DNA from: Oscillospiraceae bacterium
GTDB taxonomy: Bacteria > Bacillota > Clostridia > Oscillospirales > Ruminococcaceae
DNA: 64,000 nucleotides
NCBI GenBank assembly: GCA_017432285.1
Contig: JAFRJM010000003.1
Location: 44,259-108,258 of the forward strand
Reading direction: 5' to 3'
The notes below the pieces were generated by a model that was given only the letters and a program-made list of their open reading frames with translations, was not told the origin of the DNA and made no database searches. The stretch's first letter is position 1, and each line of letters opens with the position of its first letter. Below are positions 1 through 64,000 of this stretch, piece after piece. A program made the translations under genes and the position numbers.

Positions 1-1452
1 AAGGTACAGATGTTCTCATTTGCGAACGTTGACCATTTCTCAACCGGATCGCTTATCACACGTCTGACGACGGATATAACATCGATAGAAAATGCGTTCA
101 GCACGCTGATCCACCAGGTGTTCCGCAACCCAGTCATGATACTGTTTGCCACGGTGATGGCATTCAGGATCAATAAAGATCTGTGCAAAGTTTTCCTTGT
201 TGCGATCCCTGTCCTTGGAATCGCGGTGTTTGCAGTATCTTCCAAAGCCCATCCGTTTTTCATGGCGATGATGGACAGGTTCGATACGCTGAACTCGATA
301 ATCGAAGAGAACCTCACTGCTATCCGTGTGGTAAAAGCTTTTGTGCGGCGCGATAAGGAAAATGAGAAATTCGTCGCTGCAGCTTCCGGTATAAAACAAG
401 CTCAGTTGAAGGCTGAGCATATCGTCATTCTGACACGGCCGGTGTTGAGTGCTGTGATTTACGGAACAACTTTGGCGATATGCTGGTTTGGCGGAAAACA
501 GATGATCGCCGGCACGATGATGACCGGTGAATTCCTTACTTTCATTCAGTACATCAGACAGATCCTGTTCAACCTTAACATGCTTTCAATGGTGTTCATC
601 ATGATCGTCATGTCTGGTGCCTCCGTTGACCGTGTCATAGAAGTTCTGGACGAGATCCCGGATATCTCTGATGAGGGAACGGATCCGAACCTTACACTGG
701 ATGACGGGTCAGTCAGATTCAACCATGTCAACTTTACATATAAGAAAGACAGTGACAACTATATCTTGTCCGATATCAATCTGGATATTAAATCCGGAGA
801 GACGATAGGCATTATCGGAGGAACAGGTTCAGCAAAATCTACGCTGGTGCAGCTTATTCCGAGACTGTACGACGTCAATACCGGCTCTGTCGAAGTAGGC
901 GGCCATGATGTCCGTGAATACCCGCTTGAGACACTGCGTGACTCATGCGCGATGGTTCTTCAGAAAAACCTTTTGTTCTCCGGAACGATCCGCGACAACC
1001 TTAAATGGGGCAAAGAGGATGCAACTGATGAAGAGATCATCGAGGCATGCAAAGCCGCTGACGCGCATAACTTCATCATGAGTTTCCCTCATGGATATGA
1101 CACGGAGCTAGGGCAGGGCGGTGTAAACGTTTCCGGAGGTCAGAAGCAGAGACTGTGCATTGCACGTGCGCTGCTTAAGAACCCGAAGATACTGATCCTG
1201 GACGACAGCACGAGCGCTGTAGATACAGCGACGGACCATGCGATCCGAGAAGCGCTGAAGGAGCATATTGCAGATACTACGACTTTTATTATCGCTCAGC
1301 GTATCGCCTCAGTGCATGACGCAGACCGCGTCATTGTTCTGGATAACGGAACGATCAATGGCTTTGATACGCCGGAGAATCTGCTTAAGACCAATAAGAT
1401 TTATCAGGAGGTCTACGAATCACAACAGAAAGGAGCGAGAGAAAATGGCTGA
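1..1452 (+). CDS. ABC exporter subunit with degenerate ATPase site (5' partial)
   Basis: Membrane/ATPase half-transporter; the reading frame is open to the window edge (codons K-V-Q precede the first Met), so the true start lies upstream. Visible part is about 483 residues: the end of a type I exporter transmembrane domain, then a nucleotide-binding domain. Its ATPase motifs are all off consensus: Walker A reads GGTGSAKST (Ala for the last Gly), the residue after the Walker B Asp is Asp instead of Glu (ILDDSTSAVD), and the switch His is Gln (IIAQRI). The signature VSGGQ is intact. In heterodimeric exporters one subunit typically has such a degenerate site and the partner is canonical, which fits the next gene, overlapped by 8 bp. 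Substrate unknown; multidrug, lipid or peptide are possible. Confidence 0.9.
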   Translation, partial: KVQMFSFANVDHFSTGSLITRLTTDITSIENAFSTLIHQVFRNPVMILFATVMAFRINKDLCKVFLVAIPVLGIAVFAVSSKAHPFFMAMMDRFDTLNSIIEENLTAIRVVKAFVRRDKENEKFVAAASGIKQAQLKAEHIVILTRPVLSAVIYGTTLAICWFGGKQMIAGTMMTGEFLTFIQYIRQILFNLNMLSMVFIMIVMSGASVDRVIEVLDEIPDISDEGTDPNLTLDDGSVRFNHVNFTYKKDSDNYILSDINLDIKSGETIGIIGGTGSAKSTLVQLIPRLYDVNTGSVEVGGHDVREYPLETLRDSCAMVLQKNLLFSGTIRDNLKWGKEDATDEEIIEACKAADAHNFIMSFPHGYDTELGQGGVNVSGGQKQRLCIARALLKNPKILILDDSTSAVDTATDHAIREALKEHIADTTTFIIAQRIASVHDADRVIVLDNGTINGFDTPENLLKTNKIYQEVYESQQKGARENG

Positions 1453-3358
1453 AAGAAAAAATCAACCTCGTCCGGGCGGCGGACCAAGAGGCCGCGGTGT
1501 TGAAAAGCCGAAAGATGCAGTCGGAACTTTCAAAAGGCTCATACTGTATTTTAAAGACTATTATGTGACGATCATTATCTCCCTTATCTGTGTGGCAGTT
1601 GCATCACTGGCAAATGTTGCCAGCAACTACTTCCTGAAACCTATTATCAATGAAGCGATCATGCCTTTCATCGGGAAACAGAATCCTGATCTGACGAAAC
1701 TGGCATCCATACTGATCACGATGGTGTTCATCTATGCAGCAGGTACGATAGCTTCATATTTCCAGAGCAGATTGCTTGGTGATATGGCTGCTAACATTCA
1801 GGAAAAGATCCGCGTTCAGGTCTTTGACCACATGCAGACCCTTCCGCTCAAGTACTACGATACACATTCCATCGGCGACATGATGAGCCGGTACACCAAC
1901 GATATCGGCACATTGCGCCAGATGCTCTCGCAGGCTTTGCCGCAGCTGCTGAGTTCTGTAATAACATTTGTCGGCGTGTTCTTTACGATGATTATGCTGT
2001 CATGGAAACTCATGATAATCGTCATCATTCTTCTTATCTTCACCGCTTTCATTCTGAGGATAATCACCAAGCACTCTGTCAGCTTCTTCATTAAGCAGCA
2101 AAGGATAACAGGTGATGTCAACGGATATATTCAGGAGATGATAGACGGCCAGAAAGTCATCAAGGTGTTCAACCACGAGAAGACTGCAATCAACGACTTT
2201 GACGATTTGAATGCAGACCTCACACATTCTGCAGCAAGCGCTCAGATCCTGGGCGGCGTCATGTGGCCTTTCACAGGAAACATCGCATACCTGCAGTACG
2301 CAATAATCGCTATGATAGGTGCCGGAATGGTCATCGACGGAACGATGGACGTAGGCACCATCGGATCATTCCTCCAGTATTCCCGTTCAGTCAGTCAGCC
2401 TCTCAATATGATAACCATGCAAGCGAGTACGATTCTGAACGCACTTGCCGGAGCTGAACGTATCTTCGCGCTTCTGGATGAACCTGAGGAAATAGACGAA
2501 GGAACAGTCACGCTGGTGAATGTCTGCTACAACGAAAAGGGAGAGCCGGAAGAGACCGAAGAGCGCACAGAAATGTGGGGATGGAAAGAGCATCTGGATG
2601 ACGGAACAGTCAAGATCATTCCTCTTAAGGGAGATGTGCGTTTCGATCATGTCACATTCTCGTATGAAGAAGGTCATCCGGTACTCAATGATATCAGCCT
2701 ATATGCCAAACCGGGTCAAAAGATTGCATTTGTCGGCTCAACAGGAGCAGGCAAGACGACTATCACGAACCTTATCAACAGGTTCTATGATGTACAGGAA
2801 GGCAAGATCACATATGATGGATTTGATGTCAAGGATATCAAAAAGGACGATCTGCGCCACTCCTTATCCATGGTACTTCAGGATACGCACTTGTTCACCG
2901 GCACGGTAATGGATAATATCCGTTACGGACGCCTTGATGCTACGGATGACGAGTGTATTGAGGCAGCAAAACTTGCTAACGCACACTTCTTCATCAGCCA
3001 CCTGCCTGAGGGATATCAGACTATGATCACCGGAGACGGCGACAACCTCTCTCAGGGACAGAGACAGCTGCTTGCGATCGCGCGTGCCGCAGTTGCTGAC
3101 CCGCCTGTACTGATCCTTGATGAAGCGACCAGCTCCATCGACACCAGAACAGAGCGTCTTATAGAGTTAGGTATGGACAGTCTGATGCATGGAAGAACGG
3201 TATTCGTTATTGCACACAGGCTTTCCACGGTGCGTAACTCCAATGCAATAATGGTCCTCGAGCATGGTACTATCATCGAGCGCGGTGACCACGACAGCCT
3301 TCTGGCTGACAAAGGACGCTACTATCAGCTGTATACAGGTATGTTCGAATTGTCGTAA
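1445..3358 (+). CDS. ABC exporter subunit, canonical ATPase partner
   Basis: 637-residue half-transporter that should pair with the upstream subunit. I chose ATG 1445 because AAAGGAG lies just before it and the preceding stop overlaps it; the same frame is open further upstream inside the first gene. Order: a Pro/Gly/Arg-rich cytoplasmic tail, six predicted membrane segments, an acidic linker with several Glu residues before the ATPase domain, then the nucleotide-binding domain with Walker A GSTGAGKTT, signature LSQGQ, Walker B ILDEATSSID with the catalytic Glu, and switch His in VIAHRL. All catalytic motifs are canonical, so this subunit supplies the intact Walker/Glu set. Followed by a strong terminator, so the pair closes its operon. 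Confidence 0.93.
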   Translation: MAERKNQPRPGGGPRGRGVEKPKDAVGTFKRLILYFKDYYVTIIISLICVAVASLANVASNYFLKPIINEAIMPFIGKQNPDLTKLASILITMVFIYAAGTIASYFQSRLLGDMAANIQEKIRVQVFDHMQTLPLKYYDTHSIGDMMSRYTNDIGTLRQMLSQALPQLLSSVITFVGVFFTMIMLSWKLMIIVIILLIFTAFILRIITKHSVSFFIKQQRITGDVNGYIQEMIDGQKVIKVFNHEKTAINDFDDLNADLTHSAASAQILGGVMWPFTGNIAYLQYAIIAMIGAGMVIDGTMDVGTIGSFLQYSRSVSQPLNMITMQASTILNALAGAERIFALLDEPEEIDEGTVTLVNVCYNEKGEPEETEERTEMWGWKEHLDDGTVKIIPLKGDVRFDHVTFSYEEGHPVLNDISLYAKPGQKIAFVGSTGAGKTTITNLINRFYDVQEGKITYDGFDVKDIKKDDLRHSLSMVLQDTHLFTGTVMDNIRYGRLDATDDECIEAAKLANAHFFISHLPEGYQTMITGDGDNLSQGQRQLLAIARAAVADPPVLILDEATSSIDTRTERLIELGMDSLMHGRTVFVIAHRLSTVRNSNAIMVLEHGTIIERGDHDSLLADKGRYYQLYTGMFELS

Positions 3359-3373
3359 TTTATACAAAATGGG

Positions 3374-3407
3374 AGAGTCTTTCCGGTTGGAAGGACTCTT
3401 CTTTTTT
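3374..3407 (+). terminator. Rho-independent terminator after ABC pair
   Basis: AGAGTCTTTCC and GGAAGGACTCT pair with one G-U, loop GGTT, followed by a run of T. It separates the ABC operon from the rplU promoter. Confidence 0.85.
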
Positions 3408-3477
3408 GGTACAATATACAGTATCAAAGTAGCACTGTAATAGCCGTAAACCCCTGTAAATACTAGAAAAAATGATG

Positions 3478-3506
3478 TTGACACGGGGCTTTGGTTTAGA
3501 TATAAT
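3478..3506 (+). promoter_or_regulatory. Consensus sigma-A promoter of rplU operon
   Basis: TTGACA at 3478-3483, exactly 17 bp spacer, TATAAT at 3501-3506. Both hexamers are perfect matches, as expected for a ribosomal protein operon. Confidence 0.9.
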
Positions 3507-3511
3507 ATCTA

Positions 3512-3598
3512 GGCCGCATGTAACAGGCTCTTTTTAAGTGCGCAAAATTGTGCCGCCTGGGTCAGCGAGTCTGAAAATATAAGACAAGAGGTAAAAAA
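3512..3598 (+). promoter_or_regulatory. Probable ribosomal protein L21 leader
   Basis: The untranslated leader between the promoter and rplU is about 87 nt and holds GC-rich segments around 3514-3565 that can pair. Its position and the motif region around GTGCCGCCTGGGTCAGCGAG match what is known of the L21 leader RNA of Firmicutes, an autoregulatory element bound by L21. I could not fold it; the call rests mainly on position. Confidence 0.55.
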
Positions 3599-3910
3599 AT
3601 GTACGCAGTTATCAAAACCGGCGGCAAACAGTACAAAGTCGAGCAGGGCGATGTAGTATTCGTCGAGAAGCTCGATGTCGAGGAAGGCGCAGAAGTTACT
3701 TTTGAAGAAGTTCTCGCACTCGGCGGTGATAAGAAAGCTAAGATTGGCACACCTACTGTTAAAGGCGCCACAGTAACCGGAAAAGTTCTCAAACAGGGAC
3801 GTTCAAAGAAGATCACAGTCTTCACATACAAGCCCAAGAAGAACGAAAAACGCAAACTCGGACATCGTCAGAGTTTTACAAAGGTTGAAATTACCGCAAT
3901 CAACGCTTAA
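3599..3910 (+). CDS. rplU: 50S ribosomal protein L21
   Basis: 103-residue L21, full family length, starting with the typical [14 protein letters not shown] and ending after the conserved C-terminal block with KRKLGHRQ. It binds 23S rRNA domain II in the large subunit. Start ATG 3599 has AAGAGGT upstream. It heads the rplU-rpmA pair, separated from rpmA by only 20 bp. In most Firmicutes a small protease gene (prp) sits between the two; here there is no room for it. Confidence 0.97.
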
Positions 3911-3930
3911 GGAACGGAGGGAATCTACTT

Positions 3931-4182
3931 ATGGCACATAAAAAAGGTGTAGGATCTACAAAGAACGGCAGAGACTCCGAGTCCAAGCGCCTCGGTGTCA
4001 AGAGAGCGGACGGACAGTTCGTTCTCGCAGGTAATATCCTTGTTCGTCAGCGCGGCACACACATTCATCCCGGCCTCAATGTAGGAATCGGATCAGATGA
4101 TACACTGTACGCACTCACAGACGGAAAGGTAAAGTTCACCCGCTATGGGAAAGACCGCAAGAAGGTCAACGTACTGAACTAA
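3931..4182 (+). CDS. rpmA: 50S ribosomal protein L27, form without cleavable N-terminus
   Basis: 83-residue L27 beginning [17 protein letters not shown]27 reaches the peptidyl-transferase centre with its N-terminus. In most Firmicutes L27 is made with an extra N-terminal peptide of about nine residues that the protease Prp removes; here the gene starts directly with the mature sequence. SD AACGGAGGG precedes the start. Together with the missing prp gene this is self-consistent: neither the extension nor the protease is present at this locus. A terminator follows 10 bp after the stop. Confidence 0.97.
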
Positions 4183-4192
4183 CTGCAAAGAG

Positions 4193-4220
4193 ATCCCGCG
4201 CCATTGACGCGGGATTTTTT
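4193..4220 (+). terminator. Rho-independent terminator after rpmA
   Basis: ATCCCGCG / CGCGGGAT perfect 8-bp stem with a 7-nt loop and TTTTTT. It lies only 22 bp before obg, so obg expression needs read-through or a further promoter. Confidence 0.9.
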
Positions 4221-4241
4221 CATCCTAAAGGAATAACCAAC

Positions 4242-5504
4242 ATGTTTATTGATAAAGCAAGGATCCGGTTCGTAGCCGGAAAAGGCGGAGACGGTGCTGT
4301 AAGCTTTCACCGCGAGAAATATGTTGCTGCCGGCGGACCTGACGGAGGAGACGGAGGGAACGGCGGAAGCATCTATTTGGTTGCAGATGATCATCTTTCC
4401 ACTCTTGCTGATTATAAATACAGGAAGAAATATCAGGCTGAAGACGGTGAGAACGGCAGAGGAAACCGCTGCCACGGCAAAAGCGCTGATAACCTAATCC
4501 TTAAAGTCCCGAGAGGCACTATAGTGCGCGAGTATGAGAGCGGACAGATCATGGCAGATGTTTCCGGTGATGAACCTGTGCTTATCTGCAAGGGAGGACG
4601 GGGAGGCTTTGGAAATGCAAAGTTCGCCACTCCTACAAGACAGATCCCAAGATTTGCCAAGACAGGAACGCAGGGAGAGGCATACGACATCTCGCTGGAA
4701 CTGAAGCTCATCGCTGATGTCGGGCTTATAGGGTTTCCTAATGTCGGGAAATCCACTTTTCTGTCTGTTATATCGAATGCTAAACCAAAGATAGCAAACT
4801 ATCATTTTACTACTCTCAGTCCGAATCTTGGAGTAGTTAAGTATAAGGATACATCGTTCGTAGCAGCGGATATACCGGGCCTTATTGAAGGTGCCTCAAA
4901 GGGCATCGGCCTTGGATATGATTTCCTCAGGCACATTGAGAGATGCAGGCTTCTGGTTCATATCGTTGACATCTCCGGAAGTGAGGGACGGGATCCCATC
5001 GATGATTATAATCAGATAAATGAGGAACTGAGGGCCTTTAACCCCGAACTGGCAGCAAGGACACAGATCGTTGTCGGGAACAAGACAGACCTTGCATCTG
5101 ATGAGGATGTGGAAAGATTCCGCAGCTATATAGAAGATAAGGGGTTCAAGTGTATCACGATGTCAGCGATCACCACTGAAGGTGTTCAAACTGTAGTAGC
5201 TGCCTGTGCGGAAGAACTGTCTAAACTTCCGCCTGTGAAGAAATACGAACCTGATTTCGTGAAACCCGAAAAGAAGAGCGGTCGCGAATTCCAGATCGAG
5301 AGAGATGATTCCGGTGAATGGGAGATCATCGCTCCCTGGCTCGAGCGCATCCTTATGCAGAGCAATATCGACGATTATGAGTCCCTTATGTACTTCCAGA
5401 ATTCCCTGGCTGACTCCGGTATACTGGAGCGACTGGAACAGATGGGAGTACAGGAAGGAGACTCTATCCGGATAGGAGATTATCAATTTGATTACGTTAC
5501 CTGA
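4242..5504 (+). CDS. obg: GTPase Obg (ribosome assembly)
   Basis: 420-residue Obg/CgtA. N-terminal Obg fold rich in Gly (GGDGGNGGSIYL), central GTPase domain with G1 GFPNVGKST, switch I TTLSPNLGVV, G3 DIPGLIEGAS and G4 NKTD, and a C-terminal OCT domain of about 90 residues, usual for Firmicutes. It acts in late 50S assembly and stress signalling. Start ATG 4242 is preceded by AAAGGAA. The following gene begins inside the last 17 bp, so the two are translationally coupled. Confidence 0.97.
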   Translation: MFIDKARIRFVAGKGGDGAVSFHREKYVAAGGPDGGDGGNGGSIYLVADDHLSTLADYKYRKKYQAEDGENGRGNRCHGKSADNLILKVPRGTIVREYESGQIMADVSGDEPVLICKGGRGGFGNAKFATPTRQIPRFAKTGTQGEAYDISLELKLIADVGLIGFPNVGKSTFLSVISNAKPKIANYHFTTLSPNLGVVKYKDTSFVAADIPGLIEGASKGIGLGYDFLRHIERCRLLVHIVDISGSEGRDPIDDYNQINEELRAFNPELAARTQIVVGNKTDLASDEDVERFRSYIEDKGFKCITMSAITTEGVQTVVAACAEELSKLPPVKKYEPDFVKPEKKSGREFQIERDDSGEWEIIAPWLERILMQSNIDDYESLMYFQNSLADSGILERLEQMGVQEGDSIRIGDYQFDYVT

Positions 5505-5901
5505 GGAACAGAACAAAAGCCTGCATGAGATAAAGCAGAAAAGCCCTGTGGAGCTGGCATTCGTCGGAGATGCGGTCTATGAGCTCATGGTAAGAGAATA
5601 TATCTCACTTCACCATGATGCGCCTGCGGGCAAACTGCATTCAATGTGCGTTGAATATGTACGTGCTGAAGCGCAGGTAAAAGCCTTTGAGAAGATCCAG
5701 AATGTTCTGACTGAAGATGAGCTGGATTTTGTCAGAAAAGGACGCAATGCCAACAAAGTGACAGCATCAAAAAACGCTGAACCAGCTGCATACCGCATTG
5801 CCACCGGTGTCGAAACAATGTTCGGATATCTGTATCTCACCGGCAGCAATGACAGGATACGGGAACTGTTCAATATGATCCTCGAGGAGCAGGAAGCATG
5901 A
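5488..5901 (+). CDS. mrnC: Mini-ribonuclease III
   Basis: 137-residue RNase III catalytic domain without a double-stranded RNA binding domain, the hallmark of Mini-III, which matures 23S rRNA ends. Key motif ELAFVGDAVYELMVREY holds the acidic residues of the RNase III signature; a second conserved Glu lies near the C-terminus. The start is TTG at 5488, with AGGAGA 8 nt upstream, inside the end of obg; no ATG of suitable position exists. Usually mrnC follows cysS in Bacilli, so the obg-mrnC pair is a local arrangement. The stop codon lies in the loop of a terminator. Confidence 0.92.
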   Translation: MITLPEEQNKSLHEIKQKSPVELAFVGDAVYELMVREYISLHHDAPAGKLHSMCVEYVRAEAQVKAFEKIQNVLTEDELDFVRKGRNANKVTASKNAEPAAYRIATGVETMFGYLYLTGSNDRIRELFNMILEEQEA

Positions 5902-5916
5902 GCTTCCTGCTTTTTT
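5889..5916 (+). terminator. Terminator containing the mrnC stop codon
   Basis: GCAGGAAGC / GCTTCCTGC perfect 9-bp stem, loop ATGA, then TTTTTT. The mrnC stop TGA (5899-5901) is the loop, so the last sense codons form the left arm. Confidence 0.92.
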
Positions 5917-5923
5917 CAGCATA

Positions 5924-5953
5924 TTGAAAGAAAAAAATAATATCGTATATAAT
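5924..5953 (+). promoter_or_regulatory. Promoter of yebC
   Basis: TTGAAA at 5924-5929, 18 bp spacer, TATAAT at 5948-5953, about 40 bp before the yebC start. Good match to the vegetative consensus. Confidence 0.75.
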
Positions 5954-5993
5954 ATGTGGGTAGACCAATTTCGGAGCGAAAGGAGAGATTATC

Positions 5994-6749
5994 ATGAGCG
6001 GACACTCCAAATGGAACAACATAAAAAGAAAAAAGGAAAAAGCGGACGGCGCTAAGGCGAAAGTATTCACCAGATTTGCCAGAGAGATCGCAGTTGCGGT
6101 CAAAGAAGGCGGAAGTGCTGATCCTAACACTAACTCCAGGCTCCGAGACGCTATCTCCAAAGCAAAGGCGAACAATGTGCCGAATGACAACATCAAGCGT
6201 GTTATCGATAAGGCATCAAGCGACACCGCTGCATATGAAAAGATCAATTATGAAGGATATGGTGCCGGCGGTATAGCTGTTATCGTAGAGACTCTGACAG
6301 ACAACCGCAACAGGACAGCTTCCACGGTTCGCCACCTGTTTGATAAATACGGCGGTAACCTTGGCACGAACGGCTGTGTGTCATACATGTTCACACAGAA
6401 AGGCCGCATCATCATTGAGGACGAAGACGGACTCGACGGCGACAAACTGTTTGAGGAAGCCATGGAGATCGACGGAGTCGACGATATCGAGATCGATGAA
6501 TCCAGTGATGAGATCACGGAGGCAGAGGTAACTACTGCACCTAATGATCTTGTTCAGGTAACTGAAGCACTTGAGAAAATGGGTTATCACTTCTCATCTG
6601 CAGAAGTTGCCTATATTCCTTCTACATACAACAGGCTGAGCGATGAGGATCAGCTGAAGAACTTCGGGACCATGATAGAGCTTCTTGACGAGGACGATGA
6701 CGTCCAGGGAGTCTGGCACAATCTTGAGAACGAAGAAGACCTTCCGTAA
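5994..6749 (+). CDS. yebC: YebC/TACO1 family protein
   Basis: 251-residue YebC-family protein starting with the family hallmark MSGHSKWNNIKRKK, followed by the three alpha/beta domains with a very acidic C-terminal half. Members have been described as DNA-binding regulators (PmpR) and, more recently, as ribosome-associated factors that help translation of proline stretches; which applies here cannot be told. Start ATG 5994 has AAAGGAGAG upstream. It has its own promoter and is followed by a terminator. Confidence 0.95.
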   Translation: MSGHSKWNNIKRKKEKADGAKAKVFTRFAREIAVAVKEGGSADPNTNSRLRDAISKAKANNVPNDNIKRVIDKASSDTAAYEKINYEGYGAGGIAVIVETLTDNRNRTASTVRHLFDKYGGNLGTNGCVSYMFTQKGRIIIEDEDGLDGDKLFEEAMEIDGVDDIEIDESSDEITEAEVTTAPNDLVQVTEALEKMGYHFSSAEVAYIPSTYNRLSDEDQLKNFGTMIELLDEDDDVQGVWHNLENEEDLP

Positions 6750-6761
6750 TAATAGTGGAAG

Positions 6762-6784
6762 AGGCGACTGGACGTCGCCTTTTT
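6762..6784 (+). terminator. Rho-independent terminator after yebC
   Basis: AGGCGAC / GTCGCCT stem with 5-nt loop and TTTTT, ending about 15 bp before the next start. Confidence 0.85.
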
Positions 6785-6800
6785 CTACAGAGGAGTATTA

Positions 6801-8462
6801 ATGTCTGAGAAGAAGAGATGCATGTGCTGCATGGAACCGGTACCGGAAGACGCAGCTTCATGCCCGCATTGCGGATATAACGGAAGTCAGCAGAATGCAG
6901 ACGGCGCACTGCCGATCGGAACACGGCTAAACAAAGGCAGGTTCCTGGTCGGTAGGATTGAAGCTGTCCAGGCTGACTGCGTTGAATATGCCGGATACGA
7001 CGTGAAGGGCATGGAGCGCTGTGTCGTTATGGAGTATCTTCCTGCAGGCGGCGCTGTGCGGGCTCCTGGCGAACTTCTTCTGCAGGCAGCTACTGATGCA
7101 ACCAAAAAATATAAAGACGGTCTGGCAAAATTCATCCAGTTCTATGCCAAGTTCGACCATGCTCCGTTAGATGGAGCATTGCCTCACTTTATCGATTCAT
7201 TCGTTCAGAACGGAACCGGTTATGTCGTTTTCTCAAAGTTCGAGGGAATGACGCTCCGTGAGCTTCTGAAATTTAACGGGGGAGTCCTGTCTGCCGAACA
7301 GGCGCAGATAGTTTTGGCTCCTGTACTGAGAGGCCTGGAATTCCTTCAGAGTCAGGGAGTCATTCACGGAAGCATCTCACCTGACAACATCCTCATAAAC
7401 AGAAACGGTGATGTGTGTCTGTCCGGTTTTTCTACGGATCCCTATGCACCGTCAAACGGTACCAACGGATATGTGTCTCCTGAAGCTGAGAACGGCAGGA
7501 AACTGACGCTAGCCAGTGATGTGTACAGCATGGGAGCTGTTTTCTACCGCGCTATGGTGGGAACGGTGCCGCAGGATGCTAAACAGAGGGCGAACTATGA
7601 TACGCTTGCTACTCCCAGGGAACTGAACGACACGATCCCCTGGGAAGTATCCAATGCTGTCTGGCATGCTATGCTGGTCGATCCGGAGAAAAGGATCCCG
7701 ACAATAGCCGAATTCTCTGCAGCTCTCAAAGGGGAACTGAACGATCTGGACGGACCTGAAGGCGAATCTTATGCAGACAGAAACGCTGATTCATCCTATG
7801 AGACTGCGCAGATAGAACTGGAAGAAGAAAAAGAGGAGAAAAAGAAATCTCTTTGGAGCATGCTTGCAATTCTTTCAGTGTCTCTGTTTATCGTAATGAT
7901 CTTCGTTTATATTTTCGGAGGGATCATCAGCGGGATAGAGCAGAGGCGCAGGGAGAAACAGGCTGAAGAAGAACGCAATTCAAAGACAGGAGAGATCACA
8001 GTACCTGCCCCGGATTATTTGGGAAAGATGATCGAGGATGTGGAGTATGACACAGTACAGTTCGACTATGTTCTTATCGGGACTTATGATCCGTCAAAAA
8101 GGACAGGTATGGTTGTAGGACAGGATCCTCAGCCGGGAACGGGACTGCTGCCTGATGACCGCATTATCCTGCTGTATGTCAACAGGGATACACCCAAAGC
8201 GGTTATCCTTCCTGATTTTACCGGACTGTATTATATGAATGCCAAAGTTCTGGCTGAAAGTCTGGGGCTTCAGGTCGAACTTAAATATGAAGTAAATGCA
8301 GATGTTCAGCATGACCTTGTTTTCAAGCAGAACGCTGAACCGGGAATAGAGTTCCTGACATCAAATACGCTCAGACTTACTGTAGCAGAGGCGCCTGAGC
8401 CGGAGCCTGAACCTGAACCGACACCGGAGCCGGCCCCGGAATCTGACGAAGATAACGGTTAA
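6801..8462 (+). CDS. Zinc-ribbon pseudokinase with PASTA domains, membrane-anchored
   Basis: 553 residues. An N-terminal zinc ribbon (Cys7, Cys10, Cys21, Cys24) is followed by a protein-kinase fold (about 40-310), an acidic and Lys-rich linker, one membrane segment (about 351-378), two PASTA-like repeats (about 398-525) and a Pro-Glu tail. PASTA kinases such as PrkC sense cell-wall fragments outside and phosphorylate proteins inside. Here the catalytic loop HRDLKPxN reads HGSISPDN (189-196), the DFG motif reads SGF (208-210) and no VAIK lysine is evident, so catalysis is unlikely; it is best read as a pseudokinase scaffold or sensor. SD GAGGAG precedes ATG 6801. The short gene 8474-8719 follows 11 bp later. 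Confidence 0.85.
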   Translation: MSEKKRCMCCMEPVPEDAASCPHCGYNGSQQNADGALPIGTRLNKGRFLVGRIEAVQADCVEYAGYDVKGMERCVVMEYLPAGGAVRAPGELLLQAATDATKKYKDGLAKFIQFYAKFDHAPLDGALPHFIDSFVQNGTGYVVFSKFEGMTLRELLKFNGGVLSAEQAQIVLAPVLRGLEFLQSQGVIHGSISPDNILINRNGDVCLSGFSTDPYAPSNGTNGYVSPEAENGRKLTLASDVYSMGAVFYRAMVGTVPQDAKQRANYDTLATPRELNDTIPWEVSNAVWHAMLVDPEKRIPTIAEFSAALKGELNDLDGPEGESYADRNADSSYETAQIELEEEKEEKKKSLWSMLAILSVSLFIVMIFVYIFGGIISGIEQRRREKQAEEERNSKTGEITVPAPDYLGKMIEDVEYDTVQFDYVLIGTYDPSKRTGMVVGQDPQPGTGLLPDDRIILLYVNRDTPKAVILPDFTGLYYMNAKVLAESLGLQVELKYEVNADVQHDLVFKQNAEPGIEFLTSNTLRLTVAEAPEPEPEPEPTPEPAPESDEDNG

Positions 8463-8473
8463 GGAGTTTTATT

Positions 8474-8719
8474 ATGATCAATCCCATGGATATCCTGAAA
8501 CTGAAAGGGATGTGGCAGCAGTTCAGGGATGCGCATCCTAAACTTGTTGCTTTCGCAAAAGCAGTAAGAAACGGATATGTAAAAGAGGGATCTGTCTTTG
8601 ATCTTACAGTCACAGATCCGGAAGGCAACAGTATAAGGACCAATTTCCGGCTTTCTGAAAGCGATCTGGAACTGTTCAGGCAGCTGGCGGAATTGGTCAG
8701 GGGATCGTCTTCCAACTGA
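8474..8719 (+). CDS. Small conserved-looking protein of unknown function
   Basis: 81 residues, soluble, mixed charge, no signal peptide, no cysteine and no motif that I recognise. AAGGAG lies 7 nt before the ATG and the gene begins 11 bp after the pseudokinase gene, so it is probably co-transcribed with it. The C-terminal half (TNFRLSESDLELFRQLAELV) is predicted helical. Real rather than a shadow because of the SD, spacing and lack of a competing gene. Confidence 0.7.
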   Translation: MINPMDILKLKGMWQQFRDAHPKLVAFAKAVRNGYVKEGSVFDLTVTDPEGNSIRTNFRLSESDLELFRQLAELVRGSSSN

Positions 8720-8754
8720 CACCAATTTGTAACTAAAAACGGCGGTCAGATCGC

Positions 8755-8783
8755 TTGACGCAAACGCTTTAAAGTAATAAAAT
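8755..8783 (+). promoter_or_regulatory. Promoter of T-box metNIQ operon
   Basis: TTGACG at 8755-8760, 17 bp spacer, TAAAAT at 8778-8783. Transcription would begin near 8790, just before stem I of the T-box. Confidence 0.75.
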
Positions 8784-8789
8784 GTACGC

Positions 8790-9058
8790 AACATCGAAAT
8801 ACAGCAAAGGCTGAGAAGAGAAGAGTAGGCAGAAGACAAAAGCCACAGAGAGTCCCGGTAGCTGAAAAGGGATGCGGATGAAACTGCTGAACATGGTCTC
8901 GGAGCTGCAAGGCCGATATTTAGGTCTTGACGGGTGCGCCCGTAATCGCGCCGGGGTGTGTTTGCACTTCACGAGGTCTGTTCTGTGAGGAACAGGCGAA
9001 TCAAGGTGGTATCACGACTTATACTGTCGTCCTTGTCGGGACGGCAGTTTTTTATTTT
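8790..9058 (+). promoter_or_regulatory. T-box riboswitch, methionine-specific
   Basis: A leader of about 270 nt. The T-box sequence AAGGTGGTATCACG at 9003-9016 pairs with the tRNA acceptor end. Stem I features are visible: AGAGTAGG near 8825, AGAGAGTC near 8847, and the specifier region GAACATGG where AUG at 8893-8895 is followed by a purine, as is usual for specifier codons. AUG reads tRNA-Met. The terminator is CTGTCGTCC / GGGACGGCAG (9024-9047) with a T-run to 9057. Uncharged tRNA-Met should favour the antiterminator and switch on the importer genes. Confidence 0.92.
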
Positions 9059-9068
9059 GAGGAGAAAT

Positions 9069-10082
9069 ATGGCAGACAGTATCAACAACATTATCCAGAT
9101 AAGCGGACTCAGAAAAGTCTTCTCAGACGGAACCAAAACGGTGACGGCACTGGATGGAATATCTCTTGAAGTCAGGCAGGGAGAGATATTCGGGATCATC
9201 GGATTATCCGGTGCGGGGAAAAGCACACTGGTACGGTGTATAAACCTTCTTGAGACACCTACCGAGGGGTCTGTTATCGTCGACGGAAAAGATATGGCTT
9301 CTCTGAACGAAGCCGACCTTCTGGAAGCCAGAAGAAAGATCGGTATGATATTCCAGGGCTTCAATCTGCTGCAGCAGAGATCAGCACTTGAGAACGTGTG
9401 CTTCCCGCTGGAGATCGCAGGGGTCAAAAAGGAGGATGCTAAAGTCCGCGCGGCAAGTCTTCTTGAGACAGTAGGCCTCGGAGACAGATTGGACGCATAT
9501 CCATCTCAGCTGTCCGGAGGAATGCAGCAGCGCGTTGCAATTGCAAGAGCGCTGGCGAATGAGCCGAAAGTGCTTCTGTGTGATGAGGCTACTTCAGCGC
9601 TTGATCCGAAGACCACGCTGCAGATCCTGGAGCTTTTGCAGAAGATCAATAAGGAATTCGGCGTTACGATCGTAGTGATTACTCACGAAATGAAGGTCAT
9701 TGAAAGGATCTGTTCAAGAGTAGCGATACTTGCAGAGAGCAGAGTCGTGGAAAGCGGCGAAGTCAGTGAAGTGTTCCGACATCCGAAGACTTCAGCAGCA
9801 AAACAGCTGATCTTCCCTCAGGGAGAAAAGATCGAAACGTTCAGGGGCGGGAAAAGGTTGCTCCGTCTGGCGTTTGACGGAACTACAACAGATCAGCCTA
9901 TCGTAGCTAACATGGTCCTTTCCTGCGGAGAGGCGGTAAGCATTCTGGCCGCAGACACAAAATTGATAGAGGGAAAGACGGTGGGACAGATGGTGCTGCA
10001 ATTACCGGAGAATGAGTCAGCTGCAGAGCGAATGCTGGCATATCTGGACCAGGAAAACATTTCTTATACGGAGGGTGAGTGA
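9069..10082 (+). CDS. metN: Methionine import ATP-binding protein MetN
   Basis: 337-residue ATPase of the MetNIQ methionine importer. Walker A GLSGAGKST (45-53), signature LSGGMQQR, Walker B LLCDEATSALD, switch His in VITHE. The C-terminal NIL domain (about 260-337), which in E. coli MetN binds methionine and gives transinhibition, is present. I start at ATG 9069, which has GAGGAG 5 nt upstream; the frame is open further upstream but that part is the T-box terminator. The stop overlaps the metI start. The T-box shows the substrate is methionine rather than another amino acid. Confidence 0.96.
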   Translation: MADSINNIIQISGLRKVFSDGTKTVTALDGISLEVRQGEIFGIIGLSGAGKSTLVRCINLLETPTEGSVIVDGKDMASLNEADLLEARRKIGMIFQGFNLLQQRSALENVCFPLEIAGVKKEDAKVRAASLLETVGLGDRLDAYPSQLSGGMQQRVAIARALANEPKVLLCDEATSALDPKTTLQILELLQKINKEFGVTIVVITHEMKVIERICSRVAILAESRVVESGEVSEVFRHPKTSAAKQLIFPQGEKIETFRGGKRLLRLAFDGTTTDQPIVANMVLSCGEAVSILAADTKLIEGKTVGQMVLQLPENESAAERMLAYLDQENISYTEGE

Positions 10083-10786
10083 TGATGGATACTAAATTGC
10101 TTACTCTGGTGGGAAGCGGATTTGCTGAAAGCTTGTATATGACATTCTTCGCAACGCTCTTCTCATATGTCATCGGACTTCCCATTGGGCTTATACTTGC
10201 GATCACCTCTCCTGAAGGAATCAAACCTAGCAGAGAGATTAATTTTGGCCTTGGAGCGGTGGTTAACTTCCTGAGATCGGTTCCGTTCATTATTTTGGCG
10301 GTTGCTATAATTCCGCTGACAAGACTGGTTACAGGGACGTCGATAGGTTCAACAGCAGCAATAGTTCCGCTGGTAGTTGCGGCGGCGCCGCTGGTGGCAC
10401 GCTCGGTCGAGAGCTCAGTGAAGGGGGTGGACAGCGGAGTAATAGAAGCAGCCAGAAGCATGGGAGCTACAACGTGGCAGATCATAAAGAAAGTCATGCT
10501 TCCGGAAGCACTGCCTTCGCTAATAACCGGTCTCGCAAGTGCAACGATCACTGTTCTTGGGTTTTCGGCAATGGCCGGAGCTTTTGGCGGAGGAGGCCTG
10601 GGAGCTATAGCTATCAACTACGGATACTACCGCGGACAGTCAGATATCATGTATGTCATGGTGATACTGCTTGTCTTAATGGTACAGATCATACAGAAGA
10701 TCGGGGACCGAATGTCGGTGAGGGTAGATAAAACGATCCGAGAAAGCGGCAGTGCCGCCCCTGAAGACAACAATACAGAACATTAA
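10082..10786 (+). CDS. metI: Methionine ABC permease MetI
   Basis: 234-residue permease with five predicted membrane helices and the EAA loop motif EAARSMGATTWQIIKKVMLP that docks on MetN. GGAGGG precedes three possible starts, GTG 10079, ATG 10082 and ATG 10085; spacing favours 10082, which overlaps the metN stop by one base. Part of metNIQ under the T-box. Length is in the normal range (217-235). Confidence 0.95.
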   Translation: MMDTKLLTLVGSGFAESLYMTFFATLFSYVIGLPIGLILAITSPEGIKPSREINFGLGAVVNFLRSVPFIILAVAIIPLTRLVTGTSIGSTAAIVPLVVAAAPLVARSVESSVKGVDSGVIEAARSMGATTWQIIKKVMLPEALPSLITGLASATITVLGFSAMAGAFGGGGLGAIAINYGYYRGQSDIMYVMVILLVLMVQIIQKIGDRMSVRVDKTIRESGSAAPEDNNTEH

Positions 10787-10808
10787 AGAATTGAGGAGAT
10801 AAAAAACA

Positions 10809-11609
10809 ATGAAAAAACTAACAGCTATTTTACTCGTACTCGTATTTGCTCTTTCTCTCGCAAGCTGCGGAAAAAAATCCGAAACTACTGTCCTGAAAGT
10901 CGGAGCTTCACCGACGCCTCACGCTGAGATCCTTAATTTTGTAAAAGATGACCTGGCAAAGCAGGGTATTGATCTGCAGGTCATCGAGTTTGATGACTAT
11001 GTTCTTCCCAATACTGGAACAGAAGACGGAAGTCTGGATGCAAACTATTTCCAGCACACCCCATACCTTGAAGACTTCAATGCTTCAAGAGGAACACACC
11101 TAGTTTCTGTTGCAGTTATCCACTATGAACCTCTTGGTGTTTATAAAGGCAAGAGCAGCAGTCTGGATGTAGCAAACGGCGCTGTAATCGGTGTTCCGAA
11201 CGATGCCACGAATGAAGCCAGGGCATTGCTCCTGCTTGAAGCAAACGGACTAATCACTCTTGATCCAAATGCAGGACTAAACGCAACTGTTTTGGATATC
11301 AAGGACAATCCTAAAAACATCAAGATCGAAGAGATCGAAGCAGCTCAGCTGACAGCCCACCTTGCAGACCTCGATCTGGCAGTCATCAACGGAAACTATG
11401 CTGTTCAGGCTGGCCTAAAAGCAGCAGATGCTCTTGCAATAGAGGGTAAAGATTCCGAGGCGGCAAATCTCTACGGCAACATTCTTGTCGTCAAAGAAGG
11501 AAATGAAAAGAATCCTGCCATCCTTGCGCTTGCAGATGCTCTCCGCACAGAGAAAGTTAGGAAATTCATCGAAGAGAACTATGACGGAATCGTTGTTCCG
11601 AAATTCTGA
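10809..11609 (+). CDS. metQ: Methionine-binding lipoprotein MetQ
   Basis: 266 residues. Signal peptide with lipobox LASC, lipidated Cys20, then a NlpA/MetQ-type binding protein with the family block VGASPTPHAEIL and an N-terminal lobe ending in DANYFQHTPYL. It captures methionine outside the membrane and delivers it to MetNI. SD TGAGGAG precedes the ATG. Last gene of the operon, followed by a strong terminator. Confidence 0.96.
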   Translation: MKKLTAILLVLVFALSLASCGKKSETTVLKVGASPTPHAEILNFVKDDLAKQGIDLQVIEFDDYVLPNTGTEDGSLDANYFQHTPYLEDFNASRGTHLVSVAVIHYEPLGVYKGKSSSLDVANGAVIGVPNDATNEARALLLLEANGLITLDPNAGLNATVLDIKDNPKNIKIEEIEAAQLTAHLADLDLAVINGNYAVQAGLKAADALAIEGKDSEAANLYGNILVVKEGNEKNPAILALADALRTEKVRKFIEENYDGIVVPKF

Positions 11610-11628
11610 TCTGTTTATTCAAAGCAAA

Positions 11629-11673
11629 ACCGGAGAAGATGCTCCAGAAGCAATCTTCTCCGGTATCTTTTTT
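11629..11673 (+). terminator. Rho-independent terminator after metNIQ
   Basis: ACCGGAGAAGAT / ATCTTCTCCGGT perfect 12-bp stem with a T-run 11666-11673. Confidence 0.93.
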
Positions 11674-11681
11674 GTATGCAT

Positions 11682-12326
11682 TCAGATCTGTGCCATGCGG
11701 GTCAACCTGCTGCGGTCCTTTATCATGTATGTTTTTCCGTTTTTCTCGAGAATGCCGTCATCCACAAGAGAATACATCAGTCTGAGGAGATGACGGTAGC
11801 TGATGCTTACAGCGTATGTGATGTCTGTCAATGGAGCAGTGATGGTCCCTTCATTCTCATTCTGAAGCAGGTAAAAACACAATCTTGTCATGGCATCAGT
11901 CGAAAGTGCAGAAACATAGTTGTTATTTCTGTACCACCAGATCATGGCCGCGTCATGGCCGAGTTGGTAAGTAAGAGTCGCGTTGCTTCTTATCAGGCGT
12001 TTTGCAGCGGATAAGGGAAGGGACAGGCACACCATCTTTGTAAGTACCAGCACGGTGTTGCAGGAGTCTTCCTGACCTAACAGCAGCTCCATCTCGCCCA
12101 AAGCTGAACCCGGACCGGCGTTGCCGAATGAAAGCACTTTCCCTTCAGGACTGTATGTCTGTATGCGGCAGGAACCGGATACCACAAAATACAGCGAAGA
12201 TATAGGATAACCTTCCTCCAGAACAGCCTCTCCTTTTTGGAAAACCACAGGAGTCACCTGTTCCCGTGTGAGGTTATATTTTTTCAGCAGTTCATCGGTG
12301 CCTTCGGGAAAAGAAGTTTTGTGCAT
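11682..12326 (-). CDS. Crp/Fnr-family transcription regulator
   Basis: 214 residues: N-terminal cyclic-nucleotide-binding-like beta barrel (FQKGEAVLEEGYPISSLYFVVSGSCRI, split across about 30-60) and a C-terminal winged helix with the recognition region ITYAVSISYRHLLRLMYSLVDDG. No Cys cluster for an Fe-S centre as in Fnr. I start at the internal Met at 12326, which has AAGGAGGG 7 nt upstream, rather than at a Met 11 residues earlier without an SD. Divergent from an MFS gene; the perfect palindrome between them is its likely operator and would allow control of both. Confidence 0.88.
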   Translation of the reverse strand: MHKTSFPEGTDELLKKYNLTREQVTPVVFQKGEAVLEEGYPISSLYFVVSGSCRIQTYSPEGKVLSFGNAGPGSALGEMELLLGQEDSCNTVLVLTKMVCLSLPLSAAKRLIRSNATLTYQLGHDAAMIWWYRNNNYVSALSTDAMTRLCFYLLQNENEGTITAPLTDITYAVSISYRHLLRLMYSLVDDGILEKNGKTYMIKDRSRLTRMAQI

Positions 12327-12350
12327 AATAGTGCCCTCCTTATGTCTGTA

Positions 12351-12368
12351 ATATGACACGTGTCATAT
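12351..12368. promoter_or_regulatory. Perfect 18-bp palindrome, likely regulator operator
   Basis: ATATGACACGTGTCATAT reads the same on both strands. It sits in the gap between the divergent Crp/Fnr gene and MFS gene. A TATAAT (12366-12371, plus strand) overlaps its right end with a weak -35 TGTCTG at 12343-12348, so a bound protein would block or reshape that promoter. The half-site TGACAC differs from the E. coli Crp (TGTGA) and Fnr (TTGAT) half-sites. Confidence 0.75.
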
Positions 12369-12425
12369 AATGGTGTCAAGCAGATTTGCTAGAATTAATA
12401 CAGATTCACAAAGAAGGGTTTTTTT

Positions 12426-13661
12426 ATGAACGAATCGATTACAAACCAGGCAAAGATACGCATCTTCATGATCTATTGCTGCGTCATGATGTTTGCTTTT
12501 TCATTGTCCAGTTCAATGTACAGCAGCCTGGCACCATTCATTATCACTCATTACGGTGCAACTCTGACAGAGTCCTCACTGTTTACCATATCTTCAAGCA
12601 TCGGCAATCTGCTCATTAACCTGCTTATCATCCGCATGGCGGACAAGTACAACAAAGCAAGATTGCTGGCAGTGCTCTGCTTTATTGTTTCGGCAGCTCT
12701 TATCGTGATAGGACGGGCACCGACCATGGCAGTGTATCTGATAGCTAACTGTGTAAACGGTATGGTTGGATACTGGATAGACAACCTCACGACAGCGTAT
12801 GTGAGCGATCTGTACGGAGAACAGAGGGGAAGATATATTGGTATCCTGTACACGCTGTTCGCTGTAGGAAGCGCAGTTGCTCCGACTTTCAACACCATCG
12901 TTCTGGAGGTCCTCGGTCTGGACTGGTCCGGAAGCTACAAGATATCGGGATTCTTCTTCCTGATGACAGCAATAAGTTACTTCATCATTCTGATACTGGT
13001 TAAACAGCCTGCAGAGGAAGGTTATCAAAAGGAAGAGGAGGAGGTCGGAAAGCTGTCTATCAGCGAGATGCTCCGCAGCAGGAACATGTTGGCTCTGATC
13101 CTTTCAGGGATCACTATGGCGTTCTATGGATATTTTTCCGGAATGCTGCCGACTTATTTCAGCTTTACAAATCCGGACGTATATACCACCGCGCTTAGGA
13201 ATTTCATCCTTACCTGCTACACTGTTGGCCAGATGGTAAGCCGTTTCCTGTATATTCCGCTGGCTCCAAGACTCAATCCTATACGTTATCTCAGATTCCA
13301 GTCTTTGTTTTGCACGATCTGCAGTCTAGTTTGTCTTCTTGTGGATAAACCGGTATTGTGGATGATCCTTATGTTTGCAAGCGGTGTCATCAGTGGAAGC
13401 GCGTATACCATGACTATCGTACTTACATGCGATGAGTATCCTGATCACTCTTCTTCCGCAAATGCAGCGACCGGTTTCGCTTCGGGCATAGCTTATCTCG
13501 TTGCAACTCCGATCATGAATATGATCGCGGACAATATTTCATTTTTCGTTGCGATGATCATCCCTGTATTCTTCGGATTCGCAACATATTTCATTTATCA
13601 GTTTATGTATCACGAAAAAAGTCCGGGACTGACTTTGGCAGCAAAAGCAGCAAAAGGATGA
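12426..13661 (+). CDS. MFS transporter
   Basis: 411 residues with twelve predicted membrane segments and a cytoplasmic central loop rich in Glu and Lys (about 195-215). Conserved MFS loop after helix 2 reads RMADKYNKARLL. Start ATG 12426 is preceded by AAGAAGGG. Divergent from the Crp/Fnr regulator and followed after about 90 bp by the deoxyribosyltransferase-like genes. A nucleoside or base cargo would suit that context, but this is inference only. Confidence 0.85.
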   Translation: MNESITNQAKIRIFMIYCCVMMFAFSLSSSMYSSLAPFIITHYGATLTESSLFTISSSIGNLLINLLIIRMADKYNKARLLAVLCFIVSAALIVIGRAPTMAVYLIANCVNGMVGYWIDNLTTAYVSDLYGEQRGRYIGILYTLFAVGSAVAPTFNTIVLEVLGLDWSGSYKISGFFFLMTAISYFIILILVKQPAEEGYQKEEEEVGKLSISEMLRSRNMLALILSGITMAFYGYFSGMLPTYFSFTNPDVYTTALRNFILTCYTVGQMVSRFLYIPLAPRLNPIRYLRFQSLFCTICSLVCLLVDKPVLWMILMFASGVISGSAYTMTIVLTCDEYPDHSSSANAATGFASGIAYLVATPIMNMIADNISFFVAMIIPVFFGFATYFIYQFMYHEKSPGLTLAAKAAKG

Positions 13662-13685
13662 AACATTTTTAGTGCTAGTTTGCAG

Positions 13686-13715
13686 TTTACACAGCCAATA
13701 ACAAAAAAGTACAAT
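13686..13715 (+). promoter_or_regulatory. Putative promoter of the deoxyribosyltransferase-like cluster
   Basis: TTTACA at 13686-13691, 18 bp spacer, TACAAT at 13710-13715, about 35 bp before the first gene. Moderate match to consensus. Confidence 0.55.
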
Positions 13716-13750
13716 TAATAAAGAAACAATAAAGCTGTTGGAGGTAAAAC

Positions 13751-14869
13751 ATGAACAAAGACGAGAGTTTGTATATTGCCGGCCCAAACTGTTTCTGGCC
13801 AAGAGGCGGGAACACACTTCAGTCATATAGGGAGTACTCACTGTTCCATGAGTTCAAAGTATCTCTTCCTGGAGACCCCAAGCCCGCAGAGGAAAAAGCC
13901 AATGCCAAACCTTGGGATGAGATGACTAAAAAGGAACGCGGAGCAGGCATACTCAAAAACTGTGCCGATTCTATGGAAACAACGACCATAATCATTGCTA
14001 ACCTTGACAATTATCGTGGCTTCAGTCCTGATGGCGGAACGATCTTTGAAATCGGAATGGCTTATGCCAAAGAGGCAAAATGCTATGCGTATACTCGTGA
14101 TATCCGTCCTATCGGAGAAAAGTATACGGGAATCAAGTGGACTGCAGATTATGCTATCGATGAGAGAGGTAACAAAGTACCTAATCACGATCTTCCGTTT
14201 TCTGTTGACGTTCTTGGTTCATGCAAGATCATTGAAGGCAATTACTTCGATGCCCTGAACTTAGTCATGGCAGATATCAAGGAAGAGTCCAAGGACAAGG
14301 CAAAGAGAGCAAAGGCTGCAGAGAAAGTAAGCGTCGAGTCCACTGTCAAGAGCGACAAACCGATCGTCTATTTCTGTGATTTCGACCGTTACAATGATAA
14401 TGTTGCAGAGAAATATGCTGAGGTCAAAGCACTGCTTGAGAAGTACGGATTCACTGCTTATGTGCCTACAGATCCCTGTCCGGGCGTTGAGGAAGTGGAC
14501 TGCGGTGATGACCGCTATGCTCAGGTCTACAACGAGTTTGACCGCTATCAGCAGCACGTTCGCAACTGCGATATCATCCTTGCCGATCTGAACGATTTCT
14601 ATGGCTATGAGCCTAACGCGGATGTCTCTTTTGAGTGCGGCATGGCTTTCCAGCTCAACAAGAAGATGTATGCATTCATGGATGACATCGGCAGGATGAT
14701 CGATCGTGTCCCCAACAAAGGTGAGGAAAACGGATGCAAGGATATAAATAACATGGGTGTCGAGAATTTCGATGCTCCTGTAAACCTTATGTTCGGGTCT
14801 TCGTTCAAATTCCTGGATGGCTCCCTGGAAGAAGTGGTCCGCAAAATGGCGGAAGATCTTAAAGCGTAG
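13751..14869 (+). CDS. Double-domain nucleoside 2-deoxyribosyltransferase-like protein 1
   Basis: 372 residues made of two related halves. The first starts with YIAGPNCFWPRGG and carries DGGTIFEIGMAY with Glu100; the second (about 203-372) starts IVYFCDFDRY and carries NADVSFECGMAF with Glu295. In the nucleoside 2-deoxyribosyltransferase family the Glu of the GTxFExGxA block is the nucleophile that takes the deoxyribose, so both halves keep a candidate catalytic Glu. The family moves deoxyribose between bases or hydrolyses nucleotides. No signal peptide, so cytoplasmic. TTGGAGGT precedes the ATG. First of three tandem paralogs, followed by its own terminator. Confidence 0.8.
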   Translation: MNKDESLYIAGPNCFWPRGGNTLQSYREYSLFHEFKVSLPGDPKPAEEKANAKPWDEMTKKERGAGILKNCADSMETTTIIIANLDNYRGFSPDGGTIFEIGMAYAKEAKCYAYTRDIRPIGEKYTGIKWTADYAIDERGNKVPNHDLPFSVDVLGSCKIIEGNYFDALNLVMADIKEESKDKAKRAKAAEKVSVESTVKSDKPIVYFCDFDRYNDNVAEKYAEVKALLEKYGFTAYVPTDPCPGVEEVDCGDDRYAQVYNEFDRYQQHVRNCDIILADLNDFYGYEPNADVSFECGMAFQLNKKMYAFMDDIGRMIDRVPNKGEENGCKDINNMGVENFDAPVNLMFGSSFKFLDGSLEEVVRKMAEDLKA

Positions 14870-14879
14870 GAACTTATTG

Positions 14880-14910
14880 GCAGAGGCGCATCACCGCGTC
14901 TCTGCTTTTT
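14880..14910 (+). terminator. Terminator between paralogs 1 and 2
   Basis: GCAGAGGCGC / GCGTCTCTGC 10-bp stem with one G-U, loop ATCACC, TTTTT. Suggests paralog 1 can be made in excess over 2 and 3. Confidence 0.85.
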
Positions 14911-14931
14911 GAAACAAAAGAGGGATTTATT

Positions 14932-16029
14932 ATGATTCATGAAGAGCATTTGTATATTGCCGGTCCGATGTGCTTCTATCCGAGAGGCAGTTCTTTGTGG
15001 CACAGCCAGAGGAAGGAAGCTGAATTCTATGGGGCAATAGTGGAATTACCCAATGACAACTGGGACAGCGTCCCAGGAGACAGCATTGAAGAGAAGATAA
15101 TCAACAACTGCGACATATCAATGCGCAAATGTACAGCTATCCTTGCGAACCTTGAGAACCATAGGGGTTTCATGCCCGATGCCGGAACGGTGTTTGAGAT
15201 CGGCATGGCATACGGACTTGGCCTGAAATGCTATGCGTATACACGCGATAAACGTCCGCAAGGAGCAAAATACTTTGGCGGTACATATGAACTTGACCGT
15301 ATCCTGGATAAAGACGGTGAGATCCTGATGGATATGGATCTTCCGTTTTCGGATTGCATCGTAGGTGCATGCAAGATCGTTGAAGGGAAATTTACAGATT
15401 GCCTGCGTGTCTTCCGTGAGGACATCGAGGAAGAGAGCCGGATGAAAGCAGTGAGAGGACGAGTCGAGACATTTGATGCGCCTCAGCGTTTTCCTGGCAG
15501 CAGCGGGAAAAAGGTCGTTTACGTAGGGGACTGCAGGAGAGGACCTCAGGCCGAGAAAAGGCATGCCGAAATGAAACGCATCCTTGAGAAATATGGTTAT
15601 GAAGCATACACGCCAAGCGATTATAACGTGAACGTGCCTGTGCTGCAGCAGCTGGATGACCCGTACGCTAGAGCTTATAATCGCTTTGACCATTATCAGC
15701 AGCACGTACGAGACTGCGATATATACCTTGGTGTTCTTGATGATCACAGGGGCTATGAAGTTGACAGCGACGTGGCTTTTGAGTCCGGAATGGCATACAT
15801 GTTCAGGGACAAAGAGATGTTCGGATACATTGAGTCACCCGAGTCAATGGCTGACCGCACCCATTCGACAGCATCGGAAAACGGAAGCCCTGTAGATATC
15901 AACGGGTGGTCCACAGAAGAGAACGGATTCCCGGTAAACATGATGTGGGGCGGCACAAAGCTGTTCAGAGGAATGGAATTTGAAGAAGCTGTAAAACAGA
16001 TGACAGAACTGCTGAAAGGAGAAGAATAA
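14932..16029 (+). CDS. Double-domain nucleoside 2-deoxyribosyltransferase-like protein 2
   Basis: 365 residues, same two-half design as its neighbours. First half: YIAGPMCFYPRG and DAGTVFEIGMAYG. Second half: VVYVGDCRRG and DSDVAFESGMAY; candidate catalytic Glu residues present in both. It shares the block DHYQQHVRDCDIYLGVLDDHRG with the other two but differs around the start of the second half. AAAGAGGGATTT precedes ATG 14932. The next paralog starts one base after its stop, so 2 and 3 are translationally coupled. Confidence 0.8.
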   Translation: MIHEEHLYIAGPMCFYPRGSSLWHSQRKEAEFYGAIVELPNDNWDSVPGDSIEEKIINNCDISMRKCTAILANLENHRGFMPDAGTVFEIGMAYGLGLKCYAYTRDKRPQGAKYFGGTYELDRILDKDGEILMDMDLPFSDCIVGACKIVEGKFTDCLRVFREDIEEESRMKAVRGRVETFDAPQRFPGSSGKKVVYVGDCRRGPQAEKRHAEMKRILEKYGYEAYTPSDYNVNVPVLQQLDDPYARAYNRFDHYQQHVRDCDIYLGVLDDHRGYEVDSDVAFESGMAYMFRDKEMFGYIESPESMADRTHSTASENGSPVDINGWSTEENGFPVNMMWGGTKLFRGMEFEEAVKQMTELLKGEE

Positions 16030-16030
16030 G

Positions 16031-17131
16031 ATGACTACTGATGAAAAGATCTATGTGGCGGGGCCGATCTGTTTCTTCCCCAGAGGCGGAGAGATATGGC
16101 AGTCAAGGAGGCGAGAAGCCCAATACTACGGATTTACCGTGACACTGCCTAACGACAATAAAAGACCGCCTGCTCAGAGCAAGGAGCATGGCGCATACCT
16201 GACATTGAAGAACTGCAGGGACAGCATAAATCTTTCTACAGGGATCATTGCTGATCTGGAGAACTTCAGAGGGTCTGAACCTGACGGCGGCACTATCTAC
16301 GAGATAGGAATGGCATATGGCCATGACTGCAAGTGCTACGCGTTCACAAGAGACAAGAGGCCTATGGGTGTGAAATATAACTCCGGCACATACGTGGGCG
16401 GCGGAATTCTGGATTTCAAGGGAAGAAAACTTCCTCATATCGATCTGCCGTTTGGCGTCTGTGTCCTTGGTGCCTGCAAAGTGATCGAAGGCACTTTCTC
16501 AGACGCATTGCATGCTTATATGTGCGATCTAGAAGAAGAGAGCAAGAAAAAAGCGATGCGCGGCTATTCACTGACTCAGGACAGTCCGAAACAGACTGTC
16601 CCTCGGGGAACAAGACCGATAGTATATGTGTCCGACATTTTCCGCTACGAAGAAGACGCAGCAGAAAAATATGAAGTGATGAAGAAAGTGCTTGATGAAC
16701 AGGGGTTTGACGCCATCGTGCCGACCGACGCTGCTCCAGGAGTGCCTGTGCTTGAAGACACCGGGGATGCATATGAAATGGTATACAACCAGTTTGATCA
16801 CTATCAGCAGCATGTCCGCAACTGTGATATCATTCTTGCAAATCTCACAGATTACGAAGGGTTCGAGCCTTCCAGCGATGTTGCATTTGAATGCGGTATG
16901 GCAGATCAGCTTGGTAAGAAACTGTTTGCATGGATGGAAGACGGAAGAAACATGGTGGACCGCATACCGAGCCATGAGAACAATCAGGGCAGGATGCTCG
17001 ATGCCAACGGCTACAGTGTGGAGAACAACAATGCCCCCATCAACCTGATGTTCGGAGCATCTTTTAAGATATTTGACGGAGACTTTAAAACTGCCGTAGA
17101 AAAGATGAAAGAAGCACTGCAGGAAGACTGA
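16031..17131 (+). CDS. Double-domain nucleoside 2-deoxyribosyltransferase-like protein 3
   Basis: 366 residues; first half YVAGPICFFPRGG and DGGTIYEIGMAYG, second half IVYVSDIFRY and SSDVAFECGMAD with Glu retained in each. C-terminal segment INLMFGASFKIF is shared with paralog 1. AAAGGAG lies inside the end of paralog 2. Three consecutive genes of this size and design look like local duplication followed by divergence, which suggests different bases or sugars as substrates. Alternative: the halves could form one composite active site, since these enzymes complete their pocket with a neighbouring subunit. Confidence 0.8.
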   Translation: MTTDEKIYVAGPICFFPRGGEIWQSRRREAQYYGFTVTLPNDNKRPPAQSKEHGAYLTLKNCRDSINLSTGIIADLENFRGSEPDGGTIYEIGMAYGHDCKCYAFTRDKRPMGVKYNSGTYVGGGILDFKGRKLPHIDLPFGVCVLGACKVIEGTFSDALHAYMCDLEEESKKKAMRGYSLTQDSPKQTVPRGTRPIVYVSDIFRYEEDAAEKYEVMKKVLDEQGFDAIVPTDAAPGVPVLEDTGDAYEMVYNQFDHYQQHVRNCDIILANLTDYEGFEPSSDVAFECGMADQLGKKLFAWMEDGRNMVDRIPSHENNQGRMLDANGYSVENNNAPINLMFGASFKIFDGDFKTAVEKMKEALQED

Positions 17132-17147
17132 TAGTTATTGTGTGAAG

Positions 17148-17177
17148 GCAGTGCGGCTGTGCGTTGCACTGCTTTCT
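17148..17177 (+). terminator. Terminator after the three paralogs
   Basis: GCAGTGC / GCACTGC stem with an 11-nt loop, then TTTCTT. Confidence 0.7.
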
Positions 17178-17199
17178 TATAGGGAAAGGATATTGATTA

Positions 17200-18012
17200 A
17201 TGTACGAAGAACTCTATGCACCGCTTCCTGATGCCGGAGCTTATCTTGAGAGAATAGGGTTGGCAGGTGCGGATCCCGAGCCTACTGCAGAATGGCTGGA
17301 CAGGATCACACATGCACAGCTGATACATATTCCATTTGACGCAATGGACTGCTGGGGGAGAGGCGATACCCCTTCTCTGACTATAGAAGACTTGTTTGAT
17401 AAAATAATCAGGCACCGCCGCGGCGGTTACTGCTTTGAATTAAACAGTCTGTTCTGCGCTTTCCTGCGGGCATTGGGCTATAAGGCTTATATCGTCGTTG
17501 TGCACCTTCTTCACGGTTTTACTCCGCCTCCGGCTCACTGTGCTGTGGTCTGTGTGATCGACGATGAAAAATACTTCTGTGATGTCGGATACGGCGGACC
17601 CGTTCCGGACGGATGTGTAAAGTATGACGGGCTGGTTCACCATGGTTACCGTGTCGTCCGCGATGGAGATTATCATTGCCTCGAAAAAATAAATGATGAT
17701 GGTGAAGCGAACAGAGTCATGCTTTATAGCGATATTGCTGCACTGCCGGTAGATCTTATCCCGCTGAACTATTTCGTTTCCGGGCGTCCCGGAAGCAATT
17801 TCCGGAACATCCTGAATGTTAACCTGCGTTTGGAAGACGGAAACACCTGGATTAGAGGCAAGGTGTTCAATCTTCATTCCTCCGAGGGGAACATCGAACG
17901 CGAGCTGAAAGATCTGGATGACTTGCGGAATGTTTTGGAACGCTACTTCGGGATACCGGGATCAGAGCCGCCAATGCGCGAACTGGATGATCAGCCTGGG
18001 CTTCAAACATAG
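17200..18012 (+). CDS. Arylamine N-acetyltransferase
   Basis: 270 residues, the normal NAT length. The catalytic triad is visible: Cys78 in RGGYCFELN, His113 in PPAHCAVV and Asp128 in DVGYGG. NATs transfer acetyl (or other short acyl) groups from CoA to aromatic amines, hydrazines and hydroxylamines in the cytoplasm. GAAAGGAT precedes ATG 17200. It lies after a terminator, so it may have its own promoter; link to the neighbouring genes is unclear. Confidence 0.92.
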   Translation: MYEELYAPLPDAGAYLERIGLAGADPEPTAEWLDRITHAQLIHIPFDAMDCWGRGDTPSLTIEDLFDKIIRHRRGGYCFELNSLFCAFLRALGYKAYIVVVHLLHGFTPPPAHCAVVCVIDDEKYFCDVGYGGPVPDGCVKYDGLVHHGYRVVRDGDYHCLEKINDDGEANRVMLYSDIAALPVDLIPLNYFVSGRPGSNFRNILNVNLRLEDGNTWIRGKVFNLHSSEGNIERELKDLDDLRNVLERYFGIPGSEPPMRELDDQPGLQT

Positions 18013-18029
18013 ATTATCTATAAAAAACA

Positions 18030-18059
18030 GGGAGACATCTTCTTTTGGAAGTGTCTCCC
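18030..18059. terminator. Bidirectional terminator
   Basis: GGGAGACA / TGTCTCCC with an inner TCTTC / GGAAG extension; flanked by A-run on the left and TTT on the right, between two convergent genes. Confidence 0.85.
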
Positions 18060-18080
18060 TTTAAAGTGCAGTTCGGATTA

Positions 18081-19853
18081 TTATTTCTTCTTTGGATCAT
18101 TGTTCGGAAGGAGGGAAGTCGCATCTTTTCTTGCCTGATATTTTGCTTCTTCCTCTTCTTCAAGGACTCTGTATGCCACTTTGCCGACCAATGTCTTCGG
18201 AAGTTCCTCACGGAACTCGATCTCACGCGGCACAGCATATTTTGCTATATTCTTCCTGCAGTATGCGAGCAGTTCCTCGCGGATCTCCTGAGAAGGAGAA
18301 TAGCCCGGTTTAAGCATGATGAACGCTTTGACAGCGTGCATGCGGTAATCATCCGGGATACCAACTACGCAGCTCATCTGGACTTTTTCGTGGGCATCGA
18401 GGATGTTCTCGATCTGTGCGGGATATACGTTGTATCCGGATGTGACGATCATCCTCTTTGCTCTTCCTCTGAAGAACACGAATCCGTCATCGTCCATATA
18501 TCCGAGGTCACCTGTATATACCCATGTAAGTCCGTCGGAGTGTTTGCGGAGAGTCTGTGCAGTTTCCTCTGGGTTGTCCATATACTCCATCATCACTGTA
18601 GGACCTGCAAGCAGAATCTCACCCTCTTCACCGTACGGGAGTTCCTCATCGGTGTTTGGCTTGACAATCTTGATGTATGTGTCCGGGAACGGAAGACCTA
18701 TGCTTCCTTCCTTAGTGATGTTGGTAGGAGTCAGGCAGCATGCTGTAACTGTCTCTGTGGTACCGTATCCTTCACGGATCTGTACGGTCGCGTGATGATC
18801 ATAGAGGAATTTGTCGAATTTCTTCTTAAGTTCGATGGAGAGCGAGTCACCGCCTGAGAAAACGCCTTTGAGGCTGCTGAGATCTGCTTTGTCCAATGAG
18901 GGGAGACGCAGAAGAGCTTCATAAAGGGTAGGCACGCCGGCGATGAAGTTGCAGCGGTACTTTACGATATCTCTGGCATAGGATTTTGCTGTAAATCTTG
19001 GAACGAGAATGCAGCATCCGCCGCCCTGAAGCATAGTGTGGATGCAGACACCCAGACCGAATCCGTGGAAAATCGGCATAGCAGCTAACATCTTGTCACC
19101 AGGGCGGTACATTGGGTTAGTAGCAATGATCTGGCATCCGAGTGCTGTGAAGTTTCTGTTGCTGAGGAGTATTCCTTTTGTGGTTCCGGTTGTTCCGCCT
19201 GAATACAGTACGACTGCAGGATCAGTGGATTTGCGATCGACTTTATAGTTCCAGAAACATTTTTTGCCGAGACGGATGAATTCGTTCCAACGGATAACTG
19301 GTGCATCATCTGGGATTTTCTTTATTTTTCTTCCTTCTGTGAGCATGTATCCTGCGCGGACAGGGCGGGAAAGCTCGTCCTTGATGCTGGCGATGATGAC
19401 ATTCACGACGGAAGGTGTGTTCTGGCGTATGGCCTCGAACTTGTGATAGAACTGATCCAGCGTGATAACAGTCACGCTCTTGGAGAAATTCAGGTAATGT
19501 TCTATCTCTTTCTCTGCAGAAAGAGGATGGATCATGTTAGCGATAGCGCCAACAAGGTTGACGGCGTAGAACATGTAAATGCCCTGCGGGCAGTTCGGGA
19601 GAGCGATAGTGACTTTGTCTCCCTCGCGGATACCTATTGTACGGAGAGACTTGGCGCAATTCTCTATATTGCGGATCATCTCCTTATAGGATGTCTTCTT
19701 TCCCATGAACATGAACGCGGTGTAATCCGGATACTGGTCCGCAGCGCGCTTCACTGCTTCAAACAATGATCCTTCCGGATACTCAAGATGAAACGGAACA
19801 TCTCCGAGATTCTTTTTCCAAGGAGTCTTAACTTGAGTCAGAACTTCTTCCAT
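18081..19853 (-). CDS. AMP-forming acyl-CoA synthetase
   Basis: 590 residues, adenylate-forming (ANL) family. Motifs in order: P-loop YSGGTTGTTKG, A5 YGTTETVT, A7 YTGDLGYMDDDG, hinge GRAKRMI with NVYPAQIE, and A10 PKTLVGKV with the catalytic Lys. The overall pattern resembles long-chain fatty acid or aryl-acid CoA ligases; the acid substrate cannot be read. I start at the Met at 19853, with GGAG 8 nt upstream, instead of a Met 11 codons earlier that has none. An acyl-carrier protein and a patatin lie nearby but on other transcripts. Confidence 0.93.
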   Translation of the reverse strand: MEEVLTQVKTPWKKNLGDVPFHLEYPEGSLFEAVKRAADQYPDYTAFMFMGKKTSYKEMIRNIENCAKSLRTIGIREGDKVTIALPNCPQGIYMFYAVNLVGAIANMIHPLSAEKEIEHYLNFSKSVTVITLDQFYHKFEAIRQNTPSVVNVIIASIKDELSRPVRAGYMLTEGRKIKKIPDDAPVIRWNEFIRLGKKCFWNYKVDRKSTDPAVVLYSGGTTGTTKGILLSNRNFTALGCQIIATNPMYRPGDKMLAAMPIFHGFGLGVCIHTMLQGGGCCILVPRFTAKSYARDIVKYRCNFIAGVPTLYEALLRLPSLDKADLSSLKGVFSGGDSLSIELKKKFDKFLYDHHATVQIREGYGTTETVTACCLTPTNITKEGSIGLPFPDTYIKIVKPNTDEELPYGEEGEILLAGPTVMMEYMDNPEETAQTLRKHSDGLTWVYTGDLGYMDDDGFVFFRGRAKRMIVTSGYNVYPAQIENILDAHEKVQMSCVVGIPDDYRMHAVKAFIMLKPGYSPSQEIREELLAYCRKNIAKYAVPREIEFREELPKTLVGKVAYRVLEEEEEAKYQARKDATSLLPNNDPKKK

Positions 19854-19952
19854 AATTATCTCCAAATCATATATTTGTTTTTTCAATTAAATAGGCGGTT
19901 TTAATATCAAAACGCCCAAATTATGATATCCTTTTTATCGGTTTGCGTCAAA

Positions 19953-20855
19953 TCAGATTTTCCGCAAATGAACAGCGAAAAAGCCTTCATAAATATCTGT
20001 CGGACATACCAGTATTCCACCTGCGATATCGCAGGGGAGAAGCGGCAGTGAAACAGATAATTCGGTATGCGGAACAACTTCAAACATACCTTTTTCTATC
20101 AGAGGAGATACGACATATTCGTTCTCCTCTTTTAAGAGCGAACATGTGGAATATACCAGTTCTCCTCCAACGGGCAGCAAGCGATAAGCCTTGCTTATAA
20201 GAGAAGCCTGAAGCTTTGAAGAGTTTTTTATCAGCAGCTCCGAAAGGGATTGATATGTCTTAGGCTGATCCATGAGAATGGTCCCTGTTCCGCTGCACGG
20301 GGCATCAAGAAGTATCCTGTCAAAACGGAAAAGGTCGTCAAGTTTCTTGGCGTCCTGTATAAGGACATTGACTCTAGACGCACCTTGCCGTTTCAGATTG
20401 AATCTGAGACGGTCTCCGCGAATCTTGTCTTTTTCACATGCGGTGATATGGGCTTTGGCCTGACTCAGATCATACAGCTCAGTGGTCTTGCTTCCCGGTG
20501 CAGCACACATATCCAGTATCTCCTGACCGGGAACTGGCGAAAGCATTACCGGAGGCAGCATAGAAGACGGATTCTGGAGATATATCTGGCCGTTTTCAAA
20601 GAGACTGGTTTTCTGCACAGCGGATTCTGCGGAATTTCCGGAAACATAACCGAGACTGAACCACGGAAGCTGGCAGAAAGGTATATCTGCTGCTGACAGT
20701 TCCTGTTCAAACTCTTTCTGCCCGATGTTCATGGAATTCCTGCGGAAAGATGTTCTCCTGGACGACTGATAGCCTTTCATGATTTTGGAACAGTCTTCAG
20801 GTGAGTATTGCCGGGACAGTTTGTCTGTCAGAAAAGAGGGGAGGTTAATGGCCAT
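19953..20855 (-). CDS. RNA m5C methyltransferase (RsmB/RsmF/NSUN family)
   Basis: About 300 residues. SAM-binding block DMCAAPGSKTTEL, motif IV DAPCSGTG with one catalytic Cys and motif VI YSTCSLL with the second, the paired-cysteine chemistry of 5-methylcytosine RNA methyltransferases. It lacks the N-terminal NusB-like domain of RsmB and the C-terminal extension of RsmF, so the target (16S rRNA or tRNA) is uncertain. Two adjacent ATG codons are possible; spacing to AAAGGAG favours 20855. The patatin gene lies 11 bp upstream on the same strand, so they form an operon. Confidence 0.9.
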   Translation of the reverse strand: MAINLPSFLTDKLSRQYSPEDCSKIMKGYQSSRRTSFRRNSMNIGQKEFEQELSAADIPFCQLPWFSLGYVSGNSAESAVQKTSLFENGQIYLQNPSSMLPPVMLSPVPGQEILDMCAAPGSKTTELYDLSQAKAHITACEKDKIRGDRLRFNLKRQGASRVNVLIQDAKKLDDLFRFDRILLDAPCSGTGTILMDQPKTYQSLSELLIKNSSKLQASLISKAYRLLPVGGELVYSTCSLLKEENEYVVSPLIEKGMFEVVPHTELSVSLPLLPCDIAGGILVCPTDIYEGFFAVHLRKI

Positions 20856-20866
20856 CATTCGCTCCT

Positions 20867-22018
20867 TTACAAACCTAGCAGAGCCTGAAGCCTGAACTGC
20901 AGACCTTTTGGAAGTGCTCCTTCAGATGCAGGGTAGTGTGAAAGCACTTCAGGTATCAGCTCATCTTCAGTATAGATCCTGTACAGATCTATCCCTGCTT
21001 CTGCAGCAGCGATCTCAACTGCGGAGATGAAGATGTCATAATAGTCTTTCCCCAACGCATTTGCACGGAATGCTATCTTTGGCAGTATCTTTTCGTTTAT
21101 CTCTCTCAGGGATGCATTTCCGCCGGTTGCTTTGAGATATTCCCTTATATATGTGATCATCAGGGCATAAGCTGTTTCTTCAGTATAAGTCCTGTCAATG
21201 TAGTATCTGTTGCCTTGGAGACCATATAGAAGCCTCATTCCGTCGAAGTATCCTGCTTTCAAGTTTTCCGCAGACTGCTTCGGGTCAAATTCCAGAGTTG
21301 CGCCTACACTCACTCTTGGGGAAACTTCCCAGACATTCACATCGTTCGGAAGGTTGACGGGTCTTTTATAACCGATAGCGTTGCAGCTCACACCGATAAT
21401 ATCCTTATATCCGTTTTCAACCAGGACATGAACGGGAAGGACATCCATGAATCCTCCATCAAGATACCGTTTTCCTCTGAGAGGCTCATTCCGGAAAACA
21501 GGCAGATAGGCAGATGCCAGCAGCATGTCATAAAGCTCACCGTCCTCGAGGTCTTTTGCCCGGACCTCGATCTCTTTAAGATCATCAATAGAGCACGTCA
21601 CGATATAGTAATCAATTGGGGAGGCCTTTACTGCTTTCTCATCTATCACTTTGCGCATGGTCTCCCGCATCGGTGTTATGTCGAGACCTTTGCTTTTTAT
21701 GGTCTGGATAACAAAATCCAGTGTCTTTTTCAGATCAAGGTTAGAAAAATCCTTCTTGGAGAGCTTATTGATTATTACAGGATCACCCTCCATGACTTCT
21801 GAATAAGTTAGATTAAGCCATATCTTCCTGGCTTTTTCCAGCTCATTGGTAGTGACAAAAGCCGCGTTCATGGCACCTATTGACGTGCCAGAGACCGCAT
21901 TGAAACGGAGGCCGGCCTGGGCCAGTGCGTTCCAGACACCTACTTCATAAGCGCCTCTTGCGCCACCTCCGGCAAGCGCCAGTGCATATTGTTTTGAAAT
22001 GTCAAACTGCAGTTGCAT
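20867..22018 (-). CDS. Patatin-like phospholipase
   Basis: 383 residues. Oxyanion block GGGARGAYEVG (about 17-27), nucleophile Ser46 in GTSIG, and the partner Asp in LDGGFMD (about residue 188), the Ser-Asp dyad of patatins. Acts as an acyl hydrolase on phospholipids or other lipids; no signal peptide or membrane segment, so probably cytoplasmic. Start at the Met at 22018 with GGGAGAGG 7 nt upstream; the frame extends 29 codons further without SD. The C-terminal 150 residues are not recognised beyond the family. Confidence 0.9.
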   Translation of the reverse strand: MQLQFDISKQYALALAGGGARGAYEVGVWNALAQAGLRFNAVSGTSIGAMNAAFVTTNELEKARKIWLNLTYSEVMEGDPVIINKLSKKDFSNLDLKKTLDFVIQTIKSKGLDITPMRETMRKVIDEKAVKASPIDYYIVTCSIDDLKEIEVRAKDLEDGELYDMLLASAYLPVFRNEPLRGKRYLDGGFMDVLPVHVLVENGYKDIIGVSCNAIGYKRPVNLPNDVNVWEVSPRVSVGATLEFDPKQSAENLKAGYFDGMRLLYGLQGNRYYIDRTYTEETAYALMITYIREYLKATGGNASLREINEKILPKIAFRANALGKDYYDIFISAVEIAAAEAGIDLYRIYTEDELIPEVLSHYPASEGALPKGLQFRLQALLGL

Positions 22019-22177
22019 ATTATTACCTCTCCCAACGTACACACATTGTAGCATACTGGCAGTTATTTGTTTTCTATATTTTATATTCAAGAATTGTAGT
22101 ATCAAACAAACAGCAGATATAAAATGCGGACTTCGTTGTTAAATGAACCAAAAATTGTGTCGGGAAATAGTGCATTA

Positions 22178-22206
22178 TTGCCAATTTCCAGAGGCTGTAT
22201 TATAAT
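22178..22206 (+). promoter_or_regulatory. Promoter of acyl carrier protein gene
   Basis: TTGCCA at 22178-22183, 17 bp spacer, TATAAT at 22201-22206, about 50 bp before the start codon. Confidence 0.75.
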
Positions 22207-22259
22207 GTGTTAAGCATATTTCTGTGCAAACGACTGTAGATTATAAGAGGTAAATATAT

Positions 22260-22484
22260 ATGAACGAGCAATTAGTAGAACTTATCAAGAATGCAAGCGG
22301 CGGAAACGTTGAGATCACGCCCGATACCAATCTTGCGATGGATCTTGGCCTTAAGAGCATTGACCTTCTTGAGCTGGTAACTGACGTGGAGGATACTTTT
22401 AATATCGAAGTATCTGACGAAGCAGTGGAAACGATCCATACTGCTGGCGAGTTGGATGCCTATATCAAGGAGATGCTGAAATAA
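22260..22484 (+). CDS. Acyl carrier protein
   Basis: 74 residues, acidic, four-helix ACP. The phosphopantetheine Ser33 lies in LGLKSIDLLEL, where the usual DSL reads KSID. Carries acyl chains as thioesters for fatty acid or other acyl synthesis. No synthase, malonyl-CoA or holo-ACP synthase gene is next to it, so this may be a specialised ACP rather than the housekeeping one. SD AAGAGGT precedes ATG 22260. Confidence 0.9.
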   Translation: MNEQLVELIKNASGGNVEITPDTNLAMDLGLKSIDLLELVTDVEDTFNIEVSDEAVETIHTAGELDAYIKEMLK

Positions 22485-22634
22485 CGATTTGCAAGCGAGA
22501 TCGCTGGCTGCGGAACAGTTCTGAAAGATCAGGACCACCAATAATCGATAGAATGTGATGTTTGTGAATCAGAAGATGCCGAGGATTTGAGATTTCCTCA
22601 ACATAAAGATTTCCGCAAGAGATTAGATGTGCTT

Positions 22635-22662
22635 ACCCCGGCTTTGATGCCGGGGTATTTTT
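22635..22662 (+). terminator. Terminator between ACP and spermidine-synthase-like genes
   Basis: ACCCCGGC / GCCGGGGT perfect 8-bp stem and ATTTTT. It ends about 20 bp before the next start, so it could also act as an attenuator for that gene; the 150 nt before it contain further short pairings (GAGGA / TCCTC near 22582). Confidence 0.85.
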
Positions 22663-22683
22663 GTTGGCAAAGGCTGTGTAATT

Positions 22684-24282
22684 ATGGAAAAACGCAAAAT
22701 GCTTCAGAAAAAATGGTTTTTATATATGACGGAATTCTTTTCCGGCATGGGAGTCATGGCTGTGGAACTTGGAGCCAGCAGGCTTCTAGCACCGTATTTC
22801 AGTTCTTCTCAGATCGTGTGGACTATCATAATAGGAACCATCATGATAGCTATGGCAATCGGCAATATGTGGGGCGGCAAACAGGCGGATAAGAGCGTAA
22901 ATCCAGACGGGCTGTATAAAAGGATTCTTATCGCTTCGCTGTGGATCGCTGCTATCCCGCTTTTGGGGAAGTACATCATTCTAGGTATCACTGCGCTGCT
23001 GATCGTTGCCGTTAATGAGAACTTCCTGATTATCGCAGCTTTTCTGGCATGTATGATCATATTTGTTTTCCCGCTGTTTTTACTTGGTACAGTTACTCCA
23101 TCACTGGCAAGATATGCGATGGATAACGTAGAAGAGAGCGGGAAGACGGTAGGTGTGCTTGGCGCCTGCAACACCGTGGGAAGCATTATAGGGACGTTTA
23201 TGCCTACGTTCATGACCATACCTGCTGTCGGCACAGCAGCGACATTCCTGATTTTCTCCGGGGTCCTTTTAGCGCTGAGCCTTATATATTTTGCAGTTTC
23301 AGGCAAGAAAAAAACACTTTGCATCATTGCGGTAGTTGTATTTATATTCTGCTCTGTATTTGGGAATTCAGGCAGTTTCGCCTTCTGGAGGGACGATATC
23401 ATTTATGAAGGCGAATCCATATATAACTACCTCCAGGTAACGGAGAACGAATACAGTGTCTCGCTGTCAACAAATGTGCTGGTTGGCGTGCAGTCTGTTT
23501 ATATGAAAGAACCTGGGCTTACTGGGATGTATTATGACTATGCTCTTGCTGCGCCGATCATCGCGGGATATAACGAGAAAGAACATTTCGATATCCTGAT
23601 TTTGGGCATGGGATGCGGCACATATGCAACACAGTGCAAATATTTTTATCCGGTGGCAGAAACTGAAGGGGTGGAGATAGACCAGAAGATAGCCGATCTG
23701 TCCAGAAATTATTTTTCTCTTCCGGACGATGTGCGTGTGACCACTTATGACGGACGCGCGTTCCTTCAGGCTACAGATAAGAAATATGATCTTATCATGG
23801 TCGATGCATATCAGGACATAACGATCCCGTTTCAGATGTCTTCCGTTGAGTTTTTCAGACAGGTCTCGGAGCATCTCACAGACGACGGGGCAATGGTCGT
23901 CAATCTCAACATGCGTTCTGACGAACCCGGAAACATAAACGAATATCTGTGTGATACCATTGCATCTGTTTTTCCGAATGTCTATACGGTGGATGTTCCC
24001 AGAAGCGAGAACCGTGAACTGTTTGCATTTAGTGATGATACACAGATAGACAGGCTCAACGGATTCATCGCTGATGATATCTCACTCAGATATCAGGTAT
24101 TTACAGTCAGGGATTCCATGAAGCGATATGAAGGAGGATCTCTGATCTTTACAGACGACAAAGCACCTGTAGAATTGCTGGGAATGAATGTCATGGACAG
24201 CATGATCGGATCAGAGCTTGAGTACTTTAAACAGATAATCAAAGAAGATGGAATCATGGGACTTATCCGGTCATTTGTCTGA
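22684..24282 (+). CDS. Membrane-fused spermidine synthase-like protein
   Basis: 532 residues. The N-terminal 230 or so residues form about six to eight membrane helices; the C-terminal half is a Rossmann methyltransferase-like domain of the polyamine aminopropyltransferase family with LILGMGCGTYATQC, an acidic residue after GVEID and VDAYQDITIP in place of the usual active-site loop. Fused MFS/spermidine-synthase proteins are known in many bacteria but their true substrate is largely untested. No SAM decarboxylase gene is nearby. AAAGG precedes the ATG. Confidence 0.82.
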   Translation: MEKRKMLQKKWFLYMTEFFSGMGVMAVELGASRLLAPYFSSSQIVWTIIIGTIMIAMAIGNMWGGKQADKSVNPDGLYKRILIASLWIAAIPLLGKYIILGITALLIVAVNENFLIIAAFLACMIIFVFPLFLLGTVTPSLARYAMDNVEESGKTVGVLGACNTVGSIIGTFMPTFMTIPAVGTAATFLIFSGVLLALSLIYFAVSGKKKTLCIIAVVVFIFCSVFGNSGSFAFWRDDIIYEGESIYNYLQVTENEYSVSLSTNVLVGVQSVYMKEPGLTGMYYDYALAAPIIAGYNEKEHFDILILGMGCGTYATQCKYFYPVAETEGVEIDQKIADLSRNYFSLPDDVRVTTYDGRAFLQATDKKYDLIMVDAYQDITIPFQMSSVEFFRQVSEHLTDDGAMVVNLNMRSDEPGNINEYLCDTIASVFPNVYTVDVPRSENRELFAFSDDTQIDRLNGFIADDISLRYQVFTVRDSMKRYEGGSLIFTDDKAPVELLGMNVMDSMIGSELEYFKQIIKEDGIMGLIRSFV

Positions 24283-24337
24283 GTCGGACGTGTGCTACAT
24301 GTTGCCATTTTGTCACTATTATTAACTATCCAATTCC

Positions 24338-24366
24338 TTGTAAAGGACGCTGAAAAAAACTATAAT
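24338..24366 (+). promoter_or_regulatory. Promoter of the ispDF-to-dtd run
   Basis: TTGTAA at 24338-24343, 17 bp spacer, TATAAT at 24361-24366, 36 bp before the ispDF start. Confidence 0.75.
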
Positions 24367-24401
24367 TGTTACAATATTACTTAAATTGGGGTATTGTTTG
24401 C

Positions 24402-25538
24402 ATGAGTGTCACCGCGGTGATTGTAGCCGGGGGATCATCCTCACGGATGCAAGGGGTCGACAAAGCCCAACTGGTATTGGATGGTTGTACAGTTTTAGAA
24501 CGTTCCGTCAGGAATTTTGCACAGCATCCAGAAATGGATGCTGTTGTTGTAGTTACCAGACCTGACCTGATACCTCTGGTTGAATCCTGGAAAAGCAGAT
24601 ACCCGAAACTATATGCTGTAGTGCCGGGTGGCAGTACTCGTTGCCTTTCTGTTAAAGAGGGGCTACGTGTCATGCCTGAAGATACCGAATGGGTAGCTAT
24701 TCATGACGGAGCAAGACCGTTTATTACGGCTGAACTGATCTCTGAAGTGCTAAGATGTGCGAGGGAATGCGGAGCATCCGCACCGGCGGTACCTGTTGTT
24801 GACACTATAAAAGAAGCGGACGGCGATGGGTATATAACCTGTACACTGGACCGCTCCAAGCTCAGGGCTATAGCCACACCGCAGATATTCCGAGCCGATC
24901 TATATAAAGAGGTCATCGCTGATGAGGTCGACTCATTTGATGATTGTCAGCTGTTTGAAAAAGCGGGATATCCTGTGAGACTGGTTCCCGGTGATGCAAA
25001 GAATTTTAAGATCACGACACGAGATGATATTGCGAGGGCGAAACAGCAGATGGGGATCTCTGAATTCCGTATAGGACACGGATATGATGTTCATCGTCTT
25101 GTTGAAGATAGGAAACTCATTATCGGCGGAGTTGATATCCCGTTTGATAAAGGGCTTCTTGGTCATTCGGATGCTGATGTGCTGCTTCATGCTATATCTG
25201 ACGCCGTTCTTGGCGCAGCGTCACTGCGCGATATCGGGTATCATTTCCCGGACACCGATCCCAAATGGGAAGGAGCGGACAGCAGGATGCTGCTTCGTGA
25301 ATGTGTACGGTTGGTAAATGAAAAAGGTTACAGGGTTGCGAATGTTGATGCGACCATTCTTTGCCAGAGGCCGAAACTGGCGCCGTATATAGATAAGATG
25401 CGTTCAAACATAGCTGAAGATATGAAGATATCCGAGGATGCTGTGAGCGTCAAAGCTACTACTGAAGAAGGCCTTGGATTTACAGGTGAAGGCAAGGGAA
25501 TTGCCAGCCACGCTGTTGTGCTGATAAGAGAAGAATAA
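24402..25538 (+). CDS. ispDF: Bifunctional IspD/IspF, MEP pathway
   Basis: 378 residues, two enzymes in one chain. IspD part (about 1-220): [11 protein letters not shown] nucleotide loop, catalytic Lys in DKAQ, HDGARPF; it makes CDP-methylerythritol. IspF part (about 222-378): [10 protein letters not shown] with zinc-binding Asp and His, [14 protein letters not shown], and [15 protein letters not shown]; it forms the cyclic diphosphate. IspE, the enzyme between them, is not in the window. Start ATG 24402; the frame is open 12 codons upstream, inside the promoter. Only a weak SD (TTGGGG) is seen. Confidence 0.96.
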
Positions 25539-25558
25539 AGAAAGGAGAGACAGGGATC

Positions 25559-26428
25559 TTGAGTTCAACGATCAGAGACATATTATCGATTTTCAACACG
25601 TTTTCCTGGAGAGACGCTGTTGATATCATTGTTGTTGCATATCTGATCTACACGGTCATCAATCTGCTGATCCATACCAGAACGGGTCTTTTGATAAAAG
25701 GCGCCGTAGTTCTTCTCGCTGCTTATTTCTTGGCCACAAACCTTCAGCTCAGAACGATAAAGTTCCTTATCGATTATTTGTTCAGATATGGACTTGTTGT
25801 TCTAGTTGTAATATTCCAGCCTGAGCTCAGAACGGTTCTTGAAAAGATAGGAAGGACCGAGCTGGGACGTTCACTGTTTGTCTCGAGATTTGGGACTTCA
25901 CAGCAGGACAGCCAGAGGCAGGCGATAGATATCATAACTACTGCTGCCGAGCGCCTGTCCAGCACTAACACCGGTGCACTTATCGTGTTTGAGAAAGAAA
26001 CACCTCTGGCGGATATCATATCTACCGGAACTACTATAGATGCTGAGGTGAGTGAGGAACTCATCGGCAACATATTCTATAAAGGTGCCCCTCTGCATGA
26101 CGGAGCTGTCGTCATCAGAAAGGACCGTATCGTTGCGGCAGCGTGCCTGCTTCCTGTATCTCACAACCTTGAGATAAGCAGAGACATGGGCACGCGTCAC
26201 CGTGCAGCGCTTGGTATCAGTGAGAACTCTGATGCCATCGTTCTTGTCGTGTCAGAAGAGAACGGATTTATTTCAATAGCTCAGAACGGATCGATCGTCC
26301 GCCAGCTGGACAAGAACAGAGCATATCAGATGCTCACAGATGAGCTATGTCCGGAGAATCAGAATGGGGGCGAACAGCTTCCTTGGTATAAGAGGATCTT
26401 AGACAATGCAAAAGTTTCAAAGCAGTAA
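25559..26428 (+). CDS. cdaA: Diadenylate cyclase CdaA
   Basis: 289 residues: three N-terminal membrane helices, then the DAC domain with DGA (Asp181-Gly-Ala in PLHDGAVV) and RHR (213-215), which bind ATP and Mg. Converts two ATP to c-di-AMP, the signal controlling potassium and osmolyte balance and cell-wall integrity. Start is TTG 25559, with AAAGGAG about 11 nt upstream; no better start is seen before the first helix. Its end overlaps cdaR by 23 bp. glmM, the usual third gene, does not follow. Confidence 0.95.
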   Translation: MSSTIRDILSIFNTFSWRDAVDIIVVAYLIYTVINLLIHTRTGLLIKGAVVLLAAYFLATNLQLRTIKFLIDYLFRYGLVVLVVIFQPELRTVLEKIGRTELGRSLFVSRFGTSQQDSQRQAIDIITTAAERLSSTNTGALIVFEKETPLADIISTGTTIDAEVSEELIGNIFYKGAPLHDGAVVIRKDRIVAAACLLPVSHNLEISRDMGTRHRAALGISENSDAIVLVVSEENGFISIAQNGSIVRQLDKNRAYQMLTDELCPENQNGGEQLPWYKRILDNAKVSKQ

Positions 26429-27662
26429 ATGGCTAACCAGCAAGCCCCATGTCATGGTGGTATCTTTCTTGCTGGCATTTGTTCTTTGGGCAGTCGTCGT
26501 CCTTTCGGTCAACAGCACCGGAACCAGGACGATCGACGGTGTTGTCGTACGCATTCCTTCTACCGGAGCCTCTTTCCACGCTCTTGGACTGGAGATCATA
26601 GATGACGGACAGACAACGTATACTGCCAGCGTCACCGTGTCCGGAGATCGTGCGGTCATCGGGGCCCTCAATGAGGACAGTTTTACAGTCACACCTGTAT
26701 TTACGTCTGTCACTCAGCCTGGTACATACACTTTGCAGCTGCAGGCTACAAAGACCAATCAGATGCAGAACTTCACTATCCGTTCTGTGAATCCTGCTGA
26801 ATTGAGTCTTACTTTTGCTGAAGTGGTAACAGAAAACTTCAATGTCATTCCCGAAGTCACAGGGATATCTGTAGCAGAAGGGTATGTGCTTCAGCCTGTG
26901 ACCTGTACACCGGGAACGATACAGATCAGCGGAGCAGAGTCCTCAATAGAGAGAATAAGCAAAGTAGTGGCAGTTGCTGCTGTGGACAAGGAATTATCCG
27001 AATCGACCACTGCATACGGAAACATTCATCTACTGGATGAGGCCGGGAACCTTATTCCTGCGAGCAATTTCCGTATGGATGCATCTCAGATAGAATTGCT
27101 GATACCGGTATATAAGGAAGGAGATCTTCCTCTCGAAGTTGGATTCATCAATATCCCGGAGGGATTTGACACATCATTCCTGAATTACTCGCTTTCACCG
27201 GCGACGATCCGCGTTGCATCTACTGAGGAGAATATTGATTCCTTAGGAAAGAGGACGGTCGGATATATAGATCTTGCGAACTATCAGCTCGGAGACACTT
27301 ATCAGTTCGATATAGTTCTGTCAACCGGATATATTAATGTAGATTCCATAGAGACTGTTACTGTGGCTTTTGATGAGAGCAATCTGTCGTCGAAGAAGAT
27401 CACGGTCGAGGATATAAGGCTGAATAACGTTCCGGAAGGCGTAGAGGTAAACGTAGCAACAACAGCTATCAACGGAGTTACTGTCATAGGACGGGATGTG
27501 GAGTCACTGCTTCCGTCCGGTGTTGTAGCTGAAGTTGATGCCTCAACTATCAATATCAAGCAGGGTAGTTACTCTGTGCCTGTCAGTTTCCAGATACCGT
27601 CAAGAGGCGACGTCTGGGTAGCAGGAACATATATGGTGACAATCGAGGTCGGACAGGGATGA
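26406..27662 (+). CDS. cdaR: CdaA regulatory protein CdaR (YbbR domains)
   Basis: 418 residues: one N-terminal membrane segment (about 15-35), then four YbbR-type beta repeats exported outside the membrane. CdaR binds CdaA and tunes c-di-AMP production. The gene starts inside cdaA and its stop overlaps the next start (ATGA), so the three genes are coupled. No SD-independent oddity; the length is within the usual 400-480. Confidence 0.92.
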   Translation: MQKFQSSKWLTSKPHVMVVSFLLAFVLWAVVVLSVNSTGTRTIDGVVVRIPSTGASFHALGLEIIDDGQTTYTASVTVSGDRAVIGALNEDSFTVTPVFTSVTQPGTYTLQLQATKTNQMQNFTIRSVNPAELSLTFAEVVTENFNVIPEVTGISVAEGYVLQPVTCTPGTIQISGAESSIERISKVVAVAAVDKELSESTTAYGNIHLLDEAGNLIPASNFRMDASQIELLIPVYKEGDLPLEVGFINIPEGFDTSFLNYSLSPATIRVASTEENIDSLGKRTVGYIDLANYQLGDTYQFDIVLSTGYINVDSIETVTVAFDESNLSSKKITVEDIRLNNVPEGVEVNVATTAINGVTVIGRDVESLLPSGVVAEVDASTINIKQGSYSVPVSFQIPSRGDVWVAGTYMVTIEVGQG

Positions 27663-29236
27663 TCATTGTATCTGATATTCGTCTGCCGTTGGGGAGCGGA
27701 GAGGCTGAAGCTGCTGAAGCAGCCAAAGCCAGACTTGGCAACCCGGGAAACGGGGAATATCACGTAAGAAAAATGTCATATGACCTCAGGAGAGGCAACC
27801 CGTCCCAGATATGCTCAGTAGTCGCGCGCTTCAGCGATGAGGACTTTGAGAAGGAACTCGCTGAAGGAAAAAAGAACGTGTCCTTTGTCGAACGGAAACG
27901 TTTCGCACCAAAGATCGGCCTTGAACCGCTCGCTGCGAGACCGGTGGTAGTCGGCAGCGGTCCTGCAGGATTGTTTGCTGCATATCTGCTGGCACAGTAT
28001 GGATATCGTCCCATCCTTCTGGAGAGAGGGGCAGATGTTGATTCCAGAGTGAACGCCGTTTCTTCTTTCTTTGAGACAGGTTCACTTAACAAAGATACTA
28101 ATATACAGTTCGGTGAGGGAGGCGCAGGTACTTTCTCTGACGGAAAGCTTGTCTCCCGGATCCATGATGATCTCTGTGACTACGTCCTTCACACTTTTTA
28201 TCGGTACGGCGCTCCTGAAGACATTCTGGTAAAATCAAAGCCGCATATCGGGACAGATGAGCTCAGGCTTGTCATCAAGAGGATGAGACAGGCCATAGAG
28301 ACCAACGGAGGAGAAGTCAGATTTCTGTGCAGGATGGACGATATTTTAACAGACCGCGGCAGAGTCGTAGGTGTGCGTTCATCGATGGGTGATATCCCGG
28401 CTCAGGCAGTGGTACTTGCAGTTGGACACAGTGCAAGAGACACATTCGAGATGCTTGCGGGAAAAGGTCTGACGATCACTTCTAAGCCTTTCTCAGTCGG
28501 GTTAAGGATAGAGCATCTGCAGGAAGATGTAGACAGATCACTGTACGGCAAATATGCCGGTGATCCAAGACTGCCGGTAGGTGAATACAATCTTTCAGCC
28601 AGAGCCGGCGGAAGAGGCGTGTATACGTTCTGCATGTGCCCGGGAGGTGAGGTCGTCCCTGCTGCTTCCGAGATGGGGGGCACGGTCACCAACGGCATGA
28701 GCAACCATGCCAGAGACGGAAAGAATGCGAACAGCGCTGTATGCGTATCCATTTTGGAAAAAGACTTCGGTTTCAACCCTTTCAGAGGGATGGAATTCCA
28801 GCGCAATCTGGAGAGAGCAGCATTTGCTGCAGCAGGCGGAGAGTATCGCGCTCCTGCTTCAGATGTAGGGTCATTCTTTGAGGGAAAGAAAGGCCTGAAG
28901 ATCGGGCATGTTGAGCCTACATATGCAAGAGGAGTCGTAGCTTATGACCTCTGGAGAATACTCGGAGACGAGTATTCTGGGGCGATAAGAGACGGAATAC
29001 TTGCTTTTGGAAAGAAAATGAAATGCTTCGGTGATACTGAAGCAATACTGACCGGTGTAGAGACGAGGACATCGTCCCCGCTCAGAATAAGCAGGACTGA
29101 AGAGAGAGAAGCGATCGGTCTTCAGGGTTTATATCCTTGCGGAGAAGGTGCCGGATATGCCGGTGGAATAATGAGCGCTGCTGTGGATGGTCTTCGCACT
29201 GCTGCAGCTATAATAGAAAAATACAGACCAGAATAA
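27659..29236 (+). CDS. FAD-dependent dehydrogenase-like protein
   Basis: 525 residues. An N-terminal ferredoxin-like segment of about 85 residues precedes the Rossmann FAD site VVVGSGPAGLFAAYLL with the ribose-binding Glu in LLERG; further FAD blocks are FGEGGAGTFSDGKL and PCGEGAGYAGGIMSAA. This widespread family has no firmly assigned substrate. Its place between cdaR and recJ is common in Clostridia. Start ATG 27659 overlaps the cdaR stop by 4 bp. Confidence 0.88.
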   Translation: MIIVSDIRLPLGSGEAEAAEAAKARLGNPGNGEYHVRKMSYDLRRGNPSQICSVVARFSDEDFEKELAEGKKNVSFVERKRFAPKIGLEPLAARPVVVGSGPAGLFAAYLLAQYGYRPILLERGADVDSRVNAVSSFFETGSLNKDTNIQFGEGGAGTFSDGKLVSRIHDDLCDYVLHTFYRYGAPEDILVKSKPHIGTDELRLVIKRMRQAIETNGGEVRFLCRMDDILTDRGRVVGVRSSMGDIPAQAVVLAVGHSARDTFEMLAGKGLTITSKPFSVGLRIEHLQEDVDRSLYGKYAGDPRLPVGEYNLSARAGGRGVYTFCMCPGGEVVPAASEMGGTVTNGMSNHARDGKNANSAVCVSILEKDFGFNPFRGMEFQRNLERAAFAAAGGEYRAPASDVGSFFEGKKGLKIGHVEPTYARGVVAYDLWRILGDEYSGAIRDGILAFGKKMKCFGDTEAILTGVETRTSSPLRISRTEEREAIGLQGLYPCGEGAGYAGGIMSAAVDGLRTAAAIIEKYRPE

Positions 29237-29242
29237 GGAAAC

Positions 29243-31267
29243 ATGGCTATTAGACGATGGATCGAACATCATGCTTCGCCCGAGGTATCTAAGCAGATCG
29301 CCGAAGGGCTGAATATCGGGATCCTCCCAGCGAGAGTGCTTGCCGCGAGAGGGTTTCAGAGTGCAGACGATGCCGGAGCATTCCTTAACTGCAAAGGGAT
29401 GAATCTGGATCCGTATTCACGCATGGATATGGACAAGGCTGTAGCACGGATCAGGGAAGCCATTGCTAATGAGGAAACGATTGCAGTATACGGAGATTAT
29501 GATGCAGACGGGCTGACTGCAACGACCCTGATGTATCGGTGTCTCAGCGGACTGGGCGGTAATGTATTATGCTCGCTGCCTTCCAGAGAAGGAACAGGCT
29601 ACGGGCTGTCTACAGACGTGATAGACCACTTTGCAGATATCGGAGTATCACTTGTCGTAACAGTTGACAACGGCATTTCGTCTTTCGAAGAGACTGAGCA
29701 TGCTGCAAAGCATGGGATCGACATGATCATCACCGATCACCATGTGGCAAGAGAAGAGATACCCGTAGCGGTAGCGGTGGTCAATCCTCACAGATTGGAT
29801 GACACATCGGAATTTAAGGATATCGCCGGAGTGGGGGTAGCATTGGAGCTTGCTGCTGCTCTGGAAGAGATATCCATAGAGGAAGCCCTCGAAGAATATG
29901 GCGTCCTTGCTACGATCGGGACGATCGGGGATATAATGCCTCTTCAGAACGAGAACAGGTTCATCGTTTCTAAGGGAATAAAGTTATTTGACAGATGCGA
30001 TATCATCGGGATACGTGCTCTCTGCAACGCTGTCGGAATGAAGATAGAGAATATTGATGAGATGAGCGTCGCATACACTATAGCGCCGAGGCTCAATGCT
30101 GCTGGAAGGATGGGGAGCGCTGAAGTTGCTCTTTCTCTGCTTCTGACTGAGGATGAGGAAGAGGCGGATCAGCTGGCGGCAAAACTTGACGAGATGAACA
30201 AGCAGCGTCAGGAAGTCGAGGCTGAGGCTGAACGGGTTATCCAGCAGTATCTGTGCCGGAATCCAGAAGAGATAGGGAATCCGCTTATCCTAGTGGCAGG
30301 CGACAATTTTCACTCAGGGATTATGGGGATAGTGTGCTCCAGACTGGTGGATCTATTCGATAAGCCGTCTATTATCGTCTCTATAGACGGAGATACCGCA
30401 AGAGGTTCAGGCAGAAGCATAGCTGGTTTCTCTCTGTTCGACATGATCAGTTCGTGTTCGGACCTCATGGAAAAATATGGCGGCCATGATATGGCAGCAG
30501 GATTCACATTGAATGCATCCAAACTGCCGGAGCTGAAACAACGGCTGTTCGATTATTGTGAAGAACACGCACATGAGTTCAAACTGCCTGAGATCCACAT
30601 CGATGACGAAGTGACGCTGTCAGAGCTCGAAGTCCCGGAGGTGGAGGCGCTCAGCTGCCTTGCTCCTTTTGGAGGCGGCAATAAAGAGCCCAATTTCATT
30701 ATCAAGAATGTCATCCTGACGGGGATCTATCCGTTAGGTGACAGACATACAAGGATCAGCATCCGTCAGGGGGACAAGCAGGTCTATGCTGCATATTTCG
30801 GCGTATGCCCGCAGTCTTTCCCATTCAAGGTCGGTGATGAGCTGAATGTCATCGTCAATCTCAGCATATACCATGCTCAGAGCAGGGATTTTGTATCGCT
30901 GAAAGTATGCACGCTTGTAAGGACCAATGTCACCAAAGAGGATATTGATTCCTACGAGGAATACAGAAGGATCTCATTTGCCGGAAAGGCAACGGTTCCC
31001 TGCGGAATTCATGTATCCAGGGAAGATGCTGCAGTTGTGTACCGTAAACTGAGACAAAACGACACGCAGCTGTTCTGGGAAGGAGCCCTTGCAGGTACTT
31101 TCGGTGATCTGTCACTGGGACAGATAATGGCTCTGATACGTGTAATGGTTGAACTTGGATTTGTTAAGGTGTGTCCGGGAGATCGGACACCGATACTTAA
31201 AGTTATTCATGATGCTCCTAAGAGAGATCTTAACGAATCTCCTACATTCAGGGAGATATGTGTCTGA
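29243..31267 (+). CDS. recJ: Single-strand DNA exonuclease RecJ
   Basis: 674 residues. DHH phosphoesterase motifs: VYGDYDADGLTAT, VTVDNGIS, ITDHHVAREE, then the DHHA1 block with GGHDMAAGF and a C-terminal OB-fold. Degrades single-stranded DNA 5'-3' in recombination and base excision repair. AAGGAAAC lies directly before the ATG, 6 bp after the previous stop. The family in Clostridia is often longer (about 800) because of an extra C-terminal domain; this is the shorter form. Confidence 0.95.
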   Translation: MAIRRWIEHHASPEVSKQIAEGLNIGILPARVLAARGFQSADDAGAFLNCKGMNLDPYSRMDMDKAVARIREAIANEETIAVYGDYDADGLTATTLMYRCLSGLGGNVLCSLPSREGTGYGLSTDVIDHFADIGVSLVVTVDNGISSFEETEHAAKHGIDMIITDHHVAREEIPVAVAVVNPHRLDDTSEFKDIAGVGVALELAAALEEISIEEALEEYGVLATIGTIGDIMPLQNENRFIVSKGIKLFDRCDIIGIRALCNAVGMKIENIDEMSVAYTIAPRLNAAGRMGSAEVALSLLLTEDEEEADQLAAKLDEMNKQRQEVEAEAERVIQQYLCRNPEEIGNPLILVAGDNFHSGIMGIVCSRLVDLFDKPSIIVSIDGDTARGSGRSIAGFSLFDMISSCSDLMEKYGGHDMAAGFTLNASKLPELKQRLFDYCEEHAHEFKLPEIHIDDEVTLSELEVPEVEALSCLAPFGGGNKEPNFIIKNVILTGIYPLGDRHTRISIRQGDKQVYAAYFGVCPQSFPFKVGDELNVIVNLSIYHAQSRDFVSLKVCTLVRTNVTKEDIDSYEEYRRISFAGKATVPCGIHVSREDAAVVYRKLRQNDTQLFWEGALAGTFGDLSLGQIMALIRVMVELGFVKVCPGDRTPILKVIHDAPKRDLNESPTFREICV

Positions 31268-31280
31268 GGGAATATAATTC

Positions 31281-33440
31281 ATGACGTACGAGGTTTTAAA
31301 AACTGCAATCGAAAAAAGCGGCAGACCGTATGATCTGGCGCGTATTACCCGTGCGTACAAGTTTGCAGAAGAACGTCATGATGGCCAATTCCGTCGCAGC
31401 GGGGAGCCCTATATTGAGCATCCGATCCATGTAGCGCTCATGCTTCTTGAATTAGGGTTGGATGATGACTGCATATGCGCTGCTCTCCTACACGATGTTG
31501 TTGAAGATACAGAAACATCTCTTGATGAAGTAAGAAGTCAGTTTGGTTCTGAAGTGTCAGAACTCGTGGACGGAGTTACAAAACTCGGTAAGATCCACTT
31601 TTCCAGTTTGGAGGAGGAGCAGGCCGAGAACCTTCGCAAGATGCTTCTTGCCATGAGCAAGGATATCCGTGTCATGCTCATCAAACTGTGTGACAGGATG
31701 CACAACATGCGTACGATGGACTCAATGCCGCCGCAGCGGCAGAGGGATAAATCCCTTGAGACTATGGAAGTGTACGCACCGATAGCTCACAGGCTTGGAA
31801 TGGAAGCTATTCGTGAGGAACTTGAGGACCTCGCTCTGAAATATCTTGACCCTGATGCTTACAATGAGATAAGCAGGCTTCTTGTAGATATGGAGAAGAA
31901 GAACGGGGATTTCATTCAAACCGTAACTGCAGAGATCCGTGAAAAACTGGAGCAGAACGGAATTGAAAAAGCTGAGATACAGTCTCGTGTAAAGTCCATT
32001 TACGGCATATACAGAAAGATATATATGCAGGACAGATCTATCGAGGAGATCTACGACATATACGCTATCCGCATTCTGGTGGATACCATTGCTGAGTGCT
32101 ACAACGTGCTCGGAGCGGTACATGATCTGTACCACCCGATACCGAAGAGATTCAAGGACTATATCTCGACGCCGAAGTCCAATATGTACCAGTCTCTCCA
32201 CACTACTGTAATTGCAAAGAATGCTACTCCTTTTGAGATCCAGATCCGTACTTTTGAGATGCATCACGCAGCTGAATACGGAATCGCGGCTCACTGGAAG
32301 TACAAGGCAGGCCTGTCCGGCAAGGACAGCATGGACGAGCGCCTTGAATGGGTACGGCAGCTTCTTGAAAGCCAGAAGGAATCAGGCGACGCTCTGGATA
32401 TCCTCAGTTCCATAAAGAGCGATCTGGTTCCGGAGGAAGTGTTTGTGTTCACGCCCAAGGGAGATGTCATAGATCTTCCTGCCGGAGCTACAGTCATAGA
32501 TTTTGCCTACGCCATACACAGTGCGGTAGGCAACAGGATGGTTGGCGCCAAAGTCAACGGACGCATAGTACCGATAAACTATCAGGTAAACTCCAGCGAA
32601 GTCATTGAAGTCCTGACCACCAACAGCAAAGACAAGGGACCGTCAAGAGACTGGCTGAACATTGCACAGACTTCTGAAGCAAAAAACAAGATCCGCTCCT
32701 GGTTCAAGAAAGAGCGAAAGGAAGAAAATATAGCTGAAGGAAAGCAGCAGTTTGAGAGAGAGCTCCGGAGAGAGCAGATCCAGATACCTCCGGATCAGAT
32801 GGAGTCATTCATGAATGAACTGGTGCGCCGTCAGAAGGTAAACAATATAGATGAACTATATGCGGAGATAGGCTACGGCGGACTTCCTATGTCCAGGATA
32901 ATGCCTAAGATCCGTGAGATGTACGATAAACTGAAGAAACCAGCTGCTCCGGTGTTTCAGGAGGTCAAGATCAGCAGGGCCAAGGCTGTGGACGGAGTCA
33001 TCATCGAAGGCCTTGACAGCTGTCTGGTAAAATTCTCGCGCTGCTGTAACCCGCTGCCCGGAGATGAGATAGTTGGGTTCGTGACGAGAGGACACGGGGT
33101 ATCAATTCACCGCAAGGACTGCCGCAACGTTGCTATTGCCATGGAATCCGAAGAAGGGCGTGCCCGTCTCGTGAGGACAGAATGGGATGACAGTGCAAAT
33201 GAGCAGTTCCGCTCGACTATTATCATCCATTGTCTGGACCGTACAGGATTGCTTGCGGATATAAGCGGAAAGTTGTCTTCAATGCATATCCCGATCTACG
33301 CACTTAATACCGATGTTTCCACTGATAAAAGGACTACGATCACGACTACTATAGGCGTAAGCAGAAGAGAGCATCTTGATTCTGTCGTCGAGAAACTGAA
33401 AAAGGTAAAGTCCGTATTGGATATCCAGAAGGTCAACTGA
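31281..33440 (+). CDS. rel: Bifunctional (p)ppGpp synthetase/hydrolase Rel
   Basis: 719 residues. HD hydrolase domain with LLHDVVEDT, synthetase domain with KSIYGIYRK and RFKDYISTPKSNMYQSLHT, TGS domain (VFVFTPKGDVIDLPAGA), a conserved-cysteine region RCCNPLPGD and a C-terminal ACT domain. Makes and removes the stringent-response alarmone on ribosomes. Gap to recJ is 13 bp with TGAGGGAA as SD; the adenine phosphoribosyltransferase gene often placed here is absent. Its stop overlaps the dtd start by one base. Confidence 0.96.
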   Translation: MTYEVLKTAIEKSGRPYDLARITRAYKFAEERHDGQFRRSGEPYIEHPIHVALMLLELGLDDDCICAALLHDVVEDTETSLDEVRSQFGSEVSELVDGVTKLGKIHFSSLEEEQAENLRKMLLAMSKDIRVMLIKLCDRMHNMRTMDSMPPQRQRDKSLETMEVYAPIAHRLGMEAIREELEDLALKYLDPDAYNEISRLLVDMEKKNGDFIQTVTAEIREKLEQNGIEKAEIQSRVKSIYGIYRKIYMQDRSIEEIYDIYAIRILVDTIAECYNVLGAVHDLYHPIPKRFKDYISTPKSNMYQSLHTTVIAKNATPFEIQIRTFEMHHAAEYGIAAHWKYKAGLSGKDSMDERLEWVRQLLESQKESGDALDILSSIKSDLVPEEVFVFTPKGDVIDLPAGATVIDFAYAIHSAVGNRMVGAKVNGRIVPINYQVNSSEVIEVLTTNSKDKGPSRDWLNIAQTSEAKNKIRSWFKKERKEENIAEGKQQFERELRREQIQIPPDQMESFMNELVRRQKVNNIDELYAEIGYGGLPMSRIMPKIREMYDKLKKPAAPVFQEVKISRAKAVDGVIIEGLDSCLVKFSRCCNPLPGDEIVGFVTRGHGVSIHRKDCRNVAIAMESEEGRARLVRTEWDDSANEQFRSTIIIHCLDRTGLLADISGKLSSMHIPIYALNTDVSTDKRTTITTTIGVSRREHLDSVVEKLKKVKSVLDIQKVN

Positions 33441-33889
33441 TGAAAGCACTTGTTCAGAGAGTCAAATATGCCAGAGTAACTATAAATGGGAAGGAAACAA
33501 GGGAAACAGGTCCCGGACTTCTCATTCTTTTTGGCTGTGCAGAGGACGATTCGATCGATCTTTGTGACAAACTCGCGCAGAAAACTGCGATGCTCCGCAT
33601 ATTTGATGACGCAGACGGAAAACTGAACTTATCTGCCTTGGATCTTGGACTGTCTGCCATGGTGGTGAGCCAGTTCACACTTCTTGCGGACACTAAAAAA
33701 GGAAACAGACCAAGTTTTATAGCAGCAGCAAAACCACCTCTGTCTGTGGACGCATATGAAAAGTATGTGTCGATCCTGAGGACCTATCCCTTCAAGGAAG
33801 TTAAAACCGGGGAGTTCGGTGCGGAGATGCAGGTTGAGTTCTGCAATGACGGACCGGTAACAATTATGCTGGACACAAAAGAATGGTGA
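33440..33889 (+). CDS. dtd: D-aminoacyl-tRNA deacylase
   Basis: 149 residues, full length. Cross-subunit motifs SQFTLLAD and NDGPVTIMLDT (GP motif) are present. Removes D-amino acids from mischarged tRNA in the cytoplasm. The start ATG overlaps the rel stop; terminator follows immediately. Last gene of the run that begins with ispDF. Confidence 0.96.
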   Translation: MKALVQRVKYARVTINGKETRETGPGLLILFGCAEDDSIDLCDKLAQKTAMLRIFDDADGKLNLSALDLGLSAMVVSQFTLLADTKKGNRPSFIAAAKPPLSVDAYEKYVSILRTYPFKEVKTGEFGAEMQVEFCNDGPVTIMLDTKEW

Positions 33890-33894
33890 AAAAG

Positions 33895-33929
33895 CAGGCA
33901 CGCAGCATTGTTGCGCGCCTGTTGTTTTA
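33895..33929 (+). terminator. Terminator after dtd
   Basis: CAGGC-a-CGCA / TGCG-c-GCCTG stem with one mismatch, loop of 7, then TTGTTTTATTT. Confidence 0.8.
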
Positions 33930-34028
33930 TTTATAGCGGTGGATTCATCTGAAAGTCCCACAACTAGATGCAGAAATATGATAGAATTTATTCATTATAA
34001 TAAGATCCAACTGCAGAAAGGGGATAAC

Positions 34029-35525
34029 ATGGAATACAAGAAACTGAACGAGAAGAGTAAAGAAAGGTATAAAAAAGTAACTTTGCTCCATTCCAATGAC
34101 ATGCACGGAGATTTTCTGGTGGACAAGGTGGACCAGAAACTGACGGGCGGTGTTTCGATGCTTTCAGGATACCTGACAAAGTGCAGAAATGAAGATCCTA
34201 ACGTCATCTATGCAATTGCCGGGGACATGTTCCGCGGATCTGTCATTGACAGTGAGTTCCTTGGACTGTCCACTATCCAGATCATGAATCTTCTGGCACC
34301 GGACGTCGTTACGCTTGGAAACCATGAGACCGACTACGGTGTGGCTCACCTGCTATTTCTTGAAAAAATGGCCACTTTCCCGATAATCAATGCGAACCTG
34401 TATATCAAGCAGAACGATACAAGGCTCTTCAATCCATGCTATATCATGGAGATCGATGACATGAAGATATTGTTCATCGGTATCATAACAGAAGAAGTGA
34501 TCTCGCAGACCAAAGGAGAGAACGTCATTGGTTCTTTCATCGGCATTGAAGATGCTGCAAAGGAGATCGAGAAGATCTGCAACTCTTACAATGGTCTTGA
34601 TATAGATCTCACAGTCCTTCTGACACATATAGGATTTGAAGAGGATAAAAAACTGGCAGCTCTTCTTGATCCTACTCTTGGTATCGATATCATAATCGGC
34701 GGGCACTCACATACATTTATTACAGAACCAGCAGTCGTAAATGATATCATGATCGTCCAGGCGGGAACAGGAACAGACCAAATAGGAAGATTTGATCTGA
34801 TCGTTGATACATGGAACGACTGTATCGAAGCCTATAACTGGACACCGGTTCCGATAAATGAAGATAGCTGCCCGAGAGATGAACGTATGGAAGAACTGAT
34901 CGGTTCTATTAAGGCTAAGACTGACCTTAAATATGCAAAGGTAGTCGCGAACTTTGACTATGAGCTTGATCACCACAGCCGCTGGATACAGACTGAGCTT
35001 GGCGGTGTGTTCGCTGACGCGATGAAGGACAGCCTTGGTGTGGATCTCTTCTTCATGGGATCGGGCTCTGTTCGTAAGCAGCATATGGGACCTATCGTTA
35101 CACTTCAGGATTTCACTGAGTGCTATCCGTACGATGGGAAATCATATGGTGTGAAACTGACAGGAGCACAACTGAAAAAAGCCTTGCTCCACATCTACAG
35201 AGATGAAGCCTGGCTTGGGGATCACACAGAGTTCTATCAGTTGTCAAGCGGTATGCATGTCATATATTCGAAATCCAGACATGAACTTCTAAAGTGTGAA
35301 CTTAACGGTGAAGAAGTCAGAGACGATCAGCTTTATATGGTGGGAATTCAGGAGTTCCACTATAACAATTTGCCTGATTTCTTTAACCTTAGTTATGATG
35401 AAGTGATTGCCAATGGTGACCCCATTGTTTTAACTACAAGCGATGTAACAACATTACTTGAGTATTTCAAAAACAATAAACACCTTGGGTTCGGCGTTGA
35501 TGGACGTTTGGAGGTAGTAGAATGA
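34029..35525 (+). CDS. 5'-nucleotidase/UshA-type phosphoesterase, no signal peptide
   Basis: 498 residues. Metallophosphoesterase domain with LLHSNDMHGDF, GDMFRG, TLGNHE and IGGHSHTF, then a 5'-nucleotidase C-terminal domain containing FMGSGSVRKQ in place of the usual NxGxxR nucleotide-binding loop. UshA-type enzymes are normally exported; this one starts MEYKKLNEKSKERYKK without any hydrophobic stretch, so it should act inside the cell. I use ATG 34029 with AAAGGGG upstream; the longer frame begins in the intergenic region. Its stop overlaps the next gene by 4 bp, tying the two together. Confidence 0.88.
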   Translation: MEYKKLNEKSKERYKKVTLLHSNDMHGDFLVDKVDQKLTGGVSMLSGYLTKCRNEDPNVIYAIAGDMFRGSVIDSEFLGLSTIQIMNLLAPDVVTLGNHETDYGVAHLLFLEKMATFPIINANLYIKQNDTRLFNPCYIMEIDDMKILFIGIITEEVISQTKGENVIGSFIGIEDAAKEIEKICNSYNGLDIDLTVLLTHIGFEEDKKLAALLDPTLGIDIIIGGHSHTFITEPAVVNDIMIVQAGTGTDQIGRFDLIVDTWNDCIEAYNWTPVPINEDSCPRDERMEELIGSIKAKTDLKYAKVVANFDYELDHHSRWIQTELGGVFADAMKDSLGVDLFFMGSGSVRKQHMGPIVTLQDFTECYPYDGKSYGVKLTGAQLKKALLHIYRDEAWLGDHTEFYQLSSGMHVIYSKSRHELLKCELNGEEVRDDQLYMVGIQEFHYNNLPDFFNLSYDEVIANGDPIVLTTSDVTTLLEYFKNNKHLGFGVDGRLEVVE

Positions 35526-37531
35526 GAAAACATTATAAGTTTCTTCTGATACTAATAATGTTTGTAGGAATGTCTTTCTCAATAATATGGATTAGCCCGT
35601 ATCACGTGCATGCTGTTACTAATGGTGATGTATGTCCTGTATGTCATGTTGGAACGGTTTCTGTGTTGGACGTATTTGAACCAGCTTCATGTGAAAATGA
35701 CGGGTATGGTTATGGTACGTGTAGTGAATGCGGTGAAGTCTGGGAAGATGTTGTCATACCTAAATTAGGACATAGTTTTACTACTCAAGGAGATTCTAGC
35801 GCTGCTACATGTACAGAAGATGGATTTGATATAAAATACTGTTCTCGTTGTCGGAAAGAGCAACGAACGATATTTCCAAAATTAGGCCATAATTTTTCAA
35901 TTTTAGTTTCAGAAGTACCCGCGGCTTGCACTGTTTCAGGAAAAAGAACTTATTCATGCTCACGATGTGGAGAATCTAAAGAGGAAGGGATTCCAGCTTT
36001 AGGCCATAATTACTATTCAACTGTTACAAAAGAACCTACTTGTACTGCAACAGGTGTAAGGACTTATACTTGCACAAGAGGAGACAGCACTTATACAGAA
36101 GCCATCTCAGCGCTAGGACACAACTACAAGTTAACGGATACTCTAGACGCAACATGCACTGAAGATGGTGAAGAGAAATATACTTGTTCACGATGCAAGA
36201 ATTCATATACGAAAAAGTTGGATGCTTTAGGACACGATTGGGGAGAAGAGGAAGAATTAGAAGCCACTTGTTTGGATGATGGATACAAAAGAAAAACCTG
36301 TAACAGGTGCGAAGAGATAGAAGAGACTATATATCCGGCATTAGGCCATGATTGGGGTAGTTTCGTAGTTATCAAAGAAGCAACCTGTACAGAAGATGGT
36401 TTATCAGAAGCAGAGTGCAATCGCTGTGGAGAAAAGGATACTGTAGTTCTCACCAAACTTGGGCATGAATATCCGGAAGATTGGACTGTGGAGAAGGAGC
36501 CGACTTATTTCACAGAAGGACTCAGATTCAAATTGTGCATCAGATGTGGCGACCGTATTGAGGAGACTATACCTAAAAAAGACATCATGCCTATCCTTGT
36601 TGGTGCTGGTGGCGGGCTGGTGGTAGCTGGAGGTCTGATCTACTTCTTGAGAAAACGTTTCAGGAAGAAAGTCACAGATAAGGTCGACAGACACTGGTTT
36701 AAGCCAAGTATAGAAAGAAAAACAGTACTGGTCATTTCTGAAGATGAAAGACTTGTGGATTGTCTGAAAGGCAAAAAACTGCTGGAAGTTAAAACGTGTG
36801 AACCAGATGCTCTCATAGATTCAATAGCAGAAAATGAACCTGATCTTGTCATTCTTGATCCATGTGATGAAGATCTGCTGAAGAGACTGCCGGAGATTAG
36901 AGAGGAAGCAGGAAAAGCTGCAGCAGACAGCGAAGAAGCAGAAACAGAATCAGCGGAAGAAAATAAAGTAGAAACTGCTGGGCAAGGTGATGATGGTTCT
37001 GCAGAAGAAGAGACAGAGCCTGCAGCCTGCAAATTTGGTCTTATACTGGATGAGGAACTTGCTGAAGCAGAAACAGAGCTGATCCGAACATATAAAATGG
37101 ACAAAGTCATAACGGGACATGTTAAACCGGGAACGAACCCGAATGTAGTCCTCACAAGACTTGTTCTTCCTGCAATGGAGCCTAAAGCGGATTCAGATGA
37201 TTCTCTTGGTAATATTGGAGCTGTTGCAGACCTGTTGGGTATTCCGTGGATCTCCACGATCCTTGATACGTATGTCGCTGGGCGAGATGTAAAGGCAGTG
37301 ATGCAAAGCGCTGCGGAGAATCAGGAACTTGGATTGAGCGATGTATCTACTATCATTGCAGATATCGCAGGAGTGCTTGGCTTTGGCACAGTAAGCGGAG
37401 TAGCAGGTCTTGTCAGTGATGTGGAAAGCATCCAGGCTGCTCTTGATGAAGAAGCTGGAGCATATGAGCATTCAGAAGGCAAGGATGCTGCAAAAGACAT
37501 CGTGGATGTCGTGACAGACCTTATGGATTAA
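35522..37531 (+). CDS. Cysteine-repeat membrane protein with intracellular receiver-like domain
   Basis: 669 residues. A signal segment (1-30) leads to eight extracellular repeats of about 40 residues, each with a T-C-x(3)-G ... C-x-x-C core and an LGH end. A membrane helix (about 354-378) follows, then a domain that looks like a response-regulator receiver: acidic pair in ISEDE, phosphoacceptor-type Asp446 in VILD, and Lys535 in VKP, interrupted by an acidic Glu-rich insert (about 465-510). A C-terminal tail of about 115 residues ends the protein. The repeat type is common in clostridial surface proteins, with unknown role. The repeat part is visibly richer in A and T than its neighbours. 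Overlaps the phosphoesterase gene by 4 bp. Confidence 0.75.
   Translation: MRKHYKFLLILIMFVGMSFSIIWISPYHVHAVTNGDVCPVCHVGTVSVLDVFEPASCENDGYGYGTCSECGEVWEDVVIPKLGHSFTTQGDSSAATCTEDGFDIKYCSRCRKEQRTIFPKLGHNFSILVSEVPAACTVSGKRTYSCSRCGESKEEGIPALGHNYYSTVTKEPTCTATGVRTYTCTRGDSTYTEAISALGHNYKLTDTLDATCTEDGEEKYTCSRCKNSYTKKLDALGHDWGEEEELEATCLDDGYKRKTCNRCEEIEETIYPALGHDWGSFVVIKEATCTEDGLSEAECNRCGEKDTVVLTKLGHEYPEDWTVEKEPTYFTEGLRFKLCIRCGDRIEETIPKKDIMPILVGAGGGLVVAGGLIYFLRKRFRKKVTDKVDRHWFKPSIERKTVLVISEDERLVDCLKGKKLLEVKTCEPDALIDSIAENEPDLVILDPCDEDLLKRLPEIREEAGKAAADSEEAETESAEENKVETAGQGDDGSAEEETEPAACKFGLILDEELAEAETELIRTYKMDKVITGHVKPGTNPNVVLTRLVLPAMEPKADSDDSLGNIGAVADLLGIPWISTILDTYVAGRDVKAVMQSAAENQELGLSDVSTIIADIAGVLGFGTVSGVAGLVSDVESIQAALDEEAGAYEHSEGKDAAKDIVDVVTDLMD
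35630..36575 (+). repeat. Coding tandem repeats, eight Cys-x-x-Cys units
   Basis: Eight protein-level units of about 40 residues (about 120 bp), units 1-7 ending with LGH. The CxxC pair is broken in unit 4 (CTRG) and the first Cys is Tyr in unit 8. Not a nucleotide-exact repeat. Confidence 0.85.
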
Positions 37532-37546
37532 TCAAATAGCATTATA

Positions 37547-37580
37547 AAAGCGGTCCGCACTATAGGATGCGAACCGCTTT
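37547..37580. terminator. Bidirectional terminator
   Basis: AAAGCGGT...CGCA pairs with TGCG...ACCGCTTT, between convergent genes; T-runs on both strands. Confidence 0.85.
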
Positions 37581-37592
37581 ATCTTGTTGAGA

Positions 37593-38504
37593 TTATTTCC
37601 CGGCGAGAGGTGTTCCGAGATCCAAATTGAAGACCTCATCAAGTGTAGGAATAGAATCCGAAGCACCGGGCCTTGTTACTGCTATGGCAGCTGCTTTACT
37701 GGCGCGCTGGAGCGCTACTTCAGGTGATTCACCTGCTGCCAGGGTAGCAAGGAAGAATCCCGCGAAAGTGTCACCTGCAGCAGTAGTATCTACGGCTTTT
37801 ACCGGATAGATCCCGTGGGAGATCCTTTTTTCACCGTCATAATAGACAGCGCCGTCTCCGCCTAAAGTGAGGACCACGATACCGTCCGGATATCTTTCCT
37901 TCATGACTTTGCAGATGGCATCTGGATCAGTTTCGCCTGTAACTGCTTTTCCTTCGATCTCGTTGAGGATGAAATAAGATACATATTTCAGGGCAGGAGA
38001 ATTTGCCAGTTCATCTGTCATAGGGGATGGATTGATAGCTACCTTAAGACCTTTCTGGGCAGCTTTTACAATTGCGTAATCCCTGCATGATGTCTCATTC
38101 TGCATGAGCATGAGGTCGCCTGGCTCAAAATGAGCAAGAACCTTATCCACATATTCTTCGGTTATGCATCCATTGGTTCCTGCGAGAATGATGATTGAGT
38201 TTTGCCCGCTGGGCACGACTTGAATGATCGCGTGACCGGTAGGCATCACAGGATCTGTTTCGAGGAAAGAAACATCTGCGCCTTTTGCTACCAGCCAGTC
38301 TTTAAGCATTTCACCGTCTGTACCGATCCTGCCGGCATGGTATGTCTCTGCGCCTGCTTGTGCAAGAGCTACGGACTGATTCAGACCCTTTCCGCCGCGA
38401 TGGATGCTTCTTTCTGAAGCCGCTAGTGTTTCTCCGGCCTGAACGAAGTGATCTACTGCATATACATAATCCAAATTTAAAGAGCCCAAGCTTAGTACTT
38501 TCAT
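37593..38504 (-). CDS. rbsK: Ribokinase (PfkB family)
   Basis: 303 residues. PfkB signature 1 GGKGLNQSVALAQAG and signature 2 DTTAAGDTFAGFF with the catalytic Asp in AAGD. NxD substrate site near the N-terminus (LGSLNLDYV) fits ribokinase or a related sugar/nucleoside kinase. It phosphorylates ribose to ribose-5-phosphate in the cytoplasm. Start at the Met at 38504; an upstream in-frame extension of 50 codons has no SD and is low in quality. No ribose transporter is adjacent, so nucleoside salvage is an alternative role. Confidence 0.88.
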   Translation of the reverse strand: MKVLSLGSLNLDYVYAVDHFVQAGETLAASERSIHRGGKGLNQSVALAQAGAETYHAGRIGTDGEMLKDWLVAKGADVSFLETDPVMPTGHAIIQVVPSGQNSIIILAGTNGCITEEYVDKVLAHFEPGDLMLMQNETSCRDYAIVKAAQKGLKVAINPSPMTDELANSPALKYVSYFILNEIEGKAVTGETDPDAICKVMKERYPDGIVVLTLGGDGAVYYDGEKRISHGIYPVKAVDTTAAGDTFAGFFLATLAAGESPEVALQRASKAAAIAVTRPGASDSIPTLDEVFNLDLGTPLAGK

Positions 38505-38747
38505 TGCTTTTTCCCGCCTTATTGTTTGTATCTTGAGTTTATCACAATACCTATCCACCCGCAATTGATTGCGATAATCTCTATATTTAGTGCAGAATTG
38601 GTGTAGAAGATATACCTTAGTAGTAATTTGGGGCTGTGTTATTTTTTTTAACATTTTGCATGCTATAATTACTCAGGAATCTAAAAAACTATGTTGTTCA
38701 ACATGTTAGAACAGATCAAATAATATGGAATTGTGAGGTGTAAGAAA

Positions 38748-39176
38748 ATGCCTTTTTGTGGAAATTGTGGAACTGAATTAAAGAATAACGAGGCTTTCTG
38801 CCCGAACTGCGGAGCTCCTACAGGAAGCGCTCCGCAGGTTCAAAATGAAGCCGGAATGAATCCTCCTGATCTGAGCGAGTTCAAGGACAAAGTCGGCGAT
38901 GTTTTCGGAAAGATAGATGATAAGTTTGATTCTGCTACCGACAAGGTCGAGAATTTTGTGAACAACCAGATCGTGAGCCCTCCGGATGTTACACCCGATG
39001 CTGATGACGCAGAAGTCCTGTGGATGAACATTCTTGCTTTCTTCATCCCGATCGCCGGATTTATCATCTGGTTCATCAACCGCGGAAATAAACCGGTCAT
39101 GGCCAAGGGCGTTCTGAAATGGTCCCTCATTGGACTGGTATTCTCCGTTATCAGACGTTTCATTCTGGGCTATTGA
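38748..39176 (+). CDS. Zinc-ribbon membrane protein
   Basis: 142 residues. N-terminal double CxxC zinc ribbon (CGNCG ... CPNCG), a polar middle, and two hydrophobic segments at the C-terminus (ILAFFIPIAGFIIWFI and KWSLIGLVFSVI). Such short zinc-ribbon proteins are frequent in Firmicutes and of unknown function. ATG 38748 has GAGGTG upstream; the GTG 15 bp earlier overlaps the SD and is rejected. A TATAAT at 38664-38669 is the likely -10, but no good -35 is seen. Confidence 0.8.
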   Translation: MPFCGNCGTELKNNEAFCPNCGAPTGSAPQVQNEAGMNPPDLSEFKDKVGDVFGKIDDKFDSATDKVENFVNNQIVSPPDVTPDADDAEVLWMNILAFFIPIAGFIIWFINRGNKPVMAKGVLKWSLIGLVFSVIRRFILGY

Positions 39177-39195
39177 TCTAAGAGCATATACAAAG

Positions 39196-39217
39196 AGAGC
39201 TGGCAGATACCAGCTCT
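39196..39217 (+). terminator. Hairpin, probable weak terminator
   Basis: AGAGCTGG / CCAGCTCT perfect 8-bp stem, loop CAGATA, but the following tract TAATGTTTTA is a poor T-run. Confidence 0.5.
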
Positions 39218-39243
39218 TAATGTTTTAGAACAGGAGAGAAAAT

Positions 39244-39789
39244 ATGGAACTGTTTTTGTCTTTTGCACCGTCAAATGCCACCAGAGAAGTGTTACTGAAA
39301 GCAGCTGAAGAAGCCAGTGCGCATGCAAGAGGTACGATTCACCGCTATGAAACCCTGCACTCCACGTTGGTCTATCTCGGAGAGGTGGACGAAGATAAGC
39401 TGCCTGAACTGCGTAAGATCGTCGGCGAAGTCTCCGAACGTCATAGTAAGCTTCCCGTTGAAGGAGATAAAGTCGTAGTCAGTCAGGATACCAGCATCTA
39501 TGGTGCATGGGGACTGCTGTATATATGGAAGAAGACAGACGAAGTAGAGGCACTGTATCAGGATATGGTAGATTCGCTTACCAAAGCCGGATACCTTAAG
39601 AACTACAGCAGAGATTATTTGCTGCATTCCACCCTGTACATGCAATATTTCCCGGAAGAAGGTTATGAAAATGCAGCACCGGCTACACCTCCGGTATCGG
39701 ACTGCTTCGACAGGGTCATTCTTTATCAGGTCACAGAAATAGACGGCCATGTGGCTTATTATCCTTTATACGAGACAAGATTGAAATAA
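39244..39789 (+). CDS. 2H phosphoesterase, RNA 2',3'-cyclic phosphodiesterase type
   Basis: 181 residues with the two HxT motifs of the 2H family, LHSTLVYLG in the first half and LHSTLYMQYFP in the second, at the spacing of 2'-5' RNA ligase / ThpR proteins. These open 2',3'-cyclic phosphate ends of RNA in the cytoplasm. CAGGAGAG precedes the ATG. Stands alone, with a terminator after it. Confidence 0.85.
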   Translation: MELFLSFAPSNATREVLLKAAEEASAHARGTIHRYETLHSTLVYLGEVDEDKLPELRKIVGEVSERHSKLPVEGDKVVVSQDTSIYGAWGLLYIWKKTDEVEALYQDMVDSLTKAGYLKNYSRDYLLHSTLYMQYFPEEGYENAAPATPPVSDCFDRVILYQVTEIDGHVAYYPLYETRLK

Positions 39790-39793
39790 CGAA

Positions 39794-39831
39794 AAAACGG
39801 ATGGGTTCCAATTAAGAATCCGTCCGTTTTT
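39794..39831 (+). terminator. Terminator after the 2H phosphoesterase
   Basis: A 12-bp stem between 39797-39808 and 39816-39827 with two G-U pairs, A-run before and T-run after, so it may work on both strands. Confidence 0.85.
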
Positions 39832-39843
39832 GTCCTAATCGGA

Positions 39844-39849
39844 TATAAT
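39844..39849 (+). promoter_or_regulatory. -10 element 6 bp before a start codon
   Basis: TATAAT ends at 39849; transcription would begin at about 39856, which is the A of the lipoprotein ATG. No good -35 is present at 17 bp. No Shine-Dalgarno sequence is seen between it and the start. Confidence 0.5.
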
Positions 39850-39855
39850 GATTAC

Positions 39856-40701
39856 ATGATGTTTAGCAAAAAGAAGATATTCCGAAAAGTATCTGTGATT
39901 CTGGCTATGCTATGTATCTGTATAGCCATGGTTTCATGCGGCGACGATGGTCTGCATCTGAGAGATTACATCGACGGCAAAAACCTGAAAGAACTGGAAC
40001 TCATCCTTACAAGATCTGAGTCTCCAAATGTCACATGGTATATCGCTTACTCTGAAACAGGAAAAGATCTAATTGAAGAAACAGAGGTATCTCCGTTTGA
40101 CAGTAAGGATTACAAAGTGTTCTCCAGGATAGAAGGTCTTGAAACGCTGCACATACAGCTGGGCGATGATGTCCCTGCAGACGTTACAGCAGACATTCTC
40201 GAAAACCTGCCTGATGCGGGAAGTATAGGATTTGCATATTGTCCAAACGCTGATTTCTCTGTATTGAGATCTCACACAGGGTTTGATGAGATCTCATTTA
40301 CAAACGGGTGTGATGTCTCAACATTGCCAGTGTTGGATGCAAGAGTGCTGGGTTTTGGATATTGCACAGATATTCCATGGGATGTTGTTGGCCAGATGGA
40401 TAATGTGGAGCAGATCAGGTACAGTTGCAAAGATGTGCTTAACCAGTACGCTTTTTTACAGATGTCTCAGATGAAATCATTAAAAGTGTTGTATTATTAT
40501 TCTGTCCCCTATGATGATTGGAACTGGGGAGACAACGACGGGGAGTATACACAGCCGCCATATAAGATCTCATCGATGGACGAAGTGGAAGAATGGGTCT
40601 TCGATACTATTGCCAGGGAGAGTCTAGAGCAGTTCTTCAGCAAAGCGGACAGGGTCATGGTACTGTTCCCATATATGGAAACAAATCCGGGGACTGGATA
40701 A
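39856..40701 (+). CDS. Lipoprotein with LRR-like repeats, unknown function
   Basis: 281 residues. Signal peptide with lipobox MVSC (Cys28). The mature part has irregular Leu/Ile-spaced segments such as LETLHIQL, AGSIGFAY, FDEISF and ARVLGFGY at about 22-residue spacing, suggestive of degenerate leucine-rich repeats. No enzyme motif. Two adjacent ATGs (39856, 39859) are possible and neither has an SD. Role unknown; a cell-surface binding protein is plausible. Confidence 0.7.
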   Translation: MMFSKKKIFRKVSVILAMLCICIAMVSCGDDGLHLRDYIDGKNLKELELILTRSESPNVTWYIAYSETGKDLIEETEVSPFDSKDYKVFSRIEGLETLHIQLGDDVPADVTADILENLPDAGSIGFAYCPNADFSVLRSHTGFDEISFTNGCDVSTLPVLDARVLGFGYCTDIPWDVVGQMDNVEQIRYSCKDVLNQYAFLQMSQMKSLKVLYYYSVPYDDWNWGDNDGEYTQPPYKISSMDEVEEWVFDTIARESLEQFFSKADRVMVLFPYMETNPGTG

Positions 40702-40785
40702 CATTGAGATGGCAATACAAAAAGTATAACAGTATAATACTATAAGTATAACATAGATAAATAATTATGATGGAGGGCATTAACT

Positions 40786-42348
40786 GTGTTAAAAGAATTC
40801 AAATTCGACAGAGACGAAAATGTCGTTGAGACTGGGTTTGGAAAAGTTCGCGGCTATCAGTTTGACGGGATGTATGTTTTCAAGGGCATCCCTTATGCTG
40901 AGGCAGAGAGGTTCCATGTTCCGCATGCACCTAAAAAATGGGACAAAGTACTGGACTGCTCTATATATGGCTGCGTAAGCCCGCTGCTTCATTTTAACCC
41001 GCCGACAGGGGATCACCTCCTGATCCCGCGTCAGTACTGGGTACAGGGTGAGAATTGCCAGAACCTCAACCTGTGGACAGAGTCTATCAACAGTGATGTC
41101 AAAAAGCCTGTACTTGTCTGGATCCACGGCGGCGGATTCAGCGACGGTTCTTCTATAGAGGCTCCGTTCTATAACGGGTTCAACTTTGCCAGACACAACG
41201 ACTGCGTATTTGTATCTGTCAACCACAGACTGAATATCTTCGGGTATATGGATGTCTCTTCATACGGCGAGGAATACTACAACTCCGGAAACAGCGGAAT
41301 GATGGATCTGGTCGAAGCTCTAAAATGGGTCAGGGATAATATCAGCAAGTTCGGCGGAGATCCAAATAATGTAACTATAATGGGACAGTCCGGTGGCGGT
41401 GGAAAAGTATCTACTTTGCTCTCTATGCCTGCAGCAGACGGCCTGTATCACAAAGCGGTCATCATGAGCGGTATAACTACTCTTCATGACGCAGAGGTGC
41501 TTGAAGAGCCAAAGGAGCTTGTCGAAGCGATGATGAAGTTCCTGGGATGTGAGACGATCAAAGAACTGGAAAAAGTCCCATTCTTTGATCTGGCATATGC
41601 ATTCAGACAGGTATCACCGGAGATCAGAAAGATGGGCAAGAGCACAGGATGCATGCCTTACAGAAACGGCGAGTTCACAGGAAACCCATTCCATGTCGGA
41701 TTCAGAAAAGAGACCATCAATGTTCCTCTCGTGATCGGTACAGCGCTTGGAGAAGGCTTGGCATTTGTTAACAGAGGCATCAAACGTGATGAGGTGTCCG
41801 AAGAGGAGGGCAGACGGATCATAGTAGATATGCTCGGAGAAGCAGATGCGGACGAGCTGATAACCGCGTTCAAGAAGGCATATCCAGACAGGAACCCTGT
41901 AGATCTTCTTTTCGTAGATAACTGTTTCCGCGCACCTTCTACAAGATACGCAAAGCAGCGCGCTATGGACGGAGGAAAAGTATGGACATACATGTATGCT
42001 CTTGACTCTTCCATTGATGGAGGCCGTGTGCCGTGGCACAGCATAGATATCCCGCTTATGTTCAACAATGCAGATTCTGCTCCTGCTGTCTGGAACAAAA
42101 ACTACACAGAAGCAGCACAGGAAATGATCACGACATCCCTTGGTGCATTCTGCCATAACGGCGATCCGAACACAAAGGATCTGTGCGGATGGGATCCTGT
42201 AACTGCAGACAGTGTGCCAACGATGATCATGGAGGAAAGTGGCCCTCGTCTTGGAGTCAATTATGATACAGAGTTGTTGCCGTTACTGAACAAATATGCA
42301 GAAAAGCTTGGGAACGGACAGGGATTCAGCTTCGCTACAGATATTTAG
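40786..42348 (+). CDS. Type B carboxylesterase
   Basis: 520 residues, alpha/beta hydrolase of the carboxylesterase B family. Oxyanion HGGGF, nucleophile elbow GQSGGGG (the usual GESAGG altered), acid and His in the C-terminal half (HSIDIPLMF). Hydrolyses carboxylic esters; no signal peptide, so cytoplasmic. The start is GTG 40786 with GGAGGG 8 nt upstream. It precedes the seven-member esterase array and shares the terminator style of that array, so it probably belongs to the same functional locus. Confidence 0.9.
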   Translation: MLKEFKFDRDENVVETGFGKVRGYQFDGMYVFKGIPYAEAERFHVPHAPKKWDKVLDCSIYGCVSPLLHFNPPTGDHLLIPRQYWVQGENCQNLNLWTESINSDVKKPVLVWIHGGGFSDGSSIEAPFYNGFNFARHNDCVFVSVNHRLNIFGYMDVSSYGEEYYNSGNSGMMDLVEALKWVRDNISKFGGDPNNVTIMGQSGGGGKVSTLLSMPAADGLYHKAVIMSGITTLHDAEVLEEPKELVEAMMKFLGCETIKELEKVPFFDLAYAFRQVSPEIRKMGKSTGCMPYRNGEFTGNPFHVGFRKETINVPLVIGTALGEGLAFVNRGIKRDEVSEEEGRRIIVDMLGEADADELITAFKKAYPDRNPVDLLFVDNCFRAPSTRYAKQRAMDGGKVWTYMYALDSSIDGGRVPWHSIDIPLMFNNADSAPAVWNKNYTEAAQEMITTSLGAFCHNGDPNTKDLCGWDPVTADSVPTMIMEESGPRLGVNYDTELLPLLNKYAEKLGNGQGFSFATDI

Positions 42349-42381
42349 TAGCATTTCTTAACAACATTTATACATTTATTG

Positions 42382-42416
42382 ACCGCCTAAGCAAGCATGC
42401 TCGTTTGGGCGGTTTT
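42382..42416 (+). terminator. Terminator, CCGCCTAA family
   Basis: ACCGCC ... GGCGGT outer stem with AGCATGCT at the tip and TTTT. First of a set of look-alike hairpins in this locus. Confidence 0.8.
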
Positions 42417-42564
42417 CACTAATATACAGATGTTTTTTGTTCAGAACAGAGAACTTTATTTCCAGACCTTCAGCGTGATTCACTTTAGCATATAAAAGTA
42501 TAATAATTATATTAAGCATTGGTATTGTTCGGAAAATTATGTGTATTTTATAAAGGAGGCAAAC

Positions 42565-43539
42565 ATGGGTGAATTCAGAAAAATAATTACAAAAGCCGGC
42601 GAAGTACTGGACTACGAACTTGAGTTTGAAGAAAACACACGTCTGAGGACCGGCGTGCCGGAGAAGATGGGTACAGTTGAGAGATTTGACTATTCAACAT
42701 CTGTCTATGAAAACGGTGTGACCTATAACAAGACGGCTTATGTATATCTGCCGTATTGCTATGACAAGGATGACAAAGACAGAAAGTACAATGTCCTGTA
42801 CTTCCAGCACGGCAACACCTGCGAGCCTGCGATGTTCGCAATAGGCGGAAACAAGTACATGTTCGACATGCTGTTTGATTCTGGTGAACTGGATCCGTGC
42901 ATCATCGTGTTTATCACATACTACATGGATCCTATGCGCGATGCAGATGTCCGTATCCAGACCGGATGGGCAGAGGCAGGGGACGGACTGTATGAAGGTA
43001 TTCCGCCGTTCTATTACAAAGAGATCCTTCAGGATATCATCCCCGGCGTAGAGATGAAGTACAACACATATCTCACGGATCCTTCTGCCGAAGGCATCAA
43101 GGCTACAAGAGATCACCGCGCATTCTCCGGATATTCCAGAGGTGCCATCTGGACCTGGAGGATGTTCAATTACGCGTTTGAGTATTTCAGATGGTTCTGC
43201 CCGACCAGCGGTGGTGTTCCGAACAGCGTTCCGGAACCGCACGTCGAGGGAGACCCCAAGCTGTTCAACGTGCCTGATGAGGAAGTTGTAGAGTATATCA
43301 CTGCTCCGATCAAAGCACACCCCGATCTGCCGTTCTTCCTCTATGTTGCGAACGGAGGTGTGAGAGACGGTATTTGGGTGCGCAAGCAGGTAAAACTTCT
43401 CTCTGAGCAGCCGGAATTCTCATATGGATCAGATCCTACAAAAAACAATCTGCTGTATTCTCTGTCTGATTACTATCACACAGACTATCTGATCCCGTAT
43501 TATTTCTGGAACTATCTGAAGATCTTGTTCAAATTATAA
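42565..43539 (+). CDS. Array esterase A (alpha/beta hydrolase)
   Basis: 324 residues, esterase D / feruloyl-esterase-like alpha/beta hydrolase. Oxyanion region YFQHGN (His82-Gly83), nucleophile Ser191 in GYSRG, candidate Asp268 in GGVRDG and His305 in YHTDYL, all kept throughout the array. The segment 218-240 differs from each paralog. No signal peptide; cytoplasmic. ATG 42565 has AAAGGAGG. Has its own terminator. Substrate unknown; the fold covers acetyl-, feruloyl- and S-formylglutathione esterases. Confidence 0.85.
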   Translation: MGEFRKIITKAGEVLDYELEFEENTRLRTGVPEKMGTVERFDYSTSVYENGVTYNKTAYVYLPYCYDKDDKDRKYNVLYFQHGNTCEPAMFAIGGNKYMFDMLFDSGELDPCIIVFITYYMDPMRDADVRIQTGWAEAGDGLYEGIPPFYYKEILQDIIPGVEMKYNTYLTDPSAEGIKATRDHRAFSGYSRGAIWTWRMFNYAFEYFRWFCPTSGGVPNSVPEPHVEGDPKLFNVPDEEVVEYITAPIKAHPDLPFFLYVANGGVRDGIWVRKQVKLLSEQPEFSYGSDPTKNNLLYSLSDYYHTDYLIPYYFWNYLKILFKL

Positions 43540-43552
43540 GGTGAACGTTTGA

Positions 43553-43585
43553 CCGCCTAAACGGAAGATACTGTTTAGGCGGCTT
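43553..43585 (+). terminator. Terminator, CCGCCTAA family
   Basis: CCGCCTAAAC / GTTTAGGCGG perfect 10-bp stem, then CTTCT; weak T-run. Confidence 0.7.
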
Positions 43586-43657
43586 CTGATTATCTGTTTA
43601 AATAGCACTGCTATATCTCGATATGGCATTCATAATATTTTAAGAGAGGGAGAGGAA

Positions 43658-44632
43658 ATGGGCGAATTCAGAAAAGTTATAACAAAACCAGGCGAAGTCA
43701 TAGGCTATGAGACCGTTTTCGAAGAGAATCCCTATCTGCGTACCGGTGTGCCGGAGAAGATGGGTACTGTAGAGAGATACGACTATTCAACATCTGTCTA
43801 TGAAAACGGCGTCACTTACAACAAAACAGCATATGTATATCTGCCGTATTGCTATGACAAGGATGACAAGGACAGGAAGTACAATGTCCTGTACTTCCAG
43901 CACGGCAACACCTGTGAGCCGGCGATGTTCGCAATAGGCGGAAACAAGTACATGTTCGACATGCTGTTCGACTCCGGTGAACTTGATCCCTGCATCATAG
44001 TGTTTGTGACGTACTATATGGATCCAATGCGCGATGCAGATGTCCGCACGCAGACCGGTGGTGCTGAAGCAGGCGACGGTGTGACACCCGGCATTCCGGC
44101 AAATTATGATAAAGAGATAGTAAAGGATATCATCCCTGGTGTGGAGATGAGATACAATACATATCTGACCGATCCGTCAGAAGAGGGTATCATTGCTTCA
44201 AGGGATCATCGTGCGTTTGCAGGCTACTCAAGAGGATGCGCATGGACCTGGAGATTCTTCCACTACGGTTTCAAATATTTCAGATGGTGGTGTCCTACAA
44301 GCGGAGGCATCGATTGCGATCAGCCAATACCTATGCCGCCTGACAGCCGTCCCGGTCCGTCGAATACAGATGAGGAGATCGCAGCTTATGTTACAGCTCC
44401 GATAAAGGCAAATCCGGATCTTCCGTTCTTTATCTATACGGGAAGCGGGGGAAAGACGGATGCTTTCTGGATGCGCCATCAGATCAAGGTGCTGACAGAG
44501 CAGCCGGAGTTCTCTTATGGCCCTGATCCTGCAAAGAATAATCTTCTGTATACTTTGTCGGACTACTACCATACAGACTATCTTATCCCGTATTACTTCT
44601 GGAACTATCTGAAAGTCATCTTCAAGATATGA
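43658..44632 (+). CDS. Array esterase B (alpha/beta hydrolase)
   Basis: 324 residues. Same fold and triad (GYSRG, GGKTD, YHTDYL). Differs from A at WWCPTSGG and in a proline-rich variable segment PIPMPPDSRPGPS, shared in style with esterase G. The first 120 residues are nearly identical to A, C, D and E. Trp-Trp near the active site may narrow the pocket. SD GAGAGGGAGAGG before ATG 43658. Own terminator, so A and B can be transcribed as separate units. Confidence 0.85.
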   Translation: MGEFRKVITKPGEVIGYETVFEENPYLRTGVPEKMGTVERYDYSTSVYENGVTYNKTAYVYLPYCYDKDDKDRKYNVLYFQHGNTCEPAMFAIGGNKYMFDMLFDSGELDPCIIVFVTYYMDPMRDADVRTQTGGAEAGDGVTPGIPANYDKEIVKDIIPGVEMRYNTYLTDPSEEGIIASRDHRAFAGYSRGCAWTWRFFHYGFKYFRWWCPTSGGIDCDQPIPMPPDSRPGPSNTDEEIAAYVTAPIKANPDLPFFIYTGSGGKTDAFWMRHQIKVLTEQPEFSYGPDPAKNNLLYTLSDYYHTDYLIPYYFWNYLKVIFKI

Positions 44633-44658
44633 TCTCTGTGTAATTCGTTATAGCATTA

Positions 44659-44696
44659 AACCGCCTAAACGATCTTTTATCGTTTAGGCGGTTTTC
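44659..44696 (+). terminator. Terminator, CCGCCTAA family
   Basis: AACCGCCTAAACGAT / ATCGTTTAGGCGGTT perfect 15-bp stem with TTTT on the right and AAA on the left. Confidence 0.9.
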
Positions 44697-44840
44697 ACTA
44701 ATAACAATATTGGTTTTTGGGCAAAATAGAAAACTGTAAATATAAAGCGGTTTGTTTAATTGACTTTACAAAACAAAAGTGAAATAGTGATAGTGTATGG
44801 AATATTTTTGTTGATATTGAACAGAAAAAAGGAGGCAAAC

Positions 44841-45815
44841 ATGGGCGAATTCAGAAAAGTTATAACAAAACCTGGTGAGGTTTTGGCATATGAGACCGTT
44901 TTCGAAGAGAACCCTTATCTGCGTACCGGCGTGCCGGAGAAGATGGGAACTGTTGAAAGATTCGATTATTCGACATCTGTCTACGAAAACGGAGTGACCT
45001 ATAACAAGACGGCTTATGTATATCTGCCGTATTGCTATGACAAAGACGACAAGGACAGAAAGTACAACGTCCTGTACTTCCAGCACGGCAACACCTGCGA
45101 ACCTGCGATGTTCGCAATAGGCGGAAATAAGTATATGTTCGATATGCTGTTTGATTCCGGTGAGCTTGATCCCTGCATCATAGTTTTTGTTACATACTAT
45201 ATGGATCCAATGCGTGATGCAGATGTCCGTATTCAGACCGGCCTTGCAGAGGCAGGAGACGGACGCACGCCAGGTATCCCTATGCTTTATTACAAAGAGA
45301 TCTTAACAGACATCGTTCCTGCCGTGGAGATGAAGTACAACACTTATCTGGTAGATCCGTCAGAAGAGGGGATCATATCCACAAGAGATCACCGTGCATT
45401 CTCAGGCTATTCTAGAGGTTCCGCATGGACATGGCGCATGTTCCACTACGCTTTCCCGTATTTCAGATGGTTCTGCCCGACCAGCGCAGGAATTCCCGGA
45501 AAAGCGCCTCAGTTGCCGGTACCTGGTCAACGTCTGCGTATGGAGATCCCCAAAGAGGAATACATTGATTATATTACAGCTCCTATTAAAGCAAATCCTG
45601 ATCTTCCGTTCTTCATTTATGCTGCAAGCGGCGGAAAGACGGACGCTTTTTGGATGCGTGACCAGATCAAGACACTGACCGAGCTGCCGGAGTTCTCATA
45701 CGGATCAGATCCGAAGAAGAACAACATTCTGTATGCTTTGTCAGATTACTATCATACTGACTATCTGATTCCTTACTATTTCTGGAACTATCTGAAGGTC
45801 CTTTTCAAGGTTTAA
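44841..45815 (+). CDS. Array esterase C (alpha/beta hydrolase)
   Basis: 324 residues with GYSRG, GGKTDAFW and YHTDYL. The variable segment reads GKAPQLPVPGQRLRMEIP. First gene of the tight run 44.8-51.0 kb, which continues without terminators through hydrolase H and esterases D, E, F and G. ATG 44841 has AAAGGAGG 7 nt upstream; the frame is open 27 codons earlier but without SD. Confidence 0.85.
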   Translation: MGEFRKVITKPGEVLAYETVFEENPYLRTGVPEKMGTVERFDYSTSVYENGVTYNKTAYVYLPYCYDKDDKDRKYNVLYFQHGNTCEPAMFAIGGNKYMFDMLFDSGELDPCIIVFVTYYMDPMRDADVRIQTGLAEAGDGRTPGIPMLYYKEILTDIVPAVEMKYNTYLVDPSEEGIISTRDHRAFSGYSRGSAWTWRMFHYAFPYFRWFCPTSAGIPGKAPQLPVPGQRLRMEIPKEEYIDYITAPIKANPDLPFFIYAASGGKTDAFWMRDQIKTLTELPEFSYGSDPKKNNILYALSDYYHTDYLIPYYFWNYLKVLFKV

Positions 45816-45866
45816 TGTGATCTTTTCATCTCAATCTTCATATTTCCGGTGAAAGGGGTTTGATCG

Positions 45867-46898
45867 ATGGAAGATCAGAGACTGAGCAGATTTACTGAGG
45901 AATTCAGATCCGCAAACGAATATGTTCTGGATCCGGGCCGATTCACAAAAGAGACTTTCGATCCGTACAACAGCCTTGTGACTCTCATCACTCTTGAGGT
46001 CGAGTTTTATGACTTTCCAAGAGAAGGTGATGTAGTGCAGAAGCAGCTTGATGAGTTGGAAGAGCTGAGAAAGAAACTGGTTCCTGATGAAGACGGTATC
46101 AAGGCATGGGATATATGGGGAGAAAAAGTTCCTACATACGGTGAAGTAGGTAGTTTCGAACTGACATATACAAACCCGGATTTCCGTCCTCTGCTGGTGC
46201 CGTATCTTTGTGAGAACCAGGATGAAGTAAAAGGAAACATTATCGCTATTGCAGGTGGCGGGTATGTCATGCGCTGCAACGCATATGAAGGGTTCAACAT
46301 CGCAGAATACTACAGAGATCATGGGTACAACGCATATGTTCTTCAGAGACGTATAACTCCGTATCACCCTGTAAATGCGCACCTGGATCTGCAGCGTGCA
46401 ATAAGGTTCGTGAGAGCAAATTCGGAGAAATATGGAATCGGCAACACGGATCATATTGCTGCTGTCGGTTTTTCCGGCGGAGGAGCCACGATCTATGGAA
46501 CTATGATGAGCCATTATGGACATATTCTGCCTGATCAGTTTGATCCATCTTATTGTCCGGACGATGTCGACAGTATCGATTCTGACCTGCAGGCTGCTTT
46601 GTTCATCTACGGCACAGGAAGAAGTATAAAGGGAACGGATAACTGCAACATACCCCCAGCGTTCATGGTTACCGGTGAAATGGATGAATACCATGCAGAC
46701 GTCGACTCGGTAACAAGATATATGGAGATGAAGGAAGCGGGAATAAACGCGGAACTTCATATTTTCTCTGATCAGCATCATGGATTCGGTCTTGGCGACG
46801 GCAACTGCGACAGCATGAGATCGGAACCGCATCGGATCCCTGGCGTGGAGGAATGGCCTGAAATGTCTCTGGCATTTCTTGAGCGTACTTTTTCTTAA
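45867..46898 (+). CDS. Alpha/beta hydrolase H inside the esterase array
   Basis: 343 residues, not a paralog of A-G. Alpha/beta hydrolase of the acetylesterase/BD-FAE type: nucleophile Ser in GFSGGG, oxyanion block AIAGGGYVM, Asp in TGEMDEY and His in DQHHGFGLG. An N-terminal extension of about 60 residues precedes the fold. No signal peptide. AAAGGGG precedes ATG 45867. Inserted between esterases C and D with short gaps (51 and 34 bp), so co-transcribed; likely a partner acting on the same compounds, for example removing acetyl groups. Confidence 0.85.
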   Translation: MEDQRLSRFTEEFRSANEYVLDPGRFTKETFDPYNSLVTLITLEVEFYDFPREGDVVQKQLDELEELRKKLVPDEDGIKAWDIWGEKVPTYGEVGSFELTYTNPDFRPLLVPYLCENQDEVKGNIIAIAGGGYVMRCNAYEGFNIAEYYRDHGYNAYVLQRRITPYHPVNAHLDLQRAIRFVRANSEKYGIGNTDHIAAVGFSGGGATIYGTMMSHYGHILPDQFDPSYCPDDVDSIDSDLQAALFIYGTGRSIKGTDNCNIPPAFMVTGEMDEYHADVDSVTRYMEMKEAGINAELHIFSDQHHGFGLGDGNCDSMRSEPHRIPGVEEWPEMSLAFLERTFS

Positions 46899-46932
46899 AT
46901 TGAAATAATTAATTATAAAAGGAGAGGGAGCA

Positions 46933-47907
46933 ATGGGTGAGTTCAGAAAAGTTATAACAAAACCAGGTGAAGTCCTGGCTTATGAGACCGTTTTCGAAGA
47001 GAACCCCTATCTGCGTACCGGCGTGCCGGAGAAGATGGGAACTGTAGAGAGATTTGACTATTCAACATCTGTCTATGAAAACGGAGTGACCTATAACAAG
47101 ACGGCTTATGTATATCTGCCGTATTGCTATGACAAGGATGACAAGGACAGAAAGTACAATGTCCTGTACTTCCAGCACGGCAACACCTGCGAGCCGGCAA
47201 TGTTTGCGATAGGCGGAAACAAGTACATGTTCGACATGCTGTTCGATTCCGGCGAGCTGGATCCGTGCATCATAGTATTCATCACATACTACATGGATCC
47301 GATGCGTGATGCAGACGCCCGTATCCAGACGGGTATGGCAGAAGCGGGAGACGGTATCTGGGAAGGGATCCCTCCGTTCTATTACAAGGAGATCCTTCAA
47401 GACATCGTTCCGGGCATTGAGATGAAATACAACACATATCTAACAGATCCTTCTGCCGAAGGCATCAAGGCCACCAGAGATCACAGAGCGTTCTCCGGTT
47501 ATTCCAGAGGCTGTATGTGGACATGGCGCATGTTCTACTATGCCTTTGAATATTTCAGATGGTTCTGCCCGACCAGCGGCATGATTCCGTTTATCAATCC
47601 AACACCTATTCATGTTGGTGAGCGTCCTAATTTCACAGCCCCGGATGATGAGGCGATAGAATTTATCACTACTCCTATTAAGAATAATCCGGATCTGCCG
47701 TTTTTCATTTATGCTGCAAGCGGCGGCAAAATAGACGCGAGTGACATGCGCAAGCAGATGAAGTTGATTACCGAGCTGCCGGAGTTCTCATACGGATCAG
47801 ATCCGACAAAGAACAACATCCTTTATGCTTTGTCTGATTATTATCACACAGACTATCTGATCCCGTATTATATGTGGAACTATCTGAAGATCATTTTTAA
47901 AGCGTAA
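46933..47907 (+). CDS. Array esterase D (alpha/beta hydrolase)
   Basis: 324 residues, GYSRG, GGKIDASD and YHTDYL. The first 120 residues almost match C. Variable segment INPTPIHVGERPNFTAP. Tip of the helix near the pocket reads MIPF where others have GG. SD AAAAGGAGAGG, ATG 46933. Ends with MWNYLKIIF, where others have FWNYL. Confidence 0.85.
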   Translation: MGEFRKVITKPGEVLAYETVFEENPYLRTGVPEKMGTVERFDYSTSVYENGVTYNKTAYVYLPYCYDKDDKDRKYNVLYFQHGNTCEPAMFAIGGNKYMFDMLFDSGELDPCIIVFITYYMDPMRDADARIQTGMAEAGDGIWEGIPPFYYKEILQDIVPGIEMKYNTYLTDPSAEGIKATRDHRAFSGYSRGCMWTWRMFYYAFEYFRWFCPTSGMIPFINPTPIHVGERPNFTAPDDEAIEFITTPIKNNPDLPFFIYAASGGKIDASDMRKQMKLITELPEFSYGSDPTKNNILYALSDYYHTDYLIPYYMWNYLKIIFKA

Positions 47908-47950
47908 TAAAATATTCAAAACATATGACAAATTGAAAAGGAGGCAAAAA

Positions 47951-48937
47951 ATGGGCGAATTCAGAAAAGTGATCACAAAACCCGGTGAGGTTTTGGCTTA
48001 TGAGACCGTTTTCGAAGAGAATCCTTATCTTAGGACCGGCGTGCCGGAGAAGATGGGAACTGTAGAGAGATTTGACTATTCAACATCTGTCTATGAAAAC
48101 GGAGTGACCTATAACAAAACGGCTTATGTATATCTGCCGTATTGCTACGACAAGGATGACAAGGACAGAAAGTACAATGTCCTGTACTTCCAGCACGGCA
48201 ACACCTGCGAGCCGGCAATGTTTGCGATAGGCGGAAACAAGTACATGTTCGACATGCTGTTTGATTCCGGCGAGCTGGATCCGTGCATCATAGTATTCAT
48301 CACATACTACATGGATCCGATGCGTGATGCTGATTCCCGTATCCAGACCGGTTTCGCTGAAGCAGGAGACGGACTGTATGCAGGCATTCCTCCGTTCTAT
48401 TACAAGGAGATTCTTAAAGATATCGTTCCTGCTGTGGAGATGAAATACAACACGTATCTCACAGATCCTTCAGATGAAGGCCTCATAGCCACAAGGGATC
48501 ATCGTGCTTTCTCCGGATACTCCAGAGGTTCGATGTGGACCTGGAGAATGTTCCATTATGCATTCCCGTATTTCAGATGGTTCTGTCCGACCAGCGGCGG
48601 TATCCCAGGCGGTGAACCCAAACCGTTTGATCCTAACTTCCGCCCTGGAACCCGTCCGTTACCAGTGGTTCCTGATGAAGAAGTTATCAAGTATATGACT
48701 GAGCCTATAAAGGCAAACCCCGGTCTGCCGTTCTTCATCTATGCTGCGAGCGGCGGTATGAGAGATGGCCCGGGAATGCGCAAGCAGATCAAGCTTCTTT
48801 CGGAGCAGCCGGAATTCTCATATGGATCAGATCCTTCGAAGAACAATCTTCTGTATTCTCTGTCTGACTACTATCACACAGACTATCTGATCCCGTACTA
48901 TTTCTGGAACTATCTGAAGGTCATTTTCAAAATATAA
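47951..48937 (+). CDS. Array esterase E (alpha/beta hydrolase)
   Basis: 328 residues, slightly longer because the variable segment is extended and proline-rich (GGEPKPFDPNFRPGTRPLP). Triad motifs GYSRG, GGMRDGPG, YHTDYL are kept. Shares KQIKLLSEQPEFSYG with A and differs from D there, which suggests mosaic exchange between copies. AAAAGGAGG precedes ATG 47951. Confidence 0.85.
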   Translation: MGEFRKVITKPGEVLAYETVFEENPYLRTGVPEKMGTVERFDYSTSVYENGVTYNKTAYVYLPYCYDKDDKDRKYNVLYFQHGNTCEPAMFAIGGNKYMFDMLFDSGELDPCIIVFITYYMDPMRDADSRIQTGFAEAGDGLYAGIPPFYYKEILKDIVPAVEMKYNTYLTDPSDEGLIATRDHRAFSGYSRGSMWTWRMFHYAFPYFRWFCPTSGGIPGGEPKPFDPNFRPGTRPLPVVPDEEVIKYMTEPIKANPGLPFFIYAASGGMRDGPGMRKQIKLLSEQPEFSYGSDPSKNNLLYSLSDYYHTDYLIPYYFWNYLKVIFKI

Positions 48938-48988
48938 GATGATCTACAAAAACGCATAGTATTATTGAAATATACAAGGAGATTTAAA

Positions 48989-49942
48989 ATGGGCGAATTC
49001 AGAAAAGTGATCAGCAAACCGGGTGAGATCATCGATTTTGAGACAGTGTTTGAAGAAAACCCTTATATCAGGACCGGTGTCCCGACGAAAAAAGGAACCG
49101 TAGAAAGAGTGGATTATACCACTTCTGTTTACGAGGACGGAAAGACTTATGAGAAGTACTGCTATGTTTACCTTCCGTATGGATATGATCCGGAAGATAA
49201 GAGTAAGAAGTACAATGTCCTGTATTTCCAGCACGGCAACACATGCGAGCCTTCGATTTTCGCCATCGGCGGCAACAAACCCATGATCGACATGCTGTTC
49301 GAGTCAGGCAAATATGAACCCTGTATCATGGTAAGCATCACATATTATATGGATGCTATGGGTGATTCAGCAGAAAGACTCATCACCGGCATGGTTCCTG
49401 CAGGAGACGGCGGCTGGCCGCACATGAAACCGAACTATCACAGGGAAGTTCTCGAGGATATCATTCCTGCAGTCGAGATGAAGTACAACACCTATCTCAC
49501 GGATTCTTCAGCTGAAGGGATCAAGGCAACGAGAGATCACCGTGCATTCTCCGGATATTCAAGAGGATGCGTCATGACATGGAGAATGCTCTACTATGCA
49601 TTCGAGTATTTCAGATGGTTCCTTCCAATGAGCTGTGTGACACGCGGTGAGCATGTTATCGGTGATCCTATCACCAGAGAAGAAGCGGTAGAGTACATCA
49701 CCACTCCTATCAAAGCTCATCCTGAACTTCCGTTCTTCATCTATGCAACCAACGGCGGCAAGGAAGATGTTGTGGAAATGAACGAGCAGATGAAACTGCT
49801 TACCAGAGAGGATTGTTTCTCATACGGAACAGATCCTGAAAAGAACAATATCTACTTCTCAGTGTCTGACTTCTATCACACAGACTTCCTGGTACCGTAT
49901 TATTATTGGAACTCATTTAATGTTCTGTTCAAAGGTATATGA
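48989..49942 (+). CDS. Array esterase F, most divergent copy
   Basis: 317 residues. Keeps GYSRG, GGKED and YHTDFL but differs throughout: VPTKKGTVERVDYTTS, YLPYGYDPEDKSKK, MIDMLFESGKYEPC. The variable segment is short (RGEHVIGDP) and the pocket helix reads FLPMSCV instead of FCPTSGG. Probably the oldest branch of the array. SD AAGGAG, ATG 48989. Confidence 0.85.
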   Translation: MGEFRKVISKPGEIIDFETVFEENPYIRTGVPTKKGTVERVDYTTSVYEDGKTYEKYCYVYLPYGYDPEDKSKKYNVLYFQHGNTCEPSIFAIGGNKPMIDMLFESGKYEPCIMVSITYYMDAMGDSAERLITGMVPAGDGGWPHMKPNYHREVLEDIIPAVEMKYNTYLTDSSAEGIKATRDHRAFSGYSRGCVMTWRMLYYAFEYFRWFLPMSCVTRGEHVIGDPITREEAVEYITTPIKAHPELPFFIYATNGGKEDVVEMNEQMKLLTREDCFSYGTDPEKNNIYFSVSDFYHTDFLVPYYYWNSFNVLFKGI

Positions 49943-49983
49943 GAGTCTATTGACCGCTTTTTGCTGTTTGAGAGGTGAATAAT

Positions 49984-50961
49984 ATGAAAGAATACAGAAA
50001 AGTAATAACAAAGCCCGATGAGGTTTTACCTTACGAGGTCGTATTCGAAGAGAACCCCTATCTGCGTACCGGTGTGCCGGAGAAGATGGGGACAGTAGAG
50101 AGATTTGACTACACGACATCCGTCTATGAGAATGGCGTAACCTATAAAAAGACAGCATATGTATATCTGCCATACTGCTATGACAAAGATGACAAGGACA
50201 GAAAGTACAATGTCATGTATTATCAGCACGGCAACTACTGCGAGCCTGCGATGTTCGCGGTAGGCGGAAACAAGTATATGTTCGATATGCTGTTTGATTC
50301 CGGTGAGCTTGATCCCTGTATCATCGTTTTCATAACATACTATATGGATCCGATGGGCGAGGCAGATGAGAGGACGCAGACAGGTGGAATTACTGCAGGC
50401 GACGGCTGGACAGAAGGAATCCCGGGGAATTATTACAAAGAGATCGCGCAGGACATCATTCCTGGCGTAGAGATGAAATATAACACTTATCTTACTGACC
50501 CGTCAGAAGAGGGTGTCATAGCATCGAGAGACCACCGCGCACTTGTAGGGTATTCCAGAGGAACTGTATGGACATGGAGAATGTTCCACTATGGATTCCC
50601 TTACTTCAGATGGTGGTGCCCGACGAGCGGATTCGTTGTATGCGATAAACCTGTTCCGATGCCTCCGGGAAGTGGTCCGATGCCGGTCATCTCTGATGAG
50701 GAGGTCATAGATTACATCACAGCTCCGCTCAAAGAGTATCCTGATCTTCCGTTCTTTATCTATGCAGCGTGCGGCGGCAAGATGGACGGTGGCCCCTGGA
50801 TGCGCAATCAGATCAAGCTTCTGACTACATTGCCGCAGTTCTCATACGGATCAGATCCTTCGAAGAACAATATCTTCCTGTCTCTTTCTGATTATTATCA
50901 CACTGACTATCTGATCCCGTATTATATGTGGAACTATCTGAAAGTGATCTTCAAACTATAA
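49984..50961 (+). CDS. Array esterase G (alpha/beta hydrolase)
   Basis: 325 residues, starts MKEYRKV where others have MGEFRK. Triad motifs GYSRG, GGKMDGGPW, YHTDYL. Like B it has WWCPTSG and a variable segment DKPVPMPPGSGPMPV. In the oxyanion region YYQHGNYCEP it differs from the YFQHGNTCEP of A-E. I use ATG 49984 with GAGAGGTG upstream rather than GTG 49975. Last gene of the run; a strong bidirectional terminator follows. Confidence 0.85.
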   Translation: MKEYRKVITKPDEVLPYEVVFEENPYLRTGVPEKMGTVERFDYTTSVYENGVTYKKTAYVYLPYCYDKDDKDRKYNVMYYQHGNYCEPAMFAVGGNKYMFDMLFDSGELDPCIIVFITYYMDPMGEADERTQTGGITAGDGWTEGIPGNYYKEIAQDIIPGVEMKYNTYLTDPSEEGVIASRDHRALVGYSRGTVWTWRMFHYGFPYFRWWCPTSGFVVCDKPVPMPPGSGPMPVISDEEVIDYITAPLKEYPDLPFFIYAACGGKMDGGPWMRNQIKLLTTLPQFSYGSDPSKNNIFLSLSDYYHTDYLIPYYMWNYLKVIFKL

Positions 50962-50995
50962 GGTAGCAATCTGTTTTAAAGAAACACAAAACAAA

Positions 50996-51032
50996 AGCAC
51001 CTGGAATACAGTACGAACTGTATCCAGGTGCT
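50996..51032. terminator. Bidirectional terminator
   Basis: AGCACCTGGA-ATACAGT / ACTGTAT-CCAGGTGCT, loop ACGA, between the convergent esterase G and MFS genes. Confidence 0.9.
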
Positions 51033-51048
51033 GTTTCTACATTAGAAA

Positions 51049-52224
51049 TTATTCTTCGGGATAGTGAATTCCCTTATTCTTTGCAACCCAGATAATCATG
51101 ATCAAGATTGAGGCCGCCATGGGGAGAGTGCTATACAAGAACAGTTTGGAGTAGCCGACAGCTTCAGCTATCCGTCCGTTTATCATACCGCCTAAAGTAG
51201 TTCCTCCGTCATAACCTATATAACAGGATGAACTTGCAGCGCCTCTTCTGCTGGCCGGTGTGAGTTTCATGACCAATGCCTGAAGCAAAGTGTGGGCAGA
51301 TGAGAATCCTGCAGCGCTTAGCACGGCGCAGAACCAAAGCTCCCATTTTGAGGAGACATTGGATATCAGCAGAAAATACACAATATAGATCATGAAACAG
51401 GGGATAATGACTTTGGGCATTCCGTATTTATCTGAAAGAGTTCCGGTAAGAGGTCTGAACAAGACAAGACATATAGCACTGATAGTGTAATAGAAACTTA
51501 CGCCTTCAATACCTCTGTCAGTTGCGTGTAGAACAAGGAAACTGGATACCGCAGATGAGGATATGGCTAACAGGAACAGAAGACATACAGGAACTGTCGC
51601 TTCAACAGCAAAGATGGAATGCAGATTGATGCGGAAAGGCTTTCTCTCATGCTCGCTGTAATCCATTAGGAATCCCATGCTGGCAGCAAGAACAATAAGG
51701 AATCCGGAAACGAAGTAGACAAATCTATATCCAAACTGCTCTGAGAGGCTCAACCCTATTCCTGGGGCCAGAGCCTGAGGCAGAACATTGCTTAAAGTGT
51801 ATGTTGCAACACCGCTGGAGAGCTTTTCTTTTGGAATGGATCCGGAAGCCATAGCAAGACAGAGAGCGGCCTGGCTGCCGTATGTTATTCCGTGCAGCAT
51901 CCTGAAAAAGATGACCCAGCCTATGCTCGTCGCGGAGCCATAACCAAACATGCAGAGCGCATTGCCAAAAGTCAGAAAGATGAACAGAATCTTCTTGTTA
52001 AATGCATCTATAGCAGGTCCGGAAACCGGTCTTGCAGCAAGTGCTACCAAATAAAAAGCACTGGACACAAATCCGATCAGCGTATCAGTAGCACCCATAG
52101 AACGGCTATACAGCGGAAGAAGGGTATTTACCATATAAACTCCCGCAGATGAGAGCATATGGGAGACAAATAAAAGTATGAAGTTTCTTGTCCATATACT
52201 GGACTCGTTTTTGCTTAGATCCAT
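51049..52224 (-). CDS. MFS transporter
   Basis: 391 residues with twelve predicted membrane helices; family motif in the helix 8-9 loop reads TGTLSDKYGMPK. Short N-terminus (MDLSKNESSIWTRNF). Lies convergent to the esterase array and divergent from the GH2 gene, so it could import the substrates of these enzymes or export products; the cargo cannot be read. SD GAGAG about 9 nt before the start. Confidence 0.85.
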   Translation of the reverse strand: MDLSKNESSIWTRNFILLFVSHMLSSAGVYMVNTLLPLYSRSMGATDTLIGFVSSAFYLVALAARPVSGPAIDAFNKKILFIFLTFGNALCMFGYGSATSIGWVIFFRMLHGITYGSQAALCLAMASGSIPKEKLSSGVATYTLSNVLPQALAPGIGLSLSEQFGYRFVYFVSGFLIVLAASMGFLMDYSEHERKPFRINLHSIFAVEATVPVCLLFLLAISSSAVSSFLVLHATDRGIEGVSFYYTISAICLVLFRPLTGTLSDKYGMPKVIIPCFMIYIVYFLLISNVSSKWELWFCAVLSAAGFSSAHTLLQALVMKLTPASRRGAASSSCYIGYDGGTTLGGMINGRIAEAVGYSKLFLYSTLPMAASILIMIIWVAKNKGIHYPEE

Positions 52225-52409
52225 ATAAGTCTCTCGATTCTATATAATAGCAGCAGACTGGGATATACTGTTTTGCTGCACTCAAATAATTGTACCATAA
52301 CGGGACAAAGAAATGGAGTGCCGGACTTTCCGGGTGTGTTAAAATGTGATTATATTACTGCTTTGAAAATACAGTATTTGCCGAGAAGAAATGCCCGGAG
52401 GAATAGGCT

Positions 52410-54548
52410 ATGAGAATTGATTTGAGAAACGGATGGCAGGTTCTGCAGGATGTTCATGACAACGGTGAGAACTGCAGATTACAGGAAAGAACAGGGGCAA
52501 ATACGGATATAGGGGAAGCACTCTCAGATTGGGAACCTTTGAAGGAACTCAAGCAACTCCAACTGATTTTCGATGAGCACCCTTATTACGGAAGGCAGCT
52601 TCGGTATTTCAATCAGGCGCCATGGTGGTACAGAAAGTTCATAACTGTTCCGGATACTAGGTACGGGCGGTATATCCTTCATTTCTCGAACGTTGACCAG
52701 TACTGCAAAGTGTGGTTCAACGGACAGTTCGTTTCCGAGCATGAAGGGTATATGCTGGCTTTCGATCTGGATGTGACACCTTATATAAAGTTAGGTAAGG
52801 AGAACCTTCTTGTCGTCAAAGTGTGGTCCCCATGGGATTCTGAAGTAGAAAACGACAATTTTGGTTCCCGGACATTCCGTATCGAAAGGCGGATGGTGAA
52901 GGGGACTTACGAGCATGCGGACGGATTTATCCAGCGAGATGTCAATCCGATAGGGATCTACGGAGAAGTATATCTCGAGATGTACGATGAGGTGCGCCTT
53001 TGTGATCCCGATATACGATATGACCTGGATCTTTCATCAAAAACAGCAATAGTAACGGCGGAGTCAGGCATCGATATGGTGCTTGATGGCGAATATACTG
53101 CTTCTATAGTGATCTCGGACCTTGAAGATGGAAATGAAATTCTACGCTTGGAACAGCCTCTTTCAGGCGATCAGCTGATGATGTCAGGACAAACACTGCC
53201 GCTTGATCTCTGGTCTGTGTGGGATCAGGGAAAGCCTAATCTTTATAAGGCCAGTCTGAAGGTTAGCAATGGACAAAGGGTCTGTGATGAGTACTCGATC
53301 GTTCTTGGATTCCGTACTATAGAGCTGGTGCGCGACAGGGAAAAGACGCAGGCGGTACTTAATGGAAGACCTTTCTATATCCGCGGCACATCGTATTTTC
53401 CGGATGTATATATCTCGAACATGACGGAGGAGAAGTACCGCAGAGATCTTCTGCGCATCAGGGAAGCGGGATTTAATCTGATTCGTGTACATGTACACGT
53501 AGAGCAGCCTGCTTTCTACGAGATCTGTACAGAGCTTGGTATCGGAGTTATGCAGGACAGTGAGTTCAACTGGGCTCATCCCACAGAAAGATCATATGAG
53601 GACAGGTTCGTAGATATTTATTCAAAAACGATACGTATGCTTAAGCATCACACTGCTATCTTCTTCTGGGTATGCCTGAATGAACCTGGATTCATGACTC
53701 CAGCAGGAATGCACTGTGATCTGATGGATGTCTCTCCGGGACCTGCTCTTTATGAGAACGCAAGGAGGATCGATCCGAGCAGAAGCGTTATAAAGGGTTC
53801 ATGCTGGGAAGAGGATCTGTTAAGCGGAGATTCGCATAACTATCTGGGTTCTCTGGTTGCAGAGGATACCCATTACAGTGATATCTACGGGACGGTAGAA
53901 AAGTTCAACACAGAATACGGCTTCGATGCTCCTCCTGAAGCTGATGTGCTGGCTACAGATCCCCGTTTGTACAAGAGGCTGGAACAACTGATCCCCAATA
54001 TTGACGAGATACAGGAATATCAATACAAGCTGCTCAAATACTACACGGAACATTACCGTATGCAGAAGCACTCACCCAACAACGGATACATCCAGTTCCT
54101 CTTCAGCGATCTTTGCCTTCAGAGCTTCTATGGCATTTACGATCATCTCGGAAATCCCAAGAAGGGCTTGAAGGCGATGGAGGAAAGCAACAAACCTGTC
54201 GGGATCTTCCTGAAGTATTTCAAAGATCTGGATGAGATACATCTTGTGAACGATCTGCCTTCAGCACTTGGGGAAGTGACCGTGGCATGGTGTGTAAGCG
54301 ATGAAAATGGAACTATACTTTGTTCAGGCGAAAAGACCATAGATGTTCCTGAGGACTGCAATATAACCGTATACAGATTTGAAGAGAGTTTTCCGAATGC
54401 AGATACATGTGTTTTATCAGTGATGCAGAACGGAAAAACACTTTGCTGCAACGAGTATCACGATCTGTTGAAGATGCCCCCTCACGTAAAGGGCCATCCC
54501 AGTAGACTGGATCATGAGATTGGATGCAGGCTGTATTGGGCAGAATAA
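52410..54548 (+). CDS. Glycoside hydrolase family 2
   Basis: 712 residues. N-terminal jelly-roll sugar-binding domain, Ig-like middle domain, then the TIM barrel with acid/base Glu425 in CLNEPG and nucleophile Glu502 in NTEYG; their spacing of 77 fits GH2. Activities in the family include beta-galactosidase, beta-glucuronidase and beta-mannosidase; the motifs do not decide among them. No signal peptide, so substrates must be imported. GGAGGAAT precedes ATG 52410. The C-terminal Ig-like part (about 610-712) is unusual in length but not identified. Confidence 0.9.
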   Translation: MRIDLRNGWQVLQDVHDNGENCRLQERTGANTDIGEALSDWEPLKELKQLQLIFDEHPYYGRQLRYFNQAPWWYRKFITVPDTRYGRYILHFSNVDQYCKVWFNGQFVSEHEGYMLAFDLDVTPYIKLGKENLLVVKVWSPWDSEVENDNFGSRTFRIERRMVKGTYEHADGFIQRDVNPIGIYGEVYLEMYDEVRLCDPDIRYDLDLSSKTAIVTAESGIDMVLDGEYTASIVISDLEDGNEILRLEQPLSGDQLMMSGQTLPLDLWSVWDQGKPNLYKASLKVSNGQRVCDEYSIVLGFRTIELVRDREKTQAVLNGRPFYIRGTSYFPDVYISNMTEEKYRRDLLRIREAGFNLIRVHVHVEQPAFYEICTELGIGVMQDSEFNWAHPTERSYEDRFVDIYSKTIRMLKHHTAIFFWVCLNEPGFMTPAGMHCDLMDVSPGPALYENARRIDPSRSVIKGSCWEEDLLSGDSHNYLGSLVAEDTHYSDIYGTVEKFNTEYGFDAPPEADVLATDPRLYKRLEQLIPNIDEIQEYQYKLLKYYTEHYRMQKHSPNNGYIQFLFSDLCLQSFYGIYDHLGNPKKGLKAMEESNKPVGIFLKYFKDLDEIHLVNDLPSALGEVTVAWCVSDENGTILCSGEKTIDVPEDCNITVYRFEESFPNADTCVLSVMQNGKTLCCNEYHDLLKMPPHVKGHPSRLDHEIGCRLYWAE

Positions 54549-54580
54549 GCAATTATTTATAGCCAGATAGGAGAAGAAAA

Positions 54581-55129
54581 ATGAAACTGGTATTTATCAT
54601 CGGCAGCGGAGCCGTCGGCAAGATGACTGTGGGTCAGGAGCTGATGAAATTGACAGGGCTCAGGCTGTTTCATAATCATATGGCAATAGAGCCTGTCCTG
54701 GCAGTTTTCGGAACATTCAACGGAAAAGTCGTTGAAGAGATCAGAGAGACCATTTTCAGGGAATTTGCAGCCTCAGGCCAAAAGGGAATGATCTTCACAT
54801 ACATGTGGGCATTCGATCATCAATCCGATTGGGATTACATAGAGCATGTGAAAGAGATCTTTGCTCCTTACGGGACAGAGTTCTACTACGTCGAGCTGAT
54901 TGCGCCAAGAGAGATCCGTCTTGCCAGAAATGCTACGGAAAACAGGATACTTAACAAGCCTTCCAAAGCCGATATAGAAAAATCCAATGAGCGTCTTATG
55001 CAGGAGGATTCCTATAGACTAGTAAGTTACGAAGGAGAGATACCGTTCGACAATTATCTGCGGATCGACAACAGCAATCTTTCTGCTGAAGATACAGCAA
55101 AACTGATACAGGAAACTTTCAGTCTGTGA
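54581..55129 (+). CDS. Small P-loop kinase-like protein
   Basis: 182 residues, P-loop GSGAVGKMTVG in which Met stands before Thr, followed by a DRX-type segment with AREIRLARNATENR, which can act as a lid. Resembles shikimate/gluconate-kinase-like small kinases and AAA_33-type proteins. Substrate unknown. SD AGGAGAAG, start ATG 54581, 32 bp after the GH2 gene, so probably co-transcribed. Confidence 0.75.
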   Translation: MKLVFIIGSGAVGKMTVGQELMKLTGLRLFHNHMAIEPVLAVFGTFNGKVVEEIRETIFREFAASGQKGMIFTYMWAFDHQSDWDYIEHVKEIFAPYGTEFYYVELIAPREIRLARNATENRILNKPSKADIEKSNERLMQEDSYRLVSYEGEIPFDNYLRIDNSNLSAEDTAKLIQETFSL

Positions 55130-55178
55130 TACACTAAAATACGTGCTCAGAACACACAATACAAGCATGAGGGATTGA

Positions 55179-56579
55179 ATGGCCAGAACAAACAACAATA
55201 ATACTATAGACTTAGTCAGCGGACCGATATTCTCCAATCTTATCCGGTTTGCTATCCCTATATTATTCGGAAGCATCGTAACACAGTTTTACAATGTAGC
55301 CGACTCTATGATCGTAGGGAGGTTTATAAGTTCAGAAGCACTTGCAGCAGTTTCCGCAAGCGCTCCGATAGTCAGTATCATCAATTTGTTCGCTATAGGT
55401 CTTTCTTCCGGATCCAATGTTGTCATAGCTCAGAGAGTCGGATCAGGTAACCATGACGCTCTGCAGAAGGCAGTTTCGACTGTTTCTTTCCTGACATTAA
55501 GCTGTTCTGTTTTCATTACAGTGCTGGGACTTGTTATCAGCCGTCCTATGCTTGCTGTCCTGAAAACGCCGGAAGAGATAATGGACGCCTCTACGCTCTA
55601 TCTGGTTATCGTTTTTCTTGGAACTACAGGGAACCTTATATATCAGATGGGAACAGGTGCCCTGAGAGGAATGGGTGACGTAAACTGGCCGCTGTTTTTC
55701 CTGGTTATATGCAGCGTTCTGAACATAGTGTTCGACCTCATTGCCGTTCTAGTTTTTAATCTCGGTGTCGAAGGTGTTGCTGCAGCTACGGCGATATCGC
55801 AGCTTATATCCGGGGCTGGAATAATATACAGGATAAACAAAGGCTACTATGGGATAAAGGTCGGTCTCTCCGAGTTGAAACCGGACAGATACGAGCTTGG
55901 CGAGATCGTCAGGATCGGATTGCCTGCTGCTATCCAGAATATCGGCAATACTCTCGCCAGCATGTTCGTTCAGTCTTCTGTAAACACATTCGGTTCAACA
56001 TTTATAGCTGCCAACAGTATTGTGAACCGTGTTGATATGATGCTGTATATACCTGTCGATGCTCTCAGCACTGCTCTCTGCACGTTTGTAGGGCAGAACA
56101 TGGGAAGGTTTCAGCTGGACAGGATCAGAAAAGGCATCAACTTATCGATAGCCACACTGTCAGTGATCGGAGTCGGGCTATGCGGTACACAGATAGCTTT
56201 CAGGCACATCCTCCCGACGCTTTTTACAAAGGATATTGATGTTTTGGATATCGCAGCGGACGGATTATTTATCATGGCGTTCCAGTGCCTTTTCTACTCC
56301 ATTGACCGTTGTCTGGTAAATGCGATGCGTGGGGCAGGGAAATCCGTGGTTCCTATGATCACGGCGCAGTTTGGCGCTTTTTCAAGAATACCATTGTCGT
56401 ACTATTTAGGAGTCAAGACAGGTGACTGGCACGGTATTTTCTGGGCTATGCTTATCGCAGCATTTTTGCGCAATGCGGCAATAACCTTGTACTACTTCTG
56501 CGGCGGATGGAACAGAGTTGTAAAGCAATATGAGGAAAAACATCCTGAGCTTTTTGTTGACAAGAAGGAAGTAATTTAG
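55179..56579 (+). CDS. MATE family efflux transporter
   Basis: 466 residues, twelve predicted helices in two related halves, as in MATE/NorM/DinF antiporters. N-terminal block GPIFSNLIRFAIPILFGSIVTQFYNVADSMIVG is typical when read in parts (FNVADS-type helix 1). Exports drugs or metabolites in exchange for H+ or Na+. Weak SD (GAGGGATTGA) before ATG 55179. Terminator follows. Confidence 0.92.
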   Translation: MARTNNNNTIDLVSGPIFSNLIRFAIPILFGSIVTQFYNVADSMIVGRFISSEALAAVSASAPIVSIINLFAIGLSSGSNVVIAQRVGSGNHDALQKAVSTVSFLTLSCSVFITVLGLVISRPMLAVLKTPEEIMDASTLYLVIVFLGTTGNLIYQMGTGALRGMGDVNWPLFFLVICSVLNIVFDLIAVLVFNLGVEGVAAATAISQLISGAGIIYRINKGYYGIKVGLSELKPDRYELGEIVRIGLPAAIQNIGNTLASMFVQSSVNTFGSTFIAANSIVNRVDMMLYIPVDALSTALCTFVGQNMGRFQLDRIRKGINLSIATLSVIGVGLCGTQIAFRHILPTLFTKDIDVLDIAADGLFIMAFQCLFYSIDRCLVNAMRGAGKSVVPMITAQFGAFSRIPLSYYLGVKTGDWHGIFWAMLIAAFLRNAAITLYYFCGGWNRVVKQYEEKHPELFVDKKEVI

Positions 56580-56612
56580 AACGGTCAACTAATACAATTT
56601 TAGCTTTTAAAT

Positions 56613-56651
56613 ACGCTTGCCTAGTGTTTTATCGATGGCAAGCGTTTTTTA
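56613..56651 (+). terminator. Terminator after the MATE gene
   Basis: ACGCTTGCC / GGCAAGCGT perfect 9-bp stem and TTTTTT. Confidence 0.9.
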
Positions 56652-56660
56652 TTTGAAGAG

Positions 56661-56697
56661 TTGACATCATAAATACTTCGTGATACGATGTATATCA
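56661..56697 (+). promoter_or_regulatory. PadR operon promoter and likely operator
   Basis: TTGACA at 56661-56666, 17 bp spacer, TACGAT at 56684-56689. An inverted repeat TGATA-(7)-TATCA at 56681-56697 covers the -10, so PadR could repress its own operon here. Confidence 0.65.
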
Positions 56698-56713
56698 TAA
56701 AAGGAGGTATGCC

Positions 56714-57034
56714 ATGGATATTCAACTTAAACGTGGCCTTTTGGATGTCTGCGTTCTGGCTGCTATCAAGGATGAAGAAACATATGGCTATAAGATCATT
56801 AAGGACATGAAGCCATATATTGAGATGTCGGAATCTACTTTATATACCATTCTTAAAAGGCTTGAAGCAGCGCAGATGGTAAATATTAGAAGCGCAGAGC
56901 ACAACGGAAGACTGAGAAAATACTACAGTATTACGGAAACGGGATTAAAAAGGATCGATGAGTTCAGGGACGACTGGAAAGAAATCATGACTATATACCG
57001 TTTCGTTTCAAGGGAGGATCAAGATAATGAGTAA
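56714..57034 (+). CDS. PadR-family transcription regulator
   Basis: 106 residues. Winged helix with the PadR block TYGYKIIKDM, recognition region SESTLYTILKRLEAAQMV and YYSITETG wing. Small PadR proteins of this size commonly pair with a downstream HAAS/DUF4097 membrane or surface protein, as here. AAAAGGAGGT precedes ATG 56714; it overlaps the next gene by 8 bp. Confidence 0.92.
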   Translation: MDIQLKRGLLDVCVLAAIKDEETYGYKIIKDMKPYIEMSESTLYTILKRLEAAQMVNIRSAEHNGRLRKYYSITETGLKRIDEFRDDWKEIMTIYRFVSREDQDNE

Positions 57035-58127
57035 AACGGATTTCCTGATTAAATTGCGTGAAATGTTATCCGGATTGCCACAGGAAGAGGTTGCAGACCG
57101 TTTGATGTTCTATGGTGAGATGATCGATGACCGAATAGAAGAAGGATTGGCAGAGGAAGATGCAGTAGCTGAGGTGGGCTCAGTGGATGAGATCGCAGCT
57201 CAGATCCTTGAAGAGGTACCGGTCTCCAAAACTGTAAATGTGGATGAAAAAGAAAAAAGGGAAAACAGCTATTCGGATTTAAAAAACGAGACGATAGATA
57301 TAATTGAGGATTTCAGAAACATTGAGATCAGATCAGATACAGCAGATGTAGCTGTTCATTGTTCTGATGATAACAATTGCAAGGTTACCTTCAGTAATTG
57401 TTCCAAACAGAAACATAGTGTTGAAGTACAGGACAATACTCTTTATATAAAGACGACAAATACTGGGAAGTGGTATGAACATATCGCATTCTTTTCTGTC
57501 AGAGCTCCTAAGATCGACCTGTTTTTGCCTCGTTCAGATTACTCATCGCTTTTAATCAACACCAATGTCGGTGATGTTGATGTAAAAGAGGGGATATCCT
57601 TTGCGAATATAAATGTATCTGTTGTTACAGGAGATGTAAGCTGCTGCGCTTGCGCTTCCGGTTCACTTAACGTGAAATCTACAACAGGCGATATATCGGT
57701 AAAAGACATTTCCAGTGAAGAAATCGGTCTGCAGACATCAACCGGAGATATTAGTGCATGCTCAATAAACTGTACCGGGAACATCAATATCGATGTATTC
57801 ACAGGAGATACGGGGATAGAAAAAACCGCATGCAAGTGTGTAACGATAAACGGAGCGACAGGTGATATTATTCTGACAGATGTAAGGGCGGAAGAAAAAA
57901 TCACTGCCAAAAGCAGTTTCGGTGACCTGAGACTAAGGAAATGTGACGCTGCAGAACTGATTCTTAATTCCGGTGTAGGTGATATCTCTGCTTCTTTGCT
58001 CACGGAAAAGAGAGTCATCGCCAAGAGCAGTCTGGGCGATGTAAGAGTTCCTAACTCAGTGAGCGGCGGTATATGCAATGCCACAGCAAACACCGGAGAT
58101 ATTAAAATATCGATTGAAAATATTTAA
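57027..58127 (+). CDS. HAAS-domain protein with DUF4097 beta-solenoid
   Basis: 366 residues. N-terminal HAAS helix domain (FLIKLREMLSGLPQEEV ... AEVGSVDEIAAQIL, about 1-65), then a charged linker and about 200 residues of repeats with TGDI/VGD turns of about 20 residues (for example TTGDISVKD, STGDISACS, FTGDTGIEK), typical of DUF4097. No membrane segment is seen, in contrast to many HAAS proteins. Role unknown; the family is linked with envelope stress and PadR control. Confidence 0.85.
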   Translation: MSKTDFLIKLREMLSGLPQEEVADRLMFYGEMIDDRIEEGLAEEDAVAEVGSVDEIAAQILEEVPVSKTVNVDEKEKRENSYSDLKNETIDIIEDFRNIEIRSDTADVAVHCSDDNNCKVTFSNCSKQKHSVEVQDNTLYIKTTNTGKWYEHIAFFSVRAPKIDLFLPRSDYSSLLINTNVGDVDVKEGISFANINVSVVTGDVSCCACASGSLNVKSTTGDISVKDISSEEIGLQTSTGDISACSINCTGNINIDVFTGDTGIEKTACKCVTINGATGDIILTDVRAEEKITAKSSFGDLRLRKCDAAELILNSGVGDISASLLTEKRVIAKSSLGDVRVPNSVSGGICNATANTGDIKISIENI

Positions 58128-58150
58128 GGGAACAAAAATTCTATATAACT

Positions 58151-58190
58151 AAACACCTATTATGCGTATGACTTCGTATAATAGGTGTTT
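58151..58190 (+). terminator. Terminator after the DUF4097 gene
   Basis: AAACACCTATTAT / ATAATAGGTGTTT perfect 13-bp stem followed by TTTG; the loop includes ACTTCG. Confidence 0.85.
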
Positions 58191-58313
58191 TGCTAAACTG
58201 AAAAACCGTTCTTATGTAAGTGCAGCTGCCAGTAGGTTGAGCAGTGATCACGTGAATATATAAGACGGAATACTGCGCTAATGTATCCTGGGGAAAAGAG
58301 TCAGGAATAGAAA

Positions 58314-58345
58314 AAGCTCAACGCTTTTCGTAAAGCGTTGAGCTT
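58314..58345 (-). terminator. Terminator of the first UROD-fold gene
   Basis: AAGCTCAACGCTTT / AAAGCGTTGAGCTT perfect 14-bp stem, loop TCGT, AAAAA on the left gives the T-run on the minus strand. Confidence 0.93.
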
Positions 58346-58359
58346 AAGTTTGATGCGGA

Positions 58360-59418
58360 TCAATCTTCGTCGAATTTCTCTCTTGTGAGTTTATATACTT
58401 CGAAATCGAACGGAAGACCAGGATCATTGTAGTGTGACAAGGCTGCCGGTTTGTCTTTGATAGCAAATTCTTCCACGAATTTGGCTGCCCACTCTCTCTG
58501 TGTGTCATCATCTGCATCGGGCGGACAATCATTGGCTGGAACATTCATGAGTAGTTTATCGCCGTACTGCTCATATATCAGGTGATAGTCGTTGATAGCC
58601 ATACCGTCCCAGCAGTCCCAGCCTGCCTCTATCATGCATGGAATGAGTCTTTCGACTTTACCGCAGGAATGCAGGTTGGTGAAATATCCCAGACTGTGGA
58701 TATGGTCTGTGACCTTTCTCATATAGGGAACAAGCATCTCCCTGACTATTCTCTCGTTGAAGAAAGGCCCATCCTGTGCACCCCAGTCATCATGGATAGT
58801 GATGCCGTCAACGAGGTCGCCATAATATTTGTAAACGTGGTCGACTACATCTATCCAAAGATCTGCGATCTTGTCCATCAGTTCCTTTACGTCGTCTTTT
58901 GTTTTGCGATTCATAAGAGCATATGCTGCAGGACCGAAATCCATGAAAGAGATCAGTCTCTCAAAGAAACCAGTGAGGATACAGAAAAATTGAGGCCTGG
59001 TACTTTCGGCAAGATAGTTTCTGTCAGATTCTGCACTGCCTTCCCAGTCCCAACTGTCGACATCGGGGAATTTAATGATCTCTCTCCATTGTGTAACGTC
59101 TTTTAATGTTGGGTTTCCGGGTCTGACTATAGAACCGTTGGCAGATGGAACGAATTCCCAGTCTATGCCAAACATATCGAGCCCGCCTACAGGTCCTTCA
59201 TACTTCTTTCCTTGCATGACCATGGCTCTTGCGGGGTTGTCAGGAAGGAGCTCCGGAAGGAAATTCATCTTGTCGTCAGCCTTGGGCATCCAAAGCTGTT
59301 TATGCTCCATGGCTCTTCGGAAATTCTCTCTTGCTGTAATAGGGGAGGCATATTCTATCATCAGACGTCTGCCTTGGATATATTTAGCGTTTTCTATCTC
59401 TTTGGGATCAAATTTCAT
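58360..59418 (-). CDS. UROD-fold methyltransferase-like protein 1
   Basis: 352 residues of the uroporphyrinogen-decarboxylase superfamily. The block LHSCGKV holds His250 and Cys252 and a further Cys298 lies in PANDCP; this His-x-Cys-Gly...Cys set matches the zinc site of MtaA/MtbA-type corrinoid:coenzyme methyltransferases rather than HemE. In Clostridia such proteins serve demethylation of methoxylated or methylated compounds with a corrinoid protein, which is not seen in this window. AAAAGGAGAC precedes the start. Paralog of the gene upstream. Confidence 0.82.
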   Translation of the reverse strand: MKFDPKEIENAKYIQGRRLMIEYASPITARENFRRAMEHKQLWMPKADDKMNFLPELLPDNPARAMVMQGKKYEGPVGGLDMFGIDWEFVPSANGSIVRPGNPTLKDVTQWREIIKFPDVDSWDWEGSAESDRNYLAESTRPQFFCILTGFFERLISFMDFGPAAYALMNRKTKDDVKELMDKIADLWIDVVDHVYKYYGDLVDGITIHDDWGAQDGPFFNERIVREMLVPYMRKVTDHIHSLGYFTNLHSCGKVERLIPCMIEAGWDCWDGMAINDYHLIYEQYGDKLLMNVPANDCPPDADDDTQREWAAKFVEEFAIKDKPAALSHYNDPGLPFDFEVYKLTREKFDED

Positions 59419-59534
59419 AGTAAAAAGTCTCCTTTTGGTTCCTCATCTTATGAATATGATAATATGATACGACAACATAAGGCAGTTGTGAACATCTAAT
59501 ACCACCGAATATTTCAAATCTGTCAAAACCAGAT

Positions 59535-59567
59535 AAAAAGAGCAGATAACATAATGTTATCTGCTCT
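59535..59567 (-). terminator. Terminator of the second UROD-fold gene
   Basis: AGAGCAGATAACAT / ATGTTATCTGCTCT nearly complete palindrome, AAAAA to its left. Confidence 0.9.
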
Positions 59568-59641
59568 CAATCTATCTATTCTTTTATTTCATCGGTTTGC
59601 CGAACGAAGTTGAAGCAACCGTGTCCATTATTCCTTAGAAA

Positions 59642-60703
59642 TTAGTCTTCGTTGCCAAATTTCAGTCTTGTGAGACGGTACAGTTCAACATCAAACACAA
59701 AACCAGGATCATTGTAGTTAGATAAGGTTGCAGGTTTGTCTTTGATTGCAAACTCATCAGCGTATTCGGCTGCACACTTTCTCTTTGTGTCATCATCCGC
59801 ATCTGCAGGACAGTCGTTGGCAGGAACATTCATGAGAAGTTTATCGCCGTACAGGTCATATATCAGGTGGAAGTCGTTAATGGCCATTCCGTCCCAGCAG
59901 TCCCAGCCTGCCTCTATCATGCAGGGAATGAGCTTTTCGACTTTTCCGCAGGAGTGCAGGTTGGTGATATAACCTAGGCTGTGGATATGATCTGTGACTT
60001 TCCTCATGTAAGGGACAAGCATTTCCCTGACTATTCTGTCGTTAAAGAAAGGCCCATCCTGCGCACCCCAGTCATCATGGATAGTGATGCCGTCTACGAG
60101 ATCACCGTAATATTTAAAGACATGGTCAGCAACGTCGATCCAAAGATCTGCGATCTTGTCCATCAGCTCTTTTACAGTGTCTTTTGTTTTACGGTTCATG
60201 AGGGCATATGCTGCAGGGCCGAAATCCATGAAAGATATCAGTCTCTCAAAGAAACCGGTATAGAGGCAGAAAAGAGGGGATCTGTTGTTGTTGGCGAGAT
60301 ACTCTCTGTCCGGTTTGGTGCCGTTTTCCCAATCCCAGCTGTCGACATCGGGGAATTTGATGATCTCTTTCCATTGTGTAACATCTTTGAGTGTCGGGTT
60401 TCCGGGACGTACGATGGAGCCGGCAGCAGATGGAACGTATTCCCAATCTATTCCGAACATGTCAGGTCCGCCTTTTGGACCTTCATAAGGCTTTGCCTGT
60501 GTGATCAACGCCCTGGCTCTGTTGTCCGGAACGAACTCGGGAGTGAAATTGAACTTGTCTCCAGCCATAGGCATCCACAACTGTTCACGCTTAAGCGCTC
60601 TTTTGAAATTTTCCCTTGGGGTTATAGGGGAGGCAAAATCAATCATGACACGCCTTCCTTGAATAAGCTTAGCGTTTTCTATTTCTTTAGGGTCGAATTT
60701 CAT
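59642..60703 (-). CDS. UROD-fold methyltransferase-like protein 2
   Basis: 353 residues, highly similar to protein 1 over its whole length, with the same LHSCGKV and PANDCP zinc motifs. Differences cluster near residues 60-85 and 125-145, likely substrate contacts. Start at the Met at 60703, with GGAGG upstream; the frame is open 20 codons earlier without SD. Each copy has its own terminator, so they are probably separate transcripts with the possibility of different inducers. Confidence 0.82.
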   Translation of the reverse strand: MKFDPKEIENAKLIQGRRVMIDFASPITPRENFKRALKREQLWMPMAGDKFNFTPEFVPDNRARALITQAKPYEGPKGGPDMFGIDWEYVPSAAGSIVRPGNPTLKDVTQWKEIIKFPDVDSWDWENGTKPDREYLANNNRSPLFCLYTGFFERLISFMDFGPAAYALMNRKTKDTVKELMDKIADLWIDVADHVFKYYGDLVDGITIHDDWGAQDGPFFNDRIVREMLVPYMRKVTDHIHSLGYITNLHSCGKVEKLIPCMIEAGWDCWDGMAINDFHLIYDLYGDKLLMNVPANDCPADADDDTKRKCAAEYADEFAIKDKPATLSNYNDPGFVFDVELYRLTRLKFGNED

Positions 60704-60758
60704 ATATCTTTTCCTCCAAAAATTTTGACGCATTTGAATTTCTTGATTCACTACTTCT

Positions 60759-60787
60759 ATCATACGCTATCTCTAAGCAGAAGTGAA
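60759..60787 (-). promoter_or_regulatory. Putative promoter of UROD-fold gene 2
   Basis: On the minus strand TTCACT at 60787-60782, 17 bp spacer, TATGAT at 60764-60759. TTCACT recurs inverted at 60747-60752 and could be an operator pair. Confidence 0.5.
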
Positions 60788-60931
60788 CAAAAAACGATAC
60801 GGCAGATGAGAAGATGCATAGAAAAAAAAGAATTCCAATATATTAGTTCAGTCCAGGTCCTAACCGTTTGTAATGTTGTTTTTTCTTGCAAGTCAATGCA
60901 GTTCAAAATGCTCTGTTATACTATTATTTTC

Positions 60932-63208
60932 CTATGCGGAAAAATGTTCCCAAAAGAACTCACCACTCAGGAAATCTTCTTTTTTGACCATAGCGATGCC
61001 GTCTTCATCAATAACCAGACCATGAGTGACAAGTGGTCGCGCAAATACCAGATAGTCTCCATATTCACCGATCATGCGATCATATGCAGACTTGTCGGAA
61101 GGATTTTCACTTGTTAAGAAATATATCTCCCTGACCACACCGGTCTTTAGATCGGCAACATAATAACTACTTCCCAAAAGAGACCATTCATCATCCTGAT
61201 TAGTGACCATCCCTGCGTAATAAGCATAATCATCTGCGATATAGGTGTATTTAATCTGGTTGAGCACGGGCCCGCTGTACGCTATTGGGTAAAGGTCCTC
61301 TACAACAAGAGATTCGTTTCCGTCGTGGTCTCTGCACCAAAGAGACCACACATAATGATGTTTTTCTGCTTTTTCTTCACCGTGAATCCTATAGTAGTCT
61401 CCATATGAGTTTGTTCCAACATATTGTGCATTCTCAGACACACTGAGTTTGAAGACCGGATCGGTATAGCATAACTCATATTCATCTTGAACAGATGTCA
61501 GGGGATCGATTTCTAGGGTGTTCAGATTCAGGATCCAGTACTCGAAATGATCATTCAATTCTTCCGATTCACTTGGAACCCCTTTTACCATCAATTTTGT
61601 TCCGTCCAGTGAGATCATCATATCGGAAGAGAAAGACAGGTCAACAGCAGTACTGTACTTTCTCTGACTTATCTCTCCTAAGGATATGTCAATTGTATAG
61701 ACGAGATGCTCATAATCAAAGCGTTCGGCGTATAATCCTGGTCCGGAAACGTTTGTTGATACAGCATAGATCTTCTCATCTGATCGAATCAGAATCGGAA
61801 GACCAGTGTATTCAAATGGAACGAGTTCAAAGGAACGTTCTTTCCTGCTTTTAAAATCGAAATAACGGACAACAATACCTTTTTTCCCATTCTTTTCAAT
61901 CTTAGAATAGCCTAAGACCGCATCATCATATACATTTGTCCATTGGAAAAGAGGCGTTTTAGACGACTGTTCGTCGATTCGTACAACGTTATATGACCCA
62001 TTCCAGTAATCATCTCTTTTCACAAATACGTATTCTCTGTCTCTTATATCTGAGGTGCTGCCGTTTTCAGCCAGACAGTACCATTCACCTACAGATCCGG
62101 AAAATCCTCTTAAAAGCATGTTTAATGTTTTGCCTTCGCTTAGGGAAGAGGCTTCGGGGATTGGAGTATCGATCCACTCGCCTGAAGTCGTATCAAACCA
62201 GATGGTCCCGAACTCTCCGTCAACGGAGGTATGCCCCGGAACATAGAATTTTCCATCATGGATAAACTGTGAACTCGTGCGCCGTCCATCAGGAATGGGG
62301 CAGATTACATTTTTCTTTCCAGTCTTGTATTCATATGATTTGAGGTATCTAACGCCAGCATAGTCGCCGGAATAGTATATTTCGTTTTCACCGAAAACAT
62401 ACCCGGATATAGGCTCTCGGTCCTCGATTTTCAGTTCCTCGCCGAAATAAGTCGATTCGTTTTCATGTCGGCTGAGATCAAACAGAAGCGTAAGTGCCTC
62501 GCCATCCTGTTTTTCATTGTTGTTTCTTCCACTCATAAGGATGAGCATTTCTTTGGAGCAACTGCCGAACAATGTTAAGTGTTTTTCTTCCGTCTTCATG
62601 ATCAGCTCTGCTGAGCCTGATTTCAGATTGACGCAGGCAAGCCAAATCGGTTTCTCTCTTAGAGGGTCTTCCTCATTGAGAGAACAATAAATTACATCAT
62701 CCTGCCGGTCGTAAACGATGGCGCTCTGGTAATAGATATGCCATATCTTTCCGGTTTGGTCTTTAATTTGATAGGTCTCGGTGACCTCCTCATAAGGCGG
62801 TGAGATGATGTTGATTCGGCTGTTTTCTTCAGTGCACGCGACAAGTCTGTCACCGGCAGAGAACAGCATGTACTGTTCCATGTAAGGCAGGAGTTGTTCT
62901 GTTCCCAGACTTTTTCTTGTCATGTTTTCCGGATCGTACCATGTCGGATAGATACCCCTGTCATCTCTTGTAATACAAAAGAATCCTGTATCTGCAGATA
63001 GGACCCAGTTGTTGGTCGTGCCAAACCCCCATTGGGACGAAACCATCTCTAGTTCATGTTTATCAGTCTCAATAACGGAATTAATTGGATTATCTTGTTC
63101 AGAAGAATCTTTTTCCGGCGAAGTGGGCATAGTGTTTTTTTCGCAAGCAACAAGAAAAGCAATAAATAATATCATGACTATGACAAGGAATGGTCTTTTT
63201 CTTTTCAT
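60932..63208 (-). CDS. Large lipoprotein, probable beta-propeller
   Basis: 758 residues. Signal peptide with lipobox LVAC (Cys22), a Ser/Glu-rich linker, then about 700 residues of beta-rich repeats with many Trp/Tyr and short blocks such as DDVIYC, ENEIYYSGD, DEKIYAVS and DDYAYYAG, spaced like the blades of a propeller. No enzyme motif that I recognise. The ATG at 63208 has AAGGAG 10 nt upstream. Likely a surface protein; ligand unknown. Confidence 0.75.
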   Translation of the reverse strand: MKRKRPFLVIVMILFIAFLVACEKNTMPTSPEKDSSEQDNPINSVIETDKHELEMVSSQWGFGTTNNWVLSADTGFFCITRDDRGIYPTWYDPENMTRKSLGTEQLLPYMEQYMLFSAGDRLVACTEENSRINIISPPYEEVTETYQIKDQTGKIWHIYYQSAIVYDRQDDVIYCSLNEEDPLREKPIWLACVNLKSGSAELIMKTEEKHLTLFGSCSKEMLILMSGRNNNEKQDGEALTLLFDLSRHENESTYFGEELKIEDREPISGYVFGENEIYYSGDYAGVRYLKSYEYKTGKKNVICPIPDGRRTSSQFIHDGKFYVPGHTSVDGEFGTIWFDTTSGEWIDTPIPEASSLSEGKTLNMLLRGFSGSVGEWYCLAENGSTSDIRDREYVFVKRDDYWNGSYNVVRIDEQSSKTPLFQWTNVYDDAVLGYSKIEKNGKKGIVVRYFDFKSRKERSFELVPFEYTGLPILIRSDEKIYAVSTNVSGPGLYAERFDYEHLVYTIDISLGEISQRKYSTAVDLSFSSDMMISLDGTKLMVKGVPSESEELNDHFEYWILNLNTLEIDPLTSVQDEYELCYTDPVFKLSVSENAQYVGTNSYGDYYRIHGEEKAEKHHYVWSLWCRDHDGNESLVVEDLYPIAYSGPVLNQIKYTYIADDYAYYAGMVTNQDDEWSLLGSSYYVADLKTGVVREIYFLTSENPSDKSAYDRMIGEYGDYLVFARPLVTHGLVIDEDGIAMVKKEDFLSGEFFWEHFSA

Positions 63209-63228
63209 AATGCTAAGACTCCTTCATT

Positions 63229-63257
63229 TTCGAGCTTATCGAGGGAGAAAGCTCGAA
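63229..63257 (-). promoter_or_regulatory. Hairpin in the 5' leader of the lipoprotein gene
   Basis: TTCGAGCTT / AAGCTCGAA perfect 9-bp stem with an 11-nt loop, ending just upstream of the SD on the minus strand. No T-run follows, so it is probably a leader structure rather than a terminator. Confidence 0.5.
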
Positions 63258-63371
63258 GTTAAGACCATACTAGCATAAAGGAACATAGATTATATTATGA
63301 CTTTGTGAAAAAACGTATGAGTTTTAGGTTGGTAAAAGATAGATGTCGCTAAAAAGAAACAAAAAGAAAAG

Positions 63372-63410
63372 CGCCTAAACTCGGGAGAACCCTTGTTCAG
63401 GCGTTTTTTT
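63372..63410 (+). terminator. Orphan terminator, CGCCTAAAC family
   Basis: CGCCTAAAC / GTTCAGGCG with an inner GGG / CCC and seven T. It resembles the hairpins after esterases A and B, but no plus-strand gene precedes it here. Confidence 0.75.
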
Positions 63411-63529
63411 AGTGGTGCGAGTTTGAAAAAAGGACTATTTTGTTTGACAGGCAGACATCTACTGTTCCAGGTGATTCATTATGAAATGAGTCACCTTATT
63501 TCTTGGTAATCAAGGAAGGAAGTAATAAG

Positions 63530-63613
63530 TTGGAGTGCCTCTTATGGTTAGAGAAATATGGACACAGATTTGAGGCTACAGTATCTGAAAATGACAATGA
63601 TACATATTCATAA
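63530..63613 (+). CDS. Possible 27-residue peptide or gene remnant
   Basis: TTG start preceded by AAGGAAGGAAG, frame of 27 residues beginning (M)ECLLWLEKYGHRFEATV and ending in TAA. It could be the surviving start of a decayed gene. No match recognised; treat as tentative. Confidence 0.25.
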   Translation: MECLLWLEKYGHRFEATVSENDNDTYS

Positions 63614-63651
63614 TGGTCGATAGTCTATATGCAAAACAGTTATATTAAAGC

Positions 63652-63682
63652 AAATCACCACCCGATTCCGAGTGGTGATTTT
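63652..63682. terminator. Hairpin terminator of the window-end gene
   Basis: AAATCACCAC / GTGGTGATTT perfect 10-bp stem; T-run on the right and A's on the left, so it can serve the minus-strand gene that ends at 63703. Confidence 0.75.
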
Positions 63683-63702
63683 ACCTTAATAATGCTTATG
63701 GT

Positions 63703-64000
63703 TTATGGCTGAATTTCTCCCTTATAAATACATGTTAGTATCTGTTGATCTGTTACGGTCCCGTCGTAATCTACTCGTTCAAGATGAAGTACGCTGTTAA
63801 ATCCTTCTAGTTCATCTGTATCTTTTCCGGTGATCTCGAGAGGCACTGTATCTAACGGACCTTCGTAGACTTTAACCAGCGTTATAGTGCATGAAATACC
63901 ATTAAATTGCAATCCCATTTCATCTTCGTTTGCTTCCCTTACATATGCAACAGTTAAGCCGTAATCCGACATATAGCCTTGAATGATAGGAACATCCTTA
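63703..64000 (-). CDS. Unknown protein, cut by window end
   Basis: The reading frame runs from the window edge to a stop at 63703, giving the last 99 residues. The internal Met at 63972 has no SD, and codons before it (KDVPIIQGY) remain in frame, so the gene begins outside. The visible part is beta-rich and acidic, with no motif that I recognise; it may be the C-terminal part of a surface or lipoprotein like its neighbour. Confidence 0.6.
   Translation of the reverse strand, partial: KDVPIIQGYMSDYGLTVAYVREANEDEMGLQFNGISCTITLVKVYEGPLDTVPLEITGKDTDELEGFNSVLHLERVDYDGTVTDQQILTCIYKGEIQP

What the first reader, a model, noticed from the sequence alone, without database searches (positions are those of the whole stretch)
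42565..50961. Array of seven paralogous intracellular esterases with one unrelated hydrolase inside
Seven consecutive genes (A-G) encode about 320-residue alpha/beta hydrolases with the same GYSRG, GGxxD and YHTD(Y/F)L motifs and no signal peptides; hydrolase H sits between C and D and a type B carboxylesterase precedes them. C-H-D-E-F-G are packed with 34-51 bp gaps. So many copies of one esterase in a row, all cytoplasmic, points to a dedicated ester-catabolism or detoxification locus with many related substrates, which I do not recognise as a described system.
Basis: partly seen in the sequence, partly recalled or inferred. Interest (0 to 1): 0.8.

Follow-up and report, generated by a model that had tools for sequence, protein, structure and literature searches.

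The report
Esterase array with diversified substrate pockets
A bacterium whose known relatives live in the guts of plant-eating animals carries seven copies in a row of one predicted internal ester-cutting enzyme; the cutting residues never change but the likely substrate pocket differs from copy to copy, which suggests that one cell can open several different esters.

Summary
In detail: seven intact ~320-aa paralogs (A-G), an unrelated hydrolase (H) between C and D, and a type B carboxylesterase upstream. Profile searches place A-G in PF00756, nearest among solved structures to the feruloyl esterase module of XynY; the catalytic triad is invariant and N-termini show no signal peptide by reading. 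Eight other genomes of the genus hold 0-3 strong copies each, this one 12. Six array members plus two copies on another contig form one supported clade; F is an older, separate paralog. The copies are old (synonymous sites near saturation), yet residues 29-136 are almost identical and look partly homogenised by gene conversion, while the loop at 211-250 is the most variable part; it holds two of four positions matching ferulate contacts of XynY. Loci with one copy conserve this loop; other duplicated sets vary it, without the homogenised segment. The genome also has 41 type B carboxylesterases, 23 of them on two contigs, and this excess marks the genus. Best reading: cytoplasmic esterases duplicated and diversified in acyl specificity, acting on imported plant-derived esters. 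Activity and substrates are inferred, not shown. Nine literature searches listed no description of such an array.

The parts
40786..42348 (+). type B carboxylesterase upstream of the array (GTG start as listed)
   Evidence: PF00135 E 1.7e-75; one of 41 in the genome at E<=1e-60
42565..43539 (+). esterase A
43553..43582 (+). terminator-like hairpin after A (12 pairs)
   Evidence: consensus match only: 10 sites found in the region against a mean of 7.2 (sd 2.9) in shuffles
43658..44632 (+). esterase B
44288..44407 (+). hypervariable loop, residues 211-250, shown in gene B
   Evidence: holds two of the four positions matched to ferulate contacts
44841..45815 (+). esterase C
45867..46898 (+). hydrolase H, BD-FAE-like, unrelated to A-G
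   Evidence: PF20434 34.2 bits, cut-off 26.8; one 73% identical gene in G006, next best 38% in G005
46933..47907 (+). esterase D
47017..47340 (+). near-identical segment, residues 29-136, shown in gene D
   Evidence: windows of low synonymous divergence to A, B, E and P1
47951..48937 (+). esterase E
48989..49942 (+). esterase F, older separate lineage
   Evidence: tree
49984..50961 (+). esterase G
51049..52224 (-). MFS transporter next to the array; link to it not shown
   Evidence: PF07690 E 4.6e-42
52410..54548 (+). glycoside hydrolase family 2 protein; link to the array not shown
   Evidence: PF02836, PF02837

Best explanation
A-G are cytoplasmic serine esterases of the PF00756 (CE1-like) group with triad Ser191, Asp268, His305 (B numbering). 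A lineage-specific set of copies arose, probably from the locus that now holds P1/P2 on contig C45, and most of it came to stand here beside the older paralog F. The copies keep one catalytic scaffold, partly through gene conversion of residues 29-136, while the loop at 211-250, expected by alignment to XynY to line the acyl pocket, diverged from copy to copy. The result is a set of enzymes that probably cleave different acyl groups from small plant esters or esterified sugars taken up by the cell, freeing sugar or alcohol for catabolism. Shown: family, invariant triad, copy number, one supported clade, distribution of changes along the gene. Inferred: esterase activity, cytoplasmic site, origin at the P1/P2 locus, gene conversion, the pocket role of the loop, differing specificities and plant-ester substrates.
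For: XynY feruloyl esterase (1gkk) is among the nearest solved sequences, E 7.9e-40 with the 55-sequence profile, with the triad in register apart from a one-residue gap choice at Asp. Twelve copies here against 0-3 at E<=1e-60 in each of eight other genus members. A, B, C, D, E, G, P1 and P2 form one clade, support 99/96. Nonsynonymous differences per site, array: 0.034 in 29-136 and 0.361 in 211-250; four same-genus orthologs at one-copy loci 0.025 and 0.019; in the loop 0.361 and 0.298 for two triplets and 0.324 for a dispersed pair in other genomes. Positions matching four ferulate contacts of XynY (PMC2963615, passage) are more variable than random sites: p 0.0001 for 12 copies, 0.0014 for A-G. 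Twelve of 66 copy pairs have a 54-codon window of low synonymous divergence reached by at most 5 of 1000 shuffles, 10 of the 12 within residues 24-125 (not corrected for the number of pairs). Of 51 named homologous loci 24 have titles naming a ruminant or horse source; 15 more bear RUG numbers (rumen genomes, recalled). A cytosolic feruloyl esterase, Est1E, proposed to act on imported esterified oligosaccharides is known in Butyrivibrio proteoclasticus (PMC5217386, passages). A type B carboxylesterase array of this genome lies beside a sugar-type ABC transporter and L-arabinose isomerase.
Against: None of A-G keeps XynY's residue at any of the four contact positions (of the other five copies P3 has Trp at the Trp982 position and P4 Asn at the Asn1023 position), so feruloyl specificity itself is not supported. 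Only two of the four positions (217, 219) lie in the loop 211-250. The near-identity of 29-136 is not repeated in the two triplets (0.100 and 0.093 nonsynonymous). One-copy loci also vary at the contact positions (p 0.024), and their loop-to-rest ratios reach 1.84 and 2.06, overlapping the array's 1.67-3.93. No neighbour gene is fixed beside the family. URO-D methyltransferases, as would be wanted for demethylating ferulate, are few here (5 matches). Positive selection is not shown: synonymous sites are near saturation. No structure could be predicted.
Confidence: 0.6

Rival explanations
1. Detoxification: the array and the many carboxylesterases disarm ester-bearing plant toxins or xenobiotics that enter the cell, rather than feeding catabolism.
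For: Many divergent copies without signal peptide-like N-termini; an MFS transporter next door and a protein that looks like a MATE transporter at 55179-56579 (by reading); papers on insect detoxification gene families, carboxylesterases among them, head the listing (listing only).
Against: An esterase cluster of the same genome sits beside sugar-type import and L-arabinose isomerase genes; no efflux or regulator gene is fixed next to the family.
Confidence: 0.2
2. Redundancy: the copies raise the dosage of one activity, and the loop drifts because it is weakly constrained.
For: Duplicates often relax (general knowledge). Between-species orthologs of triplet members also differ more in the loop than elsewhere in two of three cases (25 of 33 and 27 of 33 residues alike).
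Against: All seven frames are open with intact triads; residues 29-136 of the array are almost fixed; one-copy loci of other species keep the loop better at similar synonymous distance; the third ortholog pair keeps it at 31 of 32.
Confidence: 0.15
3. The proteins use the PF00756 fold for something else, such as a siderophore esterase or an acyltransferase.
For: PF00756 holds such enzymes (recalled).
Against: 13 of 13 solved sequences matched at E<=0.01 are named xylanase Y or Z, CE1 or ferulic acid esterase, isoamylase-domain protein or putative esterase; none is named a siderophore esterase or mycolyltransferase.
Confidence: 0.05

Closest known systems
Feruloyl esterase module of Clostridium thermocellum XynY/Xyn10B (PDB 1gkk, 1gkl), CE1
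   Same: sequence profile match over both halves of the domain and Ser-Asp-His triad
   Different: a module of a larger secreted xylanase (recalled); its four ferulate-contact residues are not kept at the matching positions of A-G
Est1E and Est2A, cytosolic esterases of Butyrivibrio proteoclasticus
   Same: rumen bacterium; found in cytosolic extracts without predicted signal peptide and proposed to de-esterify imported oligosaccharides (PMC5217386, passages)
   Different: [quoted passage not shown] its sequence relation to A-G was not tested
Type B carboxylesterase clusters on contigs C28 and C21 of the same genome
   Same: tandem paralogs; 20 of the 23 examined have no hydrophobic N-terminal stretch; first ~225 residues conserved and ~225-405 variable in 7 C28 genes
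   Different: unrelated family PF00135; in the 7 C28 genes no segment of low synonymous divergence (0.62-0.83 throughout)

Membership tests
PF00756 / CE1-like esterase | score over the curated Pfam cut-off | tested here: met
   7 of 7 at 22.8-26.5 bits against 22; margins are small
PF00756 / CE1-like esterase | Ser-Asp-His triad in the expected order | tested here: met
   S191, D268, H305 in 7 of 7 and invariant in the 55-sequence alignment; aligned to XynY, Asp with a one-residue gap choice. XynY triad numbers are recalled
XynY-type feruloyl esterase | ferulate contacts Leu958, Asp980, Trp982, Asn1023 | tested here: not met
   A-G read IAAMMVV, GGGMGVF, PDPPPRV and WWWDGEW at the matching positions 195, 217, 219 and about 271: 0 of 7 at each. 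The Asn1023 match rests on a gap choice; the contact list is second-hand (PMC2963615)
XynY-type feruloyl esterase | release of ferulate | not testable with these tools
   needs an enzyme assay
cytosolic de-esterification of imported oligosaccharides (Butyrivibrio type) | no secretion signal | tested here: inconclusive
   N-termini hydrophilic by reading; no signal-peptide predictor on hand
cytosolic de-esterification of imported oligosaccharides (Butyrivibrio type) | esterases beside import and sugar catabolism genes | tested here: inconclusive
   true of the C21 carboxylesterase cluster; at this array an MFS gene and a GH2 gene, not conserved beside other copies

The most novel reading that the evidence does not exclude
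This genus of herbivore-gut Clostridia lives by opening esters inside the cell: it carries tens of esterases per genome, and its tandem arrays act as a diversification engine in which exchange between copies keeps the catalytic scaffold uniform while the acyl-pocket loop is left free to diverge, so that each species builds its own panel of ester specificities. (Lowered from 0.40 on checking: the homogenised scaffold is seen in this genome's copies but not in the two triplets or in the C28 carboxylesterases.)
Probability: 0.35. Interest if true: 0.78.

Novelty: new variant of a known kind. Interest (0 to 1): 0.62.

Why it matters
It would be a bacterial counterpart of the large carboxylesterase sets of plant-eating insects, point to an overlooked ester-breaking niche in the herbivore gut, and give a natural series of enzymes on one scaffold that differ mainly around the pocket, directly usable to learn how acyl specificity is set.

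Tried and rejected
O-demethylation link: two URO-D-like proteins lie at 58360-60763, and I asked whether the genus is rich in them. It is not: 5 matches in this genome, 1-2 in each of eight other genus members, while one other family member has 27. OYE-type reductases: 4 here and 2-6 in each of the eight others; 19 of the 28 other family genomes searched have none, so the genus is on the high side, but a genome of another family has 8; not pursued. Mobile origin: 284 viral-contig stretches matched a pattern and none encodes a relative. Conserved operon partner: none across the 51 named loci and four stretches of this genome; in about 20 loci my gene picker chose an antisense reading frame in place of the esterase, which weakens that survey. 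The homogenisation pattern in type B arrays: synonymous divergence is even in 7 C28 genes; for C21 my text filter kept only 3 genes and values run from 0.41 to 0.86, so nothing can be said there. Note 1 gave 14 array genes on C28 and 10 on C21; one search gives 12 and 11.

Full report
What is there. The window ends at the end of a 108-kb contig (C30) of a 2.13-Mb, 46-contig genome rated 54.6% complete. Seven intact paralogs A-G stand at 42565-50961, with hydrolase H between C and D and a type B carboxylesterase upstream. C-H-D-E-F-G have gaps of 34-51 bp; A-B and B-C have 118 and 208 bp. A terminator-like hairpin follows A; such sites are barely more frequent in the region than in shuffles.

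Family. All seven pass the PF00756 cut-off narrowly. A profile of the 12 copies finds XynY feruloyl esterase (1gkk) at E 2.9e-27, and one of 55 sequences at 7.9e-40. The 55 are the 12 copies of this genome and 43 of the 51 loci; eight loci were left out, as partial, near-duplicate or not needed.

Copy number. This genome has 12 strong copies (E 1e-131 or better with B as query) and one weak match: seven here, two at C45:21445-23440 (P1, P2), two at C45:89371-91322 (P3, P4) and one on C15 (P5). At E<=1e-60 the eight other genus members have 3, 1, 3, 2, 1, 3, 1 and 0; they are 68-94% complete, so some copies may be missed. In 295 genomes drawn from the order, 6 including this one have such a match, the other five with 1-2 copies (at most seven candidates scored per genome). 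Each of the 51 named loci holds at least one copy: 49 show one, L088 and L090 show three. Loci are cut at 10 kb or at contig ends, so larger arrays could be missed, and some of these genomes have copies at other loci.

The wider pattern. The genome has 41 PF00135 genes at E<=1e-60, 12 on C28 and 11 on C21, 10 of the latter in one run. First-look candidates number 48 here and 18-51 in the eight other genus members, against 16 and 18 in two and at most 9 in the other 89 of 91 genomes outside the genus; only up to 13 candidates per genome were scored in that call. In 196 genomes of the class, 29 including this one have a match at 1e-60; this genome has 47 candidates and the next highest among the 49 rows shown has 13.

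History. A, B, C, D, E, G, P1 and P2 form one clade (99/96); F, P3, P4 and P5 fall outside. Whether its nearest kin are the same-genus loci L066, L068, L069 and L071 is only weakly supported (82/86, tree of the C-terminal half) and unresolved in the full tree. These four are taken as same-genus because their contig positions match those of G001, G004, G002 and G003. P1 has the shortest branch of the clade in the full tree; in the C-terminal tree it is nested among the array copies. The P1/P2 locus shares a nearby regulator-like gene with L066, L068 and L069. I infer that it is the ancestral site and that the window array is derived.

Pattern of change. Between A, B, C, D, E and G synonymous differences average 0.59 per site. 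They fall to 0.34-0.48 over residues 16-105, where orthologs have 0.58-0.80 (14 of 16 A-type loci used, L076 and L080 left out as a near-duplicate and a second copy in one genome). Twelve of 66 pairs have a window of low divergence with at most 5 of 1000 shuffles as low, 10 of them within residues 24-125; some join copies on different contigs, as B with P2 and D with P1. The longest identical tract among 10 copies compared is 113 bp, so assembly error is unlikely but not excluded. Nonsynonymous differences in 29-136 and 211-250 are 0.034 and 0.361 for the array; 0.025 and 0.019 for four same-genus orthologs; 0.069 and 0.099 for 14 A-type loci; 0.089 and 0.156 for seven F-type loci; 0.100 and 0.361 for the L088 triplet; 0.093 and 0.298 for the L090 triplet; 0.029 and 0.324 for the RUG612 pair L070/L080. 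Median ratio of loop to the rest of the C-terminal half: array 2.81 (1.67-3.93), triplets 2.31 and 2.05, pair 2.92, against 0.48, 0.65 (up to 1.84) and 1.10 (up to 2.06) for the three one-copy sets. The two triplets share an origin by sequence, so these are at most three separate duplications. The 14 A-type loci include L070 and L079, whose genomes hold further copies.

Pocket. Ferulate in XynY touches Asp980, Trp982 and Asn1023, with Leu958 lining the pocket (PMC2963615, passage citing Prates 2001; Prates 2001 itself not read). By offset from the nucleophile in the alignment these fall on residues 217, 219, about 271 and 195 of B; the first two lie in the loop 211-250. Their mean entropy is 2.27 in the 12 copies against 0.71 overall (p 0.0001), 1.74 against 0.54 in A-G (p 0.0014) and 1.04 against 0.42 in 16 orthologs (p 0.024). 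A-G keep none of the four XynY residues.

Reading. Cytoplasmic CE1-like esterases, amplified in this species and diversified around the acyl pocket, within a genus rich in esterases. The C21 carboxylesterase cluster lies beside a sugar-type ABC transporter and L-arabinose isomerase, and Butyrivibrio proteoclasticus offers a precedent for cytosolic de-esterification (PMC5217386, passages). Activity and substrates are not shown.

Literature. Nine searches listed no paper whose title or abstract start describes such an array or a bacterial carboxylesterase excess of this kind. Searches showed only part of their hits, and the library holds open-licence papers only.

Noticed in passing
window 13751-17131: Three adjacent paralogs; the first matches nucleoside 2-deoxyribosyltransferase in two stretches and groups the three. 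Another tandem array in the same window.
   Followed up: partly
L026:14980-18836 (contig C45): Five adjacent paralogs grouped, the last cut by the end of the stretch; from recall they look like SAM hydroxide adenosyltransferase (DUF62) proteins.
   Followed up: no
L028-L029 (C28:20363-51973) and L030-L031 (C21:28079-48249): 12 and 11 type B carboxylesterases, with sugar-binding-protein-like genes, a kinase of the xylulokinase group and an arabinose operon between or beside them.
   Followed up: partly
L025:11532-12476, L026:5327-7056, L108: MoaF-domain proteins near esterase copies at two loci of this genome, and a related protein beside a copy in L108 together with OYE- and URO-D-like genes.
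   Followed up: partly
window 58360-60763: Two adjacent URO-D-like proteins, weakly like methylcobamide methyltransferases.
   Followed up: partly
L037 (G075, another family of the order): A close copy of the esterase (E 9.6e-190) outside the family; by contig position it is the same gene as L075 (goat omasum). Horizontal transfer or a binning error are possible; other genera of that family also hold relatives.
   Followed up: partly
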